Assembly: GCA_963575745.1 (NCBI GenBank)
Contig: CAUYUJ010021041.1
Coordinates: 5,001 to 69,000 of the forward strand
Origin: Prorocentrum cordatum
Taxonomy: Eukaryota; Sar; Dinophyceae; Prorocentrales; Prorocentraceae
Length of the DNA stretch: 64,000 bases
Direction of reading: 5' to 3'
The position numbers and the translations under genes are program-made. Below are positions 1 through 64,000 of the stretch, piece after piece (within the stretch, counting starts at the first letter, position 1; each line of letters opens with the position of its first letter). The notes beneath the pieces were generated by a model, which was given only the letters and a program-made list of their open reading frames with translations, was not told where the DNA came from and made no database searches.

Positions 1-1470
1 CCCCTGGGGGCTGGCCCGTGCTTCTTGATGCCTCCGTTCGCCACCAGTGCTGCCAGAATCGCCACCTGCACTGCGCCGAACTCCATGCTCATCGCGATCG
101 TCACCTTCGCGAGGCCTGGCTTCCCGTCCTTCACTTTGGCCGCCTTGCACTTGCAGTACATCACTTTGCCCAGGAGGTCGAGCGGTGTCTTGCCCTCTGA
201 TACCACCTGCTGGGTCCAGAACTCGGTGAGACTGTTCGTGTGGGTCTCCTCCAGCTGTGGCTCTGTCTTGGACAGTCCGAGCATGAGCCCCGCGAAGATG
301 TGCACGTACGGCGGGCCAAGGCGGTCTTGAGCGGCGGGGTCGCCTTTGGCCTTTTTGCTCTCCTCGTGGTAAGACTTCCCTTGAGCCATCATCTCGACGA
401 CGATAGGCGACTTGACTTCGACGAGCACCGTGTTCCACAGCATGCCCGTGATCTCTCTGATCTCGGCCGCGTTTGTCAGGCTTAACTTTGTGAGTACGAT
501 GAGCAGCTTCTTGACTGTGCTCACGTCCTCTCCCTTTGCCAGCAGATCCTGGATGTGCTTTTTTCGATCTGGTCCCTCGGCACCTTGGGCTGGTTCGGCA
601 CCGCGCTTCAGTCCCCACGAGGGTGCTGCGACTGCGAAGGGCGGCATACCGATAGCGAGGTGGATGTGTCGGTTCCAACTCTGATAATCCTTTGAATGAA
701 GGTACGTGCCTATGTAGATGCTCCTGCAGCTGCTCGAAAGTTTGAGCCCTAAACTCACAAAGATGGCAATCAACACGATCGGGATGATGGCGCTCGCCAA
801 TATAGCGTGAGCGATCCAGACAATGTCCGCCCCTGGCCACACTAGATAAGAGATGTCTCTGGGCCGTCTTCACACACGAGAAAGTGGTCAGGCAGAAGGG
901 GCAGACATTCGTGGTCACGATTCTTGTCCACACGTCACGCTGTCCATGTTTAGCCATTCGATGTTGTGTTACAGCCTTATATGTGTCAAAACAAGCCGAG
1001 CATTTCAAACCATCTTCCAAGACAAATCCACATTTCCATCCTCCTCCACCCTTATCAGTAGATGCAGTAATACTAGTTTGAGTGGGTAGCTGATCTGGCT
1101 GCCACTCTGGTGGCGGTATGGATGACATATAAACTCCCTTACGCAATACAGTAAAGTCTTGATTAAGAAATTCCTCCTTCGCCTCCTCATCCGTGAATAT
1201 CTGTGTCCACCCCGATCGCACACATTTCCCAAGAAAACCGCCCTCATCATCAAGCCCCTCTACTCCCTCTTGTATATCCTGTCGTAGCTGTAGTGCCCAC
1301 GGATTCGCATCATTTTTTAAGTCACCACCAATCAGCGTCGGTGTGTCCTCGAACGAGAAGTGTCCGAGCATGGAGGTGAGAATCTGGCCATTTCTCCACT
1401 GGTGGGCGATCATGGTCTGATACCTCCGAAGGCGCCGCACCCGCATCTCAAGACTCGCGGGTGCCATTCG
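1..1470 (-). pseudogene. LINE reverse transcriptase protein, C-terminal zinc-finger region (partial, off left edge)
   Basis: Read on the minus strand, an open frame starts at about 1470 and carries a linker (RRLRRYQTMIAHQWRNGQ) and then C2H2-like fingers: WKCGFVLEDGLKCSAC with H-x4-H after it, then NVCPFCLTTFSCVKTAQRH, then DCHLCEFRAQTFEQLQEH. This order is the usual C-terminal part of dinoflagellate LINE proteins after the RT domain, which is absent here. Below about 650 the best frame changes by one register: a long frame beginning MPPFAVAAPSWGLKRG runs open to base 1 and looks like the protein tail. The change is either a frameshift or a tail frame I have misread. The upstream end abuts a GGA microsatellite, so the RT half was lost there. 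Likely a dead fragment. Confidence 0.7.
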
Positions 1471-1471
1471 C

Positions 1472-1518
1472 AGGAGGAGGAGGAGGAGGAGGAGGAGGAG
1501 GAGGAGGAAGAGGAGGAC
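1472..1518. repeat. (GGA)n microsatellite
   Basis: A run of GGA triplets with one GAA interruption marks the 5' breakpoint of the LINE fragment at 1-1470. Similar GGA/CCT tracts recur at about 3316-3360, 14155-14215, 20474-20515, 21459-21500, 26455-26575, 45955-46275 and 63890-63965. Confidence 0.95.
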
Positions 1519-4500
1519 CATACACTCATGCGAAAAGGGGTCCGCCCGTCCCTCCCCCCCCCCCTCCCCCGCCGCACCACTGCTGCGAGCGCTCGCCGAA
1601 AAGGTGAGAGCCCCGCAGCCCTGTACCGAGCTCGTGGCCAGGGAGGGCGGCGATCCTGCTCGGGACGCGGGAAGGCTGCAGAGACTCGCTTCGTGGCGGA
1701 CCCGGCGCTCGCGCAGAGCGGTCGGCCGGACACAGGGCTACCGTGCAGCAAACGAATGCGCTGGAGGAGGAACAAGTCGGCGGCGAGCGAGGGGGGGAAG
1801 TGAGAAAGGGCGGGCCTTCTCTGAAGGCTCGGAAGTCCCCTCGGCGTTCTGAGACGTTTCCTGAGCCCTCCCCGGAGACAGACAACACTGCTGAGAAGGC
1901 GCGGGACCTTCTGAAAAGTTCCGCCGCCTTCTGAGAAGGCCTTCTCCTCCTCAATTCCCCCCAATCGCTCGCCGCCGAACAAGGAAAGACGAGCGGCGGC
2001 CGCGGGGGGAGGGAAAAGGGAGGAGGCCCCCTCAGCCTCAGGCCATGCAGGTCTTGCAGGCAGCGTGCAGCGGTTCAGGGTCTGGAGGAGTGCTGAACGT
2101 AGGGCGCGTCCAGGTGCGTCCAGGAAGAAAGGCTGAAGCAGTCATGGGACGCACAAAGACATACGAGTACTATGTAGGATCCTCGGAGGCGCGCGTCCGA
2201 CCCGAACATCTAGTATACCAATATTGTAGCAGATCGTTTCCAGAGCGGTGTGGCCAGAACGCGCCCGCCACGACGCACATACTATACGAGTTCTCGGTCC
2301 TCGCGTCGCCCCTGGGGTGGCGACGCACACATAGTATTAGTATGTTAGGGTGACGCCGAAGTCAGACCCCCTTGTGACCTTGCCACAAGCTGTGGTAGGA
2401 CTCGAGTGGTGAGACCCTGCCGTTTGTACAACGACCCGACCGCATAGTGCTGCCAAGCTCGCTGGGTTTGAAAGGGCGTCAGAGTCATCGTCCACTCGAG
2501 CAGACTCTTTGAGACAACAACTTCGCGGCGCCGAAGCGAGAGCACGATGCTGGAAAAGAGTCACCCTGAACCTGTGTAGCTGTTGAAGCTAAGGGCTCTG
2601 GGGTAGACAAACGCAATGCACTCTCAAGTCAAAACGCGATTGTGAAAAGGAGCCGCCCTCCTACCGCGCAACCGTCGGAAAGCTTCACAGCTGGAGCAGC
2701 ATAGCGCGAAAGAACTGGGAACACGATCTCGATTTAGACAAGTGACGGCCTCCATTCGCACAGCTGCCCGCAGCTCCATGTCGTTGGGCCAACGGCCGCA
2801 CATAAGTGTCTTGACCCGCCCCCATCCGTGCATGAAAGAAAGGCTCAGCGTGTTCAGGCATTGGACGGCACAGCGCCAGGAAATCGAAAGCGAACTACCT
2901 AAGGCGCCGTACCGACACGTCCGATTGTGCGAAGGAGAGGAGCCAGTTGCTTAGATGGAAGTAGGATAGAGGAGGATAAAACAGAACGAGCTGGAGCAGG
3001 AGCAGGGGTTAGGAGGAGACGGCGGAGGAGGGAGCAGGGGCAGGACGGAGAGAAAGGACGACAGACCACGCGAACCGAGTGGAAGGAAGTGCAGAAGGAG
3101 CAAGACGAGGACGAAGAGGAGGGAGGAGGACGCCGCTGCTGGAGCCGCCCGCGCGCCTTCTTGATCGCCTTGGCGAGCACCGCTGCAAAGTCCTCGTACG
3201 TGGCGAGGAGCTGGGAACAGACCTGGAGCACGAGCACCGACGTGAAGAGGGACGAAAGCAGGAGCGAGCCGCACGCAGGGCAGCACGAGAAGCAGGAGGG
3301 CAAGGAGGAGCAGCAGGAGAGGAGGAGGAGGAGGAGGAGGAGGAAGAAGAAGACGACGAAAAGGCTGGACCGAGCGCAATCTGGGGCGATGGCTCAGGAG
3401 TGGAGTCTGGGGGCCAAGAGGAGGGGGTAAATTCGGGGTAGTGCGGGCTCTGCAGGAGACCAAGCGGATCGGCACCGCATGCAGCTGCGTGACCAACCAA
3501 CCTTGCCGCAGCATTCAGACATTTTAGTAGCTTGGCGGCTAGGAGGTGTCTAGAGCAACAAATAAGCCTGAGCCAACCTTTGCACAAAGTGGGAAGTACC
3601 AGGAGCAGGAAAAGACTCCACCTCGATGTCCTCCTGCTGATCAGCATTATCCTGCGCCGCTACCTCTAGAAATCATCTCCCTCATCATCTTCATCTTCAC
3701 TTGTGTCCTCCCATTCCCCCTCCTCCCCCTCCACTCCACACTGGCTCCCTCCTCCCGCCCCCTTCTTCTGCTCCGCATGGTCTGTCTCCATCGGTTCCTT
3801 CTTTTCTTGTTTCTCCTCGTCCTACCCTCCTCCATCCGGTACTCGTCCAACCTATCCTGCTCGTCGTCGTCCTTCTTCTCCACTGACCTTCCTCCCATTC
3901 GCCGTTACCCCACCCATCCCGCCCCTTCCCACCATCCCCCACCCACTCCCACTGTAATCTCTCGATTGCGTGGTATGGGGCAAAAGTTGTACTCAAGGCG
4001 GCGGCCTTGCAGGCTGCAGGGAGCTCCTTGAGCTTCAGCGTCACGCCTGCGGCCTCCATAATGCAGTCCGCGATCTCCGGCACGTACTGGCGGGATGGCA
4101 AAGAGTGGAGAGAGGTAGAGAGAGCGAGAGAGAGAGATAAACAACAAACACACATGAACGGCTTCGACACATACATATGTACATATTTCTATGTACATGT
4201 ACAAGGTTGCTCTGCCGCTTCACGCCATGCAACTTGGTCCTTCAAACGTGGCACGCAGGCGGAATTAGAGCGAGGTTTAAATGTAGCGATGACTCTTTGT
4301 TACCGTTTTCGGCATCGTCGTTCTCCGCCACCGTGCCTCTGGCACGAAGTAGAGTGCCCCAAGGCTCATGCAGCACTGGGAGGTAAGACGCAGTGCTGCT
4401 GCTGCAGCGAGAATTGTAAGTCTTGGAAGACCTGGATCAATCGTTTTCCAAACCTTTCCGGGTTTTTGTTCGGGCTGGCTCCTGGAGTTCTGACGTGTTA

Positions 4501-4570
4501 CCTTTAGGTCGGGCGTGTCCCCCTACAGGTGACAATTTAAATGTTCCTCCTGTAGAGGGACAGGCCCGAC
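1519..4570. other. Gene-poor low-complexity region
   Basis: No protein family is recognisable on either strand. It holds C-rich and purine-rich tracts (about 1546-1570, 3100-3360 and 3700-3950) that open long Arg/Glu/Ser-rich frames by composition alone. A short unit of the type GACGCACA-N4/5-ATACGAGT occurs at about 2149 and 2273, with a half copy at about 2321. Confidence 0.5.
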
Positions 4571-4574
4571 TTCA

Positions 4575-6670
4575 TGTTACCTCCTGTGGACGCTGTGCCT
4601 CCCCCCAAACCGACCTCCCGAACCCTCCGATGAGCCCAAGAGGCCCCCGAGTCGCCGAACGGTCGCTCCAAGATGCCCAAGATGGTCTGAAGATGGCCCA
4701 AGAGGCCTCCAAGACGCCACAAGAGGCCTCCCCGAGGCCTCCCGAGAGGGCCCCAAGAGGCAACACTCCTTGACTTCTTTCGGGTTTGGAAGGTTTCGGC
4801 CGTTCTCGCCTTTTCGACTTTTCCACGTTTCCAGACGGCACGGCACAAGCGGGCCCCGTAGACCACCCCGAGACAGCTCAAGAGTCATCCAAGAGGGCCC
4901 CGAGAAGGCCCAAGAGCGCGCCAAGACGGCCCAAGAGGGCCCCGAGACGGCTCCAAAGGGAGCCCAAGAGATGGAACACGATTCGAAAATCCGAGCCTTC
5001 TGCCCCAGGGGGCCCCAAGAGGCGCCCAAGCAGCCCAGAAGGGGCCCCAAGAGGCCCCAAAACGGCCCCTACGAGGTTTCAAAACTGCCTCCAAGGGGCC
5101 CCCAAGAGGCACCAGGCACGGTGGCAGAATGGGCCGACGGCCATGAGATCCGCGGCCCCCTGTTGGCTTGCCACAGGGGTGCCCGGCGTGCCAAATCCTT
5201 TCGTTTTTGGTGTTGGTTCTTTTCCAAGAGAACTCCCCCTGGGGCTCCGGCGCGTCCCGCCGGCCACCCGGAAAGGACCTCAATCCGGAAAAAAATCCTC
5301 CAAGACAGCTCAAGATGGCCTCCAAGATGGCCACGTTGGCCCAACATGGCCTCCAAGATGGTCCAAGATGGCCTCCAAGTCCGCCCAAGATGGTCCAAGA
5401 CGGCCTCATGACGGCCCAAGAGAGTCCAAGATATCTCCAAGTTCGCCGAAGAAGCCTCCAAGACGGCCCAATACGACCCGAGAGGCCTCGAAGAGGTCCT
5501 CCTTTGGTTTTTGAAGGATTGCGGCACTTGCTTCTTCTCGGCATTCCGACGGATCAAGACGGCCCAAGAGGCCCCCAAGATCGCCCAAGAAGCCTCCAAG
5601 AGGGCCCCTTGATGGCACAAGGGCCCCCAAGACGGCCCCAAGTCGGCCCCGGGAGGCCTCCAACACGACCACGATAGCCTCAGAAATGTCTAAGATACTC
5701 CCAAGATGCCTCCAAGACAGCCCAAGATGCATCCAACACGGCCTAAGATGCTATCAATATTGCCCAGGACGGCCCAAGAGGCTCCCAAGAAGCCTCCAAG
5801 ACGGCCTAAGGGGCCTCCAAGAGGTCCTCCAGGAGGGCTCGAAGAGACCAACATTATAGATGTTCCTAACATTGTTGACAGATTTTGGCATCTGTTTCTT
5901 CTTGGCATTCCGACGCCTCAAGACGGCCCAAGAGGCCCCCAAGATCGCCCCAAGATCGCCCACGAGGCCTCCGAGATGGCCCCATGACGGCCCAAGAGGC
6001 CCCCAAGACGGCCCCTAGAGGCCCCCAAGAGGCCTTCAAGACGGCCAAGGTGGCCTCCAAGACGGCTGAGATGGCGCCAAGATGCCTCCAAGACAGCCCA
6101 AGATGCATCGAAGACGGCATGAGACGGCCCAAGAGGCCCTCAAGAGGCGCCCAAGACGGCCCAAGAGGCCTCCAAGAGGTCCTCCAGGAGGGCCCGAAGA
6201 GACCAAAATCATTGCTTTTCCTGAGGGGGCTTTGAAGGATTTTGGCATATGTTTCTTCTCGGCATTCCGACGCCTCAAGACGGCCCAAGAGGCCCCCAAG
6301 ATCGCCCCAAGATCGCCCACGAGGCCTCCAAGATGGCACCATGACGGCCCAAAAAGCCTCCAAGTCGGCCCCAAGAGGGCCCCAAGACGAGGCGTCCAAG
6401 ACGCCCAAGATGGCCTCGAAGACGGTCCTGAAATGCCCCAAGAGGGCCTCAAGACGACCCAGACAGGCCCCCATGACGGCTTCCGACGGCGTCAGACAAG
6501 CCAGGAACACTCTAAGACGGCCAAAGAGACCCCCAATAAGTCCCCAAAGCCCCCCAGCAGGCCCAAGGAGGCCCCAAAGAGGCCTCCAAGAGGCCCCCAG
6601 CAAGCCCCCAGGAGACCGCAAGAGTGCCCCAAGAGGCGCCCAAGAGGCCTCCTCCTCCTTCTTCCTCCCT
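4575..6670. repeat. Degenerate GGCCCAAGAGG satellite with about 360-bp higher-order repeat
   Basis: The block is built almost wholly from short units such as GGCCCAAGAGGCC and CTCCAAGACGGCC. A longer module with the core TTCTTCTYGGCATTCCGACG followed by the same AAGACGGCCCAAGAGGCCCC context recurs near 5534, 5900 and 6255, giving a period of roughly 355-365 bp. Long frames open on both strands (over 300 codons on the minus strand) because the unit lacks stops; I do not regard them as genes. The same family returns at 62690-63480. Confidence 0.85.
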
Positions 6671-7949
6671 CTCCTCTCCTTCCTCCTCCCCCACCGTGTT
6701 CCCCGAACGCTTTCCAAACCGATTCGGGGAACACATGGTCCGATAGCCTGGCAGGCCTCTGGCCACAACGTTCGGCCACATAGGCGTTTCCAAAGAGGGA
6801 GGGGGCGGCGGTGATTCGCCGTAGGCGTCTTCGATACTAATGGTATGTATTGCGAATTCCTCATAATTCCTCTTCCGCCTCCTTGCTCCTGCCCTCTCCT
6901 GCGAACCGTTCCCCGTCCTGCTCAGCTTTTCTCTTCGGAGGCTCCTCCCAGGAGAGGGTCTTGGGGGGACTCATGGAAGCTTCTTGGGGGCTTCTTGTTT
7001 CGTGGGGACATCTGGTAGCCTCCTGGGCCTCTGGGGGCCTCCTCGGGCCACCTTGCTGCGAGCCACGGTTGGGCTAAACGACTGGGTCACGATTTGCAGC
7101 ATCTTGGGCTGGGGCTGCCTTTGGGCCATCTTCGGAGCCCCTTTGGGCAATTTCTGGAGCAGCTTGGGCAGTCTCGGGCTCCCAGCAGACAGGAGAGCCG
7201 AGTATCCAAAAGCTGGATAAAAAAAACACCAAGAATTCAACTTCGCTTGCGTTTCGAATGCCTATTTGGGTGCATTTTGAACCGGCTTCGTCCGTCTGGT
7301 CGGTGTCTGAGGCCGCTCGGGGCTCTCGCGGAGCCGTTGAGCCGCCCGGCAGGGTTGCCCAGGAGGCCCGAAGGTCTGGGGATCCCCCGCAAGGGCGTCC
7401 GAGGGGATCCCAGTGACAGCGATCTGTAAGGTTGTTGGTTTACGGCTCTGGATGAATATAATGTATGATCAGGAAAATGTGTATCAATATACGTTTGTGT
7501 ATTTATAAACAAAGTTATAACAGTGTATTGAAAATAGAGACAACTGTATATACACATATGTTCATACACGTGTACGTATGCAGATGTACATATATTTATA
7601 TGTAGAGAGAGAGAGGCTCAAACAACTAGATAAGGATACATGTTTGCAGATGCCTATGTGTATAAACATTCGGAGCGAGAGGCATACCTGAGCTGGTTCA
7701 TACGTGTGCACACATACAAACACCGGCCAATCGCTGAACACACGTATATGTGCGTATGTGCAACACCGATGTAGACGTGCGCCATACATTTTAACAACTA
7801 TCCCGGAGTCTATCCATGTGCAAATTTACATAGGAAGAGAGAGAAATAGAGAAAGAGAGAGAGAGAGGAAACAAGCCAACGCTTAGCCGGCGAATGACCC
7901 AAACACGTGCAAGTGCGATTGACGCATGGCAGGTGGGAAGAAGGGGGGC
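6671..7949. other. No gene seen; AT-rich microsatellite stretch
   Basis: 6671-7430 has no supported coding sequence. 7430-7880 is much more AT-rich than its surroundings, with TATGTACATATAT-type tracts and GA runs (7600-7616, 7832-7868). Nothing else is recognisable. Confidence 0.4.
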
Positions 7950-8490
7950 TCCGTATGGGGCCACGAAAACCGAAAGGGGCGGGGCGCCGCCATGCGGGTC
8001 TTAGGTGAAGCTCCCTACGGGGCTGCGACACGCATAAGAGGTGTGCCGCAATTGAAGCGGCACCGGCCACGACACGTGTGAGGGGTGACCGAAACGGGCG
8101 GGGCGCCGCCTGGCGGGCGCTGCCATTTGGGTCGTCGGTGGGGCTCCCTACGGGGCTGCGACACGCATGAGGGGCGTGCCGAAAGTGAGGCGGCGCCGGC
8201 CACGACACGTGTGAGGGGTGTGCCAAAATGGGTCGGTGGCGCCACGCAGGCGCTGCACTTTGGGCCTTCGGTGGGGCCCTGTATGGGGCCACGAAACAAG
8301 TGAGGGGTGTACAAGAATGGGGCAGTTGCGCCATGTGGGCGCTGCCATTTGGGCTTCTAGCGGGGCTCCCCATGAGGCCACGACACGTGTGAGGGGTGTG
8401 CCGAAATAGGGCAGTGGCGCCATGCGGGCGCTGCCATTTGGGCCTTCTGTGGAGCTCCCTCTGGGGCCACGAAACGTGCGAGGGGTCGCA
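7950..8490. repeat. Array A of a roughly 90-bp satellite
   Basis: About six diverged tandem copies of a unit built around GGAGCTCCCTATGGGGCCAC, ACGTGTGAGGGGTGTGCC and CATGCGGGCGCTGCC. The same family forms larger arrays at 21850-23340 and 26710-27985. Confidence 0.85.
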
Positions 8491-9897
8491 TGCGAAGGAC
8501 AAAGGCAGGGATGGGAGGAGGGAGGAAGGAGGAGGGAGGATAATGCTGCTACAGACACGGTTGAAGCGTTGCTGCGTTTTCCCGCGGGCTAATTTACTCG
8601 TAGTTTAACAACGCCGACGGGGGGGTTCTTCAGCGAGCGGCCCACCCTCCCGTCCGTCCTCTCCCAAAACCCTTTGGCGGAGCTACCAACAACACGCAAG
8701 GGAAGTCCGCTTTCCCCCCCAGCGGGGAGAATAGGCCACTTCATCCCCGTTTTCGGAGTGAGGCCTTTTTGCGGGGACGGTTCAACATGGTTCTACCCGA
8801 GGAAGTGCACACTCGAGGGCACTCGTCAACCAATTTACAGAATCTAGCTTTGCCTCCCACGATGGTCGCATACCGGGCGCATCCCCAACACCGCGCCAAG
8901 CCGTGCTGCATGGCGACCAAGTGCGAGGGATGCACCGATTTGTCGCCAACTCGGAGGGCACTAACCAAGGTGGGGGGGACGTATACGTGGTGGCCTTGCT
9001 CGCTCTGGTCCCTCGATGCTTCATCCCCGCGGCACACACCTGCTAGCAACCAGCCAATCAGAGGAAAGCGCCCTGGGGTCTTACGGCACCCAGTGCAGGA
9101 CCACTGGCAATTACTCAAACGACAGAGACGTTGGCCCGAGGACACGAACGAGACCCACGACCGAACCGAGCGACGCCCCGAACTCCCCACGGTCGGACCG
9201 ATCGAGCTCGCTACAGGTCTGAGCCCAAATCGCCCCGATTCTCTGGTGCACTAAAGTAGCCCGAGCATTTATGATATCCAAATCTTGACAAGGCCTCGGA
9301 TGGGGTCGGAGGGGGCCTCCGCTCCGCGCTGGGCCAGCGCGCCCGCCAGGGCGTTGGCCGCGGAGTGGCCGAAGTTGGGGGCGGCATACTAGCGCGCGGT
9401 CATATGCCAACGAAATCGCACAGGTACTCCTCGGCGCGCTGCAGCGCGAGGCTCGACATCGCAAAGCGCCGCCAGCTGCTATTCCGCCGCCACAGACGAG
9501 ACGGCGCACTGCTGTGCCATCATCTCGCTCATGCGTGGGTCCTGCTGGCACGCTAGACTCTCAGTGATCGCGCCCTCGCCTGCTACGCCAGTGTTGTCAC
9601 CGATGCGCTGCGCCTCTGCCGCGCGGGTGAGCCAATCGCTGTCGTGGAATCGGCGCTGTCGAAGCTGCGCGTAGTGGTCGTCAAGCAAGTGCTCGTTCTC
9701 ATCGTTGAGAATGTCACCCTGCTGGTGGATGTCCTGCCCCCCTCCCGCCTCCTGCAACTTCTGATGCCGCTGCCGGTCCCGCTGACATCGCTTGAGCCCT
9801 ATAGCAGCCCGAACCTCACCTTGGGGTACTTCAAGTGCCACTGGGGGCCGCGGGACGCGTAAGAACACAGATGCTGGGCGCGTTGTCAATCCGATGT
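8491..9897. other. No gene seen; probable decayed LINE sequence
   Basis: No recognisable domain on either strand. 9260-9890 lies directly downstream (minus sense) of the endonuclease fragment at 9898-10463 and probably held the rest of that LINE, but no RT motif is readable. Confidence 0.35.
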
Positions 9898-10463
9898 TCA
9901 AGCCAATGTGCGGCCCTCATGGCACATATTAGATTGGAGTAACTCGCCCCAAGGAAAGGCGAATGCTGTCGGGCACAACACGCAGTCAATCATGCGGACC
10001 TTGCCCGGCGCGCATGAGACCTCGACGCCTTCGAGCGTGACGATGTCGCCGCCGGGGGCCTTCAACCAACCCGACTTCGACATATCCTCCGGGGTGGCGC
10101 TGGAGTCGCCCATCAGGAGCCAACATACACCCAACGTCTTGACGATGCAGAGGACCGTGCTCAGCTTCCTAGCGATCGTGCCGACCAGACCTATGGAGCA
10201 GTTCAGGTTGCACACGATGAATGAAATGCAAAGGTGGCGCCATGGAAGCGCCAAAGGACCGCAGAGATGTCGACGAGCGCGTCGTGGTAGACGTTCTTGT
10301 TCTTAGAGCCCTCCAGGTGGATGCTGGTGGCGCAGGTGGCCCGCCTTAACCAGCACGTACCTCCGTGCGTGCCCTTGTCCGAGGGTCCTGTCGCCGTAAC
10401 CGCTGTCCACGTTCCTTCAAATCTCCAATCAAAACTGCGTATCGCCTGTCCTCCCTCTGGCAT
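9898..10463 (-). pseudogene. LINE AP-endonuclease-like (EEP) fragment
   Basis: Two overlapping minus-strand frames together carry part of an endonuclease/exonuclease/phosphatase domain. The first contains SDKGTHGG, a GTHGG signature; the second contains the catalytic-type strand VCWLLMGDSSATPEDM (GDxN-like but with Ser at the Asn position), then SGWLKAPGG and a VRMIDCVLCP block in the place where such proteins have an ID-FFV strand. The frames differ, so at least one indel is present. The ORF1-like region at 10674-11690 lies just upstream on the same strand, as expected for the 5' half of one LINE. No RT follows. The assignment is by motif pattern only. Confidence 0.5.
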
Positions 10464-10673
10464 TCCACTTGCGGCAAGTGATGCTCTGCCAAACCCAAGG
10501 GGTCTCAGGGCGATGACTCTATGTACTTCTTGACCTTGGGGTCGTAACTGGTCACACTACCGACGAATATGGAATCGCGCTGCGCTGGACAAGTGGTACT
10601 CGAGCTTGTAGATGTCCGTATACTTGGCTACCCTCCTGCCGTGTTCGACTGCGCTGCTGCCGCCGCCGTCGAC

Positions 10674-11690
10674 TTAGGAAATGCCCCCCCCCCCCCCCCC
10701 GAGGGCGTTGACGCGGATGCCGAAGCAGGCGTTGGCGTGGCTTTGGCAGAGTCCGCTGCCGCCGCCCTGGACTTGATGGCCGCCGTTCGCTAGATGTACG
10801 CGTCGACGTTCTTCGGGTCGCTGAAGTCGATGGCGCCGCCCGCTGGTTCTGCCTCTTCTCCGCCGTCTGCTGTGCCTGCTGGCTGCGGGTCTGCTGCTCC
10901 AGCAACGACTCTTGCATCGCTGTCGGCCTTGCGCCTCTTCGCGGAGGTCGCCTTCTCGCGCGGGGTTCCCTGAGCGTGTTGGCCACGTTCTGCGGCCGAT
11001 GTCCGCCGTTTGCTTGTGGACCTGCTGGGCCTGCCGCGCGCGCGCCAGCGCCTCCTCGTATGCTTCCTTCTGCTCGGGGGTGAAGGGCTCCACGTCCTCG
11101 GCGCTAAGCTCGGGAAAATGGAAGGCGGGTTCCCCTGCGGGCTTGTCGTCGTCGTGCGTGGCGTTCCCGCTCGCGGCCCCCTGCGCCGCCGTGGTGAGGC
11201 TTGTGAGGCGGTTGACCTCAGCCTGCGCCTCGGCACATGCGCGGGCGTTCTTTTCCAGCTTCGCCAGAAGCTCCTTGCCATGCTTGGCGTTGGCCACCAA
11301 CTGCTTCTTGAGTTTCTCCTGGTACGTGTGGAGGCGTCGTAGCGAAGCGGCGTGCTGCTCCAGGAGGATATCGGAGGTCTTGGGAGGCGGGGGTTTCCCT
11401 GCTTCGGCCAACTCTGGACAGACCAGCTCCATGGCCCTGAGGGCGCCCTCCTGCTTAGCCTCCAAGGCCTTTCTATACTTCGGGAGAAGATGTTCGAGGA
11501 GCGGGCCCACGCTGGAAGAGTCTCCGTCCTGGATGGCGAACAAAAACCTCCTTCTTAGCAGATTGCTTGGGCCACGGCACTCCGCAAGTACGGCAGGACT
11601 CCCACCCTGGCCTTCCTGCGCGATTGCAGTACACCCAAGAGCCAGGGCAAGAGCCAATAATACACCCAAGAGCCAGGGCAAGAGCGGCAC
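10674..11690 (-). pseudogene. LINE ORF1-like protein region
   Basis: A minus-strand frame of about 340 codons whose first 240 residues look protein-like: FLFAIQDGDSSSVGPLLEHL, then a charged helical stretch (LRRLHTYQEKLKKQLVANAK, KELLAKLEKNARACAEAQAE) predicted as coiled coil, then an acidic-aromatic segment (FHFPELSAEDVEPFTPEQKE). The last 100 residues turn Arg/Ser-rich and end in a run of about 20 C on the plus strand (10681-10700), so the true frame is probably lost near 11000. Position upstream of an EEP fragment suggests the ORF1/gag-like part of a LINE. The hydrophobic start encoded by the short direct repeat at 11631-11690 is probably not native. Confidence 0.45.
11631..11690. repeat. 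Short direct repeat ACCCAAGAGCCAGGGCAAGAG
   Basis: The unit CACCCAAGAGCCAGGGCAAG occurs twice about 31 bp apart. It forms the hydrophobic start of the minus-strand frame at 10674-11690. Confidence 0.8.
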
Positions 11691-11845
11691 ACAACATACG
11701 CCTGCCGACTCTTGCCATGTGTCGATGGGGGCCTGTGGGCATCTCTGCTCTTGGCCTTCGCACTGCCGCTGCGACCCATCAAAATCACAAAACTGTCAGC
11801 ACTCGACTTCGCCGCCTGAGAGGCGCCCCTCAAGCCGCGGGAGCG

Positions 11846-12100
11846 CGAGGAGAGGAGAGGAGAGGAGAGGAGAGGAGAGGAGAGGAGAGGAGAGGAGAGG
11901 AGAGGAGAGGAGAGGAGAGGATAGAAGGAGAGGAGATGAGAGGAGAGGAGAGGACAGAAGTGGAGAGCAGAGGAGAGGAGAGAAGAGGAGAGAGGAGGAG
12001 AGGAGACGCGGGGTCTTTGTTTTTTGTTTGTGTTCTCTCTCCCTCTCTTTCTTTTTTTTTGTCATCTCTCTCTCTCTCGTTCTCTCTCTCTCTCTTTCTT

Positions 12101-12140
<40 letters not shown>
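11846..12140. repeat. (GGAGA)n pentanucleotide and (CT)n microsatellites
   Basis: A near-perfect AGAGG pentamer array of about 18-20 units is followed by a degenerate purine tract to about 12008, then a pyrimidine tract with long CT runs to 12140. The strand switch from purines to pyrimidines within 300 bp is notable, but I see no gene. Confidence 0.9.
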
Positions 12141-12141
<1 letters not shown>

Positions 12142-12419
12142 AAAACGAGGACCCAACACCACAATATGGTTGGAAAAACGATGCCTATATGTATTTATAT
12201 ATTTATAGATTCAATATCGAAGTGGAACGGAGAGCCGCCACCAAGAAATCGGTTTCGGTTTCGGGTTCGTGTCGCGCTTGCGGGCGAGGCGAAGCTGCGT
12301 GGGCGGGCCTGAGGAATGACTCTGCCGTGGCCAGGGCGGGCCAAAGCAAGTGTCCCGCCCTCCCCCCCAATGGGCGGGAAGTGGCTGGGATTGTCCCACC
12401 GTGGTGTCCCGTTGGTGTC

Positions 12420-12696
12420 CCGTCGGTGTCCCGATGAGTGAGATCGGTAGCGAGATCGATGGTGAGGTCGATCGAGTGGGATCGACAGTGACATCGAAAG
12501 TGAGAACAATAAAGAGATCGATAGTGAGACCCCATCGCGACGCAGCATCGTCATCACGCGTCGTCGCCAACTCGAGGGCGCATCACCGGCACCGTCATCA
12601 TCACAACCATCGCAATTGCCATCAGTTGGTTCTTTCCCCCAACCCCCCTTACCACCCGAAGGGTGGTCGTGTAGGTGTGTATATGTATATAGAAAA

Positions 12697-12727
<31 letters not shown>

Positions 12728-12770
12728 CAGAGACAGAGAGAAAGAGAGAGACAGGAAAAGAGAGAAAGAG
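12420..12770. repeat. Degenerate GAGATCGATNGTGA repeat and (GACAGA)n tract
   Basis: 12430-12530 consists of irregular copies of a 10-14 bp unit (GAGATCGATAGTGA and variants with GTGACATCGAAAGTGA). 12690-12770 is a GACAGA/GAGAAA microsatellite. No gene is visible. Confidence 0.7.
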
Positions 12771-13012
12771 GTCTTCCTCCTCCTCCTCCTCCTGCTTCTC
12801 CGCTCGATCCTCTATCCTACTCGGATCCCTCGTACTTATCCTCGTCGTGGCCCTCCTGCCCCGAATATTCCTCCCCCTCATCCTCGAGCAACGTTCACGG
12901 CAAGCCCGCCCCCGATGCATGACACCACTCGGTCTTAGGCCTGGCCTGCGTGTGCTCGGCGACGGTGGGATGCGGGTGAGGATGTTGAGCAGGGACCGAC
13001 CGCCCAAGCATT

Positions 13013-13187
13013 CCTATAGGCCTACCACGACATGTTCTTGGAACCCCGGAATGTTCTAAGAACAAAGACAAGTTTCTTCGAACATAAACCCGGTGCACTA
13101 AAACAGGACAGTCTGAGCCAGAAATGTTCTAACATGTCGCGCAGACCAAAAAAAGGTTCTCTGAACATTCTTTGGTGGGCCTATAGG
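13013..13187. mobile_element. Small inverted-repeat element (MITE-like)
   Basis: The ends are CCTATAGGCCTACCA (13013-13027) and TGGTGGGCCTATAGG (13173-13187), a 14/15 inverted match that continues imperfectly into ACATGTTCT / GAACATTCT. The 175-bp interior has several GTTCT/GAACA half-palindromes and no ORF. No target duplication is obvious beyond the palindromic tip itself. Confidence 0.55.
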
Positions 13188-13530
13188 CGATCCAGGACGC
13201 TTCGCCACTGCTTGAGGATGGGGTGAGGCATCGACGGCAATGAAACGATCGTGCGACAAGCCACAGGCCCGCGCACAGTGAAGCACGGGGGCGGCAGGGA
13301 ACGCCGAGCCACAAGGCCGCCCTCCCTCCGCAGCCCAGGCCGCAGGGGTCGGGGGCCGCCCACCCTGGAAACCGCCCCCTTGCCACCTCCGGTTCCCCCC
13401 GCACACCTGGAACGCGCTGCGGGGGGGGACCCTGCCGCGCGGGCACAACCCTGAGATCCGATCACGCAGCGAAAGCTGCAATCACGCGACGTGTGGCGAC
13501 GACTGGAGCCCTAGACACCGTCGTTCTGCG

Positions 13531-14121
13531 TCATTCTTCGCGGAACATCGAGCTGCGATTGGTCCCGGGATCCGAAAAAGGGCGGAAACGCCCGGTGTGA
13601 ACAAAATTGACGTTTGACGACCTGAATTTAAGGACTGGCTCCGGGCTGGCCCGAGCCAGCGTCGCGCCGCTGGGCTCGAGGCCTGGGGGGGGCGCGGCGC
13701 AGCCGGCAGCTGCTCCCGCACAGGGCCCGCAGCCACGGCCGCCGCCTAAGACGGCGCGCGAGCTGCGCAGGGGCCGCGGCACAGCGGGAGGCGACCGAGC
13801 CCAGGAGCAGTCGCCCCGGGCAGAGAGACCTGCGCCGCAGTGGCCACGGGGGACAGGGGAGCATGGGGAGGAGCACCGCGACGACGACGACGAGAACGAG
13901 GAGGGGGGAGCGGGTGGAGGAGAATCGGGGGGCAGCTGCGCCTTTGAGGCGTCTACGCTGTTCAGGTCTTTGAGGACAGCGTCCATCTCGCTCTCGCCCT
14001 TGAACGCCTTCAGCTTGTTCTTGAAGCGGTCGACGCCCTTCATGCTCTTGTCCCTGCTCCTCGGGGGGGGGGCCCGCCGCGGACGGGGCCCGGCGGCGGA
14101 CGTGCAGGACGCAGGGAGCAC
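13531..14121 (-). CDS. Hypothetical protein (weak)
   Basis: A 196-codon minus-strand frame. The best protein-like part is near residues 20-65, with KSMKGVDRFKNKLKAFKG and SEMDAVLKDLNSVDASKAQ, which reads like an amphipathic helical domain. The rest is Pro/Ser/Ala-rich and could be compositional, and a competing frame covers much of it. No family recognised, no upstream signal seen, and the upstream side is a GGA/CCT microsatellite. May be an exon or nothing. Confidence 0.25.
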   Translation of the reverse strand: MLPASCTSAAGPRPRRAPPPRSRDKSMKGVDRFKNKLKAFKGESEMDAVLKDLNSVDASKAQLPPDSPPPAPPSSFSSSSSRCSSPCSPVPRGHCGAGLSARGDCSWARSPPAVPRPLRSSRAVLGGGRGCGPCAGAAAGCAAPPPGLEPSGATLARASPEPVLKFRSSNVNFVHTGRFRPFSDPGTNRSSMFREE

Positions 14122-14706
14122 ATCGGATCAAGCAGGGCGGGCCTCTGTCACGCGGAGGAGGAGGAGGAGGAGGAGGGGGAGGAGGAGGAAAAGGCGATGG
14201 AGGAGGAGGAGGATGAGACAGAGGAGAACGAACGAACAAACGACTCTGCAGAGGCGTGTCAGCTGATCCTGCGGCCGCTCGGGGCATTTGAAATCAACAA
14301 CAGAAGATTTCCAGGGCTGGCTCGCTTCTAGAGGGCGGTGTGATGTGAAGCTGCTCATCACGCGTGGCACTCGGTGCACTTGTGTTCCCGCCCACCCCCT
14401 ACCTCGGCTGAAAGCCCGTGCTTGAAAGGCTGGGCGCGGCCGTAGGGTCTGGGGCAGAGAGGGTGGAAAACGGCGTCGGGGACAGCCCTAATCGAGCGAA
14501 GGCTCCCCGACACACGAACAACGATTTAAATTCAAAGAAACTCGGGCTGTCCACGGCCCTCGCCGGACAGCTCAAAAAGTGAAACCGAGAATCATCTGGG
14601 AGATCTCTGAAGACCCAGGAGTCCCAGGATATTACTAAAGGGGAAGGGAGGCGTCGAAGAGGAAACGGAGGAGGACGGCACAGCAGCGGCGGCAGCAGCT
14701 CTAGGC

Positions 14707-15186
14707 CTAGACGACCTCGCGGAGGCAGGGGTAGCCGCGCAAGGCCCACAGGAGGCCGTATGGGGCAGAACTCGATTGTCTCTGAACTCTCGGAGTTCCC
14801 GTGCCCGTCGCCGTCGGGTCCGCCGTCGAAGGAGAAGGAGCCATCTGCGATCCAGTCGTGGCCGAAAGTGAGGAGAGCGTGGCACTTTGTGTCGGTCGGG
14901 TAGCAATCGTCGAAGATGGGGCCGCCATCTGCGACGAAGGCGTGGCGATCCGAAACCCAAAATCAACCTGCGTTCCAACTCTAGCTTGTCTCGATACGGC
15001 ACCCCCAGAGGAGGACGGCTCAGCGAATTCTATGGTCCCCGTACCACTGAAACAAGCGTGGGCACCGTCTGTGACGGGATTGGGGACCATCTCATCATAG
15101 CCTGCCGTCGAGACAAGCGGGCAGTTTTCCACAACACGAAGCGGCGAAGGCGGCACAACAATCTGCTGCTCGGACTCCGATTGCAT
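14707..15186 (-). CDS. Hypothetical protein (weak)
   Basis: A 159-codon minus-strand frame rich in Ser, Thr and Ala, with mixed-composition segments such as VGTQVDFGFRIATPSS. No family is recognised, the start is unsupported and the frame sits just downstream of the LINE tail at 15350. The low-complexity Ser/Thr half argues for caution. Confidence 0.2.
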   Translation of the reverse strand: MQSESEQQIVVPPSPLRVVENCPLVSTAGYDEMVPNPVTDGAHACFSGTGTIEFAEPSSSGGAVSRQARVGTQVDFGFRIATPSSQMAAPSSTIATRPTQSATLSSLSATTGSQMAPSPSTADPTATGTGTPRVQRQSSSAPYGLLWALRGYPCLREVV

Positions 15187-15349
15187 TCCAATGGTGTGCC
15201 AACTGCCACTCGCACCAGAGTTCGGGGCATTCTACTGCAATGGCCTCGTCGTCGCTTCTATTAGCCGAGCTTTTGATTCGCGGCGAGACGCAATTGCAGA
15301 ATCCGTGAAGTGTGACTGCGAGGCGGCGCCCCGCGCTGGTGTACCCCTC

Positions 15350-15980
15350 AGATCTGCGCCAGAGCCTGCACCGCGATATCCTCCATGCCCGTCGCTTTGG
15401 CCTCGATCCAGATCTTGACTTCGTCCTGAGAGCGCGTCGTCTGGAGCCTGCAGTGCCGAACCAAATCTGCCAGGTCGCCGTTGGATGACTTCTCGTGCCT
15501 GGGCTTCCCTTGGTAGTCCTTGAGCTCGGTTGCGCTCGTCTGCCCTACTTTGCCCCCCTGAGGCCACGAGCGCGCCGATGAGTGCAACCCACGCGCGTGG
15601 ATGTTTGGGGGGCGGAAAGATACGGATACGCGTTGTCCCCGGACCTCTCTTGGGGTGCGTTCTGACCAGAATTTCGAAGCGAATCCAGCGGTGACAACAA
15701 GGATTCCCCAGGAGGACCAGGAAAGGCCGAAAACGAAGGGGGACAACACGTATCCGTATCTTTTTCTCCCCCGAGATGTGGGAGCCCGAGCTCTTCTGAC
15801 TCTGGAACGAGCTCGCCGTCCTTGATTGCCTCCTGGCGGTGGCCGCGAAGCCTCTTGGCCTCCTGCCCGCAGTAGCGCGCCGCGCGCGCACCCTCGACTG
15901 CGGCGCGCCGCGGCTCGTCGGAAGCTGCCCGACCCCATTCGGCCGAGGCGATGTTCGTGCCCAAGCGCCATCCTTGTCAA
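15350..15980 (-). pseudogene. LINE protein tail, split by a MITE
   Basis: Before the insertion the frame reads AASDEPRRAAVEGARAARYC and ESEELGLPHLG. After it, a frame with VGQTSATELKDYQGKPRHEK and LADLVRHCRLQTTRSQDEVK runs to a stop near 15350. These charged helical segments resemble the tails that follow the fingers in related LINE proteins. The assignment rests on position and character, not on a motif. Confidence 0.4.
15607..15772. mobile_element. 166-bp MITE with about 35-bp terminal inverted repeats
   Basis: The left end reads GGGGGGCGGAAAGATACGGA and continues TACGCGTTGTCCCC. The right end, complemented, reads GGGGGAGAAAAAGATACGGA and continues TACGTGTTGTCCCCC. The two match over about 30 of 35 positions. 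The 95-bp centre has no ORF. The element lies inside the tail frame of the LINE at 15350-20442, so it is the younger insertion. A target duplication could not be fixed. Confidence 0.75.
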
Positions 15981-15999
15981 GATGGCAGGAGAGCCCAGA

Positions 16000-16205
16000 A
16001 TCGAATCGATAAGTCGGATCGGCACTCGAAATAAATCGGATCGGAGGAAATCGGCAGCCGAGTCGGGAAAAGTCAAATCGGAGTAAATCGGCAGGCAATT
16101 ATGCCTCCAATAAAGAATCGGATCCCAAATCGGAATCCGAAGGCGAATCGAATCGGAATCGGAATCCATCGACATCGAATCGAATCGAATCGAAGGAATC
16201 GAAAT
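16000..16205. repeat. Degenerate GAATCG/AAATCGG hexamer repeat
   Basis: Over about 200 bp units such as GAATCG, AAATCGG and GGAATC alternate irregularly, ending in CGAATCGAATCGAATCGAAG. It interrupts the LINE between its fingers and its tail. Confidence 0.75.
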
Positions 16206-16524
16206 GAGCCCTGAGATGGGCGCCATCGCCTGCACCCACGGGGGGCGGCATCATCTGCACGTCGGTGAAGCCTCCCTCGCGCGAGCCGCGGCGGGTTTCG
16301 GCGGCGGCCCGGGCGTCGTCGAGCGCCCTGGCGCGCTTGGGGCCTCGCCGCCCGGGCCCCCCCAGGAGGGGGCTGCTGGGGCTGGGCCCTCGGACCTGGA
16401 CCTCCGCGGCGACCTCGATCTCCGCTGCGAGTCCGATCGCCGCGCCCAGCGGCGAGTTCTCCTCGCCGCTGCTCCGCCCCAGTCGCGAGTGCCCTGTCCG
16501 CAAGGTTCGACGTCTATCACAAGA

Positions 16525-16986
16525 TCAGGCGGCGGCGGGGCGTGAACTTCTCGGACGCGGGCCCGAAGAGCCTGTGGACAATGAAACTCGCCTTGAGCCT
16601 GCACGGCTCCAGACAGGGTCACGAAAAGCCTCGCGAGCACTCTCTGGGCCCACGCAGATCGGGCAGTGCAAATCGTCGGGTGCTTTCAACGGGGGCGAGT
16701 GCGCACTGTAATCTGTCAGGCACCTGCGACGCTTCAACGATTGCACAACATGCCTCTTGGCAAGCACAACGGACGAGAAAGTGAGCGAGCGATAGCAGCA
16801 TTGCTTGGTCACCACGAACTGATGCATAGGGACCCTGATCTCGTGGGGCGGGCGGTGGCACTGGTGCGCTCGCAAGGCCGCCCTGGCGTAGAAGACCCGG
16901 CCACAAGGGTCCCCATCTTCACCTGGAAGCTCACAGTAGAACTCTTGATGGGGGACCTTCAAGGACTGGAGGAACTTCAGGGGCAC
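16525..16986 (-). pseudogene. LINE C-terminal zinc-finger region
   Basis: A 153-codon frame contains FYCELPGEDGDPCGRVFYAR, ALRAHQCH, then TKQCCYRSLTFSSVVLAKRH and finally LHCPIC, a series of Cys/His pairs typical of the nucleic-acid-binding C-terminus of this LINE class. The first finger of the second pair has CCYRS where CPxC is expected, a likely decay substitution. It follows the RT fragment and a linker of about 200 bp. Confidence 0.6.
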
Positions 16987-17219
16987 CTGACGCTAGGAGT
17001 TCTGAGGGTGGCTGAATGGGGTCCATTGCGAGCCTGCTCCCAATAAGCCTTGCGAAAGCCCTTGGCGTCTATGTTCCTACAGGGTGCTGCAACTACTCTA
17101 GGGTTAGTGAATATGTCCTTGATGCTATGGCCCTTGTCTAAGAAGTTATTTCCATTGGGGATGGCCTCCAGGAGATGCACATCTCTTTGCAGCTGCAGGG
17201 CGCACGGATTGGCGCCAGG

Positions 17220-18360
17220 TCAGATCCATCCAGATGGGGTGAACGTCGGGGATTCGCCGGGCGTCGTGAATTGCCCAAAGAGAGCCGCAACTACCTGCGC
17301 AGAATCATGTGGATGAAAAGCCAGACGCTGCCAGTAACCGAGTCGACGAATCAACAGCTCGGCCCTGGCATCTGCGATCCTCAACCGTTTGCGCATCAGC
17401 CGCGCCGACGGGTTTTGAACGCGATCCCCGCCAGGTCCGACATGTCGAGCGACCCCACGAAAAGCGACTTTTGCAACCCCCAAGATGACCGAGTCGAACT
17501 TCGCAAAATATCGCTTCCCTAGAAGGTAGACCTCAAGGCCCGAGTAGGCCGCGCTGTGGATCGCCCCCGAGGAAGCCACGCGCTTGAGTTTCGGGGACGT
17601 GCGTTGCTTCCAGAAACGGCCTAGCTTCGACCAAGCAGATCGCGTAGCGTCAACCCGTTGATGAGCCTCAGCTCCTGCTCCTCCCGCAACATGTCCCAGT
17701 CCTCCTAAGTACACCGCCTCTGCTTTCACCTGTCCAGGAGACTGCGCGAGCCCAGAGAGGGCGGCGCGAGTGGCCGCGCACCCCCCAGGGCCCACCAAAA
17801 AACAAGAAGGATGATATCCTTATCGACGTTCTGGCAAAAACCTCCTAGCTCCTCCAACTGATCAGACAAGATGCGAGGCGACATGGTTGCCCCCTGTGCT
17901 GCTCGAAATGGGTCGCCGCCAGGAAGGGGCAGCGTCTGCGAGACGTCATCAGCGTAGTCCCGCATGGATGTATCTATCCGCTGCTGGCGAATAAGCGAGT
18001 CAATCAGCGCCGCCGCTTCCAAAAGAACAGAGCCACCGCCACCTGCATCCGAGACGGCCTGGGCCCCCGCCCTCAAAATGCGATTCCACGCCTCCAGCGG
18101 CTCCACGAACGCGCGCGCGAACATCTCAAAGCGTTGCCGTCGCCCATGCCCGCGCCATGGGAAGGTTGAAAGAATCCTCGCTCCTCGCCCGCCTTGGTTT
18201 CCATCGCAGCCTCGCGATGGCGCTGCCGCCGGAAGATCTGGCCCTGCGCGTCAGGGATCACCTTTCCTATCACTTGCTCCAGCATCTCGTGATCGGTGGA
18301 AGGGAAGGCGTCGCGCGTGTCTTTGTTCACCTGCAAGTGCGACGCGAGCTTCCTGCGCAA
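17220..18360 (-). pseudogene. LINE reverse transcriptase palm (frameshifted)
   Basis: Three overlapping frames carry successive RT motifs. 18073-18360 has an FPSTDHEMLEQVI block matching motif A and FFQPSHGAGMGDGNAL matching the motif B loop. 17726-18124 has MRDYADDVSQTL, the catalytic YADD of motif C. 17220-17798 has TRSAWSKLGRFWKQR and SGLEVYLLGKRYFAKF, the thumb side. Each step needs a frameshift, so the enzyme is dead here. In this LINE class the YADD aspartates bind the catalytic metals. Confidence 0.7.
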
Positions 18361-18635
18361 TCGCCACGAATGTAGCTTGGCGGCGAGCTGCGCGTTCTGC
18401 CTCGGCCGGCGCGCCGCATGGCCGCGGGCGTGATCAGGGGGCCGCGGCCTTTCATGTCGAACGAATATACCTCTATGCTCTATGCCAAGCTTTGCCGAAA
18501 GGGCAATAACAATGAATCAATAGCACGGCCTCCGCCCCTCAACTGAAACGCGCGCGGCCAGCGACGCTGAAAGGGCGCGCGACAGGAGTGTCTGATCTGC
18601 CTCAGGATGCCAAAACGTGGCTCCGCAAACCTCGG

Positions 18636-19436
18636 TCAGGGGACATGCACTCGTCGTCGCGCGTCGCCGTCGCCCTCGGGAGGGCCCCCTCGAGCCTCGC
18701 GCGCGGCCGCCCTGAGTGCCAACGGCCAGGCCTCGCCAGGGGCAGAATGCGGAGGTGCGCATCGTCTCCGCGCAGCTTTCTCTAAACACTCTAAGGTATT
18801 CGTCCAATCATCGTAGGCCGCTGTGCCAGGTCGCCCACGCATGTCTTTCCACTCCCCGTCAGGATCGCCCAGTTCGCGCTGCCCACGAGCAGCTGCGCTA
18901 GGACAACCAAGGCCCAGCACTCGAGTAGCCGAAAAGCCACCCTCGGCGGCGCTGGACTCCATCGTCTCCTGCCACACTGCCAAGGTGGGGGCATAGGTCG
19001 GGATCAAGTTGAAACGTCGGCGCCGCACTCCATGATGGCGAGCGCCGATCTGAAAAAAACAAAAAGCAGTCTTCCACACAGTGCTAATGTGTCCCTGATC
19101 AGATGCTTGCTGTGCTTCGTGGAGGAGCTCTTCAACGCGTTCTCGATCCAACCTTACTTTAGCGCGCTTGATCTCTCTGTCGCAAGCTCGTAGGCGTAGG
19201 CGATCCACCTCAGTGAAGTTGACGCTCATCTGTCTCCGCTGTTCCAAGAGTCTCTCTCGCTCGGCTCGATGTCCCTCTGCGGGGCCAAGCTTGCACTGGT
19301 CCACGATTTCCGTTTTAGCCGCTTCTCGAACGTCAGAAACAAGTTGGGCCCAAGCCATGGAAAGGTCCTCGGTCTGCACGCCTCCAAAGGGGTGCGCTGC
19401 TCTCCGTGCGTGGTTCCAACTCAGCAGCAAACTCAA
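18636..19436 (-). pseudogene. LINE linker between endonuclease and RT
   Basis: The frame follows the endonuclease and is strongly helical and charged (EGHRAERERLLEQRRQM, RLRLRACDREIKRAKVRLDR, RVEELLHEAQQASDQG), ending in a Gly/Arg-rich stretch. It occupies the normal connector position between APE and RT. Confidence 0.55.
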
Positions 19437-20442
19437 GGGCTCTACGAATCTTCAGCGCCTTGCGAAGAAGGTCACGATCCCACCTTGCTTTATTCGTCTC
19501 GGGCGGAGGCGCCGTCTGCAATCTGCAACGCAACTTCCACAACATTGGGCAGTGATCCCGAAAGTGTGGCGACGGAGTACGCTGAAGGTCTCGCATCGCC
19601 CGTCGTCGGCACACGCGCGTTTGCGTGGCCTGCACTGCCTCGCACGGTCCCCGCAGGTGATCTGGATGTGAAGAGATGTGCGGCTGCGCTCCAAAGTACA
19701 TCGGCCCGGTATCATAGAAGGTGTCGACGGCAGCCGTCCCCTCCATACTCATCATGCGCCACAGGGCGGCGCTCACCCCGTTCTCGAAGCTGTGCGCGTA
19801 CTGGCCCACGTGCACATCGTCCCTCGTCGCCGTCGGGATGCCATTCGCTCCCGCTCTCTTGCCAAAGTCTGAATTGGCGTCCGCGCCCACTATCACCATG
19901 CTGCGAGCCTTAGCCCGCTGTATCGCCCGATGAAGCCAAGCCGTAAGTTTTGCGCACGTATTCGTCCAATGATCGACCTGATGTTTTTGTGAGGGAGGGT
20001 AATATACCACAATTACCCATATGTCAAAATTCTGACTCTTCAAGCGTAAGGCCCCTCCCCTTCCCGCAAGTTCCTTTGGGGACTCGTTAATATCCTGGAT
20101 GTGACTCTGTCGAAATGCGCGACGGCGCAACATAGTCGAGCAGCCCGCACTTTCGTTCGTGTATCGGCCCTTCTGCCACCCGAAATTCACCATCATGTGT
20201 CGCTCCAGCTTCTGGAAGGTCGCGGTGTCGCCTGCTCGGCGGCGCTGCTGGGCGCCAGGCAAGAGAACCACATCTGCAACTCGCAAACGAGAAGAAATAT
20301 CATGCGCTCTCCATGCATATGAAATCGAGAGTGGATTGTACAGTATCGTTTGAAGGAGAGATGCCCACATGGTGGGCGGGAGCGGGGGGCAGCAGGCGAA
20401 AGGGTCTAGCCTGCGGGACCTGCTTCCAGGGAGCCCCCCCAT
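19333..20442 (-). pseudogene. LINE AP-endonuclease (EEP) domain
   Basis: A 369-codon frame; the domain begins near WRAHDISSRLRVADVVLLPG (strand one, where the usual QExH-type motif is replaced by LLPGAQ). It then carries NFDIWVIVVYYPPSQK, the catalytic strand MVIVGADANSDFGKR (GDxN-like), and ends with SPHFRDHCPMLWKL, the terminal D-H pair. These enzymes nick target DNA to prime reverse transcription. The first 20 residues before the domain are probably not native. Confidence 0.65.
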
Positions 20443-20473
20443 GGCCCCCAGGTCTGAACAGGAAGGGGCTTAG

Positions 20474-20515
20474 ACACAGGAGGAGGAGGAGGAGGAGGAG
20501 GAGGAGGAGGAGGAA
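20474..20515. repeat. (GGA)n microsatellite
   Basis: About 14 GGA triplets, just outside the 5' end of the LINE at 15350-20442. Confidence 0.95.
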
Positions 20516-20922
20516 CAAAAAATTGGCACTCTCGCGGCGGGCAAGCAGTCCCCTCAGTAGGCGGCGTGGCAAGCGGGTATATCGCATTCGGCCGACTGGC
20601 CGCAAGACAATTCAAGACAGTCCTATCCGCACCGCCATCCCTTCTGGAGAGACGAGCGGGGAGACAACATGCCTTGGCCACCCCAGGCCAGCATGCGGTC
20701 CTGGCTTTTGCAAGGGCCGCTGCACCTGCGGTGGCCTGGCTTGGCGGGGGAGGGGCGGGGGGAGGGAAAATTGCATGTAAGCCCCGCAATTGCGAATTAG
20801 AGTAAGGGGGGCCAGGGCAGCAGAGAGGACAAGAGGGGAGGAATGGGCGGAATGGGTGGCGTCCTGACCTGAGCTTAGAGGTCAGTCCTGGGAAATGTCC
20901 TGCGGCCAAGCCCTTTCGGCAC

Positions 20923-21141
20923 TCAGCGCCGGGCTGCCAGGCCGACCGCTGCGGCAAGGGCTAGCGCCGGCGCCGTCTGGAACACCGCGCAGGGGGCCGC
21001 TACGCTCGTGGTGTCGCTCTGCATGGTGGTGTCCGTGAGGCGGCGCTCGTCGGTGAGCGTGGTGGACTCGTCCACCGCCGCCCCCGCCGCGCTGCTGCCA
21101 GCGAGCAGCAGGGCGAACGCTGCGAGCACCAAGCGGTGCAT
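20923..21141 (-). CDS. Possible small secreted or membrane-anchored protein, 72 aa
   Basis: The frame starts with an ATG and a classic signal peptide (MHRLVLAAFALLLAGSSAAG), followed by a short Thr/Ser/Asp-rich polar segment and a C-terminal hydrophobic stretch (APALALAAAVGLAARR). About 65 bp upstream (minus 21230-21205) lies a degenerate copy of the dinoflagellate spliced leader, which would fit a cDNA-derived gene. No family is recognised. Function unknown; expression unproven. Confidence 0.4.
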   Translation of the reverse strand: MHRLVLAAFALLLAGSSAAGAAVDESTTLTDERRLTDTTMQSDTTSVAAPCAVFQTAPALALAAAVGLAARR

Positions 21142-21204
21142 CGCGGCGGGGGTGGTAGCAACGACGGCCAGGGGCGTGAGAGAAAAGCCGCGGGCAAGAA
21201 TGGT

Positions 21205-21230
21205 TTGAGCTAAAATGGTTGCGACTACGG
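21205..21230 (-). other. Degenerate spliced-leader-like sequence
   Basis: Minus strand reads CCGTAG, six extra bases, then CCATTTTAGCTCAA. The canonical dinoflagellate leader has CCGTAG directly followed by CCATTTTGGCTCAA, so this copy has one substitution and a 6-bp insertion. It lies upstream of the 72-aa ORF in the same orientation. Confidence 0.4.
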
Positions 21231-21458
21231 CAGGATGTGGACAGGACAGAACATCCGCATAAAAGGGGGTTCAACGTCAAAACACCTACGCTCGCTGGTG
21301 CCTTGCGCGCTTCTGGCAAAATCCCCTGCGATTGGTTGTGCAACGGCCCTGCTTCTCACCAGGGCTGGCAGGAAGCATACCCCGTTGCTCAAGGAGTGGG
21401 TTCCGAGGTGGCCCCATAAGAGAGGCTCGCTACCTTACGATTGCGAGTCCCTGCGGGT

Positions 21459-21500
21459 CAGTGAGGAGGAGGAGGAGGAGGAGGAGGAGGAGGAGGAGGG
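21459..21500. repeat. (GGA)n microsatellite
   Basis: GGA triplets preceding the shared module at 21578. Confidence 0.95.
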
Positions 21501-21577
21501 GGCGGAGAAGGAGCAGTGATATCGAGGACGGGAAAGAAGGAGCAGCAAAAACGCGAGGGGAAGACGCGAAGCAGGAG

Positions 21578-21616
21578 CAACACTAGCCTGGCGAAGGACC
21601 CGACCATGTGCAGCTG
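21578..21616 (+). repeat. Shared leader module of satellite arrays, copy 1
   Basis: Contains ACTAGCCTGGCGAAGGACCC followed by a GACCATGTGCAGCTGCG segment. A nearly identical copy lies at 26658-26695; each precedes an array of the 90-bp satellite and follows a GGA or CCT tract. Confidence 0.75.
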
Positions 21617-21849
21617 CGAGAGCCCCGCAAGACGCGTGGGAACCAAGGATGGGGGGAGCTCGCACAAGGAATAAGGCGTGCGTGGTCAGAACGGAGCGGC
21701 GTTGCTGATGGGGTCGCAGGGGTCATCCGCAACGGGTCCCATCTGCATGTAACCCGTAACGGCTGATCTGAGCGTCTGTCGGCCTGGCCCTGGGGAGCAG
21801 CAGGGCGCGGTCTGGGGAGCAAGCAGGCGGCGGGGCCTGTGGTTGAGAG

Positions 21850-23340
21850 CTCCTCTGGGCCCCTTGACACGTGCGAGGGGTATGCCAACATAGGCGCGGT
21901 CACGCCTTCGATTCCTGCCAGTGGGGCATTCGGTGGAGCTCCCCGTGGGGCCACGACCGACATGGGCGCGGTCATGCATGATAATCATGCCAATGAGGCC
22001 TTCGGCGGAGCTCCCTGAGGGGCACCGTGAGAGGGGTGACCCCAAATGGGCGCGGTCACGCTGGCGATTCCTGCCAGTGGGGCCGTCGGTGGAGCTCCAT
22101 ATTGGGCCACGGAACGTGTGAGGGGTGCGCCAAAAGGGTCTGCAGAGGCATGCGAACGCAGCCACTGGGGCCTCAGGCGGAGCTCCGTATGGGGCCGCGA
22201 AACGTGTACACGCTGGTCGGAAGAAGTAGGTAAACACATGAAGTAGGAAGGCGGGTAAAGTAGATTGGGTTCAGGCCCTCCCAGAGAAAACCAACGCACA
22301 GCATAATCAGATCGGCTCTTGAAGTAGGAAAGCGCTTGAAGTAGATTGGGATCTGGGAGTCCAGAATTACCTACTTTCAACGACCGGCGTGTAATGGGCG
22401 TGCCGATATGGGCACGGTCACGCATGCGATTCCTGCCAACGAGGCCTTACGTGCAGCCGCCTCTGGGGCCACGTGCAAAGGGTGTGCCGACGTGCGGCCA
22501 GTCACGCACACGAGCCCTGCCTCGGGAGCCTTCGGTGGAGCTCCAGGTTCGGCCCCGAAGCGTGTGCGCCGTGCGCCGAAATGGTTTGGAAAAGACGTGC
22601 GAGCGCAAGCGTCGGGGCGGCATACGGGCGAGAACGGTGGGGCCTCAGGTGGCGCCCACTGCAAGGCCACGAAACGCGTGAGAGGTGTGCCAAAGTGGGG
22701 TAGTGGCGGCATGCGGGTGCAACCACTGGGGCCTTAGGTGGAACTCCCTAGGGGGGCACGAACAAAGTGAGCGGTGCGCCAAAGTGGGCTGGCAGCGGCA
22801 TGCGGGCGCAAGCACTGGGGGCTGAGGTGTGGCCCCCTATTGGGCAATGAAACGTGTGAGCGGCACGCCGAAATTATCTGGAGAAGACATGCGGGCGTAC
22901 GCCAAGGTGGGGTGGTGGCAGCATGCGGGCGCAGCCACCGGGGCCTTGGGTGGAATTCCTGATAGGGTCACGAGACGTGTGAGGAGTGTGCAAACATGAA
23001 TGGCGGCATTCGGGCGCAACTGCTAGGGCATCAGGTGGAGCTCACTAGTGTACCACGGAACGTGAGAGGTACGCCAGAGCGGGGCGGTGGCGGCACGCGG
23101 GCGCAGCCAGTGGGACTTTGAATGGAGCTCCGTATGGGGCCCCGACGCGTGTAAGCGGTGTGCCAAAATGGGGTGGTGGCGGCCTGCGGACGCAACCACT
23201 GAGGCCTTGGGTGGAGCTCCCTATGGGGAGGCCAAAGTGGGTGGTGGCGGAATGCGGGCGCAACCAGGGGGGCCTTAGATGGAACTCCCCATGAGTCCAC
23301 GAAACGTGTGAGCGGTGTGGCAAAGTGGGGTGGCGCTAGA
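21850..23340. repeat. Array B of the 90-bp satellite (diverged)
   Basis: About 14-16 diverged copies of the unit with GGAGCTCC, GGGGCCACGAAACGTGTGAG and GTGCCAAAATGG landmarks, irregular in spacing (75-100 bp), with an unrelated 150-bp spacer near 22215-22385 that contains two copies of GAAGTAGGAANGCG. No gene. Confidence 0.85.
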
Positions 23341-24450
23341 GAGAAGGGACGAGGGGGAGGAGGGGGAGGAGGGGGAGGAGGAGGGGAGAGGGGAGGAGCG
23401 ACGCGGGACACCGTTGGTTCAGGGCGAGGACTCGACTCAACACAGGACCGCTGGGACACGGGACGCAACAGGGAGGACGAGGGACGACGACGATGACGAA
23501 CAGAAGTGCGCAGGTACAGGACGAGCCAGAGGATGAGCGGGCCAGGGGCATGCCTGACCGGGCCCCCATCATAAAGGAAATGGAGGGGTCCCAGGACACA
23601 CAAATAAATACACACAAATGAAAGTATTCCTCATATGTTCCCCATATTTTCTGGGTTTTGTCTTCCAACCCACTTCCCATATGTTCCCATATTTTCCTTG
23701 GAATCGACGATTAATTGTGTCTGTGTGTTTTTCCCCCTCCTGAGGAAAGTTGAGCCGCGGAGACGGCCGAATCCTGGAAATCACATAGGGCCGAGTGACG
23801 CATTCGAGCTCCATTTCGCTCCGCTCGGTTGGCCAACGTCCCCGAGGAGAACGCGGGAGGAGGGGTGGAGGGCGGGAGATGGAGGGAGAGAGGGAAGCAG
23901 GGAGTGTTGAGGAAGGGGAAGGAAATCATGGAGTGCAAAGTCGAAGACAGGGCCTAGGGCGGAGGAGGGATGGGGGGAAAGGCGAATGAGGGGATTCAGA
24001 GATGCAAGACGAAGGGAAAGGAACATGCGGAAAGGGACAGAGAGGAGCGGGGAAGAAAGCGGAGCGAGGAAGAGCAGTGAAGAAGGGAGGAAGGGAAAGG
24101 AAGAATAGAGAGGAGGGGGTGAGAGGAGGAACATAGCGAGGAGGAGAGATAACGATGGAAAGAGGAAGAGAGAGAGAGAGAGATAGGACGAGAGAGAAAG
24201 AGGGCGAGAGAGAGAGAAAGCGAGAGAGATAGAGAGAGCGAGAAAGAAAGAGAGGGACGGAGAGAGAGGCGGGAAAACAAGAGGAAAGATGAGGAATTAA
24301 GGTGTGCGCTCGATGCTTCCAACTGGTCCCCTGGACGTGATAGTATGAATGTCCAGCAAGGAGTCTGGCAGGGAGAACAGGAGCAGGAGAACATGAGGAA
24401 GAGGACGGGAAGCATAATATCCTGAGATGAGGTGGGGGTGAGGGAAAAAC
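23341..24450. other. No gene seen; purine-rich tracts
   Basis: 23620-23700 holds two copies of a CCCATATGTTCCCATATTTT-type unit. 23860-24280 is almost entirely purine on the plus strand, with GA runs at 24160-24260. Long Leu/Ser/Arg-rich frames here are compositional. Confidence 0.5.
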
Positions 24451-25020
24451 AGGATCAAAACGCTGTGCAGTTCGAGAAGCAGACGGGCATCCCGTTCACT
24501 TGGCTGTGCGCGACGAGCTAAGGTTCGGAGCAGGTGTCGGAAGCAACCTTGCGGTTAGCGGGCGTTTCCCAGAATGAGATAGACGCCGGTTTCGCTTCGG
24601 ATCCTGCGAGCAGAATGCAGATCTATATGGTTGCGAAACTGGGGCTCCCCGTGCGACTCACACGAAATTTAAACAAAGCTCGGGGCTTTGTGAATGGCGC
24701 GGCTGCCGTGGTCCAGGAGAGCTCGTGCGGGAACGAGGTGTTTGCGGCGCGTCTCCGGGGAACTGGGAACCTGATACTAGTGCATCCGTTGTGCGAGGAC
24801 GGTCGCGTGTTTCTGCCATGCTGCTGGAGTTATGCGACGACTATCAGGAAGGCCCAGGGGGCCAGCATACTCGCGGGCGCCATATGGTTCAATCAGAAAA
24901 GACACGCCGCCGTTCGCGGCTACGGCTACGTGGCCGTCTCCAGATTCTCTGCTGAGCGGGGCTCTTTCATTTTCGGGAGGCTCCGGCAGTCTGACTTTTT
25001 GCCAGTGGGAGGCCGAGGCC
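24451..25020 (+). pseudogene. PIF1/RecD-like helicase, C-terminal fragment
   Basis: The frame reads QTGIPFTWLCATS, then an in-frame TAA at about 24522, then SEATLRLAGVSQNEIDAGF, GLPVRLTRNLNKARGFVNGA (the motif that follows an adaptor strand in PIF1-type helicases), CCWSYATTIRKAQGAS (helicase motif V-like, YATTIHKAQG in the family) and RGYGYVAVSRF (motif VI-like, with the arginine). The Walker A and B part is absent. It ends at FLPVGG where a CAT microsatellite begins. Helitron or stand-alone PIF1 origin cannot be separated from this piece. Not functional. Confidence 0.6.
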
Positions 25021-25143
25021 ACCACCATCGTCATCATCTCATCGCCATCGACAACGTCATCAGCATCATCACCAACAACAACATCGCGATCAACATCATC
25101 ATCATCATCATCATTATCATCATCATCATCATCATCATCATCC

Positions 25144-25176
<33 letters not shown>

Positions 25177-25330
25177 ACATCATCATCACCATCCTCATCC
25201 TCATCCTCATGCTCATCATCATCACCACCATCATCAGCATCATCGTCCTCATCATCACCATCACCATCGTCAGCATCACCATCACCACCATGTCATCATC
25301 AACGACAGCATCATCATCGTCATCAGATGT
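25020..25330. repeat. (CAT)n microsatellite
   Basis: Mostly ATC/CAT triplets for 300 bp with scattered CTC, AAC and ACC interruptions. It truncates the helicase fragment and opens poly-Ile, poly-Ser and poly-Met frames that are not genes. Confidence 0.95.
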
Positions 25331-26136
25331 TTCTTTATTTCCGCTGCCCCTTCACTTTTCACACCTACTGTTCATTTCACCCCGACTCCTCCTCATCTTC
25401 ATTCTCGACCGCTTCATTCCTGCCGTCTCTTCCACATCCTTATCGCACTCCTCTCTTCCTCATCCTCAGCCTGCCTCTCATCCATCATCCATCTACCACT
25501 TCTCTCACATCCACAGAGGAGAACCGAAAGCCGCAGCAGTGCTCCATCTTGCGCGGTCCTACATCTGCTGCTCCTCCTTCTCCCCTCGTCCTCCGGCGTG
25601 CTCAAATGTTCAGCCCGCTGCTCCTCATTCTGGATCTGGTTCCTGGTGGCTGCAACATCCTCCGGATGTAGCCTCCGCCCCTCCTTCTCCCTCTCCTCCT
25701 GCTCACTCATGAACATTTTGGGGCTGGAGGCTCCCCTGGGCGGGGAAGGGATTGCCAGGATGGCGGGTGTAGGCCCTGCACGCGGCCAAGACGTGGCGGA
25801 TCCAGTCGTCTCTGTCCTCTTCCTCCTAGCAGTCCTCCTCATGCTAGTCATTCCTGGTCCTTCTGCTAACGTGCTCCTGTCCCTCCTGGCGCTTCCATTC
25901 TCTTCCACCTCGATCCAGTCTGTGGCATCCTGGATTCCCGGCCCTCTCAGCATAAGCCCAAGGCACTCGAGAAGGCAGTCCAGGTCCAGATCCGCAGTTC
26001 TCCTCTATGCCCCTGCAGGCCTCTAGCAAACAATCTGGCTGTCTGATGTCTCAGGAGGGCCACCAGCCATGCCGGGTTTCCGCCTTCCTCGCTAACTACG
26101 CCCTCTGCCGTCGGCTATACGCAGGGGTGACCCTGT
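25331..26136. other. No gene seen
   Basis: Pyrimidine-rich on the plus strand with open but low-complexity frames on both strands. No domain or regulatory signal recognised. Confidence 0.4.
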
Positions 26137-26285
26137 GTAAGAGTGACCTTTGGTGCGCGGCTTTTTGGAGGCCGCGGGGGGACCAAACACAGGCGCGCAA
26201 GGCGCTACTATCGCATCGCGTTCGGCGATCGGAGGGCCCCACTAGGCCCGCACCAAAGGTCACGCTGGCGAAAGGTCACTCTTAC
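26137..26285. mobile_element. 149-bp MITE with repeated terminal motif
   Basis: The left end is GTAAGAGTGACCTTTGGTGC (26137-26156). The right end complemented is GTAAGAGTGACCTTT (26285-26271), then after six bases GTGACCTTTGGTGCG (26264-26250). The right tip therefore carries two overlapping versions of the left motif. No ORF. A GT or TGT flank on both sides might be a target duplication. Confidence 0.65.
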
Positions 26286-26454
26286 GTCTAGCCGACTGAA
26301 GCAACAGAAAGACCTGTCTTCGCGCGGAGGGGCGCTCCCGGTCAGCTGCGGCCCGGCGGCAGCAGCCTTGCGGTTCGCCTCGGCTCACGAGGCGGCGATC
26401 GCAGGGAGGGGTGATGGGCGTGTTTTCCACCACCACCACTAAAGGTTGGAGGGG

Positions 26455-26575
26455 GGGTCCTTCTCCTCCTCCTCGTCCTTCTCCTCCTCCTCTTCGTCGT
26501 CCTCCCCCTCCTCCTTCTCCTCCTGCTCCTCCTCCTCCTCCTCTTCCTCCTCCTCCTCCTCCTCCTTCCCCCCTC
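26455..26575. repeat. (CCT)n microsatellite
   Basis: CCT triplets with TCGT interruptions, ending at a short TGG tract (26584-26601). Precedes the shared module and array C. Confidence 0.95.
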
Positions 26576-26657
26576 CAACTTATGGTGGTGGTGGTGGTGG
26601 AATATAAGCACATCAAGGGGTATTGATCGGCTACACGCAGGAGCGACCCCAGGAAAA

Positions 26658-26695
26658 ACTAGCCTGGCGAAGGACCCAACCATATGCAGCTGCGC
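26658..26695 (+). repeat. Shared leader module of satellite arrays, copy 2
   Basis: Contains ACTAGCCTGGCGAAGGACCC, then AACCATATGCAGCTGCG, matching 21578-21616 at all but about two positions. Confidence 0.75.
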
Positions 26696-26709
26696 GAACC
26701 GCAACTATA

Positions 26710-27985
26710 AATCCCTTATTCAATGGAGCTCCCTGTGGGGCCGCGAAACGTGTGAGGGGTGTGCCGAAATGAGCGAGGCGGACGCATGCGGGCGGTGGCT
26801 GGGGCATTCGGTGGAGCTCCCTATGGGGCCACGAAGCGTGTGAATGGTGTGCCGAAGTTGGTGTGGCGGACGCATGCGGGCTGCGCCACTGGGACCTTCG
26901 GTGGAGCTCCCTATGGGGCCACGAAACGTGTGGGGCGTGCGCCAACATGGGTGTGGCGGACGCGTGCGGGCGGTGGGGCCTTCGGTGGAGCTCCCTATGG
27001 GGCCACGAAACGTGTGAGGGGTGTGCCGAAATGGGTGTGCGTGACGCATGCGGGCTGCGCCACTGGGACCTTCGGTGGAGCTCCCTATGGGGCCACGAAG
27101 CGAGTGAGGGGTGTCTCCCAATGGGGCCACGAAGCGTGTGAGGGGGTGTGCCGAAATGGGTATGCGTGACGCATGCGGGCTGCGTCACTGGGACCTTCGG
27201 TGGAGCTCCCTATGGGGCCACGAAACGTGTGAGGGGTGTGCCGAAATGGGTGTGCGTGACGCATGCGGGCTGCGCCACTGGGACCTTCGGTGGAGCTCCC
27301 CATGGGGCCACGAAACGTGTGAGGGGTGTGCCGAAATGGGTGTGTGCGCGACGCATGCGGGCTGCACTGGGACCTTCGGTGGAGTTCCCTATGGGGCCAC
27401 GAAACGTGTGAGGGGTGTGCCGAAGTGGGTGTGAGTGACGCATGCGGGCTGCGCCACTGGGACCTTCGGTGGAGCTCCCTATGGGGCCACGAAGCGAATG
27501 AGGGGTGTCTCCCAATGGGGCCACGAAACGTGTGACGGGTGTGCCGACATGGGTGTGCGTGACGCGTGCGGGCTGCGCCACTGGGACCTTTGGTGGAGCT
27601 CCCTATGGGGCCACGCAACGTGTGAAGGGTGTGCCGAAGTGGGTGTGCGTGACGCATGCGGGCTGCGCCACTGGGACCTTGGGTGGAGCTCCCTATGGGG
27701 CCACGAAACGTGTGAGGGGTGTGCCGAAATGGGTGTGCGTGACGCACGCGGGCTGCGCCACTGGAACCTTCGGTGGAGCTCCCTATGGGGCCGCGAAACG
27801 TGTGAGGGGTGTGCCGAAATGGGTGTGAGTGACGCATGCGGGCTGCGCCACTGGGACCTTCGGTGGAGCTCCCTATGGGGCCACGAAGCGTGTGAAGGGT
27901 GTGCCGAAGTGGGCGTGCGTGACGCATGCGGGCTGCGCCACTGGGACCTTCGGTGGAGCTCCCTATGGGGCCACGATCATCGTGA
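26710..27985. repeat. Array C of the 90-bp satellite, well conserved, with 392-bp higher-order repeat
   Basis: About 13 full copies of a 90-bp unit (landmarks GACGCATGCGGGCTGCGCCA, CTTCGGTGGAGCTCCCTATG, CACGAAACGTGTGAGGGGTG). A 39-bp partial copy with the junction GGGGTGTCTCCCAATGGGGC occurs at about 27105 and again at about 27497, so a block of roughly 392 bp was duplicated as a whole. Because 90 is a multiple of three, 30-residue repeats stay open on both strands; I do not call them genes. The array ends in GAT-rich DNA at 27986. Confidence 0.9.
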
Positions 27986-28478
27986 GGGTTGCACCGACGA
28001 TGATGACGAGGAGGATGATGATGACGCTGACGGTAATGATGGCGGCGATAGCGACGATGATGACGACGATGATGGTGATTTCAGTCGCCATGCTTACCTT
28101 GATGGCACCGGGATGCTGCCGAGCAGCGTCTCCCTTAAAGGCACTCAGCGACAGTGCAGAGCCGAAGTCTGCCCGAGCTCTGCACAGAGGGGCTATCGCT
28201 GACCGCGCCGAAGGAAAGAGTGCCTTCAACGAGGAGCGCCCTCGCACACGCGTGCACGCACGATCTGCCCGCTGCGGCATGTGAGCCTCTGGCTCGGATG
28301 ACTGGGAGGCGGGTTGTCCTGGTCGCAATCCGATGTGATGCTCGCGCTGGAGATTCGCGGCTATCTATCGGGGGAGAGATGCGGCCTGCCGAATTGAACG
28401 CTGCCCCGTGCGGGAGCCGTTCCGAAACCGCATGCGGGAGCCGCTGCCTGGATCGGATGCGGGGGCCGCTCCGCAACA
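27986..28478. other. No gene seen; GAT-rich start
   Basis: 27990-28080 is GAT/GAC-rich. 28380-28470 has three copies of a GCGGGAGCCGYT-like unit. This is the 3' flank of the casein kinase 1 copy; no poly-A is evident. Confidence 0.4.
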
Positions 28479-29024
28479 TCACTGAGGGGCCTCGTCTTCG
28501 GGTCGCTTACCATGGCTCGCTTGATAATTCAAAATCATCCGATCAAACACGAAATCGTACTGATAGCCCTCGCGGAAGAACAGGTCTTTGAGAAGGCGGC
28601 GCAGTTAGGCGTAGTCGGGGCGGTCCTCGAAGCGCAGGCTGCGGCAGTAGTTGAGGTACGTCACGAACTCGGCGGGAAAGTGTTCGCACAAGACCTCGAT
28701 CGGTGCAGACATCTTCTTCTCCATGATTTTCTCGTACCTCTCCTTCTTGAAGTTGGCCTTAAGGCCCTGCCATGGCAGGCTGCCGCGGTTGAAGTACATC
28801 AGAACGTACCCCACCGCCTCCAGATCGTCACGCCTGCTCTGCCCGATGCCGAGGTGCGTGTGCACGCTCGCGTACCTGGCAGTGCCTTTCAAGTTCTTGC
28901 CCTCGCGATACGGGATGTGCTGCTGGGTCTTGGGGTCCTGTACTTTTTGGCAAGCCCGAAATCGATGATGTGCACCTGGTTTGCCTTCTTGCCCAGGCCG
29001 ATGAGGAAGTTGTCGGGCTTGATG
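28479..29024 (-). pseudogene. Casein kinase 1 retrocopy, 3' part
   Basis: Minus strand continues the kinase started at 55405: [29 protein letters not shown] (DFG motif), then [28 protein letters not shown]-type helix, [17 protein letters not shown]-type segment and [17 protein letters not shown]. Two lesions: one base is missing near 28937 (AGG-AC where the family has AGG GAC), and a TAA at 28607-28605 replaces the Tyr codon of DYAY. After the TAA the frame continues [20 protein letters not shown] to a natural-looking TGA at 28481-28479. No introns, as for a processed copy. The upstream half is 26 kb away because of the nested insertions. Confidence 0.85.
29008..29024. repeat. 17-bp target-site duplication, left copy
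   Basis: AGTTGTCGGGCTTGATG, encoding IKPDN of the kinase on the minus strand. The identical sequence is at 55006-55022. Confidence 0.8.
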
Positions 29025-30076
29025 GGGGGGACTTGTTCATGAAGCGGTACTCGATCTCGGAGTTCCGCCTCAGCATCTCCCTGTCGGTCAGCTCGAAGCT
29101 GCAGGCAGGGAGTCGTGCAAGGCGCGGTCCAGGAAGATCGAGTGATAGTCCATCTCCGCTTCTGCATTCGCATCTCCGTCACAGGGTGTGTCCATGATGC
29201 TCTTCGTGTGTTTGCTGTCTAGCCCTTGGCACCGTTGAGAGCAGCCAGGACGCCGACATGATACATTGAGCATGAAGTTCTTGCGCATTGAGAAAAGAAC
29301 ATGCCGTGAACTTGTTCGCCAGTTCTGCTTATTGGTCTCCTCTATCCAATTCGCATGTGCTGTGAATCTGTACGTTGAGAGCTGCTGCCAATCTCCCAAG
29401 GACATGTTACCTAAGACGTTGGGGCGTCCTGGGCACGTTTTGGACGCGTGATGCCAGGATACCGTCACATCATCTGTCTTCTCCTGAGTCCGTGCCAAGT
29501 TGATTGTGAGTCTGCATCTCGCACACACCAAGGTCGTCGAACTCGCTGAGCTGAAAGGGGTCAGGAACAAATGGATGTTAGTGTCTGTCCGAGCTTCGAT
29601 ATTGTGGAACAATCTCTTCTCCTCCTTCCGCTTGTGAAAGTTTGGCAAACGCGCAAGGAGTTTCCGATCAGCGTCAGAGAAAGAGTCAGCATGAGTTGTT
29701 CGGAGAGCGTTGTGAAAGAGACGTGTCCTGTTCTGAGTCCGTGCCGTTCTCACGACTGAGGATCCGTCTTGAGCTGGAGGAGGTTGCTTGCCTCGTAGTC
29801 GCCGTTGTCGATCTTTGCGAAGATCCCCTTTCCACACAGGCGTAACTTGGCTTGCAGGAAACATGATCTGTGCCCATGGAGTAATTGTTGGTTTCTTGAC
29901 CTGCTCCACGGCAAGGTTGAAAAGGAAGGAGTTGACGGCGTCTGGTTGAAGAAGTCGGAGGCGTCCGTGGAATCCCGTCGAAATTTCTAGGCCGAGTGGA
30001 TACAGCTGGCGACATTCCTTGACTAGCTGGAACACGCTCTGACTGACTCTCTGACCTTTGTGATATGATTTCTGCT
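29025..30076 (-). mobile_element. LINE retrotransposon, 3' segment (beyond the DNA transposon)
   Basis: This is the downstream part of the LINE whose main body is 46515-55005. It starts at the TA shared with the DNA transposon and ends in CCCCCC next to the 17-bp duplication. 29025-29087 contains a frame ([20 protein letters not shown]) that I cannot assign; it may be 3' UTR or a small piece of captured gene. Confidence 0.75.
29088..30076 (-). pseudogene. LINE RNase H-ORF, C-terminal part
   Basis: The frame continues that at 46515-48667: across one TA the codons read CTC GGT AAG CAG, giving SRFGLG then KQKSYHKGQRVSQSVFQ. It contains a Cys/His cluster (TLVCARCRLTINL, then WHHASKTC) and a second one (MLNVSCRRPGCSQRCQG), candidates for zinc-binding tails. 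The frame ends at a TGA at 29090-29088. Family of the tail unknown. Confidence 0.65.
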
Positions 30077-30105
30077 TAATCCGATAGCCCTTATAACGGC
30101 GACGA
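30077..30105. repeat. Left terminal inverted repeat with TA
   Basis: Starts TAATCCGATAGCCCTTATAA and ends CGGCGACGA. It is the exact complement of 46486-46514 over 29 positions. Confidence 0.95.
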
Positions 30106-30114
30106 GGCGACGAT

Positions 30115-30178
30115 CGAAAGCAGTGCCCCGGCACTGCTTTGAACGCGTTCAAAGCAGTGCCCCGGCACTGCTTTGAAC
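30115..30178. repeat. Two terminal hairpins (AAAGCAGTGCC family), left end
   Basis: First palindrome AAAGCAGTGCC-CC-GGCACTGCTTT (30117-30140). Second has 15-bp arms GTTCAAAGCAGTGCC and GGCACTGCTTTGAAC around CC (30147-30178). They are joined by GAACGCGTTC, itself a palindrome. Probably subterminal transposase sites or hairpin-forming ends; role inferred. Confidence 0.9.
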
Positions 30179-30295
30179 GTATGATATGATGATATGATGA
30201 TGATTATGATTGATGATGATGATGATTTTTCCAGCGTACACTGTCCGCAACTGCGGCAATCAACATCATGCTCCACTTGCCCGCAACTGCGGCCA

Positions 30296-32281
30296 TCACC
30301 AACGCTGCGCCTCGAAGCTCCACGGAGGGCGCTCGGCAGGTCGCCCGCTCGAGCCCCACTCGACTTCACGCTGAGGAGGCGAGCCCTCAGGGGCATTGTC
30401 CGCAACTGCGGCATGATCAGAGGGCCACCACTGCGCGCCATCAGCGCCCCATTCGCTCGAGCTCCAGTCCCACCAGGACCAGCCCTGCCATCTCGTGGCG
30501 GGACTGCGCGCCTCCCATGCGCCGCTGCCGCTGGCGTCCCAGGACCCAGCCGCCACTGCGGCACAAGAAGGGGTCGCATCGTCGCCGTTGGCAGCTTGCG
30601 GCGGTGGCGTGTTCCCAGCTCGCTCAGCCCCAGCGTCTCTCCCCGCAACTGCGGTTCCCATCTGGGGTCGGACGCCCTTCCCCGCAACTGCGGTGTCCGC
30701 GTAGCTGCCCTTCTTGCCGCCCTTCTTGCCGCCCTTCCTGCCGCCCTTCCTGCGTTCCAACCTCGCGGCGAGTCTTTCAGGTGACCTGCGGCACGTATTG
30801 TGCGTGAAAGCCACCAGAGGGAAGTGCGCTCCGTGCCTCGCCCTGCCGAAGGCGCCATGCCATATCTTGTCGTCGAGGTTGCCCTGCTTCACTCTGAAGG
30901 GATAGCGCACCCAATCGTCGCGTTCCCTGCGCGCCATCCTTTGCTCGAACTCCGCATCTGCGGTCAAGGATTCGCCAGATGGCGTCAGGAAGGCGCGCAT
31001 CTTGTTTTCAACGGGCTCAGCCTTGGGCACGTAAGTCTGAAGCATCTTCCCAGGGCCATTCGTGTAGTCGAAGACAGGGAAAGACGGATCATGCTGGGTC
31101 GTCAAGAATCCGCCCTCACGGTCGTGCAGAACACTCAGGCCATGGTGAAGCTTGTACTGCCCAGGACAGTTTATGAACAAAATCGCCATGCTGTCTGCCC
31201 TGGGCTGGCCGCCTGCTGTCTTCCAGGGGGTCCACGCGGCGACGTCCACAGTCAGGCCGCAATTGCGGCACCAGGACACAAGCTGGAACATGCACATGTT
31301 GAAGTCCCCCATGCAGACCTTCACGTCCCATTCCCTGACGTAGGCGACGAACCAGTTGTAGAACTCATGGAGCTTCGTGACGCCCCAGTCTTGGTTGGCC
31401 AAGCTGTGGTGGACGTGCACCGCCATGACGTTGAAGGAGCCCCCCAAATGGGGCACGGCCTGGTCCAGGTGGACGCGCACCACCATCGCCCTGGAGTACT
31501 TGTTGTGCAGCTTTGGCGCAGGAGCCTCCGCAACTGCGGACTGTTTCTTCTTCTTCTTCGTTTTGGACTTCTCCTGCTTGTGGAAGAGTCTCGCAAAGTC
31601 TACGTGTTCAATGTGGCCGCCACTGCGGTCCCTCATGCCAACAAGGAGGGTCCCTGATGGCTCGCCGCCCTTAACGCACAGGTAGTTGTATTGAGTCCGA
31701 CTCCGAAACCTATCGTCCGCAACTGCGGCTGCACTGTCCCTCGCGTCGTGCTCCCCACTGAGTACCGCGCAGGTCTCGTCGTCGCACTCGCAGAGGGCGA
31801 TGATCTGGGCAGGGTTCGCGCGGAGCTGCGCCCACTCGTCCGCGCGTTGCGTGGGTCTAGCTGCAGTCCCTCCGAAGTTGGCCACGTAGAAGCCGACCCG
31901 TCCCGCTTCGAACTCCGTTTTCTCCTCCCATGCGTCGACAAGAGCTCTTTGTTTTTCCGACAGATTGCTTGTCTCGATGATGGGCACCCGTTTCCAGGTT
32001 CTCCGCGACGACAACACTCTCGGCATGTAGGAGTCATGTGCTGCCGCAACTGCGGCTCCCGCACCTCCCCGGGACTCAGCCTCGTCAGCGGAGGCAGCCG
32101 AGGACGCGACGGTGCTGTCGCCATCTTGCGTCCGCTGGTCGTCGTCATCATCCGCAACTGCGGCTTCCTCGTCTTTGCCTCCCTCCTCCTCCTCAGCGTT
32201 GTGGATGAACACCGTTCTGGCGAATCGAAATCCACGGTCCATACTCCCTGAGGATGCGCTCGGGCGCGCGGGCGGCCACAT
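30296..32281 (-). CDS. Endonuclease/exonuclease/phosphatase-like protein of the transposon
   Basis: About 661 codons from the ATG at 32281; the open frame extends upstream without an ATG. Residues 10-100 are acidic and Ala-rich. From about 100 it is globular: RKTWKRVPI-like basic start, AQIIALCECDD (the first EEP strand, with E in place), TLLVGMRD, FNVMAVHVHHSLANQ, and the catalytic-type strand DVKVCMGDFNMCMFQLV (GDFN). A GAHFPLVAFT segment sits where SDHFPL-type ends lie; the Asp is replaced by Ala, so catalysis is uncertain. The C-terminus is a Lys/Arg-Gly tract (RRKGGRKGGKKGGKKGSYAD) and a Trp/Ser-rich tail. Seven or more dodecamers fall in frame as Ala-Val-Ala. It is the last gene before the left end. 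DNA nicking or RNA cleavage are both possible. Confidence 0.6.
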   Translation of the reverse strand: MWPPARPSASSGSMDRGFRFARTVFIHNAEEEEGGKDEEAAVADDDDDQRTQDGDSTVASSAASADEAESRGGAGAAVAAAHDSYMPRVLSSRRTWKRVPIIETSNLSEKQRALVDAWEEKTEFEAGRVGFYVANFGGTAARPTQRADEWAQLRANPAQIIALCECDDETCAVLSGEHDARDSAAAVADDRFRSRTQYNYLCVKGGEPSGTLLVGMRDRSGGHIEHVDFARLFHKQEKSKTKKKKKQSAVAEAPAPKLHNKYSRAMVVRVHLDQAVPHLGGSFNVMAVHVHHSLANQDWGVTKLHEFYNWFVAYVREWDVKVCMGDFNMCMFQLVSWCRNCGLTVDVAAWTPWKTAGGQPRADSMAILFINCPGQYKLHHGLSVLHDREGGFLTTQHDPSFPVFDYTNGPGKMLQTYVPKAEPVENKMRAFLTPSGESLTADAEFEQRMARRERDDWVRYPFRVKQGNLDDKIWHGAFGRARHGAHFPLVAFTHNTCRRSPERLAARLERRKGGRKGGKKGGKKGSYADTAVAGKGVRPQMGTAVAGRDAGAERAGNTPPPQAANGDDATPSCAAVAAGSWDASGSGAWEARSPATRWQGWSWWDWSSSEWGADGAQWWPSDHAAVADNAPEGSPPQREVEWGSSGRPAERPPWSFEAQRW

Positions 32282-32608
32282 GCTTGCGTCTTCGCGTGCG
32301 CCACCTCGAGCCACGGTGGCTACGGAAATGGATCGTGAATGGGCATGGGGTCGGATGGAGGGAGGAGACAAAGAGGATTCGAGGAGTGGCAGAAGGAGGG
32401 CGAGGACTCAAAGGAACCGAAAGAACAACAAATGGACTGGCGGAGAAGCAGAAGGAGGGCGACGATTGCAAGGGACTGTGAAAGGATTATTTTCACAGCA
32501 GCAGGAAGACCGCAACTGCGGTTTTGCCTCATCTCCTGCCCGCGCGGGAGCCGCTTGGAAAAACAACTTCCCTCTGGACTTCCTGTGGGTCCGCAACTGC
32601 GGCCTGCA

Positions 32609-34504
32609 TCACGCTAGGGCTGGGATTACCAGCGCCATTTGCCCTCCCAGGGTTCTCACTGTTTCCGAATGCACGAACTGCGACAGCGCCGAACGGTTCC
32701 CAGACGCCGCGTCGTTCGCGACTTTTTGCAGCCACCCAGCAAACGTGAGCGGCCATTGCTCCTTGTGCTGCTTGCACATCTCCTCGTCCCAATGCGTCTT
32801 GAACCATGCCCACTCCCCCCTCTGCTCGTCTGAGAGGACGCCTTTTCCGCGAGCCAGGCGATCCAGAGCTGCCATCCTGTTTTTCTTGATCTTGAACTCC
32901 TCGGGATTCCACTGCGCTAGGGCGTGTTTGTTAGCCAAAGCCGTTTCCACCGCAACTGCGGCCTCCTTCTTTGCCCTCAAGGCGGCCTCGGCCTCTCGAA
33001 TCTGCTTCTTGAGATCGTGCAACGCCTTCGTCCTGTCGTTCGCTTCCAGAGCCAGGCGCCGCTTTTTCGCCACCACTGCGGCTTCGTGGTCTCGCTGGGC
33101 AGTCAACGCTCGTAGGACCTCGTTGTCCTCCCGCGCCAGCTCTCTCAACCGCTTCTTTTGTTTGTGTTGTTGCTGTCGGCAATCCTGCGCTAGTTTCTCC
33201 ATGCCCACTTGGCGCAGCATATCTTCCGCCTCGCGGAGCGTTTCTGCCAAGGACGTCGCCACTGCCACCTGCTCGGCCGCCTCTGCGTCGACCACGCAGT
33301 CCATGGATACCGAGGATCCTTGAGGCCCAGGTGCCGCAACTGCGGCATCGCACTGTTCCGCAAGAGCCTCGGCCCACGAGGCCTCCTCTTGCTCTTCGTC
33401 CTCCTCGTGCTCCTCGTGCACCTCCTCCTCCTCCTCCTCCCCGCCCTCCTCATCGCCCTCCTCGTGGCCTGGCTCCTGGCCTAGCGCTTCGTCGCCGAGC
33501 TTCTCCAACACGGAATCTGTGGCGTCGTGTTTCTCGTATTCGTGTATGAGACGCAGCACGTCATTGTAGGACCATTTCAAACGTTTCTGCTCGCATTCTT
33601 CCCTCACCTCCGCGACTGCGGTGTCCACTTTTGCTCGCAGCCCCCCTGCTTCCCAGAGTTCCGCCGCCTCTCGGCAAATCTCGAGATCTCCTGACTTGTC
33701 GAAGGGCGCTCGAATTCCCACTTTCAGGAAACCTTTCGCGGCGTCCAAGTGCAACTGCACATTCTCCAACACTGACAGCATCAAGTCGGCGCAATCGGAA
33801 CGCCGCAACTGCGGCACGTGCTTCCCCAACGCCATTTGCTGCACCAGCGCTTTGGTCTCGAGGGCAATGTACCGGCGCTTCACGTGCTGGTTCAAGTCCG
33901 TGTCCACGGGCTGCGCAACTGCGGTCGCCCCCCCGCCGTGAATGATCAGCACGTAGCCGCGCTGCCAGGCGAGTCTCCGCACAGCGTCTGCTTTGTGCGG
34001 GGAATGGTCGTCGGCCATGAGGATGCGCCACTTTCCCCGCAACTGCGGGTCGTCGGGCCAGGCCCGCAAGTGCCGCTGCAAGAATGATACAACGTCGTCT
34101 GCGCGGTAGGACCCCTTCTCGGACGTCGCCGTGCTCACCCAAGACGGATAGCCGCGACTGCGGGCATGTGCGGCCAAGCCCTCAGCGATGACAGATCCCC
34201 CCTTGAACATTAGCTCCGCCGGCGGTGGTCCGCAACTGCGGATGTCCTCCGCGTCGCTCGACACCGTCAGGTTCGCTGTCCACCGAGCCCTGCTGTCGTC
34301 ATGCGCCTCGACAAGCGGGACAATGCCACCCTTCACAGCCAAGGTCGGCTTCGAGGCCGACGACGACTCGTTGTGGTGAAAGGGCGACTGGTCCCAGTTC
34401 AGGATGTGCGGGTCGTACCCCAGAAGCTCCTCTGCAGCTGCGCGGACCCTGGCCACGTTCAAGATCATAGTCTCAAAACGAGATTGGAGCAACCATTTTG
34501 GCAC
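32609..34504 (-). CDS. DDE transposase, catalytic half
   Basis: 631 codons, probably entered from the preceding ORF by a frame change near 34530, because the frame upstream of the GTG at 34504 continues NRKYKVPKWLLQSRFETM. The RNase H-fold acidic residues are visible: HILNWDQSPFHHNES (first D), RILMADDHSPHKADAVRR (second D, the DNxxxH-like block), and TAVAQPVDTDLNQHVKRRY (third D in the QPxD block). This is the arrangement of the pogo/Tc1 DDE superfamily, which cuts and joins at TA sites. From about residue 300 a long coiled coil of Lys/Arg/Glu follows (acidic run EEGDEEGGEEEEEEVHEEHE, then heptad-like REAEAALRAKKEAAVAVETA), ending in an aromatic domain with RGEWAWFKTHWDEEMCKQH. The catalytic core looks intact. 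Confidence 0.75.
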   Translation of the reverse strand: MPKWLLQSRFETMILNVARVRAAAEELLGYDPHILNWDQSPFHHNESSSASKPTLAVKGGIVPLVEAHDDSRARWTANLTVSSDAEDIRSCGPPPAELMFKGGSVIAEGLAAHARSRGYPSWVSTATSEKGSYRADDVVSFLQRHLRAWPDDPQLRGKWRILMADDHSPHKADAVRRLAWQRGYVLIIHGGGATAVAQPVDTDLNQHVKRRYIALETKALVQQMALGKHVPQLRRSDCADLMLSVLENVQLHLDAAKGFLKVGIRAPFDKSGDLEICREAAELWEAGGLRAKVDTAVAEVREECEQKRLKWSYNDVLRLIHEYEKHDATDSVLEKLGDEALGQEPGHEEGDEEGGEEEEEEVHEEHEEDEEQEEASWAEALAEQCDAAVAAPGPQGSSVSMDCVVDAEAAEQVAVATSLAETLREAEDMLRQVGMEKLAQDCRQQQHKQKKRLRELAREDNEVLRALTAQRDHEAAVVAKKRRLALEANDRTKALHDLKKQIREAEAALRAKKEAAVAVETALANKHALAQWNPEEFKIKKNRMAALDRLARGKGVLSDEQRGEWAWFKTHWDEEMCKQHKEQWPLTFAGWLQKVANDAASGNRSALSQFVHSETVRTLGGQMALVIPALA

Positions 34505-34532
34505 CTTGTACTTGCGGTTCGGTTCTTCATGC

Positions 34533-36710
34533 TCAGGCCAGGAGCCACTTCACCACCATCAGCAACTGCGGGTCTTTCGGTTTGCCTCCCCGCTTCATTG
34601 TCTCCACGCAGTAGTCCGCGACGAGTTGCTTCGCCTTCGTAACCAGCAGGGATTGGGAGAACCTGGCCAACATCTTGGGCCTCTCCTCCGCAACTGCGGT
34701 TCGCTTGGCCACCGCCTTCCAGTCCACGGAGTACCTCATGTGGGACCACCACTCGTACAGAGCGGCTTCCAGCCATGGAGCCTTGTTCGGGCGCCCTTGG
34801 TTGCCCCGCGCGCGGCGTCGGCCATGCACGCCCGCCGTGCCATGTCCACCTTGTGTGCGCCAGTTTTGAAACCACTTGGAGACGGCCTGGCGCTGCTGGA
34901 CGACCCCCATGCCCTTCGGCCACGTGAACCGCTCGCAAAAAGACGCGATTGAATTCCGTGGCAGAACGCCCTCGCCCATCCAACCACAACTGCGTGCGTG
35001 CGCCTCCAGGTCTTTGCAAACCAGTTCGCGGTCTCTGAGCATGTGCGGGCACACGCGCCGCTTCTGTTCCGCAACTTCGGGTTTTGGGCGTGCGCTGGCC
35101 AGTGCGTGCGCCCTGATCTGCTCCTCCTGCAACGCCTCGGGCATAGCCTCAGCCATGGCAAGCAATATACCCATGTCCTGCACGCCCGTCTGCCACTCTA
35201 ACGCCGCCATGAGAGCGGGGCGTGGCGCGCTCGCCTCTCTCGGCGCCTCTGCTGGTTCGCCCTCGCCCTCGGAGTCGTGCAGGACCATGGGTCCAGCAGG
35301 GCCGCTGGCCCCGCAACTGCGGTACGCCCGCACCTCCTCCAAGGTTAGTTCCTGCGTGACAACGAGCATGTCGTGCAACCACGGTTCGTCCCAGCGGCGC
35401 ACCCCGAAATCGTACAGTTCCTCCCGAAGCCATTTGCGCGTCTCGGCATTTTGCGGTTTCTGCAACATCATCGCCATAAGGTCAATGCCGCAGTTTCCAT
35501 CGCAAACAGTCCCTAGGACCCATTGTCCCAGAGGACCGTAGAACCTGTTCAACGCGTCCGCCCCCTCAGAGCACACGCCACCCACCGCAACTGCGGCCAC
35601 CCAGTGGCGCACCTCATGGAGAGGGTTCTCGGGAGTCACGGGCCTGAGTTCCACCGTTGTCCATTCCCCGAACAGATCCTCAGCAGCGGCGAGTACGCAC
35701 GCCACGCCGTCGACGGCGCATGGCTCAGTGCACTTCTCCTTTGCCCAAGGCATGTAGAAGTCAAGGAGGTCCTTGCGGTTCTCGCCTTCCCACACGTAAG
35801 GTTGACGCCCGAACCGCAAGGCAAACAGCATGAAAGCTGAATACCCTATGTAGGAATTCTCGGACAGAATCTGCCTCAGGAGAGCCATCACGCGGTCAGG
35901 CACCGTCGCCGCCACTGCGGCCTGGATCTTTGGCGCGTCTTCCACAGGTACACCTTTCTCTGGCGCCAGGGGTGGCGCCGCGACTCGTGGCCGCAAGGCG
36001 TCGCCAACAGGCGCCGCAACTCGTGCTGCAGCCTTTGGGTCTGGGCACGGGAAGAATGCGACCTGCGTCTTCGACCAGTTCTCTGGCAGCGGCCGCGCTG
36101 GTGGCAAGCGTGCTGGAAGTGGTGTGTCTTTGTCCGCTTCCACTCCCTCAGGAGCTTCAACCGCAATTGCGGTCTCCTGCGCAGCAGGCGGGTCTGGTGT
36201 TGCGTGCACTTGAGCTGGAGGAGCTGGAGGGACTGCTGCTGCGGGTGCTTCGGGCACAGGGGCTGCTGGAGGTTTGGGTTCTGCGGGTGCTTCTGGTGCT
36301 GGAGCTGCGTGTCCTTCTTGCGCAGGAGCTGCGAGTTCTGCTGGTGTTGCTGGTGCTATGTGTGCAGGGGCCGAGGGAGCCGCAACTGCGGTGCCGCCTG
36401 GAGCCGCAACTGCGGGTGGTGGCGTCGCGCCCGGTCGCCAAGCAGACGGCCGCAAATGAAAGCGAGGCGGCTCAGCAAGGCCGTACTGCGACGCGGGCCA
36501 CTTCGCTAGGCACGGAAAATCCGCACATGCGTGCACCTTTATCTTCTTGGGGCACGGAACGCCGCTACTGCGGCTCAAGATGTTGGCGAGCCCAGTGGTG
36601 CCATACTTCGTTTTCCTCGGTGCGCAGCCGCTGTCGTAATGGAGCCACTCCACCTCGAAATGCGTTCCGTCCTCCTCGCCATACCATGTCCGCCCCACGG
36701 GAACATCCAT
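34533..36710 (-). CDS. DDE transposase, N-terminal DNA-binding half
   Basis: 725 codons from an ATG at 36710. Residues 1-80 form a Cys-containing domain (TWYGEEDGTHFEVEWLHYDS, then VHACADFPCLAKW). Residues 90-270 are an Ala/Pro/Glu linker. Residues 270-420 are globular with VCDGNCGIDLMAMML, which resembles the catalytic-Cys loop of OTU-type cysteine proteases (DGNC), though no matching His was found. Residues 560-725 carry CERFTWPKG, KWFQNWRTQGG and SLLVTKAKQLVADYCVE, a CENP-B/Tc5-like helix-turn-helix pattern normally just before the DDE domain. The frame ends KWLLA-stop at 34533, and the next ORF begins one register over 28 bp later, so the two probably make one protein of about 1360 residues. 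Confidence 0.65.
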   Translation of the reverse strand: MDVPVGRTWYGEEDGTHFEVEWLHYDSGCAPRKTKYGTTGLANILSRSSGVPCPKKIKVHACADFPCLAKWPASQYGLAEPPRFHLRPSAWRPGATPPPAVAAPGGTAVAAPSAPAHIAPATPAELAAPAQEGHAAPAPEAPAEPKPPAAPVPEAPAAAVPPAPPAQVHATPDPPAAQETAIAVEAPEGVEADKDTPLPARLPPARPLPENWSKTQVAFFPCPDPKAAARVAAPVGDALRPRVAAPPLAPEKGVPVEDAPKIQAAVAATVPDRVMALLRQILSENSYIGYSAFMLFALRFGRQPYVWEGENRKDLLDFYMPWAKEKCTEPCAVDGVACVLAAAEDLFGEWTTVELRPVTPENPLHEVRHWVAAVAVGGVCSEGADALNRFYGPLGQWVLGTVCDGNCGIDLMAMMLQKPQNAETRKWLREELYDFGVRRWDEPWLHDMLVVTQELTLEEVRAYRSCGASGPAGPMVLHDSEGEGEPAEAPREASAPRPALMAALEWQTGVQDMGILLAMAEAMPEALQEEQIRAHALASARPKPEVAEQKRRVCPHMLRDRELVCKDLEAHARSCGWMGEGVLPRNSIASFCERFTWPKGMGVVQQRQAVSKWFQNWRTQGGHGTAGVHGRRRARGNQGRPNKAPWLEAALYEWWSHMRYSVDWKAVAKRTAVAEERPKMLARFSQSLLVTKAKQLVADYCVETMKRGGKPKDPQLLMVVKWLLA

Positions 36711-37085
36711 GAGCGGTCGCGTGGCGAACGACTCGGGCCGGGCACTCGGCTGCGGGCTACAGAACTAGGAAGAGGGAGGGGAGGAGGGAGGAGCAACTGA
36801 AGACGATGCGGAGGGGCGAAGAAGGAGGTACATTTCAACAACGCCCGCGCGGAAGCCCCAATCATCGCGCGCACAGGGTTTCGATGCTTCACTCCATGCT
36901 TCTCTAAGAAAAACGCTCGCCCACACAAGTTGGCGCACTAAGGCGTGCACCCGTGGAACACCCTAAACCTTCCGCCTGCCTCCTCACACCGCCTCGCCCT
37001 CCGCGTGTTCACGCGCACCCAGCCACCCCGCAACTGCGGGCACTCAGTAGCCCCACCGCAACTGCGGCCCATACGGCTTCGGGCC

Positions 37086-38084
37086 TCAGTCGAACAGACT
37101 GGGGATTTGGAGCTCGAGGTAATCCAGAGCCGCTTGCTTGCGCTGGTGCTGCGTCATGCCCTCCCACTCGTAGTCGTAGCCCTTCACCGACTGCGCCGAC
37201 TGCCACTTCTTCTTTGTAAGTTTCTTCACATCCATCTCGATCCTTTTGCCCTTGTTGGCACACTCTCGCGTGATGGTCGCGACCCAAGCGCCCTTGAAGT
37301 CCCAAACGACGGTGAAGCCAGAGCCGCTCCCCTGCGCCACGGGGGAGTCGACCTCCTTTTGCTTCGCCAGCGGGGTGGCAGGGTCAACCGCCGTTGCCCA
37401 GTCCCTGTCCGCCACTGCGGCCTCGTCCTTGTCGCCGTCGTCGATGTCGGGGACACCGCCGAGGCTCACGTCGTCCACGATCATGTCGATCAGCCACCCA
37501 AGGTCTGCAGCGTCCAGCCACAACGTCCTCCGCTTGAAGCTGGCCACCCGCACGTTTCGAACGGCCGTGTCGTGCGGAAACTTCATGGGGCTCTTTGCGG
37601 GCATCTGTACGGAGTGCACAGTGGCTATGGCCGACTCCACGGCCTCGCCCCTGGGCAGGCCAGTAGTCGCCGCACGCGTTCCAGTCTTCTGCTTCTTGGC
37701 GCTGGTCGGGGTCGCTGCCTGCTTCTTCGTGGCGTCCGTGGAGCTGACCAGGGCCGACATGGGGTCATCTGCTTCGTCCCCCGCGTCGCCGTCGCTCTCC
37801 TCGTCCGCAACTGCGGCGCCGCCCTGCTTCGCGAGTTCTTTCTTCAGCGCGTCCCAGGCCTTGGAGGCCTTCAAGGCCCCTGCGGTCGGTTTACCTTTGG
37901 CGCACACCTTGAGCAGCCAAGCCTTTTGCATGTTCACGTGCACGAAGCTTATCTCTCCGAGGGGCCCTGCGTGGAGCACCTTGACATCCTTTTCGGGGAT
38001 GGGGGTGGTCTGCGCAAGCCAACCTCCACGGATGCACAAGACCTTCTCAACGCACACAGGGCTCCATTCGCTCGAAGTCGGCAT
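37086..38084 (-). CDS. Transposon cargo protein of unknown family, 332 aa
   Basis: I start at the ATG at 38084 (MPTSSEWSPVCVEKVLCIRG); the open frame continues upstream only through the palindrome at 38233-38343 and a GGCCTCCAGG repeat, giving a collagen-like leader that I regard as noncoding. Globular segments: WLAQTTPIPEKDVKVLHAG, EISFVHVNMQKAWLLKVC, then a Lys/Thr-rich linker, then VRNVRVASFKRRTLWLDAAD, GWLIDMIVDDVSLGGVPDID, and a final VVWDFKGAWVATITRE with GYDYEWEGMTQHQRKQAALD. No motif I can name. Three dodecamers are in frame. Confidence 0.6.
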   Translation of the reverse strand: MPTSSEWSPVCVEKVLCIRGGWLAQTTPIPEKDVKVLHAGPLGEISFVHVNMQKAWLLKVCAKGKPTAGALKASKAWDALKKELAKQGGAAVADEESDGDAGDEADDPMSALVSSTDATKKQAATPTSAKKQKTGTRAATTGLPRGEAVESAIATVHSVQMPAKSPMKFPHDTAVRNVRVASFKRRTLWLDAADLGWLIDMIVDDVSLGGVPDIDDGDKDEAAVADRDWATAVDPATPLAKQKEVDSPVAQGSGSGFTVVWDFKGAWVATITRECANKGKRIEMDVKKLTKKKWQSAQSVKGYDYEWEGMTQHQRKQAALDYLELQIPSLFD

Positions 38085-38232
38085 GTGTGCTACTGCGCTG
38101 GACACAGCCGCAACTGCGGGCAAGGCGGAGGTGCGGGCAGTGGGGCCGCGCGCGGTTGAGCCAGATGGCGAGACGAACGCCTCCCTGGAGGGCCTCCCTC
38201 GGTCCCTGCGATCCTCGCGCCTCCCTGGAGGG

Positions 38233-38343
38233 CCTCCGCCCTCAGAATGCTTCAAAGCAGTGCCGGGGCACTGCTTTGAAGCACCTGGGTGCTTCAAAGC
38301 AGTGCCGCGGCACTGCTTTGAAGCATTCTGAGGGCGGAGGCCC
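38233..38343. repeat. 111-bp palindrome in the middle of the transposon
   Basis: Outer arms CCTCCGCCCTCAGAATGCTTC and its complement enclose two hairpins with 16-bp arms GCTTCAAAGCAGTGCC / GGCACTGCTTTGAAGC (38249-38282, centre GG; 38291-38324, centre GC). The hairpin family is the same as at both ends of the element. 38340-38510 beyond it is a degenerate GGCCTCCAGG repeat. Confidence 0.9.
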
Positions 38344-38814
38344 TCCAGGGCCTCCGCCCTCAGCCCAGGGCCCTCCAGGCCCTCCAGGGCCTCCAGGGAG
38401 GCCCTCCAGGGCCTCCAGGGCCTCCAGGGAGGCCCTCCAGGGCCTCCAGGGCCCTCCAGGCCCTCCAGGGCGGAGGCCCTCCAGGGCCTCCAGGGAGGGA
38501 GGGAGGGAGTGAGGAAATGAGTAGTTTCGGCTTCCAACTTGGGAGGAAGGGGAGAAAGGAGGAGGAGAGAGGGAGGAAGTGGAGGAAGGGCGAGGGAGGA
38601 GAGGGAGAAGGGAGGGAGGAGGTCCGTTTCGAACCTCCGTGCTCGATCGTCAGCGGTCCGCTACTGCGGCATCAGCTAACAGAAGCAGTGACACTGCAAA
38701 CTACACGAGCGCTCCGCAACAGCGGTCACGCGTGCGCCCCCCCCTTCGGCCTGTTGCCCGCAACTGCGGTCACGCGAGCAAGCCGCCCTGACTGCCGCCA
38801 CTGCGGCTTCTTAA

Positions 38815-41241
38815 TTAGAGCGACATCTTCCCGCTTTCGTCGAACCCTTTCTTCGATTTCTTCGGCGCGGGCTGGCCCGAAGGCTTCCCTTTGGCCCTCT
38901 TGGCCGCGTCCGTCTTCCACGTCTCCTCGGCCGCCTTCTTCTTCGGTGCGGTTTTGGGTCTCGCCTCCCACAGGAGCTCTTCTCCTTTCTTCACGGCCGT
39001 GGTATTCACCAGCACAGGGACATTCACGGCGAGCACGACCCCGCCTGTCCCAGGCACGCACACCGCCAATTCTTTCGTCTCCAGCTCCATGTTGATGCGC
39101 GCAACTGCGCTTTCATTACGGCTGTTTCTCTGCTGGATCTCCTGTTCCGTGACTCTGTTGACTGCCCAGAAGACGTGCATTGTCTCTTGCGCATCCCACT
39201 TCCATGCTCTCAACCGCACATCGTGGTCAGCCACGTCGGCGGGCGTCTTGTCCGCAGGCGGCTTGAACTCGGGGTGCAAGTAGAAGGTCGTGGGCGTGGC
39301 CCCATTTGGATCTCCTTTCACCCAGACTTGCACGGCCACCCTCTCGGGGTGCGTGCTTGCGGCGTGCACCTTGGATGCCTTTGGGACGCACGGCCACAAC
39401 TCGATGCATTTTTCGTCGTTTGCAGCGGTTGCCTTGACGGTGCGTTTCTCTGTGTCAGCGTCTTGCAACACCTCTACTTGCGCTTCCGCAACTGCGGACA
39501 TGTGGCGCGCCCAAAGGCACAGCAACACTGCGCTGACCAAAGCAGGCTCCCGCCCCAGCTCCTTCGCTGCCGCTGAACGCCTCCATTCGGCGATTGGCAA
39601 AGGGAAGGATCCGCGTGGAATGGCCGTCGTGTCCCTGCTGCGCTGGTGGTTCGTTGGTAATTGCGTCGTGGGGTCAAAGGAAATGACCGTCGGCATCAAC
39701 TCGTGCCCCTCTGCGGAAGCCTTTGTCTTCCCCGCCACTGCGGGCTCATTCGGTTCTGGGCGCGGCAACGCGTTGAAATCGAACCAATCGGGCTTCCCGC
39801 CTCCGACTCCCACTTCGCCGAGGGCCTTCTCAAGGGCGTCCCGATTGGACTTCGGCTCCACCTTCCCCGTGGCCTCCGCGCAAGCGCGGAGGAGCGCCTG
39901 ACGATGTCCTGGGATACTTCGTTCCTTGACGTGGGTGTCCTTCAGGTACTGCATGAAGCCGTCTGCGGTCAGTATGCACAGGTTCGCCTTGAACTCGATC
40001 GCCTTCTCAGGGCCCATGCCGTCGATGGCCTTGCTCAGCGTGAACAAGTACAAACGGAGAGCCGAGTTCATGTCGATGAGGAAGTCTCGGAACTCCTTCT
40101 TCTTCCACGATTGTTCTGGGTCAGGGCACCACACAGGAGTGTCAACGCCCCTCTTCCTCGCAGGCGCGTTCCTGTAGCATCGCATCACCACGGCAACCTT
40201 GACCCACGGCACTTCGTCGGGAAGCTCGCTGGCTGCCCCGAAGGCACCGAGCCGAAGGGCCCTTCTCCTGGAGTTCACGTAGACCTCGCAGAACTGGAGC
40301 AGCAAGGGGATGAACTGCGCTTTCGTGCTCCCGAGCCCAACAACGAACGAGAACAGCTCAATGAAGTCTGGGTCCTGAACGACTCGATCGAGTTCGTGCA
40401 TGACGGAGAGCTTGACCTTGTCAAAGGCAACCTGATCCGCAACTGCGGCGTGCAGCTCCGCGTCAACAGCCTTGCACAGAACACGGAGCGCGGTGAGTTC
40501 AGTCGTTCGCAACGCAAAATCGGCTCCTTTATTGAGGGACTGGCTGATGAGCGAAGCACCAGTGGGTTCCTCGTCCATGATTTTCCAGCTAAGCACTTCC
40601 ATGAGCATACCCCCCTGCACGAGTTTCTTAGCGACAGGGTCATGTTCCGCCACTGCGGCCATGTCGAGATTGCCGTCCTTATCGAGCACGCGCTTCAGCC
40701 TCGCGCTCTCGTCCTCCGTGAACTCCATGCCTTGGGGGATGGGCCACTTGGCTCCCAGGGCGCACGCCCGCAACACGAGGCACAAGTGGGAGTGCGAACA
40801 CGTCCCATACGCAACGTCTGTTCCGCAACTGCGGTCGAAGCACGCAGCGAGGTGGCCGGTCGCTTTTTCCAGATTGTACTCTGTGTACGTCTGGAACTTC
40901 GGGTCCTCCTTTTTTCTCAGCACCAGCTCTTGTGCTGGGTACATCTGAACGCAGACACCTTCGTGGTCAGCTTCGGCTTGCGTGAATCCAGCCAGGAAGA
41001 TTTTCACAGCGAGTTCCCGAACCCTTTCCTGCTGAGGGTAGTGCCCGCCTCGGTTGCCCGTGTGCGGGGCGAGCATGAGCACAGGGAGGCGCACCTTGTC
41101 CCCTGTCCTGAATCTAGACCTCAAGGCGTTGGCCCTCTGAAAGATCCCTTGCGTTCCGCCTGGAACTGCGGCTGTCTCGTCCGCCACTGCGGCTTTCTTG
41201 TCCGCCACTGCGGCATTATCTGTGCCGACGCTGTCGTTCAT
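38815..41241 (-). CDS. Transposon cargo protein of unknown family, 808 aa
   Basis: Start chosen at the ATG 41241 (MNDSVGTDNAAVADKK). The first 25 residues are encoded by three tandem-like dodecamer units (AAVAD repeated). The body is globular and uninterrupted: KVRLPVLMLAPHTGNRGGHY, VRELAVKIFLAGFTQAEADH, VLRACALGAKWPIPQGMEF, AELHAAVADQVAFDKVKLSV, YTEYNLEKATGHLAACFDRS, VKVAVVMRCYRNAPARKRGV and a Lys-rich C-terminus (TAPKKKAAEETWKTDAAKRA). GTCSHSHLCLVLR has a Cys/His cluster that may bind metal. I recognise no enzyme family. Seven or more dodecamers are in frame without disrupting it. Confidence 0.65.
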   Translation of the reverse strand: MNDSVGTDNAAVADKKAAVADETAAVPGGTQGIFQRANALRSRFRTGDKVRLPVLMLAPHTGNRGGHYPQQERVRELAVKIFLAGFTQAEADHEGVCVQMYPAQELVLRKKEDPKFQTYTEYNLEKATGHLAACFDRSCGTDVAYGTCSHSHLCLVLRACALGAKWPIPQGMEFTEDESARLKRVLDKDGNLDMAAVAEHDPVAKKLVQGGMLMEVLSWKIMDEEPTGASLISQSLNKGADFALRTTELTALRVLCKAVDAELHAAVADQVAFDKVKLSVMHELDRVVQDPDFIELFSFVVGLGSTKAQFIPLLLQFCEVYVNSRRRALRLGAFGAASELPDEVPWVKVAVVMRCYRNAPARKRGVDTPVWCPDPEQSWKKKEFRDFLIDMNSALRLYLFTLSKAIDGMGPEKAIEFKANLCILTADGFMQYLKDTHVKERSIPGHRQALLRACAEATGKVEPKSNRDALEKALGEVGVGGGKPDWFDFNALPRPEPNEPAVAGKTKASAEGHELMPTVISFDPTTQLPTNHQRSRDTTAIPRGSFPLPIAEWRRSAAAKELGREPALVSAVLLCLWARHMSAVAEAQVEVLQDADTEKRTVKATAANDEKCIELWPCVPKASKVHAASTHPERVAVQVWVKGDPNGATPTTFYLHPEFKPPADKTPADVADHDVRLRAWKWDAQETMHVFWAVNRVTEQEIQQRNSRNESAVARINMELETKELAVCVPGTGGVVLAVNVPVLVNTTAVKKGEELLWEARPKTAPKKKAAEETWKTDAAKRAKGKPSGQPAPKKSKKGFDESGKMSL

Positions 41242-41389
41242 ATCTGTGCCGACGCTGTCCGCCACTGCGGCCCGGAGCTCCGATATGGCGGACTATGGCA
41301 CGACGTCCGTCGCTCAGGGTGGAGGCGTGTGTGCCAGGAGCCCAACGACCTGCTGAGCCGAATGCCTGCGGACGACTGAAGGCTCAGTT

Positions 41390-41735
41390 TTAATCCAAAA
41401 TATCGGGCGAGAGCTTGGGGGGGGCGCAGGCTGGAGGAGGGAGGGGGGTGCAAGCTGGAGGAGGACGAGGAGGGGAAGGGGAAGGAGAGCTAGGACGGAG
41501 GTGGCGGGGGGATGCGGCCTGGAGGAGGACGAGGAGGGAGGAGGGAGGAGGGAGGAGGGAGGAGGGAGGAGGGAGGAGGGAGGAGGGACGACGACGACGA
41601 CGACTGCTGACGACAGACGACAGACTTGACGACGACGACGACCGACGACGACTGCTGACGACAGACGACAGACGCGACGACGACGACGGCAGCGACGACG
41701 ACGAGGACGGACGACGACGATGATGATGACCCAGC
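41390..41735. repeat. (GGA)n and (GAC)n microsatellites in the transposon
   Basis: 41520-41590 is a GGAGGGA array; 41590-41735 is a GACGACGAC tract containing a doubled unit with TGCTGACGACAGACGACAGA. This spacer has no ORF of its own. Confidence 0.9.
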
Positions 41736-41953
41736 GCGCGCACACTTAATTATTGCAAACTGCGGCTTCGCAACCGCGTGCTCTCCTATTATACGCAACC
41801 GCAACTGCGGCTTCGCAACCGCAACCCCGCAACTGCGGGCTATCCTACACCGCAACATGCACTCCATCGCTAATGGGATGCACTACGCAGGCAGCAGGCG
41901 CCCAGTAGTACCGAGTTCTGTTCCGCAACTGCGGCTCCTCGGTCTTGCCGCAC

Positions 41954-43780
41954 TCACCGCTCGTCCGCAACTGCGGCAGATCGCGCCTCTTCGTGCTTCC
42001 GCTTGCTCGCCCGACTCTGGCGTCCGTGGCCGACGAAGACGACGTTTTGGTGGATGCCCTCGCACCAGTGCGTGCTGAAGGTCTTCTCGTTGAGCTCCTT
42101 CTGAATGACCTTGCCGATTGGGGGCAGCGCTGCCAAGCCGAGCTTTCTTCTGACTCCGCTACTGCGGTCAGGGTCATCCTCCCACTTGGGCATGTACTTC
42201 GCTGGGACCCAGCGCCGAGAGATGATGGAGTCGCTTGTTCGATGCATCCAATCAGGGAGCCACTGGGGATCGTTCTTCGACGGCCTCCCTGCATAATCCG
42301 CGTTGTAGTCCGCAATGCGCACGTCGCACGGGCCAATGGGGAGGACGTAATTCGGATGCAGGACGCGTGTGCCCTCCACAAGGCCTCCGAACAGGGCGGG
42401 TCCAGCCCTGAGCACCACCCCCATCGGGCAGGTGTAGCTGGCTCCGCAACTGCGGCCAAATGCTTGGAGCTGCTCAGGCGGGATGTCAAACAGGCCGCAC
42501 AAGAACCGCACATCATTTTTATGGATGGAAGCAACCGCGTCCTTGAAGAAACTTGGATGCCACGCTGTTTGTTCTGATTGCGTGATCTTCTGTTGGAGAC
42601 GTTCGGTGACTGCGTGTCTGGACACGACGGCAAAACGGATCACCGCGGCAGGATTCATGTCGGAGCCCTTCAGGCGAAAGCGCAGGATCGTGACGGCGTG
42701 GGTGGCCCCAACAACATGACCCGCAACTGCGGTCTCTGCGATGATGTGCGGGCGCACGAGCACCACGCCCGTGTCTCTGAACAGGCCAACCGTCGTCCAG
42801 TAAGGCTCCGCGGTGTTGTTTTTCAAAGTGACAGCGTCTTCGACGGCAGTCCTGAGTCCAACGGGAACGTCGTAGCTGCAAGCGCCTTCGACGTTCCCCG
42901 TGCGGAACAGCTCGGGGTCCCATACGACGAAGACGACCGCCGCAGTTTGGTGCAAGATGCACCTGAAGACATCTTCCTTTGTTGCCACCTTCGTGATGAC
43001 CACCACGTTGAACACCAAAGCGATGGTGGACGGAACCCGATTGCCGTCTGCTGTACGAAGGAATCCTTCGTTCCACTTGGGGCGTTCCCCAACGTAGTTT
43101 ATCCCTGGAGGGGACCTGGTCCGCTGCTTCTTCCGCGGTGCTCCCGCATCTTCCCGCAACTGCGGTTCCGACGGAGGCCCCGCGCGACCCCGCGACTGCG
43201 GTTCTGACAGCGGCGAGCCTTCCGTGGGAGGCGGCCTTTTCCTCGGCCGCGAATCGGCCGAGGCGATTGTCTCGGCGGCTTTCTCCTGGGAGGCGGCCTC
43301 GTCTTCGGGTTGGGCGCCTCGTTTGGACTCGGCTGCGAGCAGCACGGCCGAGGGCGCGCTGCTCCCAGATGAGCCGCGCGCGGCACCTGGCTCGCCGGCC
43401 ACCCCCGCAACTGCGGTCTCGGTGGCGGCTCCCGTCACTGCTGGTTGGTCCTGCTGCTTCGTCGGCGTCTGCGCCCGAGGCCCCCATTTTGCCTTGGGGG
43501 TCAAGTGCGCCCTGCGCAACTGCGCCTCTTCGCGCCTCCCACCAGCAGAGCTCCCACTCGCAGCGCTTATCGGCGGCGGCGGCCGATATTCCCGCGAGGA
43601 GCTAGACGACTGCGGGGAGGCCTCGCGCGGCGGTCGCTCGGGGCTTCCGCAACTGCGGTCCTCCGTCGGCTCCGCGACTGCGGCATCCGCGGCAGCCCCT
43701 TGCAGGCCGAACCTTTCCCGCAGTTGCTGCTTCAGCTCGGCGAACCGCTTGTCGACCTCGGCTTTGCGACCTGGGTCCAT
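41954..43780 (-). CDS. Transposon cargo protein of unknown family, 608 aa
   Basis: ATG at 43780 (MDPGRKAEVDKRFAELKQQL). Residues 1-210 are Ser/Ala/Pro-rich and disordered, with basic patches. From about 215 it is globular: GINYVGERPKWNEGF, STIALVFNVVVITKVATKED, TAAVVFVVWDPELFRTGNVE, PYWTTVGLFRDTGVVLVRPH, AVTILRFRLKGSDMNPAAVI, FLCGLFDIPPEQLQAFGRSC, then VLPIGPCDVRIADYNADYAG. The alternating beta-strand pattern suggests a single large domain, but I cannot place it. It ends AAVADER with a dodecamer overlapping the terminus. Confidence 0.6.
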   Translation of the reverse strand: MDPGRKAEVDKRFAELKQQLRERFGLQGAAADAAVAEPTEDRSCGSPERPPREASPQSSSSSREYRPPPPISAASGSSAGGRREEAQLRRAHLTPKAKWGPRAQTPTKQQDQPAVTGAATETAVAGVAGEPGAARGSSGSSAPSAVLLAAESKRGAQPEDEAASQEKAAETIASADSRPRKRPPPTEGSPLSEPQSRGRAGPPSEPQLREDAGAPRKKQRTRSPPGINYVGERPKWNEGFLRTADGNRVPSTIALVFNVVVITKVATKEDVFRCILHQTAAVVFVVWDPELFRTGNVEGACSYDVPVGLRTAVEDAVTLKNNTAEPYWTTVGLFRDTGVVLVRPHIIAETAVAGHVVGATHAVTILRFRLKGSDMNPAAVIRFAVVSRHAVTERLQQKITQSEQTAWHPSFFKDAVASIHKNDVRFLCGLFDIPPEQLQAFGRSCGASYTCPMGVVLRAGPALFGGLVEGTRVLHPNYVLPIGPCDVRIADYNADYAGRPSKNDPQWLPDWMHRTSDSIISRRWVPAKYMPKWEDDPDRSSGVRRKLGLAALPPIGKVIQKELNEKTFSTHWCEGIHQNVVFVGHGRQSRASKRKHEEARSAAVADER

Positions 43781-43784
43781 GGCG

Positions 43785-44200
43785 TGGCCGCGCGCGGCCC
43801 CCGTCCGACGGGGGAACTGCGGCCGGCTTGGGAGAGGAAGGACAACGAGGGAGACGGCGGGGATGAGGACGAGGAAGGCGAAGAGGAGGATGGAGAGGAC
43901 GCGACGGAAGAGGATGGCGCGAAGAGCTCAGACGAGGGTGAAAGGAGCAAGGGGACTGCGACGAGGATGACGGGGCAGAAACGGAGGAGGAGGAATCAAC
44001 AAAGTCCGCAACTGCGGCCCTCGGGGGGGACTGCGACGAGGACGACGGGAAATGACTCGGCCAACGGAGGCGGGCTACGGCCAACGGAAGGAACTTCGAC
44101 GAGGAGGAAAGGCGGAGGGAGGAGACTGCGACGAGGACGACGGGGAAGGGGCGACGAGGACGACGAACAACTGCGGATCCATCTGTTTAAGTACCTGTCT
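43785..44200. other. Spacer of GAC/GAG-rich repeats
   Basis: Contains several copies of GACTGCGACGAGGACGACGG between dodecamers at 44006 and 44204. Open frames here are acidic or Arg-rich by composition. Confidence 0.5.
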
Positions 44201-44445
44201 CCGCAACTGCGGCCGCGCTAATTAACGTCACGAGTGCTTCAACGGAGGTGATGCGCGCCCGAAGCACCTAATTACAGCGGTCAGTCGTGGGAGCGCCGCA
44301 ACTGCGGCAAAGCTGTATGAAGTCGCTAGAAGGCAGCGCCGCAACTGCGGCCGAAAGCGCGCATAGTGAGTCAAACGAGCGCGGCGTCACGCGATCGGTC
44401 CCCGCAACTGCGGTTCCATGGCTGCGCAATCCCGCAACTGCGGGG

Positions 44446-45195
44446 TCAAGGCTGCGCGGACCACCGCGGTTGCAGCTGCGCCCCCTTGCTCGCGTCGAAC
44501 CGCCCAGGATTCGGATGGGCGTGCAGCATCTTCCAGAACGTGAAAGTTCCGTGGCCATCGCTCTTGCCGAGACCTGCCCTCGGGCCCCGCACGGGATGCG
44601 AGTGCGGCTCCACCTCATACGTGTTGAACTTCGGGCTAGACCAGGATGGGTGGACGCGAATGCCCGAGCCGTCGTCGCGGATGAGGACGAAATCCCACTG
44701 GGGCAGAGGGATTCTTTGCGCCTGTCCTCTGTCACCCCTTTCGTGTGCCTCATGTTGTCGAGACTGCTAGGGCACGGGCGGCACTCGCAGCGGACCAACC
44801 CGCGACTGCGGTCATTGTCAGGGCCGCACACGACGCGCAGCATTGTAGGTCCATCCATCTGCGCGACCCTCTCCAGCCAAGACCACGGCACTTTGACAGT
44901 GTGGTCCCAGTCCCAATCCCTGTTGTCCTGCGCCTTCCCCTTTGCGCGGTACTTAAGGATCTTCGAAATTTCCTCCGCAACTGCGGTACCTCCGAAGACG
45001 GGCGTGCGGCTGCCGAAAGGGTTTTCTCGGTCTTTGTACTCGTCTCGGAACCACTTCAAGGCCGCGTTGTGCTGCTTATAATTGCCGTTCCAGTTCGCCC
45101 TGAAGTTCTCGAAGAATTCCAACTTGAAAATTGGCAGCGGCTCATTGCGCACAATTTGAAACAGCGCAACTGCGCCTTGTTCTTCGCGCCCTGGG
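44446..45195 (-). CDS. Transposon cargo protein of unknown family, frameshifted
   Basis: The globular part starts near 45195: GAVALFQIVRNEPLPIFKLE, FFENFRANWNGNYKQHNAAL, KWFRDEYKDRENPFGSRTPV, KVPWSWLERVAQMDGPTMLR, VVCGPDNDRSRGLVRCECRP. After RHTKG the sense frame shifts by one at an AAAGGGG run near 44738, then reads RGQAQRIPLPQWDFVLIRDD, GSGIRVHPSWSSPKFNTYEV, EPHSHPVRGPRAGLGKSDGH, TFTFWKMLHAHPNPGRFDAS to a TGA at 44448-44446. Upstream (to 45813) there is a Gly/Arg/Trp-rich leader (SGGYGGGGDRSGGWGGG) in a third frame that may be its disordered N-terminus. VRCECRPC could be a metal site. No family named. It is the first gene after the right end. Confidence 0.5.
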
Positions 45196-45954
45196 GAAGC
45201 AGGGGACCGCCTCCTTTGCCCGCCGCTGTTGCGGCCGCGGGCTCCGCGGCAGGAGAACCTGCCGAGGCACTCGAGCGGCCACCTTCCCATGCATTCCACC
45301 AGCCACCCTCGTCGTCCCACCAGCGGGCGCCCTCCATTCCCCAACCCTCGCATCCGTTGCCGCCCATCCGCCGCCCTCCCATCCGCGACTGCGGTCACTT
45401 CCGTCGCCGCCATCCTGCGCTTTTCCTCTCCATCCGCCAAGAGAATCTCCGCCGCCCCAGCCGCCACTGCGGTCACCTCCGCCGCCGTATCCGCCACTGC
45501 GGCCGCCCCAACCCCCACTTGTTCCCCAACCGCCGCCGCTGCTCTTGGAAGAATCCGCAACTGCGGCCCGTGTTTCCTCTTCCGCTTTGTCATCCCACCC
45601 TGCACGCATCTCTGCCCCGACTGCAGGCCGCGGAGGCGGGCGCGAGCCCGCCCAACCGCCGTGAAACCTACCGTCTGCGCGGGCTTGAGCCGAACGTGCA
45701 TGGAGGAGGAGGATGAGGAGGAGGAGGGTGAATGTGAGGAGGATGATGCGTTCCTGGGAGGTGTGCCTTCGCGTGCAACACAAGAGCCCTGAGAATTCCT
45801 GGGGCCCCTCCAACAGCCAAGGACGCGGATGACAAGAAAGTCGAGAAGATTGGGAACCGATTGAGGATTAAGAGGCGCGCGACGAAAGGGATGATGATGA
45901 CGAAGAGGAAGATCAGTGAAGGGGAGGAGCGGACAGGAATTATGGAGGAGTGAT

Positions 45955-46275
45955 AGCAGAGGAGGAAGAGGGGGAAGGGGGAGGAGGAGGAGGAGGAGGA
46001 GGGAGAGGAAAAGGGGGAGGAGGAGGAGGAGGAAGAAGGTGAGGAGGAGGAGGAGGAGGAGGAGGAGGAGGAGGAGGAAGAGGAGGAGGAGGAGGAGGAG
46101 GAGGAGGAAGAGGAGGAGGACGACGACGACGAGGAGGAGGAGGAGGAGGAGAGGGAGAAGGAGAACGGGGACAGGAGGACAAGGACGGAGAAATATAACA
46201 AATGAGGGGGAGGAGGCGGAGGAGGAGGAGGACGAGGAGGAGAAGCAGGAAGAGGAGGAGGAGAGGGGGGAGGAA
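45955..46275. repeat. (GGA)n microsatellite near right end of the transposon
   Basis: More than 250 bp of GGA/GAA triplets, longest in the window. Confidence 0.95.
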
Positions 46276-46412
46276 GAGGGCGCGTGAGACTGGGAGAACG
46301 AGGTAATTAATTAGAGAGGGAACGGGGGAGGAGGGAGGACAAGGAAGAGCATACAGCGACGAGAAGAGGAGAAGGAACAGACGAAGGCTCCTGCTGATCG
46401 CATTTCCGCATC

Positions 46413-46480
46413 GTTCAAAGCAGTGCCGGGGCACTGCTTTGAACGACTGGTGATGTTCAAAGCAGTTCCCCGGCACTGTG
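46413..46480. repeat. Terminal hairpins (AAAGCAGTGCC family), right end
   Basis: GTTCAAAGCAGTGCC-GG-GGCACTGCTTTGAAC at 46413-46444 is a perfect 15-bp-arm hairpin. 46455-46480 is a second, decayed copy (AAAGCAGTTCCCCGGCACTG). Mirrors the pair at 30115-30178. Confidence 0.9.
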
Positions 46481-46485
46481 TTCCA

Positions 46486-46514
46486 TCGTCGCCGTTATAA
46501 GGGCTATCGGATTA
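46486..46514. repeat. Right terminal inverted repeat with TA
   Basis: Ends AAGGGCTATCGGATTA; complementary to 30077-30105 at all 29 positions. Confidence 0.95.
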
Positions 46515-48667
46515 CCGAGACCAAAACGCGAGAGTAGGTTGGAACTGGCAGCGGTAAACATCTTGGCAGCTGTCCCGATTGATGGTGTTGAAGACTGTGT
46601 ACGCCATCCCATGTATTCTCCCGTCGCGAGAGTGAAGTCAACAACTGCCATAATTGAGCTCGTCTGGTCGATCGCCATGGTAGTTTGAACTGGTATCTCT
46701 GGCGGCTCGGCGTCTATGAATGTGGATGACCAATACCAGAATAAGGCCGGCACGTTGGAAAGTTTCCATTGCCAATCATTTTTCGTGAATGTGACTTCTG
46801 ATAAGGTTCGGCCTCTCAACCAGGGTGTACGCTCCACAATAGGACGTGGCTCCCATATCACGTGGGGGAACACTTCCTCCTTCGTGGCTGTCATGGTCGG
46901 GGCTCTTGCTGGTGTCGAAGTTGTCGCAGGAGTCGTCGGCTGTGTCGAAGCTGACGGTGGAGTGGTCGAAGGCGTGGCTGGCGTTGTTGAGCTTGCCGTT
47001 CGGGTCTTGCTTGTTAATCTGCGTGGAGTCGCAAATACCTGTTGGGCTGGATGTGGGGCCGGAGGAGCTGGAGGATCGAGATCACCCTCTGGGTCATCCA
47101 TTCCCCCTCCCCACGGATCTTCTTCATGAAGGTCCCAGAGATGTGATTCTTCTTGGTCTGGATGATCGAGCTGCTCGTGGACCTCTTGGTAGTATCGATT
47201 GAGTTGTTCTCCGCGGGGCTTGCGCCCAAAAAGAACTAGTGCCTCGGCTGCTCGTGCTTGTATAACATCCAAAAGCATGGCCTGTACGTCTTGCTCTCGT
47301 TTGATCCGCACTTTGTGGGCATCAAGGAACTCGCCGTCAATTGCTTGAAGTCTGGCTGCTGTGGTGGCTCTCTTGTCGGCCTCCTCGTTCTTGAGTCGAA
47401 GGCGCATGTCTGCTTCAGATTCAGCATCTTTTTGCTCCTTAGTTTGATGGCTTTGAATTTTGCGTGTCCTGAAGTTGTCGTGACCTTTGGCCTCAATTGC
47501 TGCCTGCAACCGAGCCCATAGATCTCTGTGAGACTTGAAATTCGTTTTCTGCTGATTAATGATCTTGAGGAGCCCGTGACAGACGTAACTCGAGTCAGTC
47601 AAGTAAATACTCCGTGTCCAGTTCCAAAGAGCCCACCTCAAGGCGCTCCGAAGTTCTGCACGCTGAGCGTTGTGTACAACTCCTTCAAGTCCGAGTGTGC
47701 TGTTGTGACTGTGTCGATCTCCATAAAAGAGACCGCAGCCCGCACGCCTGAGCCTGAAATCTGTCTGGCCTGGCGCCGCACCGTCACCAGCTACGATGGC
47801 GTAACCCTCACTGTCTACTGAGAGCTCGTCTTGACTGTCGAGGTCGGGAGGTCGAGCTTCGTGTAATTCATGTGATTGTGGCGTGGCTATCTCCGCAAAG
47901 AAACCGTCGACGCGAGGATCGTCGAGGATCAAACCTGCAATCTTAGTGGCCTCAGGAAGCGAGTCGAAGTCATAGTTGGGATACTTATCATACAGCCACT
48001 GCCTGTTTTTGTCAAAGTGGGCGCACTTCCATAGAGAATGAAGCGGAGTTTCTTCTTCTTGCCAACAAAACGGGCAGAGGTTCGATGAGCAATATCCTGC
48101 AGCGTGTAAACGAGATGATGTTATCAAGCCTCCACTCCATAAGATACGTGCTGCTGCTCTCCTTTTGGCTGGCCATTTGTATTGAGTGAGCTCGGTCGTG
48201 CCATTGAAGTCGCTGGATGCTCCTTGTCTTCTGCGACGCTGCCGGCGGTATTGAGATACTGTGGCCTCGTAGTCGATTGACTTCTCTAGCACTCCTGTAA
48301 ATTCTGATCGAAAATGGTGGTCTGTCTTGGTTTTGACATAATACCCAGTCCGCCATACATGTCTACGCAGATCCTGTCGTATGATGTGTCTCCATAGTAG
48401 ATCATCCCCCGCTACCAAAGAAATGAATCCACCTGAAGATCTCTCAATAGTCAGCTGTCCGTCGATCTTCCACTTAAGATCTGAATTTGAAGAAGGACCG
48501 AAGCAGGGCCGTGTGAGATGGCTTGCTGAGCTCCTCGTTCGTGGTACTGCTGGAGTACTTCGATCAAGCGCTGCTTCAGTTTGGCCCTTTTTTGCATCAA
48601 CCTCCGAATAGTGATGAGTGCCCAGTATCGGCTGGCCTGCCATGGATCCAGTAAGTGACCGTGACAT
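46515..48667 (-). pseudogene. LINE RNase H-ORF, N-terminal part (split by transposon)
   Basis: Protein-like sequence begins near 48485 ([20 protein letters not shown]) and probably continues the RT frame by a one-base shift. It has a finger-like NLCPFCWQEEETPLHSLWKC with H, then an RNase H domain: EGYAIVAGDGAAPG (first D), VVHNAQRAELRSALRWAL (E), RSIYLTDSSYVCHGL (second D). RNase H removes template RNA during cDNA synthesis. Then a basic coiled region (KDAESEADMRLRLKNEEADK) and a Thr/Pro-rich linker. The frame runs to SRFGLGN at the transposon edge; its remainder is at 29088-30076. Confidence 0.8.
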
Positions 48668-51600
48668 GCCAGAGTAAAAGTTGAGACTCGAGATCGGTAC
48701 ATAACCTTTCCGTTCATCAGGATACGATGTAATTTAGCTCCAAGGTGCTGACAAGTCGTGCGATTGGGCAACTGCAGTTCTGAACCGTAAAATCCCGCTG
48801 AGCTCCCATACACCGTCATACATCTCTCTCGCCATTCAAAGGAACCTGGGCCTCGCTCCAAACGTTCAAGAATATGATGAAGTTTTGCGTGGCGCTTGTG
48901 TAGTAGTCGTTGCCGTTCAGCTTGCGAACCTGTCGTGCCGTCACATAGGATACCGCCCACTAGGATGATGGCCTTGGTGAATGTGGCGCCCTGGCTGCTG
49001 AAGATGGCATTGAGCTTCTTGCGTAAGGACATAGAATGTGTCAATATCTTCGTCTTCTTGGAATTTAGAGAGCAACCTGACAATGTGCCGAACTCTCTTG
49101 AAACATCCCAGGCCGTCGTGATCGAGTGGACCACGTTGTTGGTGTCCGCCGATGTCTTTTGAATGCTGCTGTCGTCAATGAAGCCTTGGGTGTCGCACGA
49201 TGATTTAGCCATCACCGACTTAGTCCAGACTGCCATCAAGGACAATGCAACTGCTATGCTGTAAGATGGGCCCTCGAAGTACCCAGCCCGTCGTTGTGTA
49301 CTGTCTTTTTCAACACTGCGTCCGAGTTTGAATCTATAACGTGCGTCATGAACCAATCTGCGCTCTGCATTGAAATAGTTGTGTGCTCCATCCGTTGTCT
49401 CCTCGTGGTCCATGTGCTCGATGATCAGCTTGTTGCCGATGTTGCGATGGATCGTAGAGAAGAACTTGGACCAGTCGATCGATAGGCAGGCGCCGTGTAA
49501 GCCTGCCAGTTGAGCTGATTCCATTTCCAAGGCGTGAAAAACCGATACCTCCTGGGCCTCGTGCGTAGGTCGAGCCCCATGCATAGCCTCAGGCATCCAG
49601 CTCTCTCTACAAGGTGTGGTGTCATTCCATCGCACATGTTGCCATGCAGCAATTAATGGCGAAAAAATTGAGATAATCCTGGTCTGTGTTGCCGCAGGAA
49701 GTACGAGATACTCAGGATTATCATCATCTGCTTCGGGGGGAGCCTGCTTCCTTAATGCGCTACAGTATACCTCAGTCAGGATACTTGGCCAAGCTGCTCC
49801 ATTCTCTATATAAGTGAACATCTCTGTGTAGAGTGCCGTGATACGAAGAGGCAAGGCTTGCAACTCACACACGCGGAATCCGCATCCAGCCGTAGCTCGG
49901 GCAACATTCAGGTGTCTCAGAGCAGAGTGAAAGGCTCGTGGACATAGTGTATCGAGCTTGCAAGGTCGCTTGTCGATATAAGAGCCGAAGATATTGAAGG
50001 ACTTGTGCCAGTCTCGGTCCTCGGCGTCGTCGAATATAGGCTGCCATACTTTGCGGAGTTCGTCGAGTACGTCTGCTGGGAGGACGGCATATTTCTTGTC
50101 TCCGCACTGGACCGCTGATGCTTTGGCGTTCTCCCCTGGGCGTAGATCTAATGCGAGTGCAGTAATCGGCTCATCCCGAGGAGGTCTCATATGATTCTTT
50201 AGGGTTCGTCGATCTGATGCTGTGGAGGATCCTGTCATGGCCGCAGACATTTTGGCCCTCCATATTTTGATTCGTGTTTTGACTGCCACATCCTCATATT
50301 TCGTGATCTGTGCCTGAATTCGTGGGATGAGAGCTTCAGCTTCTGATAATGTGATCCAAGGCTTGACAAACAACGTATCCGTGATACCAATCTTCTGAAT
50401 GTCGTGGACCGTCGTTCGCCACAGCTTGATCATCTCCGTACGTAAACATAAGGAAGGTTGACCTGTTCGCTGATGTTTCTTAACGAGTTCATGTACCCGG
50501 CGTAGTGCTTTGTGTAAAGCGGAAGCCTTTTGGGTCCAAGGGTCTGAGGCGCAGGAGCGAGTTGATGCAGGACATGCCAGGGGCTCTTCGTGAAGGCGAA
50601 CCGTGGTACATCTTCCGCTTGCGCCGTTGTCCGAAGCTGTACCTTTGCAACGTTCTGTGAGGTACTTCTCCGCTAGTGTCGTGGCCAAGGTCATCATGAG
50701 CTCTGCGTCCTGGACGTTCCGAGCTTGCGTGATCTCAGCCTGGTGTGTGGTAAATAACTCGTTGAGATAAGTCTCCTCCGTGTCCTCGTCGAGTGGTGGA
50801 GCTCGATCTAACGGAAAAGCCTTCGGTACTTGAATTGTCCATCGTGATTGAGACAACGCTCGAGTGGAGATTTCGATCCTGATCGGCAAGTGGCTGGGCA
50901 GCTTAGCGTCTCTAATGACCTCAAATTTGGTGATCAACTGTGCTGCAGCTCTGTTAGCTATGATCCGATCTGGACGGGTGATGGATTTCCCATGGCTCTC
51001 TCGATCCCACTTGTCGAAGTCCTTTCCGCAGTATGTCGGGGCAGGAGGTCCTCCGATAGCGAACCGAGCACCAATGTCTATATATAATCCTGTAGCGATC
51101 GCGTCCTGGAGAACGACCGATCTGTCAGTGACGTTCGTGTCGGCACAGATGATGACTGGCTGTTCGCCGCAGCTGATCCCATCTTCCAGAACTTTGTCTA
51201 AGTGCCGTTCCTTACGTAGTGTAGCCGCTGGGCCGTGATCTGCGTCGTTATAAAACGAGACCAGGTGAAGAAAGTGTGTAGATGCCGTGCTCGTTCCTGC
51301 GTACACAGGAAGGACCGCTCGCATATGTCGTGATAATTCATATACTTGCTTGGCTGCTGTCGTTCGTGCAGCACAAGGTTGTAAGTTGAAGGAAGGCCGT
51401 CCCATAATGGCAACCCCACCGTGGATGGCTGTACATTCCATAGTCGGAGATGTCTTGGGACGAAGCTGCTTTACAGGTAAAGGCTTGCCTCCTAAGAAGG
51501 TCATGCCCTTTGTTCTTGCCAAACTCTCAGCACGTTCCGTAGCCAAGGCCGTTAGCCGTGTCTCCTGAACCACATAGAGATCAGCAGGATGTGAAAATAA

Positions 51601-51726
51601 GGAAGTGATATTCTTTTTCCAAGATGTGATGTTGGCCGAGATCAGGACCAGCCTGTCACTCTTGATCGTGGCCGTACCTTTGAAGTTAGGCTGCGCCATT
51701 GCGAGTCGGGCTGCGGCTTCTCCCAT
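48451..51726 (-). CDS. LINE ORF2: AP-endonuclease and reverse transcriptase
   Basis: 1091 codons from the ATG at 51726. N-terminal EEP domain: [28 protein letters not shown] (QET motif, catalytic Glu), [23 protein letters not shown] (D-x-N), [16 protein letters not shown] and [11 protein letters not shown] near the end, where the usual SDH is SHL. The RT palm shows [17 protein letters not shown] (motif A, Asp), [20 protein letters not shown] (motif B), [13 protein letters not shown] (motif C, FIDD for YxDD), then [16 protein letters not shown]. The frame ends at 48451 just after the likely switch to the RNase H frame. It overlaps the ORF1 end by 41 bp. Structurally it looks able to encode both activities. 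Confidence 0.85.
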
Positions 51727-54700
51727 CGTTGCGACGTCGCAAGACGGCTAACTCAGCTGATAGTTGTGCCTTCAACGTGCGCACCTCGTCCATGGCTGCT
51801 TTGAGCTCTGCATTGCGTGCGTCCATTCTGTCATCGACGGCTTGTTGAAAGGCAGAAACAGGTTGGGCTACATCCTGTGGTGCAGTCTCGGATGGTACTT
51901 GTCTCCTCATGGGGGCTGTATAATACGATCCATTCCTCTGTTCCAAAACCGCAAAGGCGAACTGTTTCATCGCAGATGTCGCTGCCGTGTGCTTTTTATT
52001 CATGATAACTGATGCGGCCTTGTCTTTGCTCATCACCGTTTTTGTCGAGTCCTTCAGAAAGACAGAGGTGGGATCCTCATCGACATCCATGACTTGCGAC
52101 TTGTCCGTCAGCTTTGTGATGGTGACCATGTGCGTTCCCATCAAGAATGTGCCTCCTGGTGGGGGTACATGGGCCTTGACCGTTACTCGTAGATATTTTC
52201 CTCTCCGCTGTGCCGAAGGATACTGCACGACCCAAGCCAGGGTCTCCAGACGTAACTTTGGAATAGCCTCGGTCGGCGTCCCAGCAGGTATCTTGTCGAG
52301 AAGATATCGGTCAGTTGGCGGGGCGTCCTCTTTCCTGATGAGTTGCCACCCTGCAGTAGTGTCTTCTTTCCGAATCCTCAATTTAATAGTCACCCCATCG
52401 CGGCACAATTTCATTCCGTACGTGGGCTCAGATATTTTGCCCAGTTCCTCATGGGCCTCCTGCGTCGTCCAGTGTCCCGTCTGTTTGGCCCGTAGCGGAA
52501 TCCAGGTCTCAGTTGTGCGCTCGCGTGTCTTGCCAATCTCGTCATAACCTGCCGTGTCAAAGAAGATCCCGTCAGTGCCTGATGATTGCCGAAGAGTGCG
52601 CGCCATTGAAGATGTGGTCGTCACGTCGATACGTAGCGAGGCCTGTCCTTTAGCAGCTCCGTCGTATTGCTTGATGGAGTTGATCGTAATATCCAGGTCT
52701 GTCGCTGTAGCTGCAGAGTAGACCTTCGTAATGTGTGCTTGGAGGAAGTCCTTTGCCTCTTGTTTGGCAGCTCGTACCACTTTCCAATTGTGTTTCTTAG
52801 CCTCAGCATCTAACTCATTGACGCGATTTCTCAATTTGTCCAAAGAAGAAGAGCCAAGCTTGTGTTGTTTGAGAAGAGTCTTGTAGATCTCATCTGCATG
52901 TATTTCTGAAATTACAGCGATCGAGTTGGAGAATCCTTTGGACCATGCTGGAGCTGCAGGTGCCGTGGCTCGATACTTGGGAGGTTCCAAAGGGTCGTCG
53001 CTGAGGGTAGGTGGGATGCTCCAAAGATAACCGTCTCGAGTGCCTACGATCGACTTGGCGGTTCCGTCAATGTTCGTGGTCTCCTTAGTTATTGGGAGCT
53101 GATATGGCACAGGCTTGATGTCGTAGGCGATAGCTGCTGCTTTCAAGCATTCGGAAGGAGTTGAGACCGATAGAGCCACGTAATTGGGATAGTCCGTGTT
53201 GTTCTTGTCGATCCATTCCATTATACTGATAACATCTGCGTCAGACTTAGCGAGGTAGATTCCGCTGGACTCTGATGTCGGTGGCTCGTCTAAGACAGGG
53301 AGCTCCCACAAGTTCCGCAGTCGGAGGCCGCTCTCGTGGAGTCGCTCGTTCGGTGGTGGCTTGTCCCCGTTCTGCGTTGTCGGAGTCTTTTTCTTTTTGG
53401 GTCGCTTGGTCGAGGGTTGGCCGTCGTCTCCTCGTGGAGGGTTGTCCTGTGACCATTCGTTCAGTTTAGCTTTGATTTCAGCCTTCTTGGAATCGAAGTC
53501 CGTTGAGAAAAGTTTGTATAGCATACTGAATTGTTTCGAGTCGCTGGCCAACTGCTTCTTTTGTTTGTCCGTGAGCGTAGTCGCAGTGGCAGCACACATA
53601 ATATTGACTGTCCGAGTGTTGGCACTGATCCGAGCAGCTGATCCTGTCTTCGGTGCGAAGCCTGACCTGCGTGCCGGGGGCGTATTGCCGTGTTCGGCGT
53701 GATATTGAGACTGGGCGTCCTGCTGCGTCTGGTGGGATCTGGCGTTCTTGACCTTTCGGAACCAAGAGGTCCGAGCTGCTGTCCATGAGACACTGAAGGA
53801 GCCGTCATTGGAGAGAGTGGGAGGGATAGGCCACTGATCGGCATCCGTCTCCCAGGCGTTTGTAGCCTCCAGGTTAACACCTGCCCAGCCAGAGAGATCC
53901 ACAGGCCATGGCCGCCCTTGGTTCTCCCTCATATTGCAGTTGATAAGGCCAGTGAAGGGCCCGTCGTTGGATGAAGTGGGAGGGATGCACTCGTCGGTGG
54001 GAGTTGTGCTGTCCGTCTCCCAGGCTGTTGTAGCCTCCAGGTTAACACCTGCCCAGTAAGGAAGAGACACAGGCTGTGGCTGCCCTTGACTCTCCCTCAT
54101 AGTGCAATAGTAGTTCCTGATGTTCGTGTGGTAGTCCGTCTTCTGAATCCAAATGATGTCTGTCATTAGAATCAACATCGCTGTCCGACAATAACTGACA
54201 TTCATGTGCGTCCTGATGCCTGACCCCATATGCGAGTCTAGCCTGTCAAAATTTGAACCAATCCATGAGCATAGATCGCCATACTCGTGGTAAACTGAGT
54301 TCGATTTCATCTTGATACCCATTATCATGATGATGTTGCAGCAGATCATCGTACAGATGAGAGCGTATTCAAAATTGCCAACCTCGGGAAAGAAGTTGCC
54401 CCTGTCAAAATCTGAACCAGCACACGGTATCTCTGAGATACTGTAAGTGTAGTCACGGTTCGAAATCATCTTGATACCCGTTGTCATGATGACGTTGCGA
54501 AGGATCATCGTGAACGTGAGATCGTAGTCAAAATTGCCAACCTCGGAAAAGAAGTTGCCCATGTCAAAATCTGAACCAGCACACGGTATCTCTGAGATAC
54601 TGTAGGTGTAGTCAAGGTTCGAAATCATCATGATACCCATTGTCATGATGCTTGAAACGATGCACTTGATGCCCCACATCAAGAAGAAGGTAATAGTCAG

Positions 54701-55005
54701 TAAAAACACTGAGCTCGTCACCCACAATGGAATTGTCGTACAAGAACGTTCACGCTTCTCGTCTGACATGGCCGCCTCGCTGGAGACGCCTTCCTGGTAT
54801 ACCTCGGGCTCCGTCTTCATGGTCTCGACGTTGCTTGCCAAGGTTGTGTCTTTGCTTGAATTAATCCAATTCGTCTCCCTCTTCGCCGTGAACGCGATGA
54901 GGTCGGCTACCTCCGCCGTGCTCTTGAAGGTCATCGGGATCTGCCCGTCGATCTCGAGCAGAGGCTGGATGTTGCTGGCCACCACCACGTGGTCCAGCTG
55001 GAGGC
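51686..55005 (-). CDS. LINE ORF1-like protein, open in frame with the kinase start
   Basis: The frame is open from the kinase ATG at 55405 through to 51686 (1239 codons in all). The LINE part starts near 55005. Its first 80 residues read [20 protein letters not shown] and [16 protein letters not shown], then a likely start [16 protein letters not shown] with a membrane segment, then two 53-residue repeats with [11 protein letters not shown] and two 56-residue repeats with WAGVNLEAT. The well-behaved ORF1 portion (from about 53600) has [20 protein letters not shown], a basic nuclear-signal-like RPKKKKTPT, a mixed domain, a coiled coil ([20 protein letters not shown]) and an RS-type end. ORF1 proteins bind LINE RNA. 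Its true start is unknown. Confidence 0.6.
53780..54120. repeat. 168-bp tandem repeat in LINE 5' region
   Basis: GTCTCCCAGGC with following AGCCTCCAGGTTAACACCTG begins at 53847 and again at 54015, 168 bp apart; a third partial copy lies before it. 168 is 56 codons, so the frame is kept. Confidence 0.85.
54250..54650. repeat. 159-bp tandem repeat in LINE 5' region
   Basis: CACACGGTATCTCTGAGATA begins at 54421 and again at 54580; a decayed third copy precedes at about 54250. 159 bp is 53 codons. Each unit encodes a hydrophobic stretch. Confidence 0.85.
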
Positions 55006-55022
55006 AGTTGTCGGGCTTGATG
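55006..55022. repeat. 17-bp target-site duplication, right copy
   Basis: AGTTGTCGGGCTTGATG, identical to 29008-29024. Confidence 0.8.
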
Positions 55023-55405
55023 TCGCGATGGATGAAGTTCTTGGCGTGGACGTACTCCACGCGGTTGATCATCTGGTCCGCGAGCATCAGGACCGTCTTC
55101 AGGCTGAACTTCCTGTTGCAGAAACTGAATAAGTCCTCGAGTGATGGGCCGAGCAGGTCGATGCCAATGACGTTGTAGTCGCCCTCCACGCCGTACCAAT
55201 GCAGGTTCGGGACGCCGACGCCGCCAGCGAGGATCCTATACACCCTCGACTCGTGTGGCAACTGCGGGTGCGTAGACTTGATCGACTCAAGCTTGATGGC
55301 AACCTCCTCACCCGTAGTCACATTGGTGCCGATGTAGATATCTCCGAAGGACCCCGAGCCGATCTTGCGGCCCAGACGGAACTTGCCTCCGACTCGCAGC
55401 TCCAT
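55006..55405 (-). pseudogene. Casein kinase 1 retrocopy, 5' part
   Basis: ATG at 55405. The sequence shows [20 protein letters not shown] (glycine-rich ATP loop), [20 protein letters not shown] (catalytic Lys), [60 protein letters not shown] and IKPDN (catalytic loop HRDIKPDN), which is the CK1 delta/epsilon-type pattern. No intron. The relict spliced leader 28 bp upstream marks it as copied from a mature mRNA. The rest of the kinase is at 28479-29024. CK1 enzymes are Ser/Thr kinases of signalling and clock pathways; this copy is broken. Confidence 0.9.
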
Positions 55406-55432
55406 GTTTGTTGGCCCGGCGGGCCGTGGTCC

Positions 55433-55454
55433 ACTGAGCCAAAATGGCTACGGT
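55433..55454 (-). other. Relict dinoflagellate spliced leader
   Basis: Minus strand reads ACCGTAGCCATTTTGGCTCA followed by GTGG. The canonical 22-nt leader is DCCGTAGCCATTTTGGCTCAAG, so 20 nt match and the last AAG is reduced to AG. Leaders are added to mRNA by trans-splicing and are not normally next to genes in the genome; a copy here shows that an mRNA was reverse transcribed and reinserted. Confidence 0.9.
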
Positions 55455-55455
55455 T

Positions 55456-55479
55456 GACGACGATGATGGTGATGATGAC

Positions 55480-55510
<31 letters not shown>

Positions 55511-55512
55511 GG
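55456..55512. repeat. (GAT)n microsatellite
   Basis: GATGATGATG with a few GAC, immediately upstream of the relict leader and so at the 5' border of the kinase retrocopy. Confidence 0.95.
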
Positions 55513-55980
55513 ATAATAATCGTAGAGCATGAGTGTTGATGTGCACCGACAGTTTGGGGTGGGATCCTGGAATTTTCCTTGGAGCCTCGGAGCCCGCAGG
55601 GGCGTGCCAGCTTGTTGGGGGGCCTTTTCGCCGGTGGGCCACGTTCCCGGCCTGGCTCCCCTCGGCCCTCCAAAACGGGTGGGCTCGGTAGGTTTGGTTT
55701 TGGTTGCCCGTGAAGGCCCCCCTGCCCTCGCGTGTGCTGCACGGCCTGCTCCGCAACCGTTTCATGTGGCTCTAATCTGGTACAGATTATCGCGAGGACT
55801 GGGCGCCCAGCCCACCTCGCAGCAGGGCGCGGCATGGCGCCCTGACGGGAGCAGCGGACTCCACCCGTGGAATCGAAGATTGTGCGAGGCCGCGGCGCGC
55901 TGCCCAGGCGCAGCAGGCCGCGGTGAGCTGGTGTGCTGGGCGCCGGGCGCCGAAGGCGCGGCGACGCCAGGCAGAGCTGG
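55513..55980. other. Leader region of the DIRS-like element
   Basis: No gene seen. It lies between the GAT tract and the Gag ATG and presumably includes the element's left terminal repeat; I could not match it to sequence after the recombinase gene. Confidence 0.35.
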
Positions 55981-57867
55981 ATGGCAGTGTCGGCAGGAGC
56001 CAAGAAGGCGGGGACCGACGCGCTGCGGGCCGCTGGTGCTGACGTTACGGACGACGACGTCGCTGGCCTCGTCCTGAAGGTGAGGTCGACGCTGAACGCG
56101 GGGCGAGCCCCCCGTTCGAAGCTGGACGAGGCACGACGACTGGAGTCAGCGCTGGACCCGGTGGCCGTCCGCCTGGCGCTGGGGAACCCCGAGGTCCCGG
56201 GCTCCGAGATGGCCGAGGCCCTCTGGGGGTTCACAGAGGCCGCCACATACGCCACGCAGGCGGAGAGTCGGATCAGGCGAGTGGCGGCCGACACCGATGG
56301 CTGGGAAAAGATCGCGGATCGGATCTGGGCCCGTGCAGTCGGCGACGACGGTGGCACGCTGCCCACCGACTGGCTGCTGCACCTGGGCATAGGGCTCCTC
56401 CTGTCCAGCCTGGTGGTGGTGCTGGGGGCCGACTCCGGGCGGCACCGCCTGGCAGGCGCAGCTGTAGGGCTGTGTGGTACCGTCCTGCTCGTACGGCGCG
56501 TGCCCGAGCGTGTGGTTGCCTGGTGGGCACGCTGGAGGCGGCGCTCGGCCTTCGCCGCGGCGCTGAGCAGCGGCGGGGACGGCCTGGACCTGACCGCCGC
56601 CGAGGACGACAGCGCGGCCTGGGACGCGCCGGGGGCCCCGACGACCAAGGGGGGCGGCTCGGGGGCCGCGGAGGTACCTACGGGCCCGCTGCACCCCCCG
56701 GGGCTCGCAGCACTGCCGCCTCCGCCATGGGCCCCACCTGCCGAAGGCGCGGGCGCGGGCGCCGCGACGGCGAAGCCCGGCGCGCAGGACCTGGCGGCGC
56801 TGCGGGCGTTCGGCCAGGGGAGCGAGGTGCCAGGCCCCTTCAGCCAGACGGCGGCCCTGCAGCAGCAGCAGCAGCAGCAGCAGCCACAGCCGAACCCAGA
56901 GGTGGCCGTGCCAGCGTCGGGGCTCAGCTTCCACGCGCCTCATGCTCCTGCAGACGCGGTGAGGCTAGGGCGCGAGGTGCAGATGGTGGGCGCCACGCTG
57001 CGCGAGTTCCAAGCGCAGGCGGCCACGAACGTGTACTGGGCCTGGCACTTCTGGGAGAGAATCGCGGCTGTGGATGGCTCCCTGGGGCTGCACCCTGACC
57101 TCCGACGAGTGCTGCAGACCCACGGCTACGTGGGCGCGGGAACGAAGTCCCCGCCAGGAGGATCGCTGCAGCAGGAGCTGGACGCGCTGCTCTCCTCCTC
57201 CACGGCGCCGCACGGCGGGGGCATGCACGCCTCCCCTGGGTGGGCCGTGGCCCCGCAGACCCGGCAGCAGCAGGAGGACAGCCGATGGAACCTCAGCCTC
57301 CCGCCGGACCTGCGGCGCGCGGCGCCGGAGATCTACCGCACCATGCGGGGCGCGGGGGCGGCTAGCGCACGCGACTGGCTGTCGCAGGAAGTGACGGGCC
57401 AGCGACACACGGCGGTCTGGACCGACCTGTGGACTGCCGCCACCAACGTGGACTACTTGCTGGGCGGGTGCAAGACCCAGTCCGAGCTGCTCACCCGCCT
57501 GGCGTCCGACGATGCGCTGGAGCTGCACCTGAGGCGGCTGGCGAGCTACGTCTACGAGATGCGGACGAAGGACAAGGTGGGGGCGGCGGCCATGCTGGCT
57601 GTCCGCCCGCCCGGGTCGGCCGCCGACTTGGCTCCCACATGGCTGGTGACCGAGGCCACGACCCACAGCAAGGCTGAGCACCAGCGCGACGAGAGGGTCC
57701 ATGCCGCCAGCAAGCACGACGGCCGAGGCGGCGGCCGTGGTGGTGGCCACGGAGGTGGAGCTGGCGGCGGCGCCGAGGCAGCGGGCGGAGGCAGAGGTGG
57801 CGATGGCGGGGGGCGCGGCCGCGGCCGAGGGGGTAAGCCCTCGGGCCGAGGCAAGCCTCAGGCTTGA
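55981..57867 (+). CDS. DIRS Gag-like protein
   Basis: 628 aa from the ATG at 55981 (MAVSAGAKKAGTDALRAAGA); the frame is open further up but only with GTG. Residues 30-130 are helical (KLDEARRLESALDPVAVRLA, AEALWGFTEAATYATQAESR). Residues 130-180 include two hydrophobic segments (WLLHLGIGLLLSSLVVVLGA, AGAAVGLCGTVLLVRRVPER) unusual for Gag. Then an Ala/Gly/Pro linker, a Gln run (about 56862-56884), a second helical domain (TLREFQAQAATNVYWAWHFW; ELLTRLASDDALELHLRRLA), and an RGG-type tail (RGGDGGGRGRGRGGKPSGRG) that probably binds RNA. It ends in TGA at 57865-57867 with the frame open beyond into Pol. Confidence 0.7.
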   Translation: MAVSAGAKKAGTDALRAAGADVTDDDVAGLVLKVRSTLNAGRAPRSKLDEARRLESALDPVAVRLALGNPEVPGSEMAEALWGFTEAATYATQAESRIRRVAADTDGWEKIADRIWARAVGDDGGTLPTDWLLHLGIGLLLSSLVVVLGADSGRHRLAGAAVGLCGTVLLVRRVPERVVAWWARWRRRSAFAAALSSGGDGLDLTAAEDDSAAWDAPGAPTTKGGGSGAAEVPTGPLHPPGLAALPPPPWAPPAEGAGAGAATAKPGAQDLAALRAFGQGSEVPGPFSQTAALQQQQQQQQPQPNPEVAVPASGLSFHAPHAPADAVRLGREVQMVGATLREFQAQAATNVYWAWHFWERIAAVDGSLGLHPDLRRVLQTHGYVGAGTKSPPGGSLQQELDALLSSSTAPHGGGMHASPGWAVAPQTRQQQEDSRWNLSLPPDLRRAAPEIYRTMRGAGAASARDWLSQEVTGQRHTAVWTDLWTAATNVDYLLGGCKTQSELLTRLASDDALELHLRRLASYVYEMRTKDKVGAAAMLAVRPPGSAADLAPTWLVTEATTHSKAEHQRDERVHAASKHDGRGGGRGGGHGGGAGGGAEAAGGGRGGDGGGRGRGRGGKPSGRGKPQA

Positions 57868-57945
57868 CAGCCACTGGCGGACCGAGGGGCTTACGACCCT
57901 CCCTCGGTCCGAGAAGGTGCCCCGTGGCCGCGGGTGCAGCCTAGA

Positions 57946-60900
57946 ATGCCAGTGACGGGTTTGCCTGGCTCGCTGACGCGGGCCCTGCAGTGGAAGGAGG
58001 CCGAGGCCAGGTCGTTCTTTCCCGTACCTCTACCTCATCGGCCACAACAAGGAGCTTCCTCTTCCGGCAGGTTGAGGACGCGCTGGGCTCGACGCATGCG
58101 TGTGTGGCGTCGGGCCTGTGGGCTCATCGAGCTCATGAACGGGATGGACCGCGGATCCCTGGAGGCGAGACCAGCGGGCCAGCGCGAGTCGAGCGACGAC
58201 GACATGATGCTGGCCTGGCAGCTCGTGCAGCAGTATGCGTTACAGGACGCAGCGCGGTACGAGCGCGACTGCCGGGGGCTTGCCCCGACAGGCGGTCAAG
58301 GGACGGATCTTGCCTGCGACAGAGGACCGCAGGACGCCTACACTGGAGAGCGCAAGGGTGTGAGCAGGCACGTGATGATGTGCGCAGCGGCGGTTGCAGA
58401 ACCTCCTGACGACATGGTCGTGGACCTGCTGGAGGCGCTGCCTGACGGCGAGCGCCAGTACTACTCGGACGAGCTGAACGTTCTGGACTACAGCGGCAAG
58501 TCGGGAGTTCTCTTCGAGGAGCTGGAGGAGCGTTTCGCTTTCGTGGGGGGCTCGACGTCCGAGTACGCCCGCTACTTGATGCGGGCCGATCTGCCGAAGG
58601 ACATGTGGACGTTCGAGGACCCCGACGACGTCCAGGCCTACTGCGGGTTCAGTTGTGTGCCCAAGAAGGACCCCACCAAGCAGCGGAAGGTCCTGATGAT
58701 GTGTGCCAGCAACTACGTGTGGGCCGACCCCCACCAGCGCGGAGACCACGGGATGCACGGCGGAGCGGCCATCGCCTCCATGTGCGTCCCGACGGACGAG
58801 TGGGGCGTAGCAGCGTTCGACGAGGACAACGCCTTCACCCGCCTCCGCGTCCCCGCTTGGATGGCCAAGTGGCAGGCATGCCCGCCGATCCGCGCCTGCT
58901 GGGTGTGGGGGAAGCTCAGCCAGCGTCTGCGAGACATGGTGGGGCCGACGGGCTGGATAGCCCCCTGCTACCACCGCCTGGCCATGGGCGGCTCGCACTC
59001 CGTGCACCTGCTCATGACGGTCAACATGGCGATCATCGGCAGGGCACTGCTGGGTGTGGGCGCACGCTTGGGGGCGCTCGCGGGCGCCGCGGCTCCCGCC
59101 GACGGCGAGGCCAGCGGTGTGCCACGCACCTCGCCGCCCGAGGACGGGGGGCTGGAGGCTGGCGACCGCGGGGATGCCGGACCTGAGGACGCACAGCAGC
59201 ATCGCTACGACGACGACTGGCTCGGGCAGCAGTCCAGCTGCCGTGCCGCGCCGCCTAGCCCGACGGGCTACAGCGTGGCGGAGTGGCTAGAGGCCGTGAG
59301 GCGGGCGAAGAGGGACGACGAGCGTGTGATGGTGGTGATGCATCTCTTCGCTGGCCGTCGTCGGCGTGGTGACGTTCAGGAGGTGGTAGAGAGGCTGGCG
59401 AAGGAGCGGAGCCTGAGGTTGCTCTTCCTTTCCGCCGATCTCCTGGACGACCCGCGGTGGGACCTGGCCAACCCCTCCACCTTCTCCGCCTTGATGGAGC
59501 TGTGCGAGGGCGGCTGGGTGGACATCGTACTTGGCGGCCCGCCCTGTTCGACCTGGTCGCGGGCACGCTACAACCGTCGCCGACCTGGGCCGCCGCCAGT
59601 GCGCTCGCGGCGGTGCCCCTGGGGGCTGCCAGGTCTCAGGGCCTGGGAGGCCGCTAGAGTCGCGGAGAGTAACACCCTGACGCTGAACCTGTTGGCGCTC
59701 TGCGAGGCGTGCGGCCAGAGTGGCGGCGCCTTCCTCATCGAGCACCCGGAGGACCCAGGGCATGCGCCCTACCCATCCATTTGGAACACGACGGAGATGC
59801 TGGACTTCGAGACGAGGCGCTCGTCTCGGAGAGCGTGCCTGGACCAGTGCATGCTGGGCGGACGGACGAAGAAGCCCACATGCCTGAGCGGCACGCTGCA
59901 GGGACTGAAGGACCTGGATGAGCTGCGGTGTGACGGGTCCCATGCCCACGAGACGGCCGAGGGCAAGTTGGCCGACGGCACCTTCCGCACGAGCCCACTG
60001 GCCCAGTACCCCGAGGGGATGTGCGAAGCGCTGGGCTCCTTGGTTGTCCAGACCCTGGCCATCTTCGAGCAGACCGGTTTGGGCGGCACCGGGTGGCGAA
60101 GGCCGCCGGAGGCCGACAGGTCGGTCACCGCCTGGAGCTCGCGGAGCACTACGGCACCCGCGGTGGCCGTGCGGAACGAGGACGTGCTTCGCGGTCGTGG
60201 GCTGGTGCTGGACGGGCCGCAGATGGCCTTCTACCTGCATGTCGACGACGGGGTGGTGATGGCCGGTGGCAGCGGCTGTGGCCCACGGGCCACTGGGAAG
60301 ATGCACCAGCTCGCGGATGCCCTGGCCGAGGCCGGCTTCGTGGTCACCGACCGCACGGAGGCTAGCGACATGCAGAAGGTGCTGGGCTACGCACCACAGG
60401 CGCGTCCAGCGCAGCTGCGCTTGCCCCCGAAGAGGGCACGGGAGCTGGTGCAGCAGCTGGAGGAGATGGGCGCCACCCGCACCCTCCACACCGAGGAGCT
60501 GCGCTCGCTCTTGGGGGTGTGGATCTGGGGCGCACTACTTCGGAGGGAGCTGCTATGCATACCCAGCGCCGTCTTCAGGCTCCTGGAGAGGCACCCGCAC
60601 CAGCGGGTGTGTACCTGGGCGACCGTCCGCAGGGAGCTGCGAGCTATGGCTCGGGTAGTCCCGCTGATGTACGCTGACCTGGGAGCCCCGCCAGCCCCCG
60701 TGTATTTCGCGGCGGACGCCATGGGCGCCAACGTGGAGGACGACGGCGGCTGGGGCATCCTGGTGACCGACATGAGCGAGGACATCGCGAAGGACTTCAT
60801 CGACACGGGCGGCAACTTGGGCTACACCGTGGCGCGACTGGACGGCGAGCTCACTGGATTGCGGCGCCCCGAGCAGGTCATCCGACGGACGAAGCCCTTC

Positions 60901-61308
60901 AGCCTCCTGCCCGATCGCGTGTTCAAGCCCGACGAGGACTGGACGATCGTAGGAGCGGGGAGGTGGCGGACGGCCGACCACATCACGCTGGGCGAGGGGC
61001 GCTGCGTCGTGAAGATCAGTAGACTGGCGGCCGCCACTCCTGCCCTCCACCGCACCGTGCTGCCGATCCTGGAGGACAACCAGCCAGTCTCAGGCGCGGT
61101 ATGCAAGGGCAGGTCCCCGGCGCACCATTTGAACCACCTGTTGCGTCAGAAGACCGCAGCAGGGTTAGCATCTCGTACAAAGATTTTGATTCCATGGGTG
61201 GAGACGCTCAGGCAGCCTGCTGATAAGATATCGAGGTGCCTGACTCGTGCTGAGCTCCGCGGCCTACCTCATGTCGGGGCCGAGGAAGCTGGACAGCACT
61301 TCTGTTGA
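57946..61308 (+). CDS. DIRS Pol: reverse transcriptase with embedded methyltransferase-like domain, RNase H
   Basis: Start given at the first ATG after the Gag stop; read-through from Gag is possible. Counting from 57934: residues 230-400 are RT fingers and palm, with AYCGFSCVPKKDPTKQRKVL, VAAFDEDNAFTRLRVP (motif A, near 294) and YHRLAMGGSHSVHLLMTVNM (motif B). Residues 460-720 are methyltransferase-like: VMHLFAGRRRRGD (SAM-loop-like, 467), IVLGGPPCSTWSRARYN (motif IV-like with the Cys, 536), AFLIEHPEDPG (602). Then MAFYLHVDDGVVMAGG, RT motif C (769). RNase H follows: VYFAADAMGANVEDDGGWG (926), HITLGEGRCVVKISR, LPILEDNQPVSGAV and VETLRQPADKISR. The RT is split by the methyltransferase-like domain. 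Confidence 0.85.
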   Translation: MPVTGLPGSLTRALQWKEAEARSFFPVPLPHRPQQGASSSGRLRTRWARRMRVWRRACGLIELMNGMDRGSLEARPAGQRESSDDDMMLAWQLVQQYALQDAARYERDCRGLAPTGGQGTDLACDRGPQDAYTGERKGVSRHVMMCAAAVAEPPDDMVVDLLEALPDGERQYYSDELNVLDYSGKSGVLFEELEERFAFVGGSTSEYARYLMRADLPKDMWTFEDPDDVQAYCGFSCVPKKDPTKQRKVLMMCASNYVWADPHQRGDHGMHGGAAIASMCVPTDEWGVAAFDEDNAFTRLRVPAWMAKWQACPPIRACWVWGKLSQRLRDMVGPTGWIAPCYHRLAMGGSHSVHLLMTVNMAIIGRALLGVGARLGALAGAAAPADGEASGVPRTSPPEDGGLEAGDRGDAGPEDAQQHRYDDDWLGQQSSCRAAPPSPTGYSVAEWLEAVRRAKRDDERVMVVMHLFAGRRRRGDVQEVVERLAKERSLRLLFLSADLLDDPRWDLANPSTFSALMELCEGGWVDIVLGGPPCSTWSRARYNRRRPGPPPVRSRRCPWGLPGLRAWEAARVAESNTLTLNLLALCEACGQSGGAFLIEHPEDPGHAPYPSIWNTTEMLDFETRRSSRRACLDQCMLGGRTKKPTCLSGTLQGLKDLDELRCDGSHAHETAEGKLADGTFRTSPLAQYPEGMCEALGSLVVQTLAIFEQTGLGGTGWRRPPEADRSVTAWSSRSTTAPAVAVRNEDVLRGRGLVLDGPQMAFYLHVDDGVVMAGGSGCGPRATGKMHQLADALAEAGFVVTDRTEASDMQKVLGYAPQARPAQLRLPPKRARELVQQLEEMGATRTLHTEELRSLLGVWIWGALLRRELLCIPSAVFRLLERHPHQRVCTWATVRRELRAMARVVPLMYADLGAPPAPVYFAADAMGANVEDDGGWGILVTDMSEDIAKDFIDTGGNLGYTVARLDGELTGLRRPEQVIRRTKPFSLLPDRVFKPDEDWTIVGAGRWRTADHITLGEGRCVVKISRLAAATPALHRTVLPILEDNQPVSGAVCKGRSPAHHLNHLLRQKTAAGLASRTKILIPWVETLRQPADKISRCLTRAELRGLPHVGAEEAGQHFC

Positions 61309-62665
61309 GAAGGTTAAGCCGCACACCCTGGCGGCCTACAGGGCAGCGGCTATGAAGTTCGTGACCTACCTGGACGAGCACGGCTTCGTCCCCGACGGGC
61401 CCGAGCAGTGGGACGACCTGCTTGTCGAGTACAAGAACGACATGCAGATGACCAAGTGCAATTTCGAGTACGCCGTCGCGGCGGTGGAGTTTGTCTTCCC
61501 ACGCCTGAGAAGGAAGCTGACGTGGTCCCACTCGGTGATCGATGCATGGCGAGTGTCGGCCGAGGTGAAGCACGCGCCGCCGCTCGGCCGCGCGCCGGCT
61601 AACCTGGCCGCTATCTATTTCTCCTGCTGGGGCGTGCCGCGGCTGGGCGTAGGCCTGCTACTGCAGGTGGACCGCGGCCTGCGCCCGTCGGAGATGCTTC
61701 AGCTCAGAGCAAAAGACATATCCTTGCCATCGTCTAGAGGGGGACCTGATCTGCAGCCAAATTGGGTTATCAACTTGGGGGCCAAGTCGGGGACAAAGGC
61801 CAAAAGAATGCAGTTCGCCATTATTTTGGAGCAGGGCGGAGTACTGGAGAACCTCCTACACCGAGTGGTCTTGGGAACGCCGCCCGAGGGGCTCCTCTTT
61901 CCCTATTCGCTCGTCGACTACAGGCGTCGGCTCAAGCAGTTTGAAGCAGCCTTGGGCCTCGACATTCACTGGACGCCTCACTCGGCGCGCGCAGGGTTCG
62001 CCAGCGATTCCGTGGCTCGTGGTGTCCCCTTCCAGGACATCAAGGAGGCAGGACGGTGGCTCACAGAGTCCAGCCTCCGCATCTACGTGGACGTTGTCAC
62101 CGCCTCCAGGGTCCTGGCTCAGGCTGAGCAGCGAGGAATCGCACCGCTCATCCGCGAGGCGGCCGAGAAGCTGCCCAACTACTTCCCGGAGGGCATCTTC
62201 GGCGAGGGTGAGGGCATCCAGCATGCCGCCAGCGGGCTGGCGCAAGGGCCGGGACGGCTCCTGGGTGCTGCCTGCGGAGGGAGTCCCTCCAGCGCCGCTG
62301 GCGGGGGGCCGCCGGGTGGCCTCACCAGCACCCCGAGCGGCGCTAGCCCAGCCGCCTGCGCCAGCACTGGGCGCACTGGTGGATGGGCTGCTGGCGGGTC
62401 CGCAGCAGCCGGGGGATGCAGCGGCGGGCGCGGGCGCGGCCGAGGCCGAGGCGCCAGCGCCAGCGGCCCCTGGCGTGGCAGCACTGGGGCCCCCGCAGCC
62501 GCTGGTGGCGCAGCCGCTGGCAGCAGGCGCGGCCGCGGGGCAGAAGCGCGCGCGCTGGAGCAGCTGGTCGCTGCTGCGCGCGGCCTGGCTCATCGCAAGG
62601 TGGTGCGGACGCTCCGGGCCCCAAATTCACAAATCCCTCGGGGCGCTCCGCATCTTCTCGCGTGA
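61271..62665 (+). CDS. DIRS tyrosine recombinase
   Basis: Start taken at ATG 61271; the frame is open back to 61247 and overlaps Pol by up to 62 bp in a different register. The N-terminal SAM-like domain contains TLAAYRAAAMKFVTYLDEHG. The catalytic domain shows LLLQVDRGLRPSEMLQLRAK (first Arg), GAKSGTKAKRMQFAIIL, HWTPHSARAGFASD (HxxR box), and EAGRWLTESSLRIYVDVVTA (Gly-Arg-Trp and the nucleophile Tyr). All four residues R-H-R-Y are present. The last 130 residues are Gly/Ala/Ser-rich and probably not part of the enzyme; another frame there is equally open. It would recombine the circular cDNA with the target. Confidence 0.85.
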   Translation: MSGPRKLDSTSVEKVKPHTLAAYRAAAMKFVTYLDEHGFVPDGPEQWDDLLVEYKNDMQMTKCNFEYAVAAVEFVFPRLRRKLTWSHSVIDAWRVSAEVKHAPPLGRAPANLAAIYFSCWGVPRLGVGLLLQVDRGLRPSEMLQLRAKDISLPSSRGGPDLQPNWVINLGAKSGTKAKRMQFAIILEQGGVLENLLHRVVLGTPPEGLLFPYSLVDYRRRLKQFEAALGLDIHWTPHSARAGFASDSVARGVPFQDIKEAGRWLTESSLRIYVDVVTASRVLAQAEQRGIAPLIREAAEKLPNYFPEGIFGEGEGIQHAASGLAQGPGRLLGAACGGSPSSAAGGGPPGGLTSTPSGASPAACASTGRTGGWAAGGSAAAGGCSGGRGRGRGRGASASGPWRGSTGAPAAAGGAAAGSRRGRGAEARALEQLVAAARGLAHRKVVRTLRAPNSQIPRGAPHLLA

Positions 62666-62689
62666 CTTTTCGGCCGCAGGATGGCCACA

Positions 62690-63480
62690 TGAAGGGCCCG
62701 AGACGGTCCAAGAAGGCCCCGAATCGTCACATGATCAGTCCGACGAGAGGGCCCCAAGAAGGCCCAAGAGACCTTCGAGACGCCCCAGAAGAGCCCCAAG
62801 AACCTTCCCAAGAGGGTCTCGAGAGACCAAAATCATTGGTGGTCCTTGGGTTTCAATGTTTTTGGTAGCCCCGACTTTCCGAGCCTCCAACACTCCAAGA
62901 CAGCCCATGGGGCCCCCAAGACAGCCCCAGGACAGCCCAAGAGGCCCCAAAGAGGGTCCCCAAAGGGCCCAAGAGGGCTCCAGGACGGCCCCAGAGGCGC
63001 CCAGGACGGCCCAAGAGGGCCCCAAGGCCGCCCAAGAGGCCTTCGATGCGCCCCAAGAGAGCCCTAGGAACCTTCCCAAGAGGGTCTCGAGAGGCCAAAA
63101 CCATTGGCGTCCTTGGGTTTCTCCATGTTTTGGGGGTCCTCGACTTTTCCAGCTTCCAACGCGCCAAGACAGCACATGAGGCCCCAAAGACCGCCCCAGA
63201 ACGGCCCAAGAGACATCCAAGAGAGCCCCCAGACGGCCCACGATAGCTCCAGGACGGCCCCAGAGGCGCCCAGGACGGCCCAAGAGGGCCCTAGGACAGC
63301 CCAAAGAAGGGCCCAAGAGGGGAACACGGACTGAAAATCCTAGTCTTCCGCCCCAGTAGGCCCCCAGAAGGCCCCAAGGAGGCGCCAAGAGGCTCCCAAG
63401 AAGCCCCGAGAGACTCCCAAGAGGCCCTCAAGACGCGCCAAGGGGCCCCAAACGGCCTCCAAGAGGCCCTCAGCGACATC
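62690..63480. repeat. Degenerate GGCCCAAGAGG satellite with about 270-bp higher-order repeat
   Basis: Same family as 4575-6670. A larger module with AACCTTCCCAAGAGGGTCTC, then CTTGGGTTTC and CCGACTTTCC or TCGACTTTTCC landmarks begins near 62797 and near 63069, about 272 bp apart. Open frames on both strands are compositional. Confidence 0.85.
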
Positions 63481-64000
63481 CCAACGAACATCCTAAATGC
63501 CTATGGCCCACAACCCAGGCACGGTGTCGGGATGGGCCGAAGGCCATTCGATAGGCTCGAGGGCCAGTTGAGTACTTACGACGAGGGCTAAGCCATCAAA
63601 GACATACAGACGTGCACCAAGCATCTTGACGCACGGAGAGAGCAGGGGGGAGCGAGACGCGTAGGCAAAGGAGGAAGGAAGGAAATATGTCTCTCGCTTC
63701 CACGCAGACTGCATCATTAGATGCCTGATCCAGAACCGATGCGCAACAGAAAGAAATCAAGGCCAGCCGTAACCATCCGTACCCATCCTCCCTCCTACCT
63801 CCACCCTCCTTCTAATCCTGCAATGGGACTGCGATCGCGACAGCTCGGTAGATAAACTGGTGACTCCCAGGCAGCAGAACCCTCTCCTCCCTCCTCCTCC
63901 TCCTTCTCCTCCTCCTCCTCGTCCTCCTCCTCCTCCTCTTCTTCCTCCTCCTCCACCTCCTCCTTTTTTTTTGACGTTGATCGGACGTCAAGCACGGGGC
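63481..64000. other. No gene seen; (CCT)n tract near the right edge
   Basis: 63890-63965 is a CCT/TCC microsatellite. Nothing else is recognisable before the window ends. Confidence 0.5.

Follow-up and report, generated by a model that had tools for sequence, protein, structure and literature searches.

A 12-nt word, CCGCNACTGCGG, is repeated in a single orientation through a DNA transposon of Prorocentrum cordatum. Where examined it is restricted to the element, and across three element families it is conserved as nucleotides in whichever reading frame it falls, with covariation between the two arms of its stem. We infer from the sequence that the tag acts in the transcript. With modest confidence, we take it to be a sequence-specific hairpin tag, acting at the RNA level, that marks the transposon transcripts and is bound by a putative protein.

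Number, orientation and placement of the tag

An exact scan of the window (the whole 64-kb stretch of DNA analysed) returned exactly 67 matches, all on the + strand between positions 30245 and 45566; no exact copy was found on the − strand. The first-pass annotation of this DNA had estimated about 67 copies, one per 230 bp or so, against a chance expectation well under 0.1. The observation was confirmed, with a mean gap of 232 bp and a mean of 0.08 copies (maximum 1) in 100 dinucleotide shuffles of the window. Copies with one mismatch numbered nine on the + strand (eight within the element) and five on the − strand (four within the element). Read on the + strand, the free position N was A in 46 copies, C in 12, G in six and T in three.

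All 67 tags fall within the element at 30079-46512, in keeping with the confinement that had been claimed. Equal density in flanking DNA had been named as a finding that would refute the observation. At the ends of 30 other copies, 150 tags were counted in 45,810 bases of element sequence, whereas the 44,307 bases of flank had none. Across the whole 4.13-Gb genome there were 33,633 matches, compared with 5,964 for the reversed pattern, and isolated copies occur outside the element.

The orientation is that of the coding strand in the window (67/67), in the second family (42/42) and in the 10 kb analysed of the third (29/29). Tags occupy both genes and spacers, as the annotation had it: 51 lie in homology-supported reading frames (3.97 per kb) and 16 in spacers (6.15 per kb). 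All 16 spacer tags follow the coding strand, though no reading frame forces their orientation there. Neighbouring tags have little in common beyond the dodecamer and are not tandem as a rule. Even spacing reached significance in the second family alone (P = 0.0004; P = 0.069 in the window and 0.16 in the third family). In two families the 5′ end is free of motifs for 946 bp and 1,633 bp, respectively, and in the third for only 332 bp.

The carrier transposon

The carrier is 16,434 bp long (30079..46512, with its supported genes on the − strand) and ends in 27-bp terminal inverted repeats (TIRs) at 30079..30105 (left, +) and 46486..46512 (right, −). Both ends are flanked by a TA target-site duplication (30077..30078 and 46513..46514), and removal of the element in silico restores an open LINE-like frame. 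Genome-wide, 252 + 249 TIR ends were found with up to three mismatches, against none for a reversed control, and TA was present at 29 of the 30 other element ends examined. The TA duplication and TIRs fit a Tc1/mariner-like DNA transposon. A transposase-binding site had been one of the roles proposed for the tag; the TIRs do not contain it and its copies are distributed over the interior, which makes such a site at the ends unlikely.

Conservation as a nucleotide word

The 51 genic tags read mostly as Ala-Val-Ala (35), as had been noted, with 11 read as Arg-Ser-x-Gly (RSxG) and five as Pro-Gln-x-Arg (PQxR). It had also been observed that T stands at N only where no stop arises. This is so for all three such copies (36562, 38658 and 42156): two belong to the RSxG frame, the third lies in a spacer, and none is in the stop-making frame.

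Tag sites of the window were unchanged at the 11 fixed bases in 11/18 and 17/23 cases in the other families, where DNA identity is 71-76%; in the same comparisons only 3.0% and 8.3% of background windows were unchanged. The peptides of all three tag frames, RSxG and PQxR included, are enriched in 188 homologous proteins. The kept unit is thus the 12-mer in any reading frame and not a peptide. The annotation was right that the carrier is a dinoflagellate transposon and that the word is selected rather than accidental. It had further suggested that its proposal would be refuted if homologues showed the codons to be ancestral conserved residues and not insertions. Many sites are indeed ancestral and shared across families, but what is shared is the nucleotide word, whichever frame it falls in and with the N base free, and so these are not simply conserved residues.

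That Ala-Val-Ala linkers are useful as protein spacers, the DNA word being incidental, would suit the predominance of that frame among genic tags and the position of some copies in variable linkers. It is scarcely credible given that 16 tags lie in spacers and another 16 in other frames, that 39 of 42 Ala-Val-Ala tripeptides are coded in one synonymous form (GCA-GTN-GCG), and that the RSxG and PQxR peptides are enriched in homologs too. The linker as the selected unit was rejected on these grounds, and the spacer and off-frame copies refute a protein-level reading as a full account. Selection on the 12-nt word runs through the transposon genes and shapes their proteins. It seems to account for the presence of many AVA, RSxG and PQxR residues, and residues conserved in such proteins may be kept for the nucleic acid, not for the protein.

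Among very recent copies, fixed tag columns were variable in 1/77 and 2/44 cases, against 34/1443 and 91/1479 elsewhere, and in another comparison in 0/198, against 40/4346 of all columns; in a 97.5% identical copy 27 of 28 tag sites were held in common where about 86% was expected, the differences in these comparisons being too few to gauge purifying selection. One tag site, found in a single member of a pair of close copies, falls in an indel. Aligned family sites differ mostly by substitutions and not by 4-codon insertions, so the self-spreading units envisaged by the annotation were rejected as the main route.

Covariation in the stem

On the coding strand the tag (67 copies, 30245..45566, −) reads CCGC-AGTN-GCGG and would fold into a stem-loop, S-CGC-AGUN-GCG-S′, in which a GC stem of 4 bp (sometimes 5 bp) is closed by an AGUN tetraloop. 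Dozens of such stem-loops would be placed along the sense sequence of the element, in genes and spacers alike. A strand-specific RNA hairpin was one of four functions originally offered for the word, and covariation of the stem makes it the best supported of them.

In the three families the outer stem pair showed 3, 8 and 5 two-sided changes against expectations of 0.17, 1.66 and 1.18 (P = 7e-5, 2e-7 and 3e-4, respectively). The states of this pair were C-G in 138 cases, G-C in 14, U-A in two, U-G in two and mismatched in six. When any stem pair was considered, 17 of 18 two-sided changes were Watson-Crick, or 15 of 16 with a variant shared by descent counted once (P = 2e-6). At homologous sites, C-G was replaced by U-A at pairs 1 and 4 and, twice, by U-G. 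In the window, the hairpin GCGC-AGTT-GCGC, with the outer pair swapped and pairing kept, occurs on the − strand at 45164..45175, 43514..43525 and, within the P0005 gene, 39099..39110; the same variant is found at the aligned site of the second family in the last case. A fifth stem pair was formed more often than expected in the second family (27 versus 19.3, P = 0.004), but not clearly so in the window (18 versus 13.0, P = 0.061).

The inner arms and the AGT are nearly fixed in primary sequence, and the evidence for pairing comes mainly from the outer pair because the inner pairs hardly vary. The tag occurs 67 times in the window and alternative stems on its loop only four times, so a hairpin of arbitrary stem sequence does not suffice. 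Counting against the hairpin reading, predicted folding in native flanks was not commoner than in shuffled ones (sense, 0.32 versus 0.41, P = 0.08; 0.43 versus 0.46, P = 0.72). Covariation sought in the homologous proteins gave an overall count of 807 for the paired classes against at most 798 in shuffles, an excess that mixing of tag and non-tag tripeptides could cause; a control tripeptide gave a like result, and the G-C variant was seen in 0/18.

Paired changes might instead be mutational, with replication across an imperfect short palindrome copying one arm onto the other and the word being kept as DNA for other reasons. Templating of one palindrome arm on the other is known as quasi-palindrome correction, and it too predicts two-sided paired changes. 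We regard this origin as improbable, the 4-bp arms being short for such copying. Moreover, it does not predict an excess of sense over antisense wobble, and the 22 one-sided stem changes comprised ten sense G-U pairs, three of antisense type and nine plain mismatches (ten versus three, P = 0.008-0.06 depending on the background chosen). A hairpin formed by one strand of the DNA while single-stranded, and read when the element is excised, repaired or replicated, would fit the covariation and the strand bias as well as RNA does. It is nevertheless very improbable, since the tags cover the whole element rather than lying near its ends and the carrier is of the cut-and-paste mariner type, which is not known to pass through a long single-stranded stage.

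Possible recognition as RNA or as DNA

Duplex recognition was also considered, in which an element or host protein would bind the word along the element, for example against silencing. There is a precedent in the VANC-target motifs of Arabidopsis VANDAL elements. These are described as short motifs, present in many copies that all point the same way, limited to an element family and thought to be a self-serving mark (PMC5735166, PMC10398659), and dense same-orientation motifs of this kind are bound by an anti-silencing protein (PMC5735166). The tag shares the density, single orientation and confinement. The near-fixed inner arms and AGT, the rarity of other stems with the same loop and the two CpG steps in each copy would also suit a DNA-binding protein. 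However, independent half-sites would be expected to change on one side more often than on both, while here the arms change together. VANC motifs are also described as mainly non-coding, tandem, rapidly diverging, family-specific and read as DNA (PMC5735166, PMC10398659), whereas the tag is mostly genic, is not tandem as a rule, does not differ as a word between the three families and covaries in its stem. A DNA-level mark is therefore rather unlikely, and recognition as RNA is preferred on the strength of the stem covariation, despite the rarity of alternative stems.

In the RNA-level reading, an RNA-binding protein would recognise the AGUN loop on its CGC/GCG stem. Binding would be by avidity along a long mRNA, which would explain why many copies should be needed, and GC-rich element transcripts could thereby be carried through export, stability or translation, or marked as self. 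A more specific version is offered tentatively: a cut-and-paste transposon with a dispersed structural RNA code, some 40-70 near-identical AGUN hairpins running through genes and spacers in any frame that the proteins can bear. A dedicated RNA-binding protein, encoded by the element or the host, would read them cooperatively, and the mRNAs of the transposon would thereby be taken for self and then exported, translated or left alone by RNA surveillance. On this version the dodecamer would have stayed constant over an element superfamily whose proteins have drifted apart to about 35-45% identity. If the RNA reading is true, the element would be a transposon with a transcript-wide structural self-tag. 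It would also offer a handle on the export, translation or silencing of mobile-element mRNA in dinoflagellates, given their unusual gene expression.

Short recognition sites that recur within a single mobile or viral genome are also seen in plant En/Spm elements, with subterminal TnpA motifs near the ends in both orientations, and in RNA viruses, whose dispersed packaging signals are degenerate and serve capsids. Unlike in the viruses, no capsid gene was recognised among the element genes. The AGNN/G2 tetraloop of the yeast RNase III Rnt1p resembles the tag in its A-G-starting loop, short stem and reading by an RNA-binding protein (PMC4334505); the AGUN loop on a covarying stem is an A-G-N-N tetraloop of this type. 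However, Rnt1p cleavage is stated to require the first five base pairs (PMC4334505), whereas the tag has four as a rule, with a fifth favoured in the second family only, and it has a nearly fixed third loop base, a fixed stem sequence and dozens of copies per element. CAR-E, a 10-nt RNA element, promotes the export of naturally intronless mRNAs (PMC4488659). It is similarly a short RNA word that acts in cis on coding-type intronless transcripts, as the tag would, but it belongs to human host genes and not to a transposon, and the account in that source relied on here mentions no hairpin. HIP1 of cyanobacteria is likewise short, highly iterated and kept dense, but is described as a perfect palindrome without direction, spread genome-wide and linked to DNA methyltransferases (PMC4390886). 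The tag, by contrast, has an asymmetric core (NACT), a single strand for all 67 copies and none in 44 kb of flanks. No description of the tag motif was found among open-licence PMC papers.

Paired-motif scans elsewhere matched at least 118 GTDB stretches and 43 viral contigs. A tblastn search of 17 element and homolog proteins against 161 GTDB and viral loci gave no match at E = 1e-4, and these loci therefore look like chance or unrelated repeats.

Genes of the element

The supported reading frames of the element are on the − strand. The predicted transposase (P0003 + P0002, 32612..36710) is interrupted in this copy between its two frames, and P0002 has 87 homologs. A structure model of a transposase homolog, P0081, matches mariner Mos1 at E = 5.5e-4, with two matches at E ≤ 0.001 and low TM-scores; the Pfam DDE_1 match reached only E = 0.058. 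On this modelling, the element appears to encode a DDE transposase of the mariner fold.

Leaving aside its own entry and two gene models of the host, P0005 (38818..41265) has 11 homologs with identities of 32-79%, and all 59 genomic copies scored are open. Its predicted structure (mean pLDDT 61) had no PDB match at E ≤ 0.001, and a SET-like hint at E = 0.17 was not relied on. Scans of viral contigs found no relatives of the transposase or of P0005. P0001 (30299..32371) has a relative in the second family and by eye only resembles an endonuclease/exonuclease/phosphatase; a search for a Pfam match found none. The start of P0004 (37089..38099) was set by homology. Relatives of P0006 (41957..43780) occur in each of the other two families, with 35 and 52% identity. 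P0007 (44271..45701) also has relatives in the second and third families, which are 47-59% identical to it where they match.

Palindromes lie in the left subterminal region (two 34-bp units, 30112..30179), in the right subterminal region (46412..46487) and in the middle of the element, in the P0005/P0004 spacer (38249..38324), where the second family has a similar palindrome in the matching position.

Distribution of the motif and its carrier

An exact scan of the window found the dodecamer CCGCNACTGCGG 67 times, always on the plus strand and within 30245-45566, in agreement with the roughly 67 copies of single orientation counted by eye in the first-pass annotation. Dinucleotide shuffling predicts 0.08 copies, and the opposite strand contains zero exact copies. 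The N base is A in 46 copies, C in 12, G in 6 and T in 3, and just eight one-mismatch copies lie on the same strand within the element. Copies that were merely spread and decaying would be expected to leave many near-misses. Their scarcity, though N varies, therefore suggests that the word is kept by selection.

The carrier is a transposon with terminal inverted repeats (TIRs) at 30079-30105 and 46486-46512, both flanked by TA. Removing it in silico with one TA restores an uninterrupted LINE-like frame over the junction, and RNase H lies in that frame. Genome-wide, 252+249 TIR ends were found at up to three mismatches (reversed control, 0), and TA was present at 29 of 30 other element ends. 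Confinement to the transposon also held: at 30 ends, each with a flank of its own, 150 motifs lay inside and 0 outside, their direction constant relative to the ends. The whole-genome count, pooling element copies and the rest, was 17,588+16,045 against 2,958+3,006 for the reversed pattern. Eight copies of the region of reading frame P0005 are 99.4-99.9% identical to the window, and its 825-aa frame is open in 59/59 scored copies (from 1,498 candidates), which together point to a recent burst of the element. Perfect or near-perfect palindromes around CAGTGCC/GGCACTG occupy both ends and the middle (30112-30179, 38249-38324 and 46412-46487), spaced by ~8.15 kb, and a second family has them at similar places.

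All supported genes share the minus strand, so orientation to genes is inseparable from orientation in the element; their order is P0007, P0006, P0005, P0004, P0003+P0002, P0001. P0003+P0002 is the predicted transposase: P0002 has 87 homologues, and the predicted model of a homologue (P0081) matches mariner Mos1 (E 5.5e-4), in agreement with the TA duplication. In the window this gene (32612-36710, minus) is split into the two frames, between which a stretch is absent relative to a homologue compared by eye. By eye, P0001 resembles an EEP nuclease and P0003 an OTU protease with a DNA-binding domain; a Pfam search gave no EEP match for the former and no OTU or DNA-binding match for the latter. 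Relatives of P0007 (44271-45701) in a third family (L175) carry tryptophan-rich short peptide repeats.

Conservation of the nucleotide word

The second family (contig C15, 17.0 kb) has related TIRs, identical gene order and 42 motifs, all sense; its left TIR gave one match at up to three mismatches. The third has 37 TIR ends, and 10 kb of one copy holds 29 motifs, all sense. In alignments, the 11 fixed bases are kept at 11/18 sites between window and second family (background 3.0%, identity 70.6%), 17/23 between window and third (8.3%, 76.2%) and 2/4 between second and third (background 1.5%), with N identical at 3/11, 13/17 and 2/2 kept sites, respectively. Differing sites changed mainly through substitutions. 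Insertion of four-codon units is thus not supported as the main route, and of the proposed "self-spreading or selected" tag, selection is supported and self-spreading is not.

The word might be kept for its peptide. As the first-pass annotation had noted, it lies in genes and spacers and, within genes, mostly reads Ala-Val-Ala. Genes contain 51/67 copies and spacers 16/67, and the genic copies occupy all three frames (AVA 35, RSxG 11, PQxR 5). AVA is coded GCA-GTN-GCG in 39/42 cases in the window element and 18/23 in matched parts of the second family. No oriented 8-mers were prominent in both families beyond the word and purine-rich simple repeats. Among 98 homologues (11 of P0005 and 87 of P0002, leaving out two host gene models and the entry that represents the window itself), [SPTA]AVA[VADEG] occurred 322 times against 6.5 when shuffled (94/98 proteins), RSxG 143 against 4.3 (67/98) and PQxR 49 against 1.9 (36/98). 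In 90 further proteins, new among the best 120 of 214 matches, the counts were 626 against 10.7 (90/90), 159 against 5.1 (76/90) and 28 against 2.6 (22/90). The control [VADEG]AVA[SPTA] was raised too (78 against 5.9; 48 against 12.4), partly because A-flanked AVA satisfies both patterns. Tag peptides occupy 217 distinct columns in an alignment of 162 proteins. These counts use protein sequences only, from candidates picked via shared words and with sites partly common by descent, and are evidence of presence, not of independent events. The selected unit is the word itself, not the encoded peptide.

Stem covariation

Read as sense RNA the word would form a CCGC-AGUN-GCGG stem-loop. The outer pair of CGC-AGTN-GCG cores in the three families is C-G in 138 cases, G-C in 14, U-A in 2, U-G in 2 and mismatched in 6, and its sides covary within each family (P 7e-5, 2e-7 and 3e-4). 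Among variants with an intact AGT loop and a change in a single stem pair, two-sided changes were Watson-Crick in 17/18 (15/16 with a descent-shared variant counted once); one-sided changes comprised 10 sense G-U, 3 antisense-type and 9 broken. Comparison of the window with the second family at homologous sites shows C-G replaced by U-A at pairs 1 and 4, and by U-G at two sites. The second family has an excess of fifth pairs (27 against 19.3, P 0.004); the window shows no clear one (18 against 13.0, P 0.061). Same-loop stems of other sequence are rare, suggesting that a reader of the word requires sequence too. Several observations weigh against the RNA reading. Inner pairs seldom vary, and hairpin prediction in native flanks gave no excess over shuffled flanks. 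Homologue proteins gave zero G-C outer pairs in the Ala-Val-Ala frame and an overall paired-class excess, possibly from mixing tag and non-tag tripeptides. A 5′ stretch of ~1 kb or more lacks the motif in 2/3 families.

The sequence data show a stem-loop word that is under selection, specific in sequence, oriented with the sense strand and scattered along the transposon. Of the options proposed earlier, the "strand-specific RNA hairpin" is the best supported, and action at the RNA level is, from sequence, somewhat favoured. A putative RNA-binding protein would then occupy many sites along one long transcript, perhaps so that the element's mRNA is exported, stabilised, translated or protected. 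A DNA tag like the motifs of VANC, the anti-silencing proteins of Arabidopsis VANDAL elements, is a less probable alternative: those motifs are likewise dense and oriented, but are described in part of the literature (PMC5735166, PMC10398659) as mainly non-coding, tandemly repeated and family-specific, unlike the word. Mutation bias, single-stranded DNA and a protein reading are jointly unlikely. Rnt1p G2-loops share the A-G tetraloop, but cleavage needs the first five base pairs (PMC4334505); the RNA export word CAR-E has no hairpin described in the excerpt of PMC4488659; HIP1 is a symmetric word of cyanobacterial genomes (PMC4390886). None of these known kinds fits the word on the features tested, and a search of open-licence papers found no description of it.

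Neighbourhood and another possible carrier

A long 95% inverted repeat at 2718-6285 of L174 (contig C3) has three motifs in one arm together with the centre, and the opposite arm has two. BLAST found no similarity to the element except simple repeats, and it is possibly another carrier.

The transposon is nested in a LINE-like retroelement (29091-30078 and 46515-55405, minus) with RNase H and weak RT and endonuclease matches; next to it, the 51689-55405 frame has a protein kinase domain at its far end. By eye, the P. cordatum database protein P0023, a "casein kinase I" model, shares pieces with P0005 and P0008 of the window, and it seems to join kinase, LINE and transposon pieces as exons. What is left of a helicase from a different mobile element may lie at 24534-25709 (+), where the Pif1 2B domain matched weakly and short of the Pfam cut-off (E 1e-4). 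Downstream of the transposon lies a tyrosine recombinase (61247-62662, +; Phage_integrase, E 6.7e-9).
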